From IMG/VR virus record IMGVR_UViG_3300025108_000286, positions 1 to 28,292 of that record: a stretch of 28,292 bases of DNA. One strand, given 5' to 3'. Under the pieces are notes generated by a model that was not told the DNA's origin, made no database searches, and worked only from the letters and a program-made list of their open reading frames with translations. How positions within the stretch are numbered: position 1 is the stretch's first letter; every line of letters starts with the position of its first letter. The DNA is from a virus. Below are positions 1 to 28,292 of this stretch, piece by piece. Made by a program: the position numbers and the translations under genes.

Positions 1-359
1 TTACCTGCAAAGTAACCATCTTTAAACTTAAGTGCATTAGTACCAAGATCAATGTCATTGTTAGTTACAGGAACAATAACACCATCTTGAAATCTAAACT
101 GCTCTACTGAGGAGCTTGATACATCTACAAAGACACCAACTCTATTATTAGTATCGTCAATAACAACTTTGTTTATCGGAGTAGTAACATTGGGATCACC
201 AATGAGTCCAATTACTGGACCTTCACCTGCAGTGCCATTGTGTTTGTGTCCTGTAGCATTATGAAAGGCAGCAAGTAGCTGGTCAAACTCGTCATTAGAG
301 TCTGATGCCTGAATAATATCACCGTCTGTATACGTAGACTGTCTTGTATAACCTGCCAT
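1..359 (-). CDS. Tail fibre protein, N-terminal part (runs off the left edge)
   Basis: The start codon at 359 directly follows the stop of the upstream tail gene (TAA then ATG), and 119 codons are read before the window ends, with no stop. The visible part begins MAGYTRQSTYTDGDIIQ, followed by DEFDQLLAAFHNATGHKHNGT and a beta-rich stretch. A short helical start followed by a His/Gly turn (GHKHNG) is typical of the virion-attaching N-terminus of podovirus tail fibres and spikes. Its place after the two tail-tube genes fits. The receptor-binding part lies outside the window, so specificity cannot be judged. Confidence 0.75.
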   Translation of the reverse strand, partial: MAGYTRQSTYTDGDIIQASDSNDEFDQLLAAFHNATGHKHNGTAGEGPVIGLIGDPNVTTPINKVVIDDTNNRVGVFVDVSSSSVEQFRFQDGVIVPVTNNDIDLGTNALKFKDGYFAG

Positions 360-1877
360 TTACCTTCTTGCTCCTGCATCAAATTCTAGTTGGAAACCCT
401 TTAATGAGTATGGTGAGGATTCTCCGTTATCAACCACACGAAGTGCTACAGCAAAACCTGATCCTTCTACTGGTTGTCTTACTAATGGGTTTGTTTGACC
501 ACCATACGTAGCAGTTCCGTATAATGAAGTTCCGTAGATAGCTACAACCTTCGTAGAGTCAAAGGGATACGCTGCTGGTCTAGGTGCATTAGGATCTTCA
601 TAATCATAACGTAAAAACAAATCAGAGTTTACTGTACCTGTCGGTGAATAGTTAATAATAACTCTTTGAAAGTTTTTGCGTATACCCGCATCACCTGCAG
701 TAAGATCAGGACTACGGTAACGTCCTATAACATTTATACCATCAAACTTATTTGTCTTTTCCTGTCTGTATGTATAACCATCGTATCCACCATGCAATAC
801 AAAAGTATCGCCTTGAACACTTACTGAATCTGTACTTGCAGGTTGAATACCTTTTAGCTTAGCAAACTCATAGCCTTGAGCTTTTCTTACTGCAATAACT
901 CCAGATGTCTGTGCCTGTGTTTGATTATTTGGTTTAGAAAAGAAAATACGATACTGTGTTTTATCGGGTATAACTAGACTGTTAAAATCATTAACTGTAG
1001 TTTCACCTTCAAATAATTCTTGGATAGGTCTACTAATTGTACCAAGCTCAACGTCATTAATCTTAGCTGTACCAGCAACAGTCCTTAAACCATCTCTACC
1101 TAAAAAGATTATTTCACCAGCAACTTCCTGTACGGTAAAACCGTTAAGGCAACCAATGTCTCTTGTTACAGGTTGCATCACAAAGTCTGCAATAGTATTA
1201 CCTATAAGTTTATAAATGCGTTCTTCTGCAAAAATATAAAGCTCATCACGGAATGGAAACAGTGCAGTAATCTTACTGTCTACTCGTATTGAACCTGCAC
1301 CATTAGCTGCACTAAAGTCGTTATCGGTGTACGGTGCAGTAAACACAACTTCTTCTGGTGAAGCTGACATACCTGCAAAAAACAAAGCATTTTTAAAATG
1401 TTTTACAAACTTAGGATTAGCTGGTGCACCTGTGGCACTAAGATCAGTTACTGTTGTACCATCATACTTAGTAGCATTGTTGGCACCATCAGCCCATACA
1501 ATAAGCTCTGTACCGGCTAAGTTATATCTGTCAAAAGAATAACGTATGGCATTGCTTCTACCAGTATCTATTTGTGTCCAAGAACCGCTACCACTAGCAG
1601 CCTCAAATACTTTTTCACCCCTAGCAGCAATTACTTTACTGTTTCCAGAAAAGTATGCAGACATTAACACAGGTTCTGTAGCACTAGCTGTTTGTGGAAC
1701 TATATTAGTATTCCACTTTTCGTAACCGTTAATTCTTCTGTAACCACCACCAACATCAGGTTCAAAGTTTTCTAACTCAAGAGCCATTCCTGGTTCCATA
1801 GCAAAGGTAGAACGGTCAAGAACTAAACCACCTTGTAAAGGAAATACAAAAGGATTAAGACCAGATTGATCTGCCAT
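360..1877 (-). CDS. Tail tubular protein B-like / P22 gp10-like nozzle protein
   Basis: 505 residues with no signal peptide or membrane segment. The sequence is rich in beta strands and Gly/Asn turns, as expected for the propeller-like nozzle proteins of podovirus tails (T7 gp12, P22 gp10 stabilisation family). The N-terminus (NPFVFPLQGGLVLDRSTF, then ENFEPDVGGGYRRINGYEKW) is the segment I recognise from this family in marine podoviruses. It lies directly after the tail tubular A-like gene and before the tail fibre, the order seen in T7-like and P22-like tails. Known of the family: it closes the distal tail tube and anchors fibres. The specific assignment rests on context plus the N-terminal pattern. 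Confidence 0.8.
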   Translation of the reverse strand: MADQSGLNPFVFPLQGGLVLDRSTFAMEPGMALELENFEPDVGGGYRRINGYEKWNTNIVPQTASATEPVLMSAYFSGNSKVIAARGEKVFEAASGSGSWTQIDTGRSNAIRYSFDRYNLAGTELIVWADGANNATKYDGTTVTDLSATGAPANPKFVKHFKNALFFAGMSASPEEVVFTAPYTDNDFSAANGAGSIRVDSKITALFPFRDELYIFAEERIYKLIGNTIADFVMQPVTRDIGCLNGFTVQEVAGEIIFLGRDGLRTVAGTAKINDVELGTISRPIQELFEGETTVNDFNSLVIPDKTQYRIFFSKPNNQTQAQTSGVIAVRKAQGYEFAKLKGIQPASTDSVSVQGDTFVLHGGYDGYTYRQEKTNKFDGINVIGRYRSPDLTAGDAGIRKNFQRVIINYSPTGTVNSDLFLRYDYEDPNAPRPAAYPFDSTKVVAIYGTSLYGTATYGGQTNPLVRQPVEGSGFAVALRVVDNGESSPYSLKGFQLEFDAGARR

Positions 1878-1886
1878 ATTCCTACC

Positions 1887-2597
1887 TTATATAAATGTAC
1901 TGGTTGATTTTGAAGCGCCTTGAAGAACAGTAGATCTAACGTATATAGTTCTATTTACAAGTAAACTTCTCATGTGTTTTATACCAGATTCAAATCTCTG
2001 AAAGTTTAATTGATACTGGCTAGTTTCTCCACGATACTGATAACCATAAGCAGTAGCACCGTCTAAGATAACAGAGCGATACTGTTCAGGAATAGTGGGT
2101 ACATCACCTGCCTCAGTTAGTGTAGTAGTATTTGCATAATATTCGTATGTTAATGCGTATGCTTTATCTGGATATGGATATAGTCCATATTTATTGTCTG
2201 GAGTTCTAAATACATATAAAGGTACACCACCTACTTCTGAGGTATTTTCTTGGGCTACATATTTATTTAAATAAGATTTATAGTCAATCTCTTTCAAACT
2301 CCTACCAGAGCAACCTAATGAATCATCTTTAATTACTCTGAATGTATCATAGTCCACGTGTTTAGCTGTCGTGTCTATAGCATAACGTGTAGTACCAGTT
2401 ACAAGTGTTTCAGTTTTACTAGCATGATTAAAGGGCCATGAGTATTCACTTGTATTTATATAATCAATTGCATCATTAATTGCGTTTTTACATTGAACTT
2501 GAAAACCCCTTGCGGATGAAAACCCACCAGAAGATAATGTAACTTCATTAAAACGAGATATGACTTCGTTTGTAAGATCAAGATACGTGTATGCCAT
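1887..2597 (-). CDS. Tail tubular protein A-like head-tail adaptor (T7 gp11-like)
   Basis: 236 residues, close to the size of T7 gp11 (about 196) and of marine podovirus homologues. It opens with MAYTYLDLTNEVISRFNEV and a helix-rich part containing AINDAIDYINTSEYSWPF, then has mixed alpha/beta sequence with the later segment PTIPEQYRSVILDGATAYGY, which is typical of the adaptor family. It sits between the major capsid gene and the nozzle gene. Role by family: a ring joining the portal to the nozzle. The Shine-Dalgarno sequence before the start is weak (CTGAAAGC), and a hairpin in the 65-nt leader may tune expression. Confidence 0.8.
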   Translation of the reverse strand: MAYTYLDLTNEVISRFNEVTLSSGGFSSARGFQVQCKNAINDAIDYINTSEYSWPFNHASKTETLVTGTTRYAIDTTAKHVDYDTFRVIKDDSLGCSGRSLKEIDYKSYLNKYVAQENTSEVGGVPLYVFRTPDNKYGLYPYPDKAYALTYEYYANTTTLTEAGDVPTIPEQYRSVILDGATAYGYQYRGETSQYQLNFQRFESGIKHMRSLLVNRTIYVRSTVLQGASKSTSTFI

Positions 2598-2623
2598 AAG
2601 ATGCTTTCAGGTTAAATGTAACT

Positions 2624-2649
2624 AAAGGGCCACCCGAAAGCAGCCCTTC
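2624..2649 (-). terminator. Hairpin between capsid and tail genes, possible weak terminator
   Basis: On the minus strand AAGGGC pairs with GCCCTT around a 12-nt loop, starting 14 nt past the capsid stop. The downstream arm is followed by only a short T run (CCCTTTAG), so full termination is doubtful. Partial termination or 3'-end protection of capsid mRNA is the likelier role. Confidence 0.4.
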
Positions 2650-2662
2650 AGTATTAGTTAGT

Positions 2663-3733
2663 TTACGCCAAGTTATACTTAGCTGTAACCAATGCTTCTG
2701 GACGCAAGATTTTGCGACCGTATAGATGCATACCACGAACAATGTCAGCGAATGAATCTGGATCACGATATGTTTCAGTTTTGTTGATCTGCTCTGCAGT
2801 TGCAACGGCTGAATCGTGTCCACCAACAATCACACCATAGTTAGTGTTTTGGTTTGCTGTACCTGTTGTTGATGCGCCTGTACCAACTGAAGGAAGGTTA
2901 TTTGAAACGTACACACGGAAACCGTGGAAGTTGTTTAATACCATTCCATTCTGAAGACCAGAACCACCGAAGTCGGCGTTCAACAAACGTGAATCTTCAT
3001 CACGAAGAACTTCCATCATTACTGGATCAATTACCAGCCAACGACCTTGAGTGTCTACGTTTTGAATATCCATCAAACGGCTCATACGAGCTACAACCAT
3101 TGCTGGTGAAACAGTAGCTGTTGGCAGTGCAGTAGCACCTGGCAAACGAGCAGCAACTGGGATTGAGTGATCAGCAGCACTTGTAGTAGTGATGTTGCCG
3201 AAGTCACCTTTTTTCAGTTTGTTAGCTGCAAGCAGTTCGTCTGAACCAGCAGCAGTGTTTGCTTTAGTACCATTAACCACATCATTTACTGCACTTGCAT
3301 TTGCATGTAATGCAGCTTGTTTGTAGCCTGACAAATATCCAAGTACATCTTGGTCATACTGATCAGCCAAACGATAGGCTGCACGATCAGATGCAAGACT
3401 TTGGAAATTAACGTGGGAGTGCGCTTCCTCAATATCATCGACCTTGAAAGCAAAATAATTGGCTTTGTCGATTGTCAATGAAAAATCATTATCTGAAAGA
3501 TCTTGAGTTGAGATAGTAGTACCACGTAGGTACGCTGTTACCGAAATCTCAGGTTCTTTAATAATTTTTACTGAGTCACCCATTTGAGCGATTTCCCCGA
3601 AATAATCGGAGTTAGTGATAGCTTCACAGACTGCAGATTTGCGAAATGCAAGTTGCACCTGTTTGCTATAGATTACAGGCGAGAAGTTACCATTGGGTAA
3701 GTTTGTGTAGCCTGAAGCCTTTCCAAATGCCAT
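2663..3733 (-). CDS. Major capsid protein
   Basis: 356 residues. The protein begins MAFGKASGYTNLPNGNFSPV and contains blocks typical of the major head proteins of marine podoviruses with an HK97/P22-type coat fold: QVQLAFRKSAVCEAITNSDY near the start, YDQDVLGYLSGY in a helical middle part, GRWLVIDPVMMEVLRDEDSR, and a C-terminal MHLYGRKILRPEAL. It lies directly downstream of the scaffold gene, as in T7 and P22. A strong Shine-Dalgarno sequence (AAAGGAGA) precedes the start, and the gene has its own promoter-like site and a structured 220-nt leader, matching a need for high expression. Function is confident; the fold class is inferred. Confidence 0.9.
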   Translation of the reverse strand: MAFGKASGYTNLPNGNFSPVIYSKQVQLAFRKSAVCEAITNSDYFGEIAQMGDSVKIIKEPEISVTAYLRGTTISTQDLSDNDFSLTIDKANYFAFKVDDIEEAHSHVNFQSLASDRAAYRLADQYDQDVLGYLSGYKQAALHANASAVNDVVNGTKANTAAGSDELLAANKLKKGDFGNITTTSAADHSIPVAARLPGATALPTATVSPAMVVARMSRLMDIQNVDTQGRWLVIDPVMMEVLRDEDSRLLNADFGGSGLQNGMVLNNFHGFRVYVSNNLPSVGTGASTTGTANQNTNYGVIVGGHDSAVATAEQINKTETYRDPDSFADIVRGMHLYGRKILRPEALVTAKYNLA

Positions 3734-3816
3734 TTTAATTCTCCTTTAGCATTAAGATACAGATACAAACCGTCAATCGTTTATACAGAGGCTAACTCTA
3801 CTAGGGTGCGTTATTG

Positions 3817-3836
3817 TAAGCATTGGCCTATGCTTA
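3817..3836 (-). other. Small hairpin in the capsid mRNA leader
   Basis: TAAGCAT and ATGCTTA form a perfect 7-bp stem around the loop TGGCCT. It lies about 85 nt upstream of the capsid start codon and is the second stem in that leader. It could protect the mRNA or affect translation; no function can be assigned. Confidence 0.5.
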
Positions 3837-3899
3837 GTCTAACGGGCCATGAGACATTAGGTTGTCCGAAAGCGTATTGTTGTTTGCGGAAGATAGTAC

Positions 3900-3937
3900 A
3901 TTAGAGTAGGTAATCCATACTGTGGGGCTACTCTAAT
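3900..3937 (-). other. 5'-proximal hairpin of the capsid transcript leader
   Basis: ATTAGAGTAG and CTACTCTAAT are perfectly complementary over 10 bp with an 18-nt loop. The predicted start of transcription from the promoter at 3952-3979 is about 3945, so this stem would begin within about ten nucleotides of the mRNA 5' end. Stems in that place are known to stabilise mRNAs in bacteria (ompA-type leaders); here this is inference. Confidence 0.5.
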
Positions 3938-3951
3938 ACACATTATATATA

Positions 3952-3979
3952 GTTATATCATATTTAAATATGTTGTCAA
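3952..3979 (-). promoter_or_regulatory. Sigma70-like promoter for the capsid gene
   Basis: Reading leftward, TTGACA (3979-3974) is followed after 16 nt by TATAAC (3957-3952). The scaffold gene ends just upstream at 3986. The word ATAGTTATATCATA over the -10 region (3949-3962, plus-strand reading) recurs exactly at the lysis-operon promoter (14110-14123), suggesting a shared late-promoter element. Confidence 0.6.
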
Positions 3980-3985
3980 TAGTTT

Positions 3986-4852
3986 TTATCGTGCATTTCC
4001 AGACATATCATAAATAAACTTACCAGAACGAATGGCTTCCATGATTTGATCAGAGTATTTTTCGTACTCGTGAGTGGTCATGCTATTTACGTCAGACTCT
4101 TTGAACGTCATACCATCCTTGCTAACATCAGGGTTACTACCACCACTACGTGTGTTTACAGATCGTGCAGCATCTTTATTGTTAGCTGGTTTTTTAGTTT
4201 TAATATTTTTATCAGCTTTATATAAATCAATAGCCCTAGATGCAGAACGTGCATCGTCATCATTTTCATATAAAGCATCTTGTACCCACTTAGGCTGTTG
4301 ATCTGCCCACTCATGAAAATCATCGCTATCACGAATTTCACCAAAATCAGGATGGGCTTGCATAAGTTCTACTTCAGCTTTTTCACGAGATGCTACAGCT
4401 TTCATCTCATCAATTTCTTTTACACGATCTTCTAATCCTGCAGCTTGCTCACGTGCTTTTTTAATCGCAATTGTTTCTACGATAGCTGCTACATCAGGAT
4501 ACTGTGTAGCCCAAGCCTCAATATCTTCATCAGACTTAGGTAGTTTAATTTCTTTTTGAGTTACTTCTTTTAACTGACTTTCAAGTTGCTTAAACTTGTC
4601 TTCCCAAGATTTTTCTTTATCTTGCATATGTCGGCGTAAATCACCATAACGTTTTTTAAAACTCTTTTCTTCGGCACCAGCAGGTTCAACTTCTTGTTGA
4701 TTAGTATCTTCAACTTCACCCTTTTGTTCTGCCATAAGCTGTTCTAGCTCTTCTTCTTCTTTCTTTAATTTCTCTTCATTGCTGTATTTACGATTAGCAA
4801 ATGCAACTTTCTTTTCGGGCTTCATTTCTTCAGCCATAATTGTATCGGACAT
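3986..4852 (-). CDS. Head scaffolding protein
   Basis: 288 residues, strongly charged, without cysteine or membrane segments. Residues from about 20 to 165 are Glu/Lys-rich with heptad-like stretches (EEKLKKEEEELEQLMAEQKG, then DKFKQLESQLKEVTQ), so long coiled coils are expected. The C-terminus is shorter and mixed. Gene order (portal, other proteins, this gene, major capsid) and composition match assembly scaffolds of T7/P22-type phages, which sit inside the procapsid and are lost on packaging. The start has a good AAGGAA site 6 nt upstream. A 134-nt AT-rich stretch after the stop holds the capsid promoter and leader. Confidence 0.8.
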   Translation of the reverse strand: MSDTIMAEEMKPEKKVAFANRKYSNEEKLKKEEEELEQLMAEQKGEVEDTNQQEVEPAGAEEKSFKKRYGDLRRHMQDKEKSWEDKFKQLESQLKEVTQKEIKLPKSDEDIEAWATQYPDVAAIVETIAIKKAREQAAGLEDRVKEIDEMKAVASREKAEVELMQAHPDFGEIRDSDDFHEWADQQPKWVQDALYENDDDARSASRAIDLYKADKNIKTKKPANNKDAARSVNTRSGGSNPDVSKDGMTFKESDVNSMTTHEYEKYSDQIMEAIRSGKFIYDMSGNAR

Positions 4853-4915
4853 TGTATTTCCTTAACTGGGGCCACCGTAGCCTAGTGTTGGTAGGGGGAT
4901 GAGTAGCCAGCGTAT

Positions 4916-4938
4916 CTAGCAATTTAACGTGTTGCTAG
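4916..4938 (-). repeat. Inverted repeat overlapping the end of the 67-residue gene
   Basis: CTAGCAA and TTGCTAG form a perfect 7-bp stem with a 9-nt loop that contains the stop codon. There is no T tract, so it is not a convincing terminator. It may be an mRNA processing or stability element in the 71-nt gap before the scaffold gene. Confidence 0.4.
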
Positions 4939-5127
4939 TCCACGTTTTTTAACAACTGGTTTTTTAGCTTTACCTAAATTAATATCAGTCATTACTTCTG
5001 GGCCTAGTACCTTACCAAGTACACGGCCTTGTGATGTACCCATTAAACTACGAATAACATCTTTATCATCTTCCTGTAAGCCGTTAAAACGTTTAGCTAC
5101 AAGTTCGGTATACTGTGAAAATTCCAT
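4924..5127 (-). CDS. Small hypothetical protein of the head module
   Basis: 67 residues: a helical acidic N-terminal half (MEFSQYTELVAKRFNGLQED) and a basic tail (KAKKPVVKKRGLATR). The start at 5127 has an AGGAA site 8 nt upstream and lies 1 nt after the stop of the 957-residue gene. The next gene is the scaffold. Small proteins at this place in marine podoviruses are conserved but unassigned. Head morphogenesis is a guess from context only. Confidence 0.7.
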   Translation of the reverse strand: MEFSQYTELVAKRFNGLQEDDKDVIRSLMGTSQGRVLGKVLGPEVMTDINLGKAKKPVVKKRGLATR

Positions 5128-5128
5128 A

Positions 5129-8002
5129 TTAAATTCCTGTAATTGTTCTAAACTTACCCACGGTATATACTAAGGGTTCTAGGATAGATCTGTATATACG
5201 CCCTAAAGTATCTCGTTTTTTATTTTGCATAGACGCTCTAAGATCAGCAGTACGATGACGTGCAATATGCTCTAGTGCGGTACGTACAAATTTATTATTT
5301 TTATTGTACCCTAAGTCTACTAAAGGTAAGAACAGTGTATGATAACCTAGCTCATGTTCTTTTGTCAAGTGGTCTTTAGAGTAGGACAACCATATAGCTT
5401 GACGGTACGAGCCAAAGCCGTATGAGTTATTCATGGCAGTGCATACGATTTTATCACTAGAATCTGAAGCCTCATTAGCGGAATCTGTATTAGAAGTATC
5501 TCCTGCAGCGGCTTCATTAGCACGTCTATTTGCTGTAGCTGTATAGTGATCTGCTAACTCTGGATTAGCTTTTAAGGATTCTTTTTCTCTATTAGATAAA
5601 TGTGCAGTAATGTTTTTGTTTGTGTTGGGATTACTTGAATCTAACCGTGTTGATTTATCATTACTTCTTTCAGGTGACTTGGGCTTAGCTGCAGGCTTAG
5701 CTGCAGGTTTAGCTTTTGGTCTAGCCTTCGGTCTAATAGAAGTTGTAGGAGCACCAGAACCTGTTCTTTCTGCTGTACCTGTTGCGGCAAGTGTTTCTTT
5801 ATAACGTTTATCTTCTGCTGCTCTTCTTGCTGCCTCTGCATCACTTTTAGCTTTGGCGTCAGCAATTCTTTTTCTTTCAGCGTCTGCAACTCTTTTAGCT
5901 TCTTCTTCTGCTCTTTTAGCTTCTGCTAGTGCTATACGTTCAGCTTCTGCTCTACCTACTACTCCAAGCTTTTGAAGGGCTTCTAATTTTTTAGTTTGAT
6001 CTGCACGTATTTTTGCAATATCTCTATTGTATCGTGCGTCTGCAGCAGCATTAGCTGTAGCTATATCTGCAGCGGATATTACCTTTTGTTCTGCCAAACG
6101 TTTTTCAGCATCAGCAAATGCACTTTTTTGTTGCTCTAATAAATTTTGAGTATCTAATAATGCTTGCTCTTGTTCAGCCTTAATACGTTGAGCTTCTTTT
6201 GCTTGAAATACTTCAGCCTGTTTTGGGCCTTGCTGTCTACGAGGATCGACATTTAATCCTGCTTCATCGTAACTACCTGTTGGACCTACTGGTACAGGAG
6301 ATGGCTGCACACCTCTTCCTACTTCGCCATACATAGGATCGGTATAAGGTTTAGCAGTAAGACCCGCAGTAAACTCAGGATCTATAACTTGTAAACGTTG
6401 TTGCTGTCTTTCTTCTGTCATTCTACGCATTTGCTCTGCTGCGCTTAATCCTGCAGTTTGCTCCACAGAACCTTCATAAGGGGTAATTTCCACTTTAGCC
6501 GCAGTAGGAGAAGGTTGCCCGTATGCAATAGGGGCCTCTAACTGACCTAGTATTTCAGCGCCTTGCATTATGGGTTGTTCATCGTAACCACCCGTCCCTG
6601 TCAACGCAAGTGCACCTTGCTGTCCTGCAGCCATAGGTGAAGGTGTCGGTAATACAGGCGGTGTATATTGAGTAGAATCAAATTGCGTAGCGTCTTGCAT
6701 AGACTGCATCTGCTGCGCCAAAGAAGATTGTATAGGCATAGGTGCAGCAGTAACTGGTTGTTGCATTAATCTTTCTTCAGGTGTTGCCGTAACAGTTTGT
6801 TGCATTAACGTTTCTTCAGGCGTAGGTGCAGTTTCTATAGGAGCTATAGGTACAACTTCTTCTTGCTCTACTTTTGTTTTTGCTTCTGTTGCTTTAGTTT
6901 CGGATAGCCCAAAAGCTCCTGCAACGCCATCTACAATTCTACCTAAAATACTTTTACTTTCTGGGCCTACAGATTTACCTAAAGTTTCTATGTATGCAGT
7001 TAGTTCTGCTCTTTCTTCTGATGTTAAGTTACCAGCGTTTAGTTTAGCAACCGCTGCAGCATAGGCTTTCTTATCTTGATCACGCATTGCTGCGTATCCT
7101 AGCGCACCAATAGGACCAAATAAAAGCATAGCACCGTTAGCAATAGTACGGCCTGTTCCAGTAATGCCTCCCAACTCTGTTAAAAGATCTTCTGTACTTA
7201 ATGTATCCCAATTAATAGGAGCAGGAGCGTTATCAAACTCCGCTTGTATTTCAGCCGCAATATCTCTATCGGGGCCACCGTCACCTCGTGACGCTTCATT
7301 TATTTCTCTTATTGCTTCGCCTTCTTCTGTATCAGAGTTTTCTACAGAGTCTTCATTATTAGCGGAGTAGATAGTATATCCTTCAGGAATAGGAAACGCA
7401 GGAACGCCACCAATATGAGGTATCATCATATTAGCACCGGCTTCATTGCGGTACTCTACATACGTAATACTAGCTTCACCCATTAATTCTTTAAAGTTAA
7501 TTTCTGCTTTTTGTGGACGTTCAATCTCAGGTGTAAGTCTACGTACTGTAGAAGTTTGTGTAGTTGCGGGTTCTTGTGGAGCAGGTGTATATGTAGGTTG
7601 CTGTACGGTACGTGTAACTGTAGTAGGACGTGTTACAAAACCACCTTCTTGCATTTCTAGTTCTTCACCACTATCTCCTGCTACAATAACAAGATCAGCC
7701 ATACCAAATGGCATATCATCTGGGATAGTAGCTTCATCACCATTGCCCATTTGACCCATAGCTTCCATACGTTTTAAACCCATTTTAGCTTCTTGTCGCA
7801 TTTGCATAAGTTTATCTAATCCAATGTAGCGTGTTACATCTTCAGGAAAAACAAACTCACCCTCACTTACCATAGCAGATACGTCATCACGTACACCCTT
7901 TTTAGTGCCACCAATTGGAACTTCGTTTCCAGATACTTCATCTATTGTGCCACCCTCATCCTTGAGGCCACCGTCTTCAAAAAGTTCCATTTGATCTTTC
8001 AT
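5129..8002 (-). CDS. Large multi-domain virion-associated protein, unknown function
   Basis: 957 residues. Residues 1-110 are a compact region (GGTIDEVSGNEVPIGGTKKG, EGEFVFPEDVTRYIGLDKLM, GMADLVIV) that I recognise as recurring at the start of proteins in marine podovirus head modules. The middle (about 130-620) is Pro/Gln/Thr-rich. About 620-770 is an Ala/Lys/Glu coiled coil with a KARPKAKPAAKPAAKPK stretch. The last 110 residues are a second folded part (IVCTAMNNSYGFGSYRQAIW, LEHIARHRTADLR). Start and stop overlap or touch both neighbours, so it is cotranscribed with portal and scaffold. An internal virion or ejection protein is possible, but no enzymatic motif is visible. Confidence 0.75.
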   Translation of the reverse strand: MKDQMELFEDGGLKDEGGTIDEVSGNEVPIGGTKKGVRDDVSAMVSEGEFVFPEDVTRYIGLDKLMQMRQEAKMGLKRMEAMGQMGNGDEATIPDDMPFGMADLVIVAGDSGEELEMQEGGFVTRPTTVTRTVQQPTYTPAPQEPATTQTSTVRRLTPEIERPQKAEINFKELMGEASITYVEYRNEAGANMMIPHIGGVPAFPIPEGYTIYSANNEDSVENSDTEEGEAIREINEASRGDGGPDRDIAAEIQAEFDNAPAPINWDTLSTEDLLTELGGITGTGRTIANGAMLLFGPIGALGYAAMRDQDKKAYAAAVAKLNAGNLTSEERAELTAYIETLGKSVGPESKSILGRIVDGVAGAFGLSETKATEAKTKVEQEEVVPIAPIETAPTPEETLMQQTVTATPEERLMQQPVTAAPMPIQSSLAQQMQSMQDATQFDSTQYTPPVLPTPSPMAAGQQGALALTGTGGYDEQPIMQGAEILGQLEAPIAYGQPSPTAAKVEITPYEGSVEQTAGLSAAEQMRRMTEERQQQRLQVIDPEFTAGLTAKPYTDPMYGEVGRGVQPSPVPVGPTGSYDEAGLNVDPRRQQGPKQAEVFQAKEAQRIKAEQEQALLDTQNLLEQQKSAFADAEKRLAEQKVISAADIATANAAADARYNRDIAKIRADQTKKLEALQKLGVVGRAEAERIALAEAKRAEEEAKRVADAERKRIADAKAKSDAEAARRAAEDKRYKETLAATGTAERTGSGAPTTSIRPKARPKAKPAAKPAAKPKSPERSNDKSTRLDSSNPNTNKNITAHLSNREKESLKANPELADHYTATANRRANEAAAGDTSNTDSANEASDSSDKIVCTAMNNSYGFGSYRQAIWLSYSKDHLTKEHELGYHTLFLPLVDLGYNKNNKFVRTALEHIARHRTADLRASMQNKKRDTLGRIYRSILEPLVYTVGKFRTITGI

Positions 8003-8214
8003 TATTTTAATACCTCATCTCTAAGTAATTTTAATCTACGCAGTTGATATATAGCACCTTGTGCTCTATACATAACCTTGTCGTTATCTGTTTGCTCCAT
8101 AGCACGATGCTGTTGTGCAATTACTTCATCTAAATAGTTACTGAACTGGTCCCACTGCTGCTGGTTGTTCACCAGCCCCTTGAGCTTCTTGAGGTGCTCC
8201 TTGTCCTTGATCAT
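8002..8214 (-). CDS. Small helical protein overlapping the portal gene
   Basis: 70 residues from the ATG at 8214, preferred because AAGGA lies 10 nt upstream; a GTG at 8220 in the same frame is the alternative. The product is almost all helix and rich in Lys, Gln and Leu (NNQQQWDQFSNYLDEVIAQQ, YQLRRLKLLRDEVLK), probably a coiled coil. Its first 77 nt overlap the end of the portal gene in another frame, and its stop overlaps the next start as TAATG. The tight coupling suggests a partner of portal or of the following large protein; function unknown. Confidence 0.7.
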   Translation of the reverse strand: MIKDKEHLKKLKGLVNNQQQWDQFSNYLDEVIAQQHRAMEQTDNDKVMYRAQGAIYQLRRLKLLRDEVLK

Positions 8215-10261
8215 TTCCACTAAATCCTTGTTCTTGAGGTGTAGGTACTTGTCCTGTACCTATGTTACCACCCCCTGCTCCTGTGGGGTCCATTGGGCTT
8301 GCTTCTGCTGCTGGCTGTTGAAAGCCCTTCATTAGCTCCGCTTGAATGGCAGCTTCATCCATATTGTTAGTTACTTTGTCTGGATCTAACTCAAGAGATT
8401 TTGCAATCTCTCGTATGATGTATTGAAACTTTGCAAAGGGCGCAAGTGCTGGGCTAGAAGATATCTGCATAAACTGCATAAGACGTTGACTACGTACTTC
8501 ATTGGCCATAAGGCTTTCTGTACCACGAGCCTTAACCTCAAGATCCCCCTTAATATTGGGGTCAAAGTCAAACTGCATGTTAAATCTAAATAAACCTTCA
8601 CCTAAAGGGCGAAGTAAGTAGTCATCAACATTTTTAATTACGTTCTTTATACCGCCCTGTGCGGCACCCATAAGCATAGAAATACCAGAAGCAGTACGAC
8701 CCACACCCGATACCCCTGTTTGACCATGAGCAAAAGATGGAAATCCAGTAGACTCATCTGCTAATACCCTCGCTTTATCAAATAGCTGCAAGTTTTCTGC
8801 GGCAACATTCGGGAACTTAGTACCGAAGATAGCTTGCCCTGGAGCACCACCTTGGCGTCTAAATACTTTCCCAGGATATACTGATAGATCTTGGCCTGGG
8901 ACTAAGTTAGTTTCATCGACTTCAATTAAAAGATTACCAGATAATACAGCATTGTCAACTGCCATTCTCATAAAACCATTCATTAAAGTTTGGGTATCGT
9001 CCATATTTTCTGCAATACCTACACCAAAGAATGAGTACGGGTTTAATTCATACGGAGCAGCCATGTAAGGAATACGAGCAGGTTTAAACGGATTAAGTAC
9101 CATTCGCAGTAGTTTGCCATTACAAATCCATACGTTGGCCTGTAGTTCATCGACTTCACTTAACTCATCGGGAATATCTACACCTTGCTCTACAAGCATA
9201 TCGGTATCTACCATACCCCAATACTCTAGTACTTCATAGCGTTCTACACCATGCTCTGGTGCATAGTCAGATAGATCATCTTCCCAAGATTCTTTACTGT
9301 AGTTTTCACCTAACTGTACTGCTTCATCAATTACAGAACTTCTAAAGTAAGGACGCCGTTTTAAATTACGCAGTTGAGTACGTGACATTTTATGGCGCTC
9401 AATTACAAATTGGGCTTCTTCAATATTATTTGCATCTGGGTCAGGATAAAAGTTCCATACAGATACATGAGATACTTGTGGAATAGTTTTAATTACAGGC
9501 GAATACTCGCCATCTTCATTCCAGTTAGGGTATTCTTTATCTACAGCAAATGGACCTTTCATTACACCAGTACCAAAAAGTGCCATTTCAAATGCTGTAC
9601 TACGTAGGTGTTTACTGGCACTTGACTCTTCTAACTGATCGTGTATTTTCTTTTGCATCATTTTAGCAGCAATCATAGCTGGACTAAATGTAATTGCAGT
9701 AGGTGTTTTACCCACACCTTCACGTACACCTTCAATGTCTTGTAACTTATCTTTTACTGGACCTAAACTCTCTGCAAGTGTTTTAGCTGTAGCGCCAGCA
9801 GGTAACTCTTTACCATCGCCAGCAAAGCCATACGGATTTACAATTTCATCCATACCAGATTGTTTTAGTTGCTCAGGTTCTTTAGGATCAAAGTTTACAT
9901 CTGCAACAACACCATCAGGAAGCTCTGTAGGATCTACAGTAAGAGGGAACTTTTGACCTGCAAATAATACATCAACAATTTGACCATAGGCAGCTAGTGT
10001 TTTTGTTTTAGTTACTTTAATAAATACCCTAGACTTCTCTGCTTCTGTAAACTGTACGTCTGACCCATACAAACCACGATAGTTACGATAGGCACGTAAC
10101 CAACGATCTTCATCCTGTTGCCTATAATCGTCTGCACGATTGTACTTTTCCATAATAAATGGAATAATTTTAGAAGTATCTGCATCATCAATAGTAGAGT
10201 CTTCGCTATCTGCTAGTACAATAGCGTCATCTTCAATAAAGCCTTCGTTTTCTTCTGCCAT
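8138..10261 (-). CDS. Portal (head-tail connector) protein
   Basis: 707 residues. After an acidic N-terminus come the helical segment DRWLRAYRNYRGLYGSDVQF and KTKTLAAYGQIVDVLFAGQK, a pattern typical of podovirus portals. The middle holds a mixed alpha/beta region with IPYMAAPYELNPYSFFGVGI and MNGFMRMAVDNAVLSGN, followed by TASGISMLMGAAQGGIKNVI, matching the wing and stem parts of portals. The C-terminal 80 residues are Gly/Gln/Pro-rich and probably disordered. It follows the large terminase by 10 nt, as is usual for portals. Role: the dodecameric ring through which DNA is packaged and ejected. A clear AAGGAAA site precedes the start. Confidence 0.88.
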   Translation of the reverse strand: MAEENEGFIEDDAIVLADSEDSTIDDADTSKIIPFIMEKYNRADDYRQQDEDRWLRAYRNYRGLYGSDVQFTEAEKSRVFIKVTKTKTLAAYGQIVDVLFAGQKFPLTVDPTELPDGVVADVNFDPKEPEQLKQSGMDEIVNPYGFAGDGKELPAGATAKTLAESLGPVKDKLQDIEGVREGVGKTPTAITFSPAMIAAKMMQKKIHDQLEESSASKHLRSTAFEMALFGTGVMKGPFAVDKEYPNWNEDGEYSPVIKTIPQVSHVSVWNFYPDPDANNIEEAQFVIERHKMSRTQLRNLKRRPYFRSSVIDEAVQLGENYSKESWEDDLSDYAPEHGVERYEVLEYWGMVDTDMLVEQGVDIPDELSEVDELQANVWICNGKLLRMVLNPFKPARIPYMAAPYELNPYSFFGVGIAENMDDTQTLMNGFMRMAVDNAVLSGNLLIEVDETNLVPGQDLSVYPGKVFRRQGGAPGQAIFGTKFPNVAAENLQLFDKARVLADESTGFPSFAHGQTGVSGVGRTASGISMLMGAAQGGIKNVIKNVDDYLLRPLGEGLFRFNMQFDFDPNIKGDLEVKARGTESLMANEVRSQRLMQFMQISSSPALAPFAKFQYIIREIAKSLELDPDKVTNNMDEAAIQAELMKGFQQPAAEASPMDPTGAGGGNIGTGQVPTPQEQGFSGNDQGQGAPQEAQGAGEQPAAVGPVQ

Positions 10262-10271
10262 TTATTTTTCC

Positions 10272-11861
10272 TTAATAACCAAAGGTAGCATCTGCTACTC
10301 GCATACCACCTTGTGAACTTACGTTTGGATCGTAATCAAATATACTAAATCGTGGTCTTGACATAATACCATACCTCAAAGCATCGTACAAGTGATCTTC
10401 GGAGGTAGTGTCAATATCTTCTGGGTTTCTTTTGTCGATTGGTAAGGCGGGTAATTGAGCAACAATATTGGTACAATTATTAAAGAACACCATACGAGGC
10501 TCTTCTGTATATTCGTCAACCTGTAACCTTCTATGTATTTCGTTTTTACCAGCTACACGTGAGCCTTTGGATCTATCTGAAGGACGCCAACGACACCCAC
10601 GCTGAATCATTTGTTCAGCCAGTGATGGGCCAGTATCACCACGCTTGTGCCATAAAGAGCTATCAAGAACGCCATACTTAATATTTCCATCTTCAGCCTC
10701 TAAATCTAATACCATATCTGCTAAATCAGCAGCTAATACTTTACTTACGTACAACTCTCTATAAATAAACAATTGCTCATTAGGAGCTACGGCAAACCAA
10801 ATTACTCCAGACTTACTTCCATAGCCGTAGTCACATGCTCTAAACTTTACCCAATTACTAGGGATATCAAAAGGATCAACTACGTGTATGTTTCTATCAA
10901 ACTCTGTAAAAGCTGCGCCTTCTTTAATATCCCAATCACCATCTAGTAACTGTCTACGCTGCTGTTCAGGTAAAGATAGAAGCATTGCTTCGTAATCACC
11001 TTGTTCAGCTAGGTAAGGATTATCGGAAAGACGGGCAGGTATAAACCTACGTTTGAATAAAGGCTTACCAGCTTTGGCATGTCCAGCAGGATAAGATAGT
11101 ACCTCAGTCGTTTCAATATCTGTAGCATTAAACGCTTCACCATATGGCGCAGGGTCAATAAACATTTTCTTAACCCAATGATGCCCTCTACCTCCTGGGT
11201 TGGTAGTAGCTCTCATATATACAGGTAAGTCAGAGGCGGTAGATCTCAAGCGACTTCGCATGTAGTTCCAAGCGAATGGGGTAGGCCACTGAGTCAATTC
11301 GTCAAAACCAATCCAGCTAAACGCAAGGCCTTGGTATCTTAATACATCATCTTCTTTATCTAAGTAAGACATCCACAGTCTAGCACCAGAGGGTGCAGTC
11401 CATTGCATCTTACGTTCTGACCACTTAATTCCAGGCCATATCTTAGGATACATTTCCTGTGACTTAAAGATAAGTTCTCTTAGTTCTTCTGTAGTATGTC
11501 GTAGGAGCAATCCTGAGAAGGCTGGGTGGCCCATAAAGCGTAAAGGGTCAGCGAGCATTGCATATGACTTACCCCCACCTGCAGAGCCACCATATAGAAC
11601 CTCACGTTCACCTGCAGCTAAGAAGTCTGTTTGTGGTCCAGCATTAGGTTTAAATATTACATTATGCTGTTCTTCTATAGGTGCTAATTCAGGTTCTACT
11701 ATTTTAGCTGGTTTAGGCTGCGCTTGTTTCTTGGCTGTCGTTGTCTTGCGCTTTTGCCCCGATGCGGTTGCGTTCAATTTCTTCCGCTTTGGCGACTGCC
11801 TTTTTCGCATAGTCTGCCCATCTGCGTAGGCTTCCAGCTTTGTTTTTTCTTCTTCGCTCAT
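10272..11861 (-). CDS. Terminase large subunit
   Basis: 529 residues. The ATPase has Walker A GGSAGGGKS at 91-99, Walker B with catalytic Glu in FDELT at 186-190, and a coupling segment RATTNPGG near 218. The nuclease domain shows the three expected acidic positions: D344 (RACDYGYG), D400 (GVLDSSLW) and D489/D493 (EDHLYDALRYG). It cuts and translocates genome DNA into the head through the portal. Residues 1-60 are Lys/Arg-rich and unlike the family core, and they are encoded where this frame overlaps the upstream gene by 149 nt. A start at M17 (11813) is possible; neither start has a strong ribosome site. Confidence 0.92.
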   Translation of the reverse strand: MSEEEKTKLEAYADGQTMRKRQSPKRKKLNATASGQKRKTTTAKKQAQPKPAKIVEPELAPIEEQHNVIFKPNAGPQTDFLAAGEREVLYGGSAGGGKSYAMLADPLRFMGHPAFSGLLLRHTTEELRELIFKSQEMYPKIWPGIKWSERKMQWTAPSGARLWMSYLDKEDDVLRYQGLAFSWIGFDELTQWPTPFAWNYMRSRLRSTASDLPVYMRATTNPGGRGHHWVKKMFIDPAPYGEAFNATDIETTEVLSYPAGHAKAGKPLFKRRFIPARLSDNPYLAEQGDYEAMLLSLPEQQRRQLLDGDWDIKEGAAFTEFDRNIHVVDPFDIPSNWVKFRACDYGYGSKSGVIWFAVAPNEQLFIYRELYVSKVLAADLADMVLDLEAEDGNIKYGVLDSSLWHKRGDTGPSLAEQMIQRGCRWRPSDRSKGSRVAGKNEIHRRLQVDEYTEEPRMVFFNNCTNIVAQLPALPIDKRNPEDIDTTSEDHLYDALRYGIMSRPRFSIFDYDPNVSSQGGMRVADATFGY

Positions 11862-12141
11862 TATCTAACCGTTTCTTTAATCCTACGTGAGATATGGTTC
11901 TGCCAGTGTTTCGGGTTAGCCAGTTGGCAACCTCACGATACGAGTACTGCTTTAAGTACTTCTTGGCTTTCACAAGCATATCAAGTTCGTTATCAATTGG
12001 CAAGAGTATTCCGTCATCTTCTGGATCTAATTCATATCCAAATGGTACTGTTCTTGCTACACGTGGAATAGGAACCCATTCATTGTCTTCTTGTAGGTCA
12101 GTCGGTTGTGGTAGTTTCCATTGTCCTAATGGCTTAGTCAT
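11713..12141 (-). CDS. Helix-turn-helix protein between the terminase subunits
   Basis: 142 residues from the ATG at 12141, chosen because AGGA lies 5 nt upstream; the ATG at 12147 has AGG directly adjacent. Residues about 60-100 (KYLKQYSYREVANWLTRNTG followed by RTISHVGLKKRLDNERRRK) resemble the helix-turn-helix of resolvase-type recombinases, without a catalytic domain. The C-terminus is basic and helical. It overlaps the small-subunit gene by a few bases and the large-subunit start by 149 nt. A DNA-recognition partner of the terminase is plausible; I do not know a function for the family. Confidence 0.7.
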   Translation of the reverse strand: MTKPLGQWKLPQPTDLQEDNEWVPIPRVARTVPFGYELDPEDDGILLPIDNELDMLVKAKKYLKQYSYREVANWLTRNTGRTISHVGLKKRLDNERRRKNKAGSLRRWADYAKKAVAKAEEIERNRIGAKAQDNDSQETSAA

Positions 12142-12508
12142 CGTCATCCTGTGCTTGTTTAGCTGGCATTAACATAACGCCACCCTTAGCTTCTACCTGC
12201 ATCTTCTCAGTTTTAACTAAACCAGTACGATCTAGTAATTCTTTAGCGGCAGACATTTTATCACGAATACCTAACTCAGTAGGATCATACAAAGCACTAA
12301 CCATAGCCATTGCAGCTTTAGGTACGTTACGTGCTAAGTAGCTGTGTGTTACATCAATAATCTCTTCTTTAAGACTATTGGTTATTTCACGGTTAGGTGT
12401 ATTGGGCGAATACCCAGCAAGTTTCTTAGCCATAGTAACATCGCCACCTGCCTCATCCATAAGTACATCTAAAAACTTTTGTTGACGTTCTGTTAATTCA
12501 CGAGCCAT
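12134..12508 (-). CDS. Terminase small subunit-like protein
   Basis: 124 residues. The N-terminus (LTERQQKFLDVLMDEAGGDV, then KKLAGYSPNTPNREITNSLK) is the helix-turn-helix pattern of small terminase subunits of the Terminase_2 type. The middle (AAMAMVSALYDPTELGIRDK, AAKELLDRTGL) matches the oligomerisation part, and the end is acidic (QAQDDDD). In the family it binds the packaging site and controls the large subunit. It is separated from the large subunit by one HTH gene, so which of the two proteins does the recognition is open. Confidence 0.78.
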   Translation of the reverse strand: MARELTERQQKFLDVLMDEAGGDVTMAKKLAGYSPNTPNREITNSLKEEIIDVTHSYLARNVPKAAMAMVSALYDPTELGIRDKMSAAKELLDRTGLVKTEKMQVEAKGGVMLMPAKQAQDDDD

Positions 12509-12509
12509 A

Positions 12510-12962
12510 TTACATCATTTCAAAATGTGGGGCATCAATAAAAGGTCTACGTCCTTGTGACCTACGGAGATCTACATATGCGTTCATTGCATCTTCTGCA
12601 GTACCAGCATACTCTCTAATGTCTCCTTCACTCCATGCAGCACCCCATTTAATTGCTACATCATTCTTTCTAGCGGCTTCAGCCATAGCATCACAGATGT
12701 CATCATAGACATTGAGTTCCCAAGAAATGTCTGAACCAAAGTATGCAACTAGATCTACAGCACGACCCTCAAGATGCTTAGACTTCATAGTCTGTGATCT
12801 ACCAGATTCGTACAGTTTCTTTTGTTCTTCTAGTGTACGTAGTCCAAAGGTAACACCAAAGTCTACTTTTGTAATACCAATAGCGTCCTTTACGACTGCT
12901 ACAATACCTTCGTCTACACCATCTAGTTTCTTTAAACTTCTACTGCTTAATTTAAATGCCAT
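12510..12962 (-). CDS. M15-family peptidase endolysin
   Basis: 150 residues. The zinc-site pattern of M15/VanY-type peptidases is complete: H63 in SKHLEGRAVDL with D70 (H-x6-D) and H146 in DAPHFEM. VDFGVTFGLRTLEEQKKLY is the typical N-terminal stretch, and KWGAAW is a substrate-side motif. The expected reaction is cleavage of peptide cross-links in peptidoglycan (L-Ala-D-Glu or D-Ala carboxypeptidase type), as in T5 endolysin. No signal peptide is seen, so a holin is needed; two membrane proteins lie directly upstream. The start overlaps the preceding stop as TAATG. Confidence 0.88.
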   Translation of the reverse strand: MAFKLSSRSLKKLDGVDEGIVAVVKDAIGITKVDFGVTFGLRTLEEQKKLYESGRSQTMKSKHLEGRAVDLVAYFGSDISWELNVYDDICDAMAEAARKNDVAIKWGAAWSEGDIREYAGTAEDAMNAYVDLRRSQGRRPFIDAPHFEMM

Positions 12963-13315
12963 TACTTCTTCCCAAAAAACTTACTTACAGAACGAATACC
13001 AATGCTGGCACTGACAATTCCACCTAGTGAATACTGATACCATGCTGGCATAGTTTCCAATGCAGCAAAGCCAGCTTGTACTATACTGTTACCCCAATCA
13101 CCACAGAACGCTAGAATTAGTGGTATTGAGAAGAGTAAAGTAATCCATTCATCTTTCCATGAGTTCTGAGTAGCATTAATAGCTGCTAGATCCCAGTCAA
13201 TCTCACCAGTAGCTTGTTTTACTTTGATTTCAGCATTAGCTTTCTGTACTGCTACTTTACCATCAAGGTACGTAGTTGCTAGTCCACCTACTGCTCCTAA
13301 GATCTGACCAATCAT
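12962..13315 (-). CDS. Putative holin (3TM/GTA-holin-like)
   Basis: 117 residues. An N-terminal hydrophobic segment (MIGQILGAVGGLATTYL) is followed by a charged linker with NAEIKVKQATGEIDWDLAAI, then ATQNSWKDEWITLLFSIPLI leading into a second membrane helix and a third near 90-105 (YSLGGIVSASIGI), ending basic. The SWKDEW-membrane-Leu/Ile pattern resembles the three-helix holin family of gene transfer agents and prophages. It lies directly upstream of the endolysin with a TAATG overlap. Holin role is inferred from topology and position. Confidence 0.65.
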   Translation of the reverse strand: MIGQILGAVGGLATTYLDGKVAVQKANAEIKVKQATGEIDWDLAAINATQNSWKDEWITLLFSIPLILAFCGDWGNSIVQAGFAALETMPAWYQYSLGGIVSASIGIRSVSKFFGKK

Positions 13316-13518
13316 TTCTCATGCCCCAGCCAAACGGCAAATGCACCAGTCATAGCACCAGTTACAGTGGCAGTAAGTGCTGTAGCCTGTGATGTCATAT
13401 CACCAGAAGACAAAGACATAAACCAAAACAAAACTTCAATGTACATCCACGTCATTACTAACATCATTAGTCTTGGCATAATCTTCCAAGCTAACACACG
13501 TTCCATTGCTATAGTCAT
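13312..13518 (-). CDS. Small two-helix membrane protein, possible second holin
   Basis: 68 residues with two hydrophobic segments (about 15-35, MLVMTWMYIEVLFWFM; about 48-64, TATVTGAMTGAFAVWL) joined by a polar loop, N-terminus basic. It overlaps the next gene by ATGA. Size, topology and place before the endolysin fit a class II-like holin or antiholin. It may instead be a spanin-like accessory, though no lipobox is visible. Confidence 0.65.
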   Translation of the reverse strand: MTIAMERVLAWKIMPRLMMLVMTWMYIEVLFWFMSLSSGDMTSQATALTATVTGAMTGAFAVWLGHEK

Positions 13519-13764
13519 TTAAGTTCTCCTGAATCTTGAGGTTTTCTTTGCAATTTTCTTAGGCTGAGCCACAAACTGCTGACCTGCCTTCGTGCCTCTT
13601 CGTTTAGCTCTGGTTGTAGCGGCATACTCACTGCTGCTAAGAGACTTAATAGCCTTAGCAGGTAGATACCGCTCACCAGTTTTAGCACTAGGCTTCCCAC
13701 TTTTAGTTCGCCAATCTTGCTTAGTCCATTTCTTTAAAGACTTTTGAGATTTAGAGAGAGCCAC
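13519..13764 (-). CDS. Small basic phage protein
   Basis: 81 residues starting at GTG, overlapping the preceding stop as TAGTG. It is highly basic, with the pattern KSLKKWTKQDWRTKSGKPSA followed by TGERYLPAKAIKSLSSSEYA. I recognise this as a short conserved family in marine phages (DUF5872-like); the family number is from memory. No known enzymatic activity. A nucleic-acid-binding or virion-packaged role would fit the charge, but this is not shown. Confidence 0.7.
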   Translation of the reverse strand: MALSKSQKSLKKWTKQDWRTKSGKPSAKTGERYLPAKAIKSLSSSEYAATTRAKRRGTKAGQQFVAQPKKIAKKTSRFRRT

Positions 13765-13949
13765 TACCTGTAGCCCCCACCTTTTGCTTTGTATTGTTTT
13801 GCGACCATTTGTGCCTTACGTGCGCTCCACTGTCCAGCTTTTCCACCTTTGCTGCCAGCCTTAACGGATGCAACAAGACGTTTGCGCATAGTAGGCTTAG
13901 TATAATTTCCTGCCGCATTAACCGTAGACTTTTTGCCTGATTTCGCCAC
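13764..13949 (-). CDS. Small basic phage protein
   Basis: 61 residues from GTG at 13949, preferred because GGGGAT lies upstream and the product then starts AKSGKKSTVNAAGNY as I remember for this family; ATG at 13967 and GTG at 13982 are in-frame alternatives. The remainder (YTKPTMRKRLVASVKAGSKG, then GKAGQWSARKAQMVAKQYKA) is very basic and Gly-rich. The 5' end overlaps the DUF1127 gene. Family members occur next to the previous gene type in marine phages; function unknown. Confidence 0.65.
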   Translation of the reverse strand: MAKSGKKSTVNAAGNYTKPTMRKRLVASVKAGSKGGKAGQWSARKAQMVAKQYKAKGGGYR

Positions 13950-14058
13950 GACTGATCCCCATGTCATGCAGTTCCTTATCACTTAGATTCATAAGAATCC
14001 AATAGTCGGCTCTGCGTTGCTGATTTTCTTGTAGTTTCTTAAACATACGTTTAAACAT
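13918..14058 (-). CDS. DUF1127-type microprotein
   Basis: 46 residues starting MFKRMFKKLQENQQRRADYW. The second half (LSDKELHDMGISRGEIRQKV) carries the DUF1127 signature L-S-D-x-E-L-x-D-x-G-[IL]-S-R-x-[ED]-I. In bacteria such proteins are short Arg-rich RNA-associated regulators in Alphaproteobacteria and YjiS-like proteins in enterics; a phage copy fits an alphaproteobacterial host. A strong GGAG lies 7 nt upstream of the start but can pair with the leader (see 14062-14113). The gene overlaps the next one by 32 nt. The reading frame and motif are clear; the role in the phage is unknown. Confidence 0.8.
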   Translation of the reverse strand: MFKRMFKKLQENQQRRADYWILMNLSDKELHDMGISRGEIRQKVYG

Positions 14059-14061
14059 ATT

Positions 14062-14113
14062 CTATCTCCTTTACAAATACAAAGGTAAGAAATACTTACC
14101 CTTATGGAGATAG
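14062..14113 (-). promoter_or_regulatory. Leader hairpin covering the DUF1127 ribosome site
   Basis: On the minus strand CTATCTCC (14113-14106) is perfectly complementary to GGAGATAG (14069-14062), which contains the Shine-Dalgarno GGAG of the DUF1127 gene. Inside, CTTACC and GGTAAG form a second 6-bp stem with loop TATTT. The outer stem starts about 8 nt from the predicted transcript start. This would hide the ribosome site until melted or cleaved, so translational control (thermosensor, processing site or protein-bound) is a reasonable reading. Confidence 0.6.
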
Positions 14114-14127
14114 TTATATCATACTTA

Positions 14128-14156
14128 GTTATAACATAGTATAGATAAGATTGCAA
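14128..14156 (-). promoter_or_regulatory. Sigma70-like promoter of the lysis/packaging operon
   Basis: Reading leftward, TTGCAA (14156-14151) is followed after 17 nt by TATAAC (14133-14128), in the 110-nt gap before the DUF1127 gene. ATAGTTATATCATA (14110-14123, plus-strand reading) just downstream is identical to the word over the capsid promoter. Confidence 0.55.
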
Positions 14157-14168
14157 CCCCGTTATGCA

Positions 14169-14537
14169 TTAAGTGCGATTCGGGTCAAAGTACTCTTCTA
14201 CAGAAACAAGTACTTCCATAGTGTTAGTAGTTTCACCGTACACTAAAATTTTATCGCCTGAGTGTAAGTTAAAGTATCCACCATTAACTAGGTTAGCTAC
14301 AGAGTGTCCTGCCATACTAAGTCCATTAGCTATGTAATGGTACTCGTTATCGTCAGCATGGTAAAACTGAACAAACACTTTCTTAGTAGAAGTAGAACTG
14401 TTACTAATGTGTAGATACCTAGTAATGGCACTAAAGTTAGCAGGGCAAGTATACACAGCGGTAGCACTAGCATCTGCCGAAGTAGATGCAATAGTGTACC
14501 CTTGTGTGTGAAACTTTGACTTACTTAGATCAGGCAT
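14169..14537 (-). CDS. Small beta-rich protein, possible virion decoration/fibre protein
   Basis: 122 residues, Ser/Thr/Tyr-rich, predicted mostly beta: TAVYTCPANFSAITRYLHIS, KKVFVQFYHADDNEYHYIAN, GGYFNLHSGDKILVYGE, ending VSVEEYFDP. No membrane segment or catalytic motif. Short beta-sandwich proteins of this kind in phage late modules are often head decoration or fibre-associated proteins; that is inference. The AAGGAAG site upstream supports the start at 14537. The following 110 nt hold a promoter, so this gene ends its own transcription unit. Confidence 0.65.
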   Translation of the reverse strand: MPDLSKSKFHTQGYTIASTSADASATAVYTCPANFSAITRYLHISNSSTSTKKVFVQFYHADDNEYHYIANGLSMAGHSVANLVNGGYFNLHSGDKILVYGETTNTMEVLVSVEEYFDPNRT

Positions 14538-14546
14538 GTAGCTTCC

Positions 14547-14789
14547 TTATGCTATAATAAAATCTACGATCTGCCCATCAGGTGTACGTAGTTTGTTTGG
14601 ATTAGGGTTGTATGCATACATCTGATTTACTAGCTTTAGGTCTTCTATTGGTGTATCAGGCGTAATTCGATTAGGTTCTTTTTTATCTGTTTGTTTCTCA
14701 ACTGGTTCACCTACACCATTCTCAAACACAATATTTACATGTGTTTGAAATGGCATGTTGGGTAATGGTAAATGAGAAATAAGAGACAT
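14547..14789 (-). CDS. Hypothetical protein
   Basis: 80 residues, start overlapping the preceding stop as TAATG. Composition is polar with Asn/Pro-rich parts (YAYNPNPNKLRTPDGQI) and a beta-like stretch THVNIVFENGVGEPV. No recognised domain. The last nine residues are hydrophobic. It lies in a run of small late genes, and a structural or accessory role is only a guess. Confidence 0.6.
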   Translation of the reverse strand: MSLISHLPLPNMPFQTHVNIVFENGVGEPVEKQTDKKEPNRITPDTPIEDLKLVNQMYAYNPNPNKLRTPDGQIVDFIIA

Positions 14790-14935
14790 TACTTCTTTTT
14801 CTTAGTTGCCATGCCACCACGCATCATTTTCTTTTTGGGTGCCATACCGCCCCCACGCATCATGGTTTTCTTTTTAGCCATACCACCACCACGCATAGGT
14901 GTTTTCTTTTTCATTGCTCTAGGTTTCATTGCCAT
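14789..14935 (-). CDS. Met/Lys/Gly repeat microprotein
   Basis: 48 residues built from three copies of a unit close to MRGGGMAxKKK (MRGGGMAKKKTM, MRGGGMAPKKKM, MRGGMATKKKK) after MAMKPRAMKKKTP. It has no acidic residues and would be strongly cationic. The reading frame is supported by TAATG coupling to the next gene and a 10-nt overlap with the preceding one. Similar basic Gly-rich endings (YMKSGGKV, MRKGGLFR) occur at the C-terminus of the protein encoded at 15453-16286. DNA condensation in the head or membrane interaction are possible roles; neither is shown. Confidence 0.65.
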   Translation of the reverse strand: MAMKPRAMKKKTPMRGGGMAKKKTMMRGGGMAPKKKMMRGGMATKKKK

Positions 14936-15453
14936 TGTTTCTGTCTCCGTTTTCTTCTATCTAACACGAGTGCTTCATACTCGTCTTTAGGATACACATC
15001 ATAATATCCTAACTTTTCTAAACGTAAACTTGCGTCATCTACTTTACTTAAAGACTGAATAAACAACATAGCGTATTCATCTTCTATGTCAGACTCCCAC
15101 TCATGCTCATACAAAAAGTCTAAGTCTGCATCTTCTGCACCGTAGTCAGGATGAAACTCCATTATGTGTAAATCTCTAGGTGTATAAAGATCATTTAAAA
15201 ACATAGTAAACTCTTTAAGGTGTACTGGAGAAGGATAATAGTACGAAGCAACAATAACTAAGTCATACGTATTGTCAAAACTATTGGCTTGTGTAATGGC
15301 TTCAATACCAAGATGCTTAGTTTCTATTACATTTACTTTGTTTTGTTTCCAAGCTTGCTGTGCATACGGACATGCGGGTAGGCCACCTAAAGTGTCGTTA
15401 GGTACTTCTAATACTTTACGTGACCAATCCCGTATATCACTTTCTATGCTCAC
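14926..15453 (-). CDS. Hypothetical protein, acidic
   Basis: 175 residues from GTG overlapping the preceding stop (TAGTG). The N-terminus has IRDWSRKVLEVPNDTLGGLP then ACPYAQQAW, a Cys-Pro pattern that I have seen in marine phage proteins of unknown function. A hydrophobic strand DLVIVASYYYPSP and a very acidic second half (DYGAEDADLDFLYEHEWESD) follow, ending with a basic RRKRRQKQW tail. An alpha/beta fold is likely. No catalytic motif can be named. Confidence 0.65.
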   Translation of the reverse strand: MSIESDIRDWSRKVLEVPNDTLGGLPACPYAQQAWKQNKVNVIETKHLGIEAITQANSFDNTYDLVIVASYYYPSPVHLKEFTMFLNDLYTPRDLHIMEFHPDYGAEDADLDFLYEHEWESDIEDEYAMLFIQSLSKVDDASLRLEKLGYYDVYPKDEYEALVLDRRKRRQKQWQ

Positions 15454-16286
15454 TAGCGGAACAAGCCACCCTTACGCATATCTACGTGACCCTTAGTAAC
15501 TTTGCCACCACTCTTCATGTAGCCCATTTTGTTACGTACAGCAGTAGGCAGTTTCTTTAAGCCAGCTTGATCTGCGGCAGGTTTAGTGAGTCCACCACGT
15601 TTGTAGCCTCGTTTGGATTTAAATTTATCAGCTACTTTTTTACCTTCTTCTTCTTGCTTCTTAACGTAAGCTGCTAATTCAGCTTTAGTCATGTTACGAG
15701 GATCTTTTTTACCAGAAGGCTTGCTAGTTTCTGCTTTACGAGAGGGAAGGGCATCAGGCAACGTTATTTTCTTTTTACCCGTAGCACCTGCTTGTGCTTT
15801 ACGAGAAGCTGCTACCGCCGCTGCTTTATCTGCCGCATCAACTTTCTTTTCGATAGCATCAAATTCTGCTTGTGTAATTTTATTAGCACGTAAATTTTTA
15901 CCTGCTTCAACTAAAACATCTGCACGTTGCTTATCAGTAAAGGAACGATACACGCCCATAGATAACGGCTTATTGCCTGCTTGCGTTGTTATAGCTGACA
16001 TGCTACCAGTAGCAGAAGAGCTTCGTTCTTTTTCTGACTGCCTACGTTTGTCAGGATCTTTAGGTAATTGACCTTTAGGTTTCTTCGCAGCAGCGTCTGC
16101 TTTTTTCATAGCATCAATTTGTTTATTTGCCAAAGCATTAATTTCTGCTAATGCATCCTTTTCAGCCTCGCCTTTAAGTTTAGGATTATCTAAAACTTTT
16201 TGACGAATCTCGCTCTTTACACTACGTACACCACCAGGTGTCTTAGGTTTCATTAATTTTTGTAGTAACGTTTTTATTCCAGCCAT
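15453..16286 (-). CDS. Lys/Ala-rich protein, probably virion-associated
   Basis: 277 residues from the ATG at 16286, which has AAAGGAA 9 nt upstream; an in-frame upstream start at 16334 overlaps the preceding gene and has no good site. The product is low complexity: Lys, Ala, Glu and Asp in helical stretches (ADKAAAVAASRKAQ), then a Gly/Lys-rich end (KSKRGYKRGGLTKP, YMKSGGKVTKGHVDMRKGGL). Such endings recur in small proteins of this region. Probably extended or disordered. Internal head or DNA-associated protein is a guess. Confidence 0.65.
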   Translation of the reverse strand: MAGIKTLLQKLMKPKTPGGVRSVKSEIRQKVLDNPKLKGEAEKDALAEINALANKQIDAMKKADAAAKKPKGQLPKDPDKRRQSEKERSSSATGSMSAITTQAGNKPLSMGVYRSFTDKQRADVLVEAGKNLRANKITQAEFDAIEKKVDAADKAAAVAASRKAQAGATGKKKITLPDALPSRKAETSKPSGKKDPRNMTKAELAAYVKKQEEEGKKVADKFKSKRGYKRGGLTKPAADQAGLKKLPTAVRNKMGYMKSGGKVTKGHVDMRKGGLFR

Positions 16287-16299
16287 TGTTTGGTTTCCT

Positions 16300-16593
16300 T
16301 TACCATTTAACTTTATGCGACCAATATCTCGCACTTAGCTTACTAGGCTTAGAGTCTTGAGCATTGTGTCTTGCGTAATAACTCTTCTTACGAGCTTTGT
16401 CTTTTGCAGTTGTAGGACTCTTACCAGCACCCTTTACACCCTGCTGTCCGAATCTAATAAATTTATACGTGTCACCTTCTTTAGCCATTACGCAGTGTGA
16501 CTTCTTAGGATGCTTAGGTGTCCTCTTAGGTTTGTTAACACCAGAGAGTCCTTCCTCTTTCATTTTAGTTTTAACTCTTTCAGGTACGCTCAT
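16300..16593 (-). CDS. Small basic phage protein with RFGQQGVKGAGK motif
   Basis: 97 residues from ATG 16593, which has AAGGA 7 nt upstream; GTG 16611 is the in-frame alternative. The core HCVMAKEGDTYKFIRFGQQG then VKGAGKSPTTAKDKARKKSY, ending LSARYWSHKVKW, belongs to a small family common in marine phages (DUF6321-like, from memory). It is very basic. The beta-hairpin start and conserved Gly-rich loop suggest a small folded nucleic-acid-binding domain, but no function is established to my knowledge. Confidence 0.72.
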   Translation of the reverse strand: MSVPERVKTKMKEEGLSGVNKPKRTPKHPKKSHCVMAKEGDTYKFIRFGQQGVKGAGKSPTTAKDKARKKSYYARHNAQDSKPSKLSARYWSHKVKW

Positions 16594-16792
16594 CGGTCCA
16601 TCCTTCTTCACGCATAGCCCACTCTACATGCTCTAACGTAAATTTACGACCGTAGTGGGCTTCCACTGCAGTCTTTACATAGAATACATCACTATGGGGA
16701 ATATGTAAGTCTTCAAGATTACCATCTAATACGTGTCGGTAAAATTCTTCAAGAACATTATCTGTATATAGTTTTACTGATTTCTTTGCCAT
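16580..16792 (-). CDS. Hypothetical protein, first leftward gene
   Basis: 70 residues from ATG 16792; TTG at 16798 is in frame. The product is mixed and slightly acidic (LYTDNVLEEFYRHVLDGNLE, DVFYVKTAVEAHYGRKFT, VEWAMREEGW) and looks like a small helical protein. It overlaps the next gene by 14 nt and stands first downstream of the divergent regulatory region. No strong ribosome site is seen. Function unknown. Confidence 0.62.
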   Translation of the reverse strand: MAKKSVKLYTDNVLEEFYRHVLDGNLEDLHIPHSDVFYVKTAVEAHYGRKFTLEHVEWAMREEGWTDERT

Positions 16793-16803
16793 TGTCAATA
16801 CTT

Positions 16804-16817
16804 TATTTGTACAAATA
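16804..16817. repeat. Perfect 14-bp palindrome upstream of the first leftward gene
   Basis: TATTTGTACAAATA is a perfect palindrome lying 12 nt before the start codon at 16792. Its place is right for an operator or leader hairpin controlling that gene. Confidence 0.55.
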
Positions 16818-16837
16818 TGAAAGTCCTCGCCTACAGC

Positions 16838-16887
16838 GATATTTCATTTACAAGTATACCTTCGGAGATATTCATTTAAGTGTATCA
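16838..16887. repeat. Imperfect direct repeat
   Basis: GATATTTCATTTACAAGTAT at 16838 and GATATTCATTTAAGTGTAT at 16867 match closely with two single-base gaps, 29 bp apart. Possible protein-binding or origin repeats. Confidence 0.45.
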
Positions 16888-16904
16888 CTGTACGTGTATA
16901 CTTA
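16877..16904. repeat. 28-bp imperfect palindrome, copy 1
   Basis: A TAAGTGTA end and a TGTATACTTA end flank a shared centre ACTGTACGTGTAT (16887-16899). It is nearly the same sequence as the unit at 16954-16981. Operator-like. Confidence 0.55.
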
Positions 16905-16953
16905 AAGTATATTTATAGTTACTGTATATTTAAGAGATTAGTATATGTGATTG

Positions 16954-16981
16954 TAAGTGTGTACTGTACGTGTATCACTTA
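16954..16981. repeat. 28-bp imperfect palindrome, copy 2
   Basis: Same plan as copy 1: TAAGTGTG start, centre ACTGTACGTGTAT (16963-16975), TATCACTTA end; two single-base gaps separate the copies, which start 77 bp apart. Confidence 0.55.
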
Positions 16982-17010
16982 TAGTGACCCTACCCTAACT
17001 AACATATATA

Positions 17011-17038
17011 GTTTTACACATTATATGATACATGTCAA
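17011..17038 (-). promoter_or_regulatory. Candidate leftward promoter of the late module
   Basis: TTGACA (17038-17033) is followed after 16 nt by TAAAAC (17016-17011), then TATATAT. The spacing and the AACTATATAT continuation are the same as at the capsid promoter. The -10 box is weak, so this is tentative. Confidence 0.4.
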
Positions 17039-17215
17039 CCCCTAATCGTACTATTGTAACATTATGTGATATACTGAAACATTCCGTTACCTAGTGATAG
17101 CACGTACTGTGTTATAATATAACGTACCTACGAGTATGTAAACCACCTTCTGTGTATAGTGGTTAACAGTGCATTTTACTGATCTGTGTAGAAGTACATG
17201 TATATATAACGTATA

Positions 17216-17240
17216 CCCCCCGCATGGCCCCTGCCCGCCC
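17216..17240 (-). other. G-quadruplex motif on the minus strand
   Basis: The plus strand has C runs of 6, 4, 3 and 3 at 17216-17221, 17228-17231, 17234-17236 and 17238-17240, so the minus strand reads G3-N1-G3-N2-G4-N6-G6. This satisfies the standard intramolecular quadruplex pattern and stands out in otherwise AT-rich surroundings. Confidence 0.6.
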
Positions 17241-17318
17241 TCTCTCAACACGCAATTGCACGTATCATGCAACGTCATGACCTGTGTTGACAGCAATCAA
17301 TGCCTCACCATCCACCGA

Positions 17319-17432
17319 CATATCAAAGATATGAATGATATCAACAGCTTATTTGTCTACGACAACTGTTATGCAATCAGTTGCCATACTAAAGTATGAA
17401 AAAACACAGCACATTTTCACACCTTTGGTGTG
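17319..17432. repeat. Regular array of four short palindromes
   Basis: CATATC-AAA-GATATG (17319-17333), TTGTC-TAC-GACAA (17353-17365), CATACT-AA-AGTATG (17385-17398) and CACACC-TTT-GGTGTG (17418-17432) are each perfect palindromes with a 2-3 nt centre. The three gaps between them are each exactly 19 nt. The sequences differ, only the symmetry and spacing are constant. Confidence 0.6.
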
Positions 17433-17464
17433 TTGCAGTGCCGATGCTCATTATAACACCACCC

Positions 17465-17479
17465 ACCATCTGTGATGGT
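17465..17479. repeat. Palindrome ACCATC-TGT-GATGGT
   Basis: Perfect 6-bp arms with a 3-nt centre, same design as the array units upstream but off their spacing. ATGCGCAT follows at 17481-17488. Confidence 0.5.
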
Positions 17480-17542
17480 CATGCGCATCATCACATAGCA
17501 TATCCACGAGCCGCATGTAGCTCTGCCAATGGATCACCAACC

Positions 17543-17556
17543 GTCCAACATTGGAC
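17543..17556. promoter_or_regulatory. GTCCAAYRTTGGAC palindrome, copy 1
   Basis: GTCCAACATTGGAC, flanked by CAACC and ACTTC, in the divergent region about 275 bp before the first early gene. First of six identical-core copies. Confidence 0.65.
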
Positions 17557-17560
17557 ACTT

Positions 17561-17575
17561 CACATCTTTGATGTG
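17561..17575. repeat. Palindrome CACATC-TTT-GATGTG
   Basis: Perfect 6-bp arms with a TTT centre, 4 bp after the first GTCCAAYRTTGGAC copy and close in sequence to CACACC-TTT-GGTGTG at 17418. Confidence 0.5.
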
Positions 17576-17645
17576 GCAATTAAGCAACAGTTTCAGTGAC
17601 CCAACCCAAACTTGGCTTGTGAGTTTAGCGCACGAACTTCACTAC

Positions 17646-17663
17646 GTAGTTAGTGCTAACTAC
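17646..17663. repeat. Palindrome GTAGTTAG-TG-CTAACTAC
   Basis: Perfect 8-bp arms around TG. The 2-nt centre makes an RNA hairpin unlikely without opening the stem, so a dimeric protein site or a cruciform in DNA is likelier. Confidence 0.5.
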
Positions 17664-17735
17664 TACGTTGCAGTCATACGGGAAACGACAGGCGCAGAGG
17701 ATCACGAGGCAACTTTTCTCTGGACAAACTCTATA

Positions 17736-17817
17736 CTATCTTCTAATAGTTTTATAAGAGAATTATATCTCACTTCTTGTGAGAGATATAAGTTCTCTTT
17801 TATAAAACAGAAGATAG
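17736..17817 (+). other. 82-nt near-perfect hairpin before the first early gene
   Basis: CTATCTTCT at 17736 pairs with AGAAGATAG ending at 17817; inside, GTTTTATA pairs with TATAAAAC, AAGAG with CTCTT, TATA with TATA and CTCAC with GTGAG, closing on TTCTT (17774-17778). About 33 base pairs form with four small bulges. It ends 14 nt before the start codon, just ahead of the ribosome site. It may be an RNase III processing site, an mRNA stabiliser or a DNA cruciform. Confidence 0.7.
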
Positions 17818-17831
17818 ATAGGAAAACGAAA

Positions 17832-18404
17832 ATGGCAAACTCAACAGCAACAACCGGTACTTCAATAGACGCTTTAGTGAAAGAGGGCAAAGCCCTTGGT
17901 TCAATTTGGCGTCAAGTGAACAGCCTCAAGCAAACCATCAAAGAGAATGGTTTTGATACAAGGTTGGGTAAATTGCTACAGCAATTGAAAGCGTCATCTA
18001 CTGTAGACAGCGGTCAAATACCAACACATGTTCTTCGAACACATGGTATTCAGCAGATTGATCGTCGCCGTCGTTCAGAAGCTTTGTGGTTCGTTGAAAA
18101 CGAAAAAGAGTGTCGTGAGTTTATTGCCAATGGCAATTTCAAAGGTTCATCACTGACAGCTTTACAAGCTGCAATGCGTAAAGCTGCTAAAGCAGATGAC
18201 GCTGAAACCACCGAAGGTGAAGTGTCCAATGTTGGACAGTCTGAGCCTACTGAACAGCCAAAGGCTGATGCACCTAAGCCTCGTATCACTCACAAGGTGA
18301 TGGTGAATACCATCCTTGCTCAAGCTGAACTCAATGGCTTGGATCTTGAAAAGATCATTGAAGATCTGATGGCTGCTGTTCCTTCACAGCAAGTGGCAGC
18401 ATGA
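17832..18404 (+). CDS. First early protein, unknown function
   Basis: 190 residues from the ATG at 17832, with TAGGAAAA upstream; an in-frame extension back to 17529 would run through the hairpin and a palindrome and is rejected. Residues 10-55 are helical and basic (LVKEGKALGSIWRQVNSLKQ), 60-120 contain the charged segment IQQIDRRRRSEALWFVENEK and a helical LTALQAAMRKA, and after a Thr/Glu/Pro linker (125-150) a helical end follows (LAQAELNGLDLEKIIEDLMA). It could bind nucleic acid. One GTCCAAYRTTGGAC copy lies inside the gene and encodes NVGQS (133-137) in the linker. I do not recognise the family. Confidence 0.8.
   Translation: MANSTATTGTSIDALVKEGKALGSIWRQVNSLKQTIKENGFDTRLGKLLQQLKASSTVDSGQIPTHVLRTHGIQQIDRRRRSEALWFVENEKECREFIANGNFKGSSLTALQAAMRKAAKADDAETTEGEVSNVGQSEPTEQPKADAPKPRITHKVMVNTILAQAELNGLDLEKIIEDLMAAVPSQQVAA
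18224..18237. promoter_or_regulatory. GTCCAAYRTTGGAC palindrome, copy 2 (inside a gene)
   Basis: GTCCAATGTTGGAC within the linker-coding part of the first early gene. Its right flank AGTCTG is shared with copy 6. Confidence 0.65.
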
Positions 18405-18601
18405 GGTACAAAGTACCTAACACCAAAGCCAGCGTTGAGCAATCACAGCTTGACGCTGCTATGGCACAGTTCTGCGAACTCGCAGACGATATGAACCGTC
18501 CAACATTGGACACTTTGATTGCTAACACATTAACTCCTAAAGAGTTAAAGAAACGTGAACCAACACTTATCTACGATAGTGGATGGAAGGATGCATCATG
18601 A
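18401..18601 (+). CDS. Hypothetical early protein
   Basis: 66 residues, start overlapping the previous stop as ATGA. The product is helical (VEQSQLDAAMAQFCELADDM) with a short second part (LTPKELKKREPTLIYDSGW). It includes RPTLDTL encoded by a GTCCAAYRTTGGAC copy. No known domain. Position directly after the first early gene suggests coexpression. Confidence 0.65.
   Translation: MRYKVPNTKASVEQSQLDAAMAQFCELADDMNRPTLDTLIANTLTPKELKKREPTLIYDSGWKDAS
18498..18511. promoter_or_regulatory. GTCCAAYRTTGGAC palindrome, copy 3 (inside a gene)
   Basis: GTCCAACATTGGAC, flanked by AACC and ACTTTG as in the leader copies, within the 66-residue gene. Confidence 0.65.
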
Positions 18602-18798
18602 ATTACTCTGTAATTGTATTAAATGCTGATGGTGAAACCATCTTTGAAACCAAACCATATGATGGTGACTGTGAACTGGCTGGGAAAGCTATGGGCAGAT
18701 GCGCTGACAGATGGGAAAAACGTGGCTACGAAGTAGAGTTTCGTGAAACAAAAGACGCTGCTGTGGATTTACATTTGCATGGGTGGCACAATGATTAA
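18598..18798 (+). CDS. Hypothetical early protein
   Basis: 66 residues from the ATG at 18598, overlapping the previous stop (ATGA) and with AAGGA upstream; the in-frame ATG at 18583 lies deeper in the previous gene. The sequence MNYSVIVLNADGETIFETKP looks like a beta-hairpin start, followed by a helix (CELAGKAMGRCADRWEKRGY) and a strand (EVEFRET). A small alpha/beta protein; function unknown. Confidence 0.65.
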   Translation: MNYSVIVLNADGETIFETKPYDGDCELAGKAMGRCADRWEKRGYEVEFRETKDAAVDLHLHGWHND

Positions 18799-18961
18799 AA
18801 TCATTCTCGCCATTGCTTGGTCTGTAATACTTGTATTACTTACCTATTTGACCATTGCTGTTGTGTCACTCAATGGTCACTTGCACATACTCATTGGCAT
18901 TGCGGTTCCCGTTGCAATGTTGGGGTTTATCACAATTTGTGAAAGGCCGCTTGACAAGTAG
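18791..18961 (+). CDS. Small early membrane protein
   Basis: 56 residues from the ATG at 18791, which overlaps the preceding stop; the longer frame from 18743 lies mostly inside the previous gene. Two hydrophobic segments (IILAIAWSVILVLLTYLTIA and HILIGIAVPVAMLGFITI) are joined by a short polar turn, ending ERPLDK. An inner-membrane protein acting early in infection, perhaps in host takeover or superinfection exclusion; this is a guess from topology. Confidence 0.65.
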   Translation: MIKIILAIAWSVILVLLTYLTIAVVSLNGHLHILIGIAVPVAMLGFITICERPLDK

Positions 18962-18970
18962 TATTACATA

Positions 18971-19012
18971 GTTATATAAACACTTGATACTTTAGTGAAA
19001 GTGTTATATAAC
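18971..19012 (+). promoter_or_regulatory. Promoter inside an inverted repeat
   Basis: GTTATATAAACACTT (18971-18985) and AAGTGTTATATAAC (18999-19012) are inverted repeats with one bulged A. TTGATA (18984-18989) and TATAAC (19007-19012), 17 nt apart, make a good sigma70-like promoter within it, 64 nt before the next gene. The symmetry suggests regulator binding over the promoter. Confidence 0.55.
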
Positions 19013-19042
19013 ATATGTATAATACTAAAGATAACTGAAACC

Positions 19043-19056
19043 GTCCAATGTTGGAC
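19043..19056. promoter_or_regulatory. GTCCAAYRTTGGAC palindrome, copy 4 (gene leader)
   Basis: GTCCAATGTTGGAC between AACTGAAACC and ACTTTAAACGGAGT, 19 nt before a start codon. The whole leader is nearly repeated at copy 5. Confidence 0.7.
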
Positions 19057-19075
19057 ACTTTAAACGGAGTTTACT

Positions 19076-19339
19076 ATGTTCTATCAAGATCTCTGCCAAA
19101 CATACTCAGATGTATACAAAGACTTTCATGGTGTACGTCCACCATCAGGCCATAACATGTCCGTTGTAGAGTTGCTAGAGCAAATTGATATGTACCAAAA
19201 GTACATAGAAGAAGATCTAGCACAAGAACGTGCCATTGAGGATGCAAGCATCAATGCTTGTATGGATCATGGTGCTCCTGACATAGACACTGCCATGCGG
19301 TGGCTTGAACAAGCTAACATCCATGCTCAATGGGTGTAA
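19076..19339 (+). CDS. Hypothetical early protein, acidic
   Basis: 87 residues, with CGGAG upstream of the start. It is helical and acidic (MSVVELLEQIDMYQKYIEED, LAQERAIEDASINACMDHGA) and has no membrane segment or known motif. It is preceded by a palindromic promoter and a GTCCAAYRTTGGAC copy and followed by a large inverted repeat, so it forms its own regulated unit. Function unknown. Confidence 0.68.
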   Translation: MFYQDLCQTYSDVYKDFHGVRPPSGHNMSVVELLEQIDMYQKYIEEDLAQERAIEDASINACMDHGAPDIDTAMRWLEQANIHAQWV

Positions 19340-19446
19340 GCAGATATAAGTACACTTGGAAGTTATATTTAACTTTCACTATACATAATCAATGGTGTGG
19401 AGATAGGCCGTCCAGTCTACAACCCAAGTGTATTTTTATCTGCTTA
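19337..19446 (+). ncRNA. Candidate structured RNA, cloverleaf-like leader
   Basis: A 23-nt arm at 19337-19359 (from TAAGCAGATA to ACACTTGG) pairs with 19424-19446 (CCAAGTGT to ATCTGCTTA) with 21 matches. The 64-nt interior can form three more stems: AAGTTA/TAACTT, CACTAT/ATGGTG (one G-T pair, 9-nt loop) and TGGA/TCCA (9-nt loop). The element fills the gap before the GP88-like gene and begins at the preceding stop codon. It does not match any riboswitch or tRNA consensus I know. It could be a regulatory leader or a processed small RNA. Confidence 0.5.
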
Positions 19447-19455
19447 ACTGAAACC

Positions 19456-19469
19456 GTCCAATGTTGGAC
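19456..19469. promoter_or_regulatory. GTCCAAYRTTGGAC palindrome, copy 5 (gene leader)
   Basis: GTCCAATGTTGGAC between AACTGAAACC and ACTTTTACGGAGT, 20 nt before the next start, copying the arrangement of copy 4. Confidence 0.7.
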
Positions 19470-19489
19470 ACTTTTACGGAGTAACCGTT

Positions 19490-20119
19490 ATGACTAAACC
19501 TGCAGTACACATTTCAACCATGACAGGCAAGCTGGATGGATTTCGTGCCATCAGCACAAACACTCGTACAAATACATATTGCCTTGAGCAACATGAACGT
19601 GCAGTAGAGCACAAGACTGACAATATTTGTGGTGATTGCTATAGCCATGCTATGCTCAAGGGCTATCGTAAAAACATGGCTCCTGCCTTACAACGTAACA
19701 GTGATTTGTTGGCTACCCGTCCATTGGAACCGTATGAAATACCACGCATTAATGATGCAGTATTTCGTTTCAATGCTCATGGTGAATTGATCAACATGCA
19801 GCATATGGAAAACCTTATGGCTATTGTCCTTGACAATCCTTGGTGCACATTCGCCCTATGGACGAAACGTGTGGACCTAGTATTCCGTTGGCTACGTAAC
19901 AATGCCAAGCCATCCAATTTGAATTTGATTTACTCAAATCCTAAGAAGTCGCATATCATGTCAAAGCCACCAAAACATTTTGACAAGACGTTCAACAACG
20001 TGCTAGAACATGAGCATGTAGATCAACAAAACTGCACTGGGCAGAAGTGCAAAGACTGTCGTATCTGCTACACTATGAACGACATATTCACCATTGTAGA
20101 GAAGGTTAAAAAGTATTAA
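19490..20119 (+). CDS. GP88-like Cys-rich phage protein
   Basis: 209 residues, with ACGGAG upstream of the start. ICGDCY (46-51) followed by LKGYRKNMAPALQRNSDLL, FRFNAHGEL (92-100) and WCTFALWTKR (118-127) is a pattern I associate with phage GP88/Gp37-Gp68-type proteins. The C-terminus adds a second cysteine cluster, C182-x4-C187-x2-C190-x2-C193. Metal binding, by zinc or an iron-sulfur cluster, is likely. The biochemical role of the family is not known to me. It is the first gene after the structured leader and the repeat, and it overlaps the next gene as TAATG. Confidence 0.75.
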   Translation: MTKPAVHISTMTGKLDGFRAISTNTRTNTYCLEQHERAVEHKTDNICGDCYSHAMLKGYRKNMAPALQRNSDLLATRPLEPYEIPRINDAVFRFNAHGELINMQHMENLMAIVLDNPWCTFALWTKRVDLVFRWLRNNAKPSNLNLIYSNPKKSHIMSKPPKHFDKTFNNVLEHEHVDQQNCTGQKCKDCRICYTMNDIFTIVEKVKKY

Positions 20120-20283
20120 TGAAGAAATCTGTAACATACCGAAACCCTGTGGCAAAGGCTATGTTGCAGGAGCGTAAATCACCACAAGTCGTGCCGCCTA
20201 AGAAAGGTGGCAAGGCTAAACGCAACCGAAGAAAGGACAATCTCAATGCGATACGAGATGCAAAACTTTATCAAGATGACTAA
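20119..20283 (+). CDS. Small basic protein with RNPVAK motif
   Basis: 54 residues, TAATG-coupled to the preceding gene. It begins MKKSVTYRNPVAKAMLQER, then SPQVVPPKKGGKAKRNRRKD. The RNPVAK start and the basic V-x-P-K-K-G stretch recall short bacterial proteins (DUF7230-like) and, more loosely, the ribosome-rescue factor ArfA (RQRVEKNKKGKGSY). Both comparisons are from memory. Function uncertain; binding to RNA or the ribosome would fit the charge. Confidence 0.6.
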   Translation: MKKSVTYRNPVAKAMLQERKSPQVVPPKKGGKAKRNRRKDNLNAIRDAKLYQDD

Positions 20284-20404
20284 ACGAAAACCGTCCAATG
20301 TTGGACAGTCTGGCGACAGACAAAAATCTACTCGTGATGAGTGGAAACGTGCTCGTAAAATTGCACGTCAAACTAAACTTAACCTTCGTAAAAAAGTAGC
20401 ATAG
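20246..20404 (+). CDS. Small basic hypothetical protein
   Basis: 52 residues from ATG 20246 with AAAGGA 8 nt upstream; ATG 20276 (42 residues) just before the preceding stop is an alternative. The first part overlaps the 54-residue gene in another frame. A GTCCAAYRTTGGAC copy encodes PSNVGQS, followed by a basic helix (DEWKRARKIARQTKLNLRKK). No known domain; a small nucleic-acid-binding protein is possible. Confidence 0.5.
   Translation: MRYEMQNFIKMTKRKPSNVGQSGDRQKSTRDEWKRARKIARQTKLNLRKKVA
20293..20306. promoter_or_regulatory. GTCCAAYRTTGGAC palindrome, copy 6 (inside a gene)
   Basis: GTCCAATGTTGGAC, left flank AAAACC as in the leader copies and right flank AGTCTG as in copy 2. Last full copy; half sites appear further right, for example AACATTGGACAC at 21135-21146. 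Confidence 0.65.
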
Positions 20405-20415
20405 GAGCTAACACA

Positions 20416-20739
20416 ATGACAAATTCAAACGTAAATGCACCCGTAGTAAAAACGTATGCAGAGCATACGTTCCACATGAGCAAAGCACGTAAGTATACCT
20501 ACAACTACGTGGTAATTGACGAAGTTATTCGTGAGCTTTGGGGCGAAATGACTATGGAAGAAATTGCAGAAGCAATGAATGAGTACCCCAACCGTATCAA
20601 ATATCGTGTGAGAGTTCTCAAAGAGCTTGGTGTAATCAAAAACAAATACAACATGGAACGTGCCAACCTTATGCGGCAGCGTAAAGAGGCAGCTACATGG
20701 TTGAAAGAGATTGACGCAGAGCTTGCGAAAGTAGGCTAA
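20416..20739 (+). CDS. Winged-helix-type DNA-binding protein, candidate regulator
   Basis: 107 residues. Residues 33-73 (VIDEVIRELWGEMTMEEIAE, AMNEYPNRIKYRVRVLKELG) have the helix-turn-helix pattern of a winged-helix domain, with a possible wing at VIKNKYNM and a helical C-terminus (LMRQRKEAATWLKEIDAELA) suitable for dimerisation. GGAG lies upstream. It sits just after the last full copy of the dispersed palindrome and is the only clear HTH protein in the early module, so it is the first candidate to bind it. That link is inference. Confidence 0.72.
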   Translation: MTNSNVNAPVVKTYAEHTFHMSKARKYTYNYVVIDEVIRELWGEMTMEEIAEAMNEYPNRIKYRVRVLKELGVIKNKYNMERANLMRQRKEAATWLKEIDAELAKVG

Positions 20740-20924
20740 TGCTCTACCTATTGTTCACACCTTTCGCTGGCTACTTTGCTATGCTAATTACTATTGTAAT
20801 CATGCACAGCGTAGGCTATGACGTGAGAGGTGTGGACACCTTCACTATCTGGTGTGTATACATTCAGATATACGTATACTTATTTGTGATAACAAAACTG
20901 AAAGGTAAAACCGATGAGAGTTGA
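20739..20924 (+). CDS. Small early membrane protein
   Basis: 61 residues, TAATG-coupled to the HTH gene. Two hydrophobic segments (LYLLFTPFAGYFAMLITIVI and WCVYIQIYVYLFVITKL) are separated by a polar turn with VRGVD. Inner-membrane location expected; function unknown. Confidence 0.62.
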   Translation: MLYLLFTPFAGYFAMLITIVIMHSVGYDVRGVDTFTIWCVYIQIYVYLFVITKLKGKTDES

Positions 20925-21285
20925 AGTATACTTCAATCTACATAAGAAAACATTCTCTGTTCGTTCATGTGAGACAGGTAGAGTTATACATCACACTGAC
21001 GAAATACACATTGTAAACCCTGAGTTTGTAGTGCGTCAGTCAGGGCGTAACCGTGTGCTCAGTGAGGGCAGGAAGAATGTTCATGCCTTTGTGCGAGGTA
21101 ATTGCCCTTTTTACCGTCTTAATCCAAGGAACGCAACATTGGACACGATAACCTACAATCCATACAAGTATGTATCTTTTGTTGACAAGCAGACAGAAGA
21201 ACCTGTATACGAAGCAAGTCGGGCATGGCTAACTGTGACCGACAAGATACCAACAATACAAGCAGAAGGAGTACAATATGACTAA
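20914..21285 (+). CDS. Conserved phage protein of unknown function
   Basis: 123 residues overlapping the previous gene by 11 nt. MRVEVYFNLHKKTFSVRSCE, then FVVRQSGRNRVLSEGRKNVH and AFVRG, is a pattern I recognise from short conserved phage early proteins. Predicted mostly beta with basic patches, without catalytic signature. A half site of the dispersed palindrome lies within (21135-21146). A role with nucleic acids is possible but not shown. Confidence 0.7.
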   Translation: MRVEVYFNLHKKTFSVRSCETGRVIHHTDEIHIVNPEFVVRQSGRNRVLSEGRKNVHAFVRGNCPFYRLNPRNATLDTITYNPYKYVSFVDKQTEEPVYEASRAWLTVTDKIPTIQAEGVQYD

Positions 21286-21550
21286 GCTAAAAACAAAACT
21301 AACTCGTGACGAAGTACAGAAACTATGTGACTTGTACAACGCAATGGATAGCATCCTAGATGGCGCAGGTGAAACGTTTGACGTTAGCCTAAGTGATCTA
21401 CATAGCTTGCGTAATGAGGCATGGAAGCTACGTGGCATGTTTGAGTTCAGAAGTCAGAAGCATGACGAAGATCCAAACAGACCTGCACACTGGATGCCGC
21501 AGGTATTACCTGACGATGATCGTGCATGGTATTACAATGCCGAGCATTAA
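21278..21550 (+). CDS. Hypothetical early protein
   Basis: 90 residues, start overlapping the previous gene by 8 nt, with AAGGAG upstream. Helical first part (LTRDEVQKLCDLYNAMDSIL, DLHSLRNEAWKLRGMFEFRS) and an acidic aromatic end (DDDRAWYYNAEH). No recognised domain. Confidence 0.65.
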   Translation: MTKLKTKLTRDEVQKLCDLYNAMDSILDGAGETFDVSLSDLHSLRNEAWKLRGMFEFRSQKHDEDPNRPAHWMPQVLPDDDRAWYYNAEH

Positions 21551-21776
21551 GGCATACGAAATTGTCTTAGAGATTGATGGACAGGAGAGTTGTATCACAC
21601 TTGATGATACCTTTCCTGCCATTGATAGCTGGGCAAGTGCTTGCAGCATGGCAGTCCTGATGGCAAAGCACATTCACCCCGACAAGGAAGTAGAGTTCGT
21701 ATCATGTGCAGAATACGAAGCAGACGAGTATGCAGACATTGGTTATGTCTATGATGCACCAGTAGTATTGCAATAG
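21537..21776 (+). CDS. Hypothetical early protein, acidic
   Basis: 79 residues from ATG 21537, overlapping the preceding stop; a longer in-frame start at 21393 lies inside the previous gene. IKAYEIVLEIDGQESCITLD suggests a beta-hairpin, followed by a helix (WASACSMAVLMAKHIHPDKE) and an acidic end (CAEYEADEYADIGYVYDA). Small alpha/beta protein; function unknown. Confidence 0.6.
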   Translation: MPSIKAYEIVLEIDGQESCITLDDTFPAIDSWASACSMAVLMAKHIHPDKEVEFVSCAEYEADEYADIGYVYDAPVVLQ

Positions 21777-21785
21777 GAGAAAGCA

Positions 21786-22172
21786 ATGGCAGCTAAGATT
21801 AAACTAACTAAAACGATGCTTGATAAGAGCATCATTGACGCCAACAAAACTGTGCAAACTTTTTTGCTAGAGGACTTTGGTATGGACTATACCGACAAGT
21901 TTTTTACTGAAACAATCTTCAACGCTGAGAAAGATAAGTGGGAGCGTAACAAGTTCACTGTCACAGGTGAATACATTGATGGCACAGAAGCTGTCATCAC
22001 ATTCTATCGCAGCGGCAAGCGTGGTGATAGACGCATTAGCATCCAGAAGCTAAGGCAATATGCAGATGCAGGTAATGAAGTACGCCTCATCTCAGACAGC
22101 GAAAGCGATGGCGATGGTACACGTATATTCATATCAGTCTACACATCTGGATCAGAAACCGATGCCGCCTGA
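21786..22172 (+). CDS. Hypothetical early protein
   Basis: 128 residues, with AGGAGAAAGC upstream of the start. Helical N-terminus (LDKSIIDANKTVQTFLLEDF), beta-rich middle (TVTGEYIDGTEAVITFYRSG, KRGDRRISIQKLRQY), then RLISDSESDGDGTRIFISVY. No recognised domain. The order helix then antiparallel sheet suggests a small folded domain. Confidence 0.68.
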   Translation: MAAKIKLTKTMLDKSIIDANKTVQTFLLEDFGMDYTDKFFTETIFNAEKDKWERNKFTVTGEYIDGTEAVITFYRSGKRGDRRISIQKLRQYADAGNEVRLISDSESDGDGTRIFISVYTSGSETDAA

Positions 22173-22227
22173 TGATCCATGTGATGATTGGTCAGGTACA
22201 CCTTTACCTAAGAGGAAAGACAAATGA
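22162..22227 (+). CDS. Possible 21-residue microprotein
   Basis: ATG at 22162 to TGA at 22225-22227 encodes MPPDDPCDDWSGTPLPKRKD plus one Lys. It overlaps the preceding gene and its stop overlaps the next start as ATGA. The tight coupling is the only support, as the frame is too short to judge by itself. Confidence 0.3.
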   Translation: MPPDDPCDDWSGTPLPKRKDK

Positions 22228-22619
22228 TTGAAGCAGCATTGATGTGCCTTGCACTTAACGTGTACTTTGAGGCACGTAACGACAGTATGGTTGGACAGTA
22301 TGCCGTAGCACAGGTAGTCATGAACCGTGTGCAGTCCAGCAAGTTTCCCAATGACGTGTGCTCTGTGGTTAAGCAGTCACGTAATGACGGTACATGCCAG
22401 TTTAGTTGGTACTGTGACGGTAAAAGTGACAGGCCACGTGAGGCATATGCATGGGCTTATGCTCAGATGGTTGCAGCAGATACCTTGATAGGTCAGGGTA
22501 TTGATGTGACAGACATTACACAAGGTGCAACGCACTATCATGCAAACTATGTACGTCCATATTGGGCTGACAAACTAGAGTACACTGTGACTTATGGGTC
22601 ACACCTGTTCTACAAATAG
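22224..22619 (+). CDS. SleB-like cell wall hydrolase (Hydrolase_2)
   Basis: 131 residues. CLALNVYFEARND (8-20) with catalytic-type E16, then GQYAVAQVVMNRV (24-36), CQFSWYCDG (58-66) and GATHYHANYV (101-110), is the full signature of SleB-type hydrolases, which cleave the glycan strand of peptidoglycan. No signal peptide is evident. The AGAGGAAAG site precedes the start. Its place in the early module, far from the M15 endolysin and holins, is unusual; a virion enzyme or a second lysis enzyme are options. Confidence 0.85.
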   Translation: MIEAALMCLALNVYFEARNDSMVGQYAVAQVVMNRVQSSKFPNDVCSVVKQSRNDGTCQFSWYCDGKSDRPREAYAWAYAQMVAADTLIGQGIDVTDITQGATHYHANYVRPYWADKLEYTVTYGSHLFYK

Positions 22620-22700
22620 CTAACGCCCCTTAGTAGGGTATTGTATAGCTTACATAACTATGGCACAGTTGCCGCATACTTAACACAAGGAGAAAATAGT

Positions 22701-23549
22701 ATGGCTTTTGATTTTAATCACCCAGATATCGTACCTGATTACATGGACTTTGACGTAGCCTTTGAGCCAACCAAGGTGAAAGACAAGAAGTACGTCATCA
22801 ATGCTTCATCAGGTGAATACCTTGGCGTAGTAGGTAACACGTTTACTTGTGCGTCACACGGTGACTTTTACCGTGGTGTCCTTGACACAGTGACAGAAGA
22901 ACTGTCTGACCATGAGTTAGCAAATGCCAATACACATTGGCGTACTGCACGTAATGGTGCATGGGCTATGCTTGACATCACCCTGCCCAACATGAAGACT
23001 GTCATTGAGACAGACAAACACAGCACTGAGATTGGTAATCGTATCATATCATTACATGGTATTGACGGATCGTGCAGCAATCAGGTGTACTTTGGTGCCA
23101 TTGATTTCTTTTGTACCAATGGAATGATTAGAGGGGAGTATGACAAAGTGCGTAAGAAAAACACATCTAACTTTACTATGGAAAGTTTCATCTATGAACT
23201 GACACGGGCACGTAAGGACTTCTACGAAGAAGCCAGCAAGATGCAAGTGTGGGCACAGACTGACCTCAAGTATGTAGATGTAAGCTCACTGCTTGACAGC
23301 ATGATTGCATCTAAGCGTAAGTCTGAGAAGATGTACAGCTTGTACATGCAAGAGGCTTCACAACGTGGTCACAACAAGTGGGCACTGTATTCTGCCTTCA
23401 CCAACTATGCCAGCTATGCTGATGAGCGCAATGGGTTCAACCTGCGTAACACTGGCAATGACACACAGGCTGTAAGCATGTGGTCACGTGAGCAAGAGGT
23501 ATCTAAGTGGGTATCTGATGACAAGTTCATCACCTTGGAAGCGGCTTAA
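22701..23549 (+). CDS. DUF932 protein
   Basis: 282 residues from ATG 22701, with AAGGAGAAAA 10 nt upstream; an in-frame start at 22641 has no site. VKDKKYVINASSGEYLGVVG, then FYRGVLDTVTEEL, ARNGAWAMLDITLP, GIDGSCSNQVYFGAIDFFCT and NGMIRG match the DUF932 (phage/plasmid-like TIGR03299) pattern. Such proteins are common in phages and plasmids and have unclear functions; an accessory role in recombination or defence escape has been suggested from context. Followed by a TAATG-coupled small gene and the recombinase. Confidence 0.8.
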   Translation: MAFDFNHPDIVPDYMDFDVAFEPTKVKDKKYVINASSGEYLGVVGNTFTCASHGDFYRGVLDTVTEELSDHELANANTHWRTARNGAWAMLDITLPNMKTVIETDKHSTEIGNRIISLHGIDGSCSNQVYFGAIDFFCTNGMIRGEYDKVRKKNTSNFTMESFIYELTRARKDFYEEASKMQVWAQTDLKYVDVSSLLDSMIASKRKSEKMYSLYMQEASQRGHNKWALYSAFTNYASYADERNGFNLRNTGNDTQAVSMWSREQEVSKWVSDDKFITLEAA

Positions 23550-23803
23550 TGCGTATGTCAAGTAATGATTGGTGGGAGTATCTCAAGTGGGCTTCTTCCC
23601 ACCACCTTACGGAAACATTTCCAGATGCGGTTTTATCTGACTCAGAAACTGATGAGTATGAAATGCATGAGGAACGTTTAACATGGATAGATCTTCATGT
23701 TACAGAACGTAACGAAAACAGGGATAGAGATGATATTTTTGATGAGATACATGTGCTTGCTGTAAGCGCATATGAATTGGTAAAGGAAAAACTTAATGCC
23801 TAA
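23549..23803 (+). CDS. Small acidic hypothetical protein
   Basis: 84 residues, TAATG-coupled to the DUF932 gene and overlapping the recombinase start by 8 nt. Highly acidic (SDSETDEYEMHEERLTWIDL, NENRDRDDIFDEIHVLAVSA), helical in the second half. Coupling on both sides suggests a small partner. A DNA mimic is possible from its charge but unsupported otherwise. Confidence 0.65.
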   Translation: MRMSSNDWWEYLKWASSHHLTETFPDAVLSDSETDEYEMHEERLTWIDLHVTERNENRDRDDIFDEIHVLAVSAYELVKEKLNA

Positions 23804-24920
23804 ACTACCACGCTATGTACAAGAACGAGCTTCACCCTCTGGGGTGATCTCATACCGCTTTAACCCGCCACAGAACCTTGTTGATGAGGGTGTGGTCAAA
23901 CGTGAGGAATATGGTACAGACTTAAAACAAGTACGCAAGATTGTTCGTGATCACAATAAGGCGATTGATACGTGGCGTGAAGAACAATCACAGATTGTAC
24001 GAATAAAGTCTAGCAGCAAGGTTACTGATCTCATTAACTATTACTATATGTCTAATGATTTCAATGCGTTACGTCATACAACTAAGGTTGACTACAGGTA
24101 CTTTCTGACTGTGCTGCACCAGACTATGGGGTGGCGTAAGTATGAACACGTTACCTCTAAGGTTGCAAAGCAAGCATATGAAGAGTGGGTCAAACGTGGC
24201 ATCAGTTTCGCTAATCATGCGGCAACATGTGCCAGTAGGGTGTACAACTACGCAATACAAATGGAGCATACCACGTACAATCCTTGGGCAAACATTAAGC
24301 GTAAGTCACCACAACAGCGTAAGGTAGTGTGGACACATGATGATGTTGTCAAGTTTCTTGACGTAGCATACAGTGACTTTGAGTATCGTAACATTGGCCT
24401 GATTGTTCAGATGGCATACGAGTGGTGCCAGCGACTAGGTGACATGCGTATGTTGACGTGGGATAACATTGACTTTCGTACTCAGAAGCTCACACTTGAG
24501 CAGAGTAAACGTAGGGCTGACGTAGAGCTACCAATATCAGAGGATCTATTGCACATGTTGAATGAACAGCGTACCGACTTTGGTTTTCAAGACTACGTTG
24601 CCCCACATCCTAGACCTACGGATGGTTCGTATAACCCCTATGCTATGGAGAGACTATCCAAAGTGGGTAGAAGGGTAATGCGTCTAGCTAAACTACCCGA
24701 AGAGTTACGTCTTATGGACTTACGTAGGACAGGTGTAACACAGATGGTGGATGCTGGTGTACCATTGCCCCAAGTTATGGCAGTGACAGGACACAATCAT
24801 GTGTCTTCTGTGAAACCATATATGAAACATACTTACACAAGTGCAAATAGTGCCTTGACACAGAGAAACGTAAGTGTATCCTTGAGTGGAGCGAACAGCA
24901 TAGAAAGTGATACAGCATGA
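23796..24920 (+). CDS. Tyrosine recombinase / integrase
   Basis: 374 residues. The N-terminal arm-binding and core-binding parts cover about 1-170. The catalytic domain has R213 (CQRLGDMRML), K236/K238 in QSKRR, MDLRRTG (307-313) in place of the usual H-x-L-R-R-T, TGH with H333, and the nucleophile candidate Y342 (SVKPYMKHTY) 9 residues later. So the first His of box II is Met while Arg310 and the rest are present. It should make site-specific DNA strand exchange, either for lysogeny or for genome resolution. No repressor or clear attP is seen in the window. It overlaps both neighbouring genes, inside the replication operon. Confidence 0.88.
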   Translation: MPKLPRYVQERASPSGVISYRFNPPQNLVDEGVVKREEYGTDLKQVRKIVRDHNKAIDTWREEQSQIVRIKSSSKVTDLINYYYMSNDFNALRHTTKVDYRYFLTVLHQTMGWRKYEHVTSKVAKQAYEEWVKRGISFANHAATCASRVYNYAIQMEHTTYNPWANIKRKSPQQRKVVWTHDDVVKFLDVAYSDFEYRNIGLIVQMAYEWCQRLGDMRMLTWDNIDFRTQKLTLEQSKRRADVELPISEDLLHMLNEQRTDFGFQDYVAPHPRPTDGSYNPYAMERLSKVGRRVMRLAKLPEELRLMDLRRTGVTQMVDAGVPLPQVMAVTGHNHVSSVKPYMKHTYTSANSALTQRNVSVSLSGANSIESDTA

Positions 24921-25681
24921 ATATGAATGATCTTATACGTGATTTAGAATTGTCTAATGGTCAAACTAAACGTATGACATGTCCATCATGTAATACTAAG
25001 AATACATTTACTATTACTAATAATATGGGTAAGATCATATGGAACTGTTACAAGGCTGGGTGCAGTGTGTCGGGTGGCACACGTACTCAACTGACTGCTG
25101 ATGACATACGTAAGTCATTGGGTAGTGTTGCAGAAGAGACACATGTATCAACATTCTCAAAACCAGATTGGTTTGTACGTGATGATGCAAAGATCAGAGA
25201 CTTCTGTGACCAGTGGGAGCTAGACCCACAAGATTTAGGCTTGTTGTATGACGTTAAGGAACATCGTGTGGTGTTCCCTGTTGTACACAATGGAGTTACA
25301 GTCGATGCCACAGGCAGATCACTGGGTAAACGTATACCTAAGTGGAAAAGATATGGTAAAAGTGACTTGCCATACGCTGCTGGACGTGGTAAAACGGCTG
25401 TAGTTGTTGAGGACTGCGTAAGTGCTGCTATTGTAGGTGATGGTGGTGTATATGTCGGGGTCGCAGTGTTGGGTACATCATTGTCCAATGGACACAAGAG
25501 GTACTTATCGCAGTTCTCAACAGCAATAATTGCGTTAGACCCCGATGCGTTACCCAAGACACTGCAGTTTGCAAGAGAACTACGTCAGTACGTGGACACT
25601 ATCAAGATCCTGTACTTGCGTGACGATTTGAAATACCGTAACCCTACCGACTTTGAAAACCTTACAACACTAGGAGACTAA
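24917..25681 (+). CDS. DNA primase (zinc ribbon and TOPRIM)
   Basis: 254 residues, ATGA overlap with the recombinase gene. The zinc ribbon has C22, C25, C44 and C49 (TCPSCNTK, WNCYKAGC). The TOPRIM fold shows the catalytic Glu in VVVEDC (E165) and the DxD in IIALDPDAL (D208, D210). This matches the primase half of T7 gp4 as a separate protein, with the helicase encoded just downstream. It makes RNA primers for lagging-strand synthesis. Confidence 0.88.
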   Translation: MNMNDLIRDLELSNGQTKRMTCPSCNTKNTFTITNNMGKIIWNCYKAGCSVSGGTRTQLTADDIRKSLGSVAEETHVSTFSKPDWFVRDDAKIRDFCDQWELDPQDLGLLYDVKEHRVVFPVVHNGVTVDATGRSLGKRIPKWKRYGKSDLPYAAGRGKTAVVVEDCVSAAIVGDGGVYVGVAVLGTSLSNGHKRYLSQFSTAIIALDPDALPKTLQFARELRQYVDTIKILYLRDDLKYRNPTDFENLTTLGD

Positions 25682-25684
25682 CAC

Positions 25685-26908
25685 ATGGAATTATCATTGA
25701 TACGTAGTCTGATGGACAAAGACTTCTATGACGAGCATCGTGGTGCACGTTGTCCAGACAGACTATTCAGTAAAGATGTACGCAAGATCAAGCAGTCTAT
25801 TGACACTGCTATGGATCGCTATGAGCGTACAGTTACACCAGCAGAGATTGAGGCATTGTTCATGGCGAACAACCCTACTCTCACAACCGCACAGAAGACT
25901 GCCTACAGCCACCTGTTTGGGCAGGTAAGCAAGGAGCAGCCAATGGGCAGTGACGTAGCACAAGAGGTGCTGTCTAAGCTGTTCCAACAGGTAATCGGTG
26001 AAGACATTGCCAACCTTGGCTTTGATTATGTAAATGGTAGCAAGTCTACACTAGAGCCATTACGTCAGATGCTTGAGCAGTATGGAGATGACTTCACACC
26101 CAACCTACGTATTGATTGGGAAGACATTGACCTTGATACTATCCTTGCCATGACTGACCTTGAGTCACAGTGGACATTCAACATCCCTACGTTGACACGT
26201 AAAGTTGAGGGCATTAATGCCGGTCACTTGATTGAGGTAGGTGCACGTCCTAACACAGGCAAGACATCCTTTCATGCCTCACTTGTGGCTGGGCCTAACG
26301 GCTTTGCATGGCAGGGTGCCCGTGTTGTTGTGTTGTGTAACGAAGAAGGCTACCACCGTGTGGCTCATCGCTACATCACGGCAGCTACAGGCATGGACAA
26401 GTTTGAGATTGTTAAGAACAAACAGGAAGCCATGCGTGTCTTTGGTCAGATACGTGACAAGATCATGTTCAAGGATGCAACAGGACGTGACATGAACTGG
26501 GTGGAGTCTGTGTGCAAGTCATACAAACCTGACGTAGTTATCTTAGACATGGGCGACAAGTTTGCCCGTACCGCTGGCTTCTCACGTCCTGATGAGGCAC
26601 TCAAGGCTAACGCCATACAAGCACGTCAGATTGCCAAGCAGCAAGAGTGTGCTGTGTTCTATATGTCTCAGCTATCTGCAGAGGCAGAAGGTAAGGTTGT
26701 ACTCAACCAAGCCATGATGGAAGGCTCACGTACAGGTAAGGCAGCAGAAGCTGACCTTATGATTATGATCTCCAAGAACCCTACAGTTGAGGGTCAAGAG
26801 GAAGAAGACAACCAACGCCACATCAATGTGGTCAAAAACAAATTGTCTGGGTGGCACGGCATTGTTCACACAGATCTTGAATACAAGATAGCGAGGTACG
26901 TATCATGA
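25685..26908 (+). CDS. Replicative DNA helicase, DnaB/T7 gp4 type
   Basis: 407 residues, 3 nt after the primase. Residues 1-150 are a helical N-terminal part. The RecA-like domain has Walker A GARPNTGKTS (186-195), a CNEE motif (218-221), Walker B VVILDMGD (284-291) and YMSQLS (326-331). The C-terminus (KNKLSGWHGIVHTDLEY) fits hexameric SF4 helicases. It should unwind the replication fork and pair with the separate primase. Confidence 0.88.
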   Translation: MELSLIRSLMDKDFYDEHRGARCPDRLFSKDVRKIKQSIDTAMDRYERTVTPAEIEALFMANNPTLTTAQKTAYSHLFGQVSKEQPMGSDVAQEVLSKLFQQVIGEDIANLGFDYVNGSKSTLEPLRQMLEQYGDDFTPNLRIDWEDIDLDTILAMTDLESQWTFNIPTLTRKVEGINAGHLIEVGARPNTGKTSFHASLVAGPNGFAWQGARVVVLCNEEGYHRVAHRYITAATGMDKFEIVKNKQEAMRVFGQIRDKIMFKDATGRDMNWVESVCKSYKPDVVILDMGDKFARTAGFSRPDEALKANAIQARQIAKQQECAVFYMSQLSAEAEGKVVLNQAMMEGSRTGKAAEADLMIMISKNPTVEGQEEEDNQRHINVVKNKLSGWHGIVHTDLEYKIARYVS

Positions 26909-27453
26909 TGTATGAGGATACATTAGAGGCAGTGTGCACTACGTGTTCCACAAAGCTGACGATAGATAACTGGGCACAGTCTTGGCGTAACATTGGTAGA
27001 AAGCAATGCACCAGTTGTTCTAGAGATTACAACGTGTCCAGTAATCAAAATCGCATGTGGGTAAACGGTAAGTATATACCCCAATCACACCCCTTGTACA
27101 AGGCAGGTAGATATAAGTCCTTTGGTGACGCTGCATTTAGCTCCTTACAGAAAGACAAGCAGATCAGTGAGGGCTATGTGTACGCAATACAAAATACTGC
27201 ATGGCCTGAGTGGGTGAAGATTGGTAAGGCTGTTGATGCAGAAGACAGGCTTAATGGATACCAGACAAGCTCACCCATGCGTGACTACACTCTGTTGTAC
27301 TACAGATACTTTGATGATCGTAATACAGCAGAAAAGAAAGCGCATATCTTAGCTGCGACACAAACGACACACCCTTGGAACAAACATGACAACGGTGAAT
27401 GGTTTAAGCTGACACAACAGCAAGCAATAGATATAATAAAGGAGATACAATGA
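26905..27453 (+). CDS. T5orf172/GIY-YIG-type protein with zinc finger
   Basis: 182 residues, overlapping the helicase gene by ATGA. C11-x2-C14 and C35-x2-C38 form a zinc ribbon (VCTTCSTK, QCTSCSRD). From residue 90, EGYVYAIQNTAWPEWVKIGK, then DRLNGYQTSSPMRDYTLL and AEKKAHILA, follow the T5orf172/GIY-YIG pattern with the Y-x-Y start, the V-K-I-G-K motif, and R115. A nuclease or DNA-binding role is expected. It sits between helicase and ThyX, so a repair or recombination nuclease in replication is plausible, but a homing enzyme cannot be excluded. Confidence 0.75.
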   Translation: MMYEDTLEAVCTTCSTKLTIDNWAQSWRNIGRKQCTSCSRDYNVSSNQNRMWVNGKYIPQSHPLYKAGRYKSFGDAAFSSLQKDKQISEGYVYAIQNTAWPEWVKIGKAVDAEDRLNGYQTSSPMRDYTLLYYRYFDDRNTAEKKAHILAATQTTHPWNKHDNGEWFKLTQQQAIDIIKEIQ

Positions 27454-28097
27454 TACAAACATTTTACGTAGACCACATGGGTACAGACTTATCTGTAGCT
27501 AATGCAGCACGAGTAAGTTTTGGTAAGCGTAGTGAGATGGATACGAGTGACGTATGGGGGCCACCCAAGTTGAAAGACAAGGATGCCAAGCTCATACGTT
27601 ACTTAGCCAAGCACAAGCACATCAGCCCATTTGGGCATTGCTTTGCCAGCTTCCACGTTAAGGCACCTGTGTTTGTTGCACGTCAGCTAGTCAAGCACAA
27701 GTTCCTACGTTGGAATGAAATCAGCCGTAGGTATGTAGACCATGAGCCTGAGTTCTATCAGCCTACAGAATGGCGTGGACGTAGTGCTGACAAGAAGCAG
27801 GGCAGTGAGGGTGTGGTTGACGTAGGTGATTGGGGCGATACAAACTGGGCCTGTCTTATTGCCTACAAGGATTTACTTAATCATGGTGTATGCCCTGAGC
27901 AAGCACGTATGGTACTGCCACAGTCTATGATGACTGAGTGGTACTGGTCAGGTAGCTTGGATGCATTTGCTGACATGTGTAATCTACGTTGTAAGCCTGA
28001 CACACAGTACGAGACACAGGTTGTGGCTGGTCATATTGACACAGAGATGGCTAAGCTGTTCCCTGTATCATGGAAAGCATTAAGGGAGAATGAATGA
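27450..28097 (+). CDS. thyX: Flavin-dependent thymidylate synthase ThyX
   Basis: 215 residues, ATGA overlap with the previous gene. The ThyX signature region is KHKFLRWNEISRRY (82-95) against R-H-R-x-x-S-x-N-E-x-S-x-R: both Arg are Lys and the Ser is Arg, but H83, N89, E90, S92 and R94 are kept. Further matches are SPFGHCFASFHVKAPVFVAR (59-78) and QARMVLPQSMMTEWYWSGSL (151-170). It makes dTMP from dUMP with FAD and methylene-tetrahydrofolate, supplying thymidine for phage replication. The substitutions are unusual but the fold looks intact. Confidence 0.88.
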   Translation: MIQTFYVDHMGTDLSVANAARVSFGKRSEMDTSDVWGPPKLKDKDAKLIRYLAKHKHISPFGHCFASFHVKAPVFVARQLVKHKFLRWNEISRRYVDHEPEFYQPTEWRGRSADKKQGSEGVVDVGDWGDTNWACLIAYKDLLNHGVCPEQARMVLPQSMMTEWYWSGSLDAFADMCNLRCKPDTQYETQVVAGHIDTEMAKLFPVSWKALRENE

Positions 28098-28252
28098 TGA
28101 GAGGTAACATTGACGGTGCAATCAAGGCGTCTGCTATTGTAGCTTTATTGATAGCTGCGCCACCCGTACTGATAGCTATGACATACGATGACTACCCAAA
28201 ATATTGCAAGCTATCTATCCTGCTACCATGTGTAGGTGTAAGCAATGAATGA
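28094..28252 (+). CDS. Small membrane protein after ThyX
   Basis: 52 residues (M28097 is an alternative, one codon shorter), overlapping the ThyX stop as ATGA. One clear hydrophobic segment (IKASAIVALLIAAPPVLIAM) is followed by a short tail with two cysteines (YPKYCKLSILLPCVGV). Likely inner-membrane; function unknown. Confidence 0.6.
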   Translation: MMRGNIDGAIKASAIVALLIAAPPVLIAMTYDDYPKYCKLSILLPCVGVSNE

Positions 28253-28292
28253 GATAAAAGTGACAGAGGTAGAAGAACACGAGGATGGCAGT
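28245..28292 (+). CDS. Start of a further early gene (cut by window edge)
   Basis: ATG at 28245 overlaps the preceding gene and reads open to the window end as MNEIKVTEVEEHEDGS. I recognise this beginning (IKVTxVEEHEDGS) from short phage proteins, but the rest is outside the window. Confidence 0.5.
   Translation, partial: MNEIKVTEVEEHEDGS

Follow-up and report, generated by a model that had tools for sequence, protein, structure and literature searches.

Small proteins of the DUF1127 family are known from bacteria, with CcaF1 of Rhodobacter sphaeroides, a set of small Agrobacterium proteins and the enterobacterial protein YjiS as described examples. Excerpts of a 2025 study report that DUF1127 proteins act via the sensor kinase PhoR (PMC12501420). 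The synthesis of one family member, encoded by duf1127_1 of S. meliloti, is described in excerpts of PMC12218461 as being controlled in the leader by an upstream open reading frame (uORF) and transcription attenuation. In phage T4, the genes e, soc, 49 and I-TevI are subject to translational locks (PMC3014915, in excerpt). For gene e, the same excerpt describes a long early RNA that is locked, whereas RNA from late promoters, which are located ahead of the ribosome site, is missing the 5' strand of the structure.

Here, we analyze a phage-borne DUF1127 gene and its leader in a virus record of 28,292 bases, the whole of which is referred to below as the window. The phage protein has the core and profile of the family in common with its bacterial counterparts. 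It differs from them in its genetic setting, since the gene sits before packaging genes and under a predicted lock on its Shine-Dalgarno (SD) sequence. A literature search of titles and abstract openings returned no work on phage DUF1127 or on its leader. On balance, we favor the idea that the synthesis of phage DUF1127 is controlled by a promoter-in-lock leader, in which read-through RNA would be silent and locally begun RNA open.

Results

The DUF1127 gene lies at 13918..14058 on the minus strand, precisely at the positions given for it in the first-pass annotation, which named no strand, and encodes a protein of 46 amino acids (MFKRMFKKLQENQQRRADYWILMNLSDKELHDMGISRGEIRQKVYG). The annotation had assigned this product to the DUF1127 family, and a profile search confirms the assignment: PF06568 is matched with an E-value of 1.4e-7 and 31.6 bits, above the curated cut-off of 23.3, over positions 4-37 of the 37 in the profile, and the match is the only one in the whole record. 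The family core, L..L(S/T)D.eL.DiGi.R..i, is present, with L22, D27, L30, D32, G34 and R37 being invariant among 34 aligned phage proteins. In the relatives fetched, the reading frame is open rather than absent or broken, and the 689 usable pairs among 41 distinct 46-residue ORFs yield a median dN/dS of 0.128 at a median dS of 1.03, which places dS near saturation; by this estimate, the ORF is under purifying selection. The profile match marks it as a genuine DUF1127 protein. Its predicted fold, comprising a long helix (residues 2-23) and two short ones (27-32 and 37-45; mean pLDDT 85.7, pTM 0.57), is that of a small, basic, helical protein. Arginine accounts for 5 of the 46 residues (11%), a proportion between the 5.5% and 14% quoted in excerpts of PMC12501420, the latter being the average stated there. 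Among the 55 bacterial loci fetched, the nearest counterpart shares 49% identity with the phage protein.

The large terminase subunit (TerL; 10272..11861, minus strand) of the window is 88.1% identical to that of CRP-345 and 82.6% identical to that of HMO-2011, and its coat protein shows 86.2% identity to CRP-1 and 75.0% to HMO-2011. Judged by these similarities, the window phage is an HMO-2011-type podovirus; it encodes a helicase, and the sequence stops after thyX. A tblastn search (E up to 10) matched 42 phage-collection records, and TerL identities of at least 60% were found in 14 phage records, comprising 11 isolates (CRP-1, -2, -3, -9, -13, -207, -212, -235, -345, -603 and -738), HMO-2011 twice and MW202701. 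When 18 whole phage records were searched with the profile, DUF1127 was detected in 13 of them, namely the 11 isolates, all of them Roseobacter HMO-2011-type phages with hosts from the Rhodobacteraceae, and two of the two cobaviruses tested. The same search gave no DUF1127 in HMO-2011 (SAR116), MW202701 (host unknown), HTVC033P and HTVC104P (both Pelagibacter) or phiM6 (Sinorhizobium). The cobavirus gene lies between mazG and the gene for ribonucleotide reductase, and matches above the cut-off were also obtained for Melnitz-3, phiM19 and DSS3_MAL1. By this profile evidence, DUF1127 is carried by several phage groups, mostly on Alphaproteobacteria, and its presence in groups other than the HMO-2011 type suggests that it was captured repeatedly. 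The family is already named in the records of CRP-603 ("DUF1127 domain-containing protein") and three Melnitz phages; in HMO-2011-type roseophages, the gene is mostly annotated as hypothetical. A term search of the accessible text of a 2022 paper on the HMO-2011-type group found no mention of either DUF1127 or promoters; in excerpts, the paper characterizes these phages as dominant in the ocean and widely distributed there (PMC9038755).

The HMO-2011-type roseophages carry the gene at the same place as the window. There, DUF1127 is followed on the same strand by an ORF of PHROG 17747, an ORF of PHROG 14910, two more small ORFs, the endolysin (12510..12962, minus strand; PHROG 465, E 1.4e-48; PF13539), the small terminase subunit TerS (12134..12508, minus strand; PHROG 2538, E 2.4e-6) and TerL. 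The gene had been described as heading a lysis/packaging operon, which is accurate for the window. Across 91 related loci, made up of the 11 isolates and the best 80 of 296 IMG/VR relatives from a profile-guided search, all with a DUF1127 gene, only the packaging part of this description is constant: TerS lies downstream of DUF1127 in 91 of 91 loci, so that the gene indeed keeps its place in related phages. The window-type endolysin is located downstream in 18 of these loci and upstream in 3, the corresponding numbers for the CRP-207-type lysozyme are 3 and 8, and neither type was found in the stretches examined for the remaining ones. The next gene, of the PHROG 17747 family, is placed at 13764..13949 (minus strand) with a putative start codon, its PHROG match beginning at residue 13 of ORF 13764-13982. 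Within the 46-residue group, matches to it in relatives start 111-117 nt past the DUF1127 start. Since its homologous part thus begins ahead of the DUF1127 stop codon, the two genes may be translationally coupled.

Upstream of the DUF1127 gene, the SD region GGAGATAG (14062..14069, minus strand) is predicted to form the 3' arm of a lock, engaging in eight uninterrupted pairs with an anti-SD arm, CTATCTCC (14106..14113, minus strand), which constitutes the 5' arm. Between them lies an inner hairpin, ATAAGGGTAAG-loop-CTTACCTTTGT (14079..14105, minus strand). For the stem CTATCTCC/GGAGATAG, at most 12 of 500 shuffles were as good (p 0.024), and the longer leader RNA of the window folds with -25.9 kcal/mol (z -4.17), matched by none of 200 shuffles. 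This bears out the earlier description of the leader as switch-like. Across related loci (92 including the window, of which L045 was too short), 91 leaders were available and 71 of them are distinct, the IMG/VR part again being the best 80 of 296. The SD is predicted to be closed, with a mean unpaired probability below 0.2, in 56 of the 71 distinct leaders, as opposed to 8 of 55 control genes, these being the SD-bearing ones among 167 typed starts in the 11 isolates after 112 without an SD in range had been dropped. Within the window, where 47 starts were examined, DUF1127 alone falls below 0.2 among the 22 that bear an SD.

For 18 of 24 leader clusters, opening the SD costs more than it does in dinucleotide shuffles (p<0.05; Fisher 5e-18, a value that treats the clusters as independent, which is not fully true). 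The clusters that do not beat their shuffles are L018, which holds the window (representative p 0.37), L029, L070, CRP-3, CRP-2 and CRP-603. A test for uninterrupted stems, which is blind to bulged ones, returned p<0.05 (uncorrected) in 45 of 69 leaders; no SD was detected in CRP-2 and CRP-603. The pairing of at least two SD bases with upstream sequence was dropped as evidence, because it is seen in 70 of 70 leaders yet is also common among shuffles (75%) and control genes (28 of 55). Among bacterial DUF1127 starts, 17 of the 51 that have an SD (4 of 55 loci dropped) show an unpaired probability below 0.2 for it, a share above that of the phage controls. A host origin of the leader was considered and rejected: bacterial leaders are mostly strongly folded, and a covariance model of the phage leaders found no match in the 28 of 55 host loci searched. 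Rfam gave 0 matches above the gathering score in the whole window, with one sub-threshold match of chance level near the leader.

Support for the anti-SD arm also comes from an alignment (A2) of 31 rows (23 distinct), built from leaders with short loops. Its nine pairs hold in 98.1% of cells, and sliding the partners by 1-3 columns reduces pairing to 35-62%. Two-sided changes are found in five pairs and 41 cells. Shuffles gave 15.7 cells, with none of the 500 reaching 41; five such pairs, on the other hand, are unexceptional, 31 of 500 shuffles attaining this number, and there are fewer pair types than in shuffles. In this alignment, the letters of the arms vary between phages while pairing survives via two-sided changes. 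Leaders outside A2 use yet other letters for the same pairing, such as GCTCCAGTT/AACTGGAGC (L077), GTCTCCTGC/GCAGGAGAT (L075) and AAACTCTCCTTAGT/ACTAAGGAGAGTTT (CRP-235). Within its 73 sources, the covariance model mentioned above (R1) detects 17 of the 35 HMO-2011-type DUF1127 leaders, of which 10 are rows from which it was built, and misses those in which the loop is long or the arm is shifted; the notion of a single model covering all leaders was therefore abandoned. Elsewhere in the 73 sources, including five relatives without the gene and the 28 host loci, R1 found no match. HMO-2011 lacks both the DUF1127 gene and the leader at this place, and it keeps the TATAACTA box ahead of its capsid gene. 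Given that HMO-2011 has neither gene nor leader and that R1 stays blank where the gene is absent, the lock appears to be tied to the DUF1127 gene and not to the operon.

Two -10-like boxes, both reading TATAAC, can be recognized on the minus strand of the window. The inner one (P2; 14113..14118), which has TGA before it, would give a start near 14105, and the outer one (P1; 14128..14133), located 17 nt from a -35-like TTGCAA (14151..14156, minus strand), a start near 14120. By predicted fold, P1 RNA would keep the whole lock; RNA begun at P2 would carry the inner hairpin at its 5' end and leave the SD free. The arrangement TTGCAN-17-(-10) recurs in 37 of the 71 distinct leaders, with a spacing of 17 in 37 of 37 cases even though 16-18 were allowed. 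Just upstream of the outer -10, many leaders have in common, by eye, an upstream box, GCATAACGGGGTTGCAA (GCATARCGGGNWTGCAA; 14151..14167, minus strand), which is possibly an activator site; the exact ACGGGNWTGCAA occurs once in the window. An inverted repeat, GCATA...TATGC, is visible by eye at this box in some phages.

A TATAAY box is present in 70 of the 71 distinct leaders, L047 being the one without it, and overlaps or follows the anti-SD arm. With the RNA start set, as a rule of thumb, 7 nt past the last TATAAY, the predicted start excludes every SD partner in 58 of 70 leaders. On a stricter count, which calls for at least three of four SD bases to have upstream partners and for every partner to lie 5' of the predicted start, 47 of 70 leaders qualify, as against 23% of shuffles in which box and SD region were kept. 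The predicted start is the very next base past the arm in 28 of the 52 leaders with stems of at least 7 pairs, and the base at this position is a purine in 33 of 39. TGN, the mark of an extended -10, precedes this last box in 41 of 70 leaders (chance 1 in 16). In RNA begun at TATAAY, the SD is predicted to be unpaired (>0.5) in 53 of 69 leaders. The by-pass geometry is retained in CRP-235, CRP-738 and the L075 group, in which the arm lies wholly upstream of TATAAT. For 11 of 70 leaders, RNA begun at the last TATAAY retains all SD partners. Nine of these distinct leaders belong to one subgroup, which has TAAAAC as its inner box and the outer box as its last TATAAY; the other two are CRP-2 and CRP-603, where it is apparently the start codon that the lock covers.

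A promoter scan of the window listed neither P1 nor P2, because its rule demands T as the last -10 base; it returned 10 promoter-like sites, fewer than the 15.6 in shuffles. TATAAYTA was discarded as a genome-wide promoter word, with 5 occurrences in the window versus 4.0 expected. Scanning of the minus strand between 11000 and 17600 revealed no terminator-like site, which makes read-through into the leader plausible. An intrinsic terminator in the leader was likewise rejected, as there is no terminator-like site on the minus strand and the relatives lack a T run past the inner stem. A pause of the lambda-Q type was considered for the double -10 box and set aside, there being no terminator to anti-terminate. 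At the capsid gene of the window (3860-3985, minus strand), a strong promoter-like stretch has TTGACA followed after 16 nt by TATAAC and then TATAAT, with a 10-bp hairpin far ahead of the start codon; in HMO-2011, the TATAACTA box of this gene is accompanied by a hairpin with other letters.

Discussion

Family membership, synteny, purifying selection, the covarying hairpin and the absence of the arm from any RNA that starts at P2 are computed features of the locus. In the mechanism we propose, RNA arriving from upstream or begun at P1 would contain the anti-SD arm and, because this arm pairs with the SD, leave the gene silent. RNA begun at P2 would lack the arm, since P2 overlaps or follows it, so that the ribosome site would be open; in the window, this short RNA would carry a small hairpin of its own at its 5' end. 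Synthesis of DUF1127 would then be confined to times at which the local promoter is active, presumably upon activation of the packaging operon. We infer that P2 is a promoter, and the same applies to the timing of its firing and to the binding target of the protein.

The nearest known mechanism is the T4 gene e lock. In both cases, the SD is closed in the long RNA, in the phage DUF1127 leader by prediction only. In T4, the -10 box (TATAAATA) lies within the stretch that encodes the 5' strand, so that locally begun RNA is open (PMC3014915, in excerpt); the inner -10-like box shows a compatible geometry in most DUF1127 leaders and would, if it is a promoter, have the same effect. The two systems nevertheless differ in several respects. 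The window comes from an unrelated podovirus group, its type of box resembles host-type -10 sites, and window-type leaders often have a second box and TTGCAA upstream. Moreover, the guarded gene is DUF1127 rather than lysozyme, and the window lock is a predicted one, whereas translation of T4 lysozyme from the long RNA drops 100-fold. S. meliloti duf1127_1 provides another parallel, in that a DUF1127 gene is under leader control and its ribosome-binding site is paired within the leader (PMC12218461, in excerpt). There, control relies on uORF translation and premature termination, whereas in the phage an arm pairs with the SD of the gene itself; with a P1 leader of probably ~60 nt, little room would be left for a uORF.

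The same features can be read in other ways. It is conceivable, albeit unlikely, that the leader is a regulated switch on P1 RNA, acted on in trans by the DUF1127 protein itself, another protein, an sRNA or temperature, and that the inner TATAAY is no promoter. The constant P1 spacer, the presence of the whole lock in P1 RNA, the retention of P1 in the subgroup with TAAAAC as its inner box and the binding of RNA by the DUF1127 protein CcaF1 (PMC12501420 and PMC10253847, in excerpt) are all compatible with such a switch. However, the loop and the inner stem differ between groups, giving no sign of a common site for a ligand or protein, stems of 8-9 pairs with 4-5 G-C would make improbable thermometers, and both the by-pass geometry and the TGN before the inner box are left unexplained. 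The promoter-in-lock model has a cost of its own, as P1, if real, gives locked RNA, for which it offers no explanation.

We consider it improbable that the hairpin mainly protects the 5' end of the late mRNA or serves as an RNase III site, with the closing of the SD as a side effect. The capsid promoter of the same phage does have its 10-bp hairpin near the inferred start and far from the SD, and so does HMO-2011 have a capsid-promoter hairpin, in other letters. At DUF1127, by contrast, the SD region itself supplies the 3' arm across groups, the two changing in concert, and a stabilizer has no need of the SD. The idea that the ORF is merely a leader peptide coupled to the overlapping next gene, its sequence being irrelevant, draws on the homology of that gene, which begins inside the DUF1127 ORF in the 46-residue group, but it is hard to reconcile with the low dN/dS (near-saturated dS notwithstanding), the conserved DUF1127 core and the next annotated gene in CRP-212, CRP-3 and CRP-9, which does not overlap; we regard it as very improbable. 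A bolder version of the promoter-in-lock reading would hold that the stretch from -10 to start doubles as an anti-SD for the first gene in read-through RNA, making the leader a compact stage switch by which the ribosome senses the point of origin of the RNA, that this arrangement arose outside T4-like phages and that it guards a captured host regulator for alphaproteobacterial takeover, a proposal to which we would give slightly less than even credence.

As the DUF1127 core is kept, the phage protein most likely imitates host DUF1127 proteins or competes with them at their targets, be it RNA or the sensor kinase PhoR. The earlier protein-level view, according to which it would bind RNA and change the RNA or sRNA metabolism of the host, is a possibility we hold tentatively. 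It agrees with the predicted basic helical fold and with the Rhodobacteraceae hosts of the 11 isolates. Excerpts of PMC12501420 and PMC10253847 document the binding of RNA by Rhodobacter CcaF1, but the former report no evidence of it for Salmonella YjiS. It is also imaginable, if rather doubtful, that the phage protein acts on PhoR, the sensor kinase of the host, or on a different kinase and retunes phosphate uptake during infection. In favor of this, phage DNA synthesis requires phosphate. According to excerpts of PMC12501420, DUF1127 proteins of A. tumefaciens as well as E. coli YjiS interact with PhoR and homologs from other species complement, but the proteins studied there restrain phosphate uptake, so that the gain for a phage is not obvious. 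No phosphate gene was seen among the window ORFs profiled, which are part of all its ORFs. The sequence by itself does not choose between RNA binding and PhoR binding. A phage DUF1127 protein under selection offers a direct route to testing RNA versus kinase binding in the bacterial family discussed in these excerpts (PMC12501420).

Our literature searches returned no paper on the transcription program of HMO-2011-type phages, in which a conserved lock would reveal the timing of one regulator. For reporter tests, the covarying leader is a cheap and well-defined object.

Some further features of these genomes lie outside the DUF1127 region. The right arm of the window encodes, on the plus strand, a tyrosine integrase (23796-24920), a protein with a T5orf172/MUG113 domain (26905-27453) and ThyX (27450-28097). 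Because of the integrase, the window phage may be temperate; integration of CRP-3 is stated in excerpts of PMC9038755. A cell wall hydrolase (PF07486; 22224-22619, plus strand) belongs to the rightward module, apart from the endolysin of the late operon. In the late region of HMO-2011 (L153 2456-3538), upstream of the lysozyme gene, an ORF is annotated as methanesulfonate monooxygenase alpha subunit.

Follow-up and report, generated by a model that had tools for sequence, protein, structure and literature searches.

The DNA analysed here (the window), 28292 bases long, is a complete IMG/VR virus record. By blastn and tblastn it falls with the Roseobacter phages CRP-1 and CRP-345, which belong to subgroup I of the HMO-2011-type phages (PMC6918029, PMC9038755). 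The genome is laid out as a structural arm running leftward and an early/replication arm (integrase, primase and DnaB-type helicase) running rightward, and the divergent region between the two arms is the site of an array of approximately 30 perfect palindromes of 12-18 nt, located between 17319 and 19260 (Table 1). The array covers the divergent intergenic region and all of the first early gene, referred to here as gene 1, and continues further to the right. The ORF caller placed the start of gene 1 at 17529; the conserved protein begins at the ATG at 17832. The array is also found in HMO-2011, CRP-1, CRP-345 and IMG/VR relatives, all of them HMO-2011-type phages. In CRP-1 the cumulative GC skew has its minimum at the array, which is compatible with an origin and also with divergent transcription.

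Table 1. Gene 1, units of the array and the sequence-conserved palindrome in the window (loop or centre in brackets; strand "." where none is assigned).
Feature	Coordinates	Strand	Remarks
Gene 1, 190 aa	17832..18404	+	N-terminal part basic and tail acidic; found together with array
Hairpin 1, CATATC(AAA)GATATG	17319..17333	+	R-N-A triloop on + strand
Hairpin 2, TTGTC(TAC)GACAA	17353..17365	-	Loop reads GTA on - strand
Hairpin 3, CATACT(AA)AGTATG	17385..17398	.	Also writable CATAC(TAAA)GTATG
Hairpin 4, CACACC(TTT)GGTGTG	17418..17432	-	
Hairpin ACCATC(TGT)GATGGT	17465..17479	-	
GTCCAACATTGGAC, palindrome	17543..17556	.	Sequence-conserved, separate class; copies at 18223, 18498, 19043, 19456, 20293
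Hairpin CACATC(TTT)GATGTG	17561..17575	-	
Palindrome GTAGTTAG(TG)CTAACTAC	17646..17663	.	
Hairpin AGGGC(AAA)GCCCT	17884..17896	+	Within gene 1
Hairpin AATTGCT(AC)AGCAATT	17971..17986	.	Within gene 1; compensated variants in relatives
Hairpin TGTTC(TTC)GAACA	18029..18041	-	Within gene 1; relatives: TGTCC(TTC)GGACA
Hairpin TTCGTT(GAA)AACGAA	18090..18104	+	Within gene 1
Hairpin ATTGCCA(A)TGGCAAT	18123..18137	.	Within gene 1; 8 different palindromes in slot among relatives, encoding different residues
Hairpin CAGCTT(TAC)AAGCTG	18157..18171	-	Within gene 1
Hairpin CTGC(TAAA)GCAG	18184..18195	.	Within gene 1
Hairpin CAGCC(AAA)GGCTG	18255..18267	+	Within gene 1
Hairpin GATCTT(GAA)AAGATC	18342..18356	+	Within gene 1
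Hairpin AGGTAC(AAA)GTACCT	18404..18418	+	
Palindrome TCTGCGA(AC)TCGCAGA	18471..18486	.	
Hairpin AATTAC(TCT)GTAATT	18601..18615	-	
Hairpin GATGGT(GAA)ACCATC	18628..18642	+	
Hairpin AATGATT(AA)AATCATT	18790..18805	.	
Palindrome GTAATAC(TT)GTATTAC	18824..18839	.	
Palindrome CAAGCAT(CA)ATGCTTG	19245..19260	.	Dense array thins here, right end

The first-pass annotation of this DNA had described four palindromes, at 17319, 17353, 17385 and 17418, separated by gaps of 19 nt; all four are exact at these positions, and the three gaps (17334-17352, 17366-17384 and 17399-17417) have that length. The seven palindromes it reported between 17319 and 17663 (arms of at least 6, centre of at most 3) were likewise counted by us; 300 dinucleotide shuffles yielded a mean of 0.44, a maximum of 4 and no instance of seven. 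The genome scan with shuffled controls that it had proposed revealed 25 palindromes of this class in 17319-19500 as compared to 2.4 expected from dinucleotide shuffles, 12 (17.3 expected) in 1-16500 and 9 (7.8 expected) in 21000-28292; the excess is confined to the array, the remainder of the window being at or below chance. Gene 1 holds six such palindromes, whereas synonymous-codon permutation gave 0.94 on average and never more than 5, so that none of 1000 permutations reached six. A chance origin was ruled out by the dinucleotide shuffles together with the synonymous-codon control. As for location, the units assigned to 17319-17432 are real, but they are the left edge of a far larger array that overlaps coding sequence.

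The distribution of the units was followed in relatives of gene 1, of which 47 encoding loci were fetched first and a later search gave 157 matches, 80 of them kept. The density profile, drawn from 54 non-redundant loci for palindromes with an arm of 6 and a loop of 2-3 at positions relative to gene 1, stands at 10-12/kb over most of -500 to +750, dips to 5/kb in the 250 bp immediately upstream of the gene, remains at ~4-5/kb out to +1500 and is 0.1-0.7/kb left of -1250. Stems of 6-8 bp with 2-3-nt centres were mostly 10-75 times enriched (arm 6 loop 3, 27-fold; arm 7 loop 2, 59-fold; arm 8 loop 2, 76-fold), and loops of at least 4 nt were little enriched. The units do not behave as a repeat family: no sequence is common to the copies, 233 distinct cores were found in 27 records, and among these records only GTCCAAYRTTGGAC and a few other cores recur widely. 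A sigma-70 promoter scan of the array region gave no excess over shuffles.

The centres of the first four units are spaced by ~33, 32 and 34 nt, and these spacings recur in three relatives (L045, L039 and L129), in which most slots hold other palindrome sequences than in the window. Among 13 divergent representatives, 25.8% of neighbouring spacings fall at 30-36 nt, compared to 8.1% expected and to a maximum of 14.4% in 2000 trials of random placement; some slots are shared by descent, so that these spacings are not independent events. The remaining spacings range from ~17 to more than 100 nt, and the coefficient of variation is not below random (0.857 versus 0.847), since gaps and missing units occur. 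The spacing is thus quasi-regular, and the 19-nt gap is no universal rule.

As observed when relatives are compared, stem sequences differ between phages, and the two arms change in concert, within codons as well. Among distinct block pairs with two arm substitutions, 30 of 83 were fully re-paired as compared to 2.9 expected from random placement; with four substitutions 20 were re-paired (0.7 expected), and with six substitutions 10 (0.1 expected), although compensated block pairs share ancestry and these counts are not independent events. The compensation check suggested by the first-pass annotation therefore shows a strong excess of double changes that restore pairing, as is characteristic of a structural element. 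Codon alignment gives for the 17971..17986 slot the variants AATTGCT(AC)AGCAATT, AACTCTT(AC)AAGAGTT, AACTTCT(TC)AGAAGTT and AACTGCT(TC)AGCAGTT, and for another slot in gene 1 TTGAAG(GTA)CTTCAA versus AAGTTG(GAA)CAACTT; upstream, the slot of hairpin 3 holds CACTC(TTTA)GAGTG, CAGTC(TTTA)GACTG, CACTACAAGTAGTG and others. One gene 1 slot codes for ANGNF, VDNKF, EASGF or AKAKY depending on the phage, and the palindromes thus accompany changes in the protein sequence. The proposal that symmetry and spacing are conserved while sequence is not stands as far as the compensated arms and a preferred spacing of ~33 nt are concerned, but not for a gap of exactly 19 nt throughout. Overall, the interpretation given in that annotation is supported, with corrections as to the extent of the array and the regularity of its spacing.

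One-mismatch intermediates are rare. Between close pairs, differences per site amount to 0.099 in arms, 0.133 in spacers and 0.238 in loops. The comparison of the window with one relative (L020) had suggested that the palindromes are hypervariable; this was rejected, as arms proved less variable than spacers across 144 pairs. Among pairs of loops on identical arms, 17 of 99 are reverse complements of each other, a raw count for which no formal expectation was computed.

The loops follow rules of their own, most units having stems of 6-7 bp that enclose R-N-A triloops or C(TNNA)G centres. Distinct triloops number 100, and in 84 of them one strand reads R-N-A, as compared to 38.5 expected (binomial p 1e-20); the closing pairs of triloops are mostly Y-R (C-G 46%, T-A 35%), and centres of 2 nt mostly have the form T(NN)A. 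DNA tetraloops of the TNNA type form 2-nt miniloops. Upstream of gene 1 the R-N-A loops lie on both strands (17 on +, 15 on -), and from 0 to +750 there are 44 on the coding and 22 on the other strand. De-duplicated one-mismatch events in the gene slots comprise 17 G.T and 16 A.C; an excess of G.T in the counts before de-duplication (50 versus 20) is gone after it. The upstream units with R-N-A loops include 47 perfect ones and none with a G.T mismatch. A search of Rfam 15 at gathering cut-offs returned no matches. The mismatch classes, loop size and loop sequence point to hairpins that act as DNA and not as RNA. Predicted stabilities of single hairpins are modest (-1.0 to -4.2 kcal/mol) and DNA folding of the whole region is mildly better than that of shuffles (z -1.8 and -2.35), so that folding would need supercoiling, strand opening or a protein; as evidence, the whole-region folding energies were set aside as uninformative.

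The linkage of the array to gene 1 was assessed in contigs from three helicase-anchored scans in which most of the upstream region was present. In each of the 23 records where gene 1 was matched the count reaches 5-16 units per 1.2 kb, and the 28 records without it hold 0-8 (median 2). Three of the latter, with 4-8 units, were removed from their group after the counts were seen: L006 is the end of CRP-1 that adjoins gene 1 across the record boundary, and L175 and L368 are presumed, without proof, to start downstream of gene 1. With these three removed, the remaining 25 records hold 0-3 units and do not overlap with the gene 1 group. The array is absent from CRP-2, CRP-603, CRP-207 and other records that lack gene 1 (for CRP-603 and HTVC033P the first 50 kb were read). 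As phages of the same subgroup without the array exist, this replication module can do without it. In a nine-genome comparison by protein clustering, the genes restricted to array-bearing phages include gene 1 and the gene at 20914. The latter (20914-21285) corresponds to HMO-2011 gp02, whose annotation notes a similarity to gp82 of mycobacteriophage L5. A DNA methylase gene is present in the early region of the array-less CRP-2, CRP-207 and CRP-603 (L059, L061 and L066), and none was seen annotated in the early region of CRP-1, CRP-345 or HMO-2011.

The product of gene 1 in the window (gp1) matched no Pfam or PHROG family, and no PDB entry either by sequence or by the fold of its model. Its first 122 residues have a pI of 10.0 and a charge of +6.7, the tail is acidic, and the predicted structure is all-helical (mean pLDDT 72.7). 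The sole significant viral fold match was S4S2E1, a protein of 205 aa, which is the length of HMO-2011 gp74. The gene for gp74 is located inside the array of that phage, and its comparison with the gene 1 profile gives a match probability of 96% (hhalign); by this sequence comparison, gp74 is a diverged homologue of gene 1. No relatives of gene 1 were found among 84,980 bacterial and archaeal genomes.

Several sequence-conserved elements lie in and around the array. The GTCCAAYRTTGGAC class, to which the palindrome at 17543 belongs, has 92 occurrences in 26 records and looks like an operator or promoter-linked site; the ATGs at 19076 and 19490 each have a copy ~33 nt upstream. A long conserved stem-loop at 17740-17820, directly before gene 1, has the core TATCTC..GTGAGAGATA and shows matching changes in relatives. 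The motif TGTTATATAACA, at 19002-19013, is present in 22 records at ~+840 to +1320 of gene 1. A conserved block between hairpins 2 and 3, GACAACTGTTATGCAATCAGTTGCC (17360-17385), forms the imperfect inverted repeat CAACTG..CAGTTG, and to the left of the array a conserved imperfect inverted repeat, AAACCAC..GTGGTTAAC (17139-17165), occurs in most aligned relatives.

Our main reading, to which we assign a probability of about 0.55, is that the region holds an array of compact DNA hairpins which selection maintains for their shape. Under negative supercoiling or strand opening the units would extrude or fold as mini-hairpins, as the promoter hairpins of phage N4 do, and a protein that reads shape, perhaps gp1, would bind them side by side. 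Such binding would explain the free stem sequence, the strict pairing and the regular spacing. Because its gene always accompanies the array and its first 122 residues are basic, gp1 appears to be the likeliest partner, although its role as the hairpin binder is put forward tentatively and its capacity to bind DNA is a guess from charge and linkage. The position between divergent arms at the GC-skew minimum would make a part in controlling either early transcription or the start of replication the likeliest role, an assignment that we offer with still more reserve. The model in full, in which sequence-free mini-hairpins in non-coding DNA and in the codons of gene 1 are read by gp1 assembling at ~33-bp steps, is doubtful as a whole.

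The main rival is that the region is often single-stranded and that template switching between imperfect arms during replication turns them into perfect palindromes and sometimes inverts a loop, with no function under selection. Homogenisation of inverted-repeat arms and inversion of spacers by template switching are known (PMC8604942, PMC7202029), and the rarity of one-mismatch intermediates, the fast change of loops relative to spacers, the reverse-complementary loops on identical arms and the altered residues encoded by changed palindromes are all as this process would have them. It does not predict the preferred spacing of ~33 nt or the retention of slots over long divergence, it leaves the sharp left edge and the linkage to gene 1 unexplained, and under it arms should vary no less than spacers, whereas the arms were seen to be less variable; we consider it unlikely as the whole explanation. 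Even where hairpins are selected, template switching may supply the mutations that alter them.

Selection for DNA shape has further to be weighed against readings in which the units serve as RNA, as operators or as promoters. Hairpins in the early transcript, acting in antitermination, stability or translation control, would agree with the preference of R-N-A loops for the coding strand in gene 1 and just downstream, with the long stem-loop before gene 1 and with the RNA folding of the upstream part (z -2.29). This reading was dismissed chiefly on the equal de-duplicated counts of G.T and A.C mismatches; the enrichment of 2-nt centres and not of the 4-nt loops typical of RNA, the presence of upstream R-N-A loops on both strands and the lack of an Rfam match also speak against it, and we regard it as improbable. 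An ordinary operator, bound by a dimeric regulator as double-stranded DNA, is what the GTCCAAYRTTGGAC class, with its conserved sequence at many positions, does resemble, and the other units do share a weak A/C-rich bias in their arms. These units are nevertheless heterogeneous and without a common half-site, yet each arm position matches its partner, and recognition of the duplex would not require free positions to pair perfectly, which makes this reading very improbable. Least probable of all is a role as promoters of the N4 type, used by a virion RNA polymerase: the hairpins are similar in size and in loop rule, but the stem sequence is unconserved, and ~30 units in both orientations and also within genes are not promoter-like. 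The six larger CRP-1 proteins scanned, structural proteins among them, match no polymerase family in PHROGs, but four of the six match nothing at all, which leaves room for a very divergent polymerase.

A DNA hairpin is usually regarded as an isolated regulatory curiosity or as a hazard that invites mutation. In this phage group, which is abundant in the ocean, dozens of them are maintained in one stretch and through protein-coding sequence, whether by selection or by a mutational process that acts very locally. More than 150 relatives of gene 1 in IMG/VR, together with isolates with and without the array, form a natural data set suited to the question whether non-B DNA is selected as such. 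A search of open-access text found no described element in which numerous DNA hairpins, compensated and free in sequence, run through coding sequence, and no prior description of DNA mini-hairpin arrays in phages; the papers on HMO-2011-type phages that were searched mention neither palindromes nor hairpins.

Among known systems, integron attC sites are recognised as folded single-stranded DNA. These and other folded single-stranded sites differ in being larger stem-loops, present in smaller number, on which a recombinase acts, and no cassette array was seen at the phage array. The early promoter hairpins of N4 (PMC4496689) resemble the units in that they are small, have purine-rich loops of 3 nt and lie in the early region of a phage. 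Their extrusion under supercoiling requires a C:G closing pair and the loop's 5' G and 3' A, which form a sheared pair (PMC4496689). The corresponding rule (5' purine, 3' A and C:G closure) is followed by most units of the array though not by all, as given above for loops and closing pairs, and the conserved stems of N4 have no counterpart, the 100 distinct 6+3+6 palindromes having only a weak arm bias. The early promoters of N4 number three and have conserved bases, and the phage carries a giant virion polymerase (PMC4496689), whereas the array has dozens of units in both orientations, also inside genes. Correction of quasi-palindromes by template switching (PMC8604942, PMC7202029) would account for perfect arms and loop inversion and also operates in coding sequence, but it is a mutational process and not an element, and carries no predictions of spacing, of slots or of linkage to one gene. 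REP/BIME, HIP1, iterons and CRISPR arrays likewise bring many short palindromes or repeats together in one place; they conserve sequence between copies, whereas the phage array conserves symmetry only.
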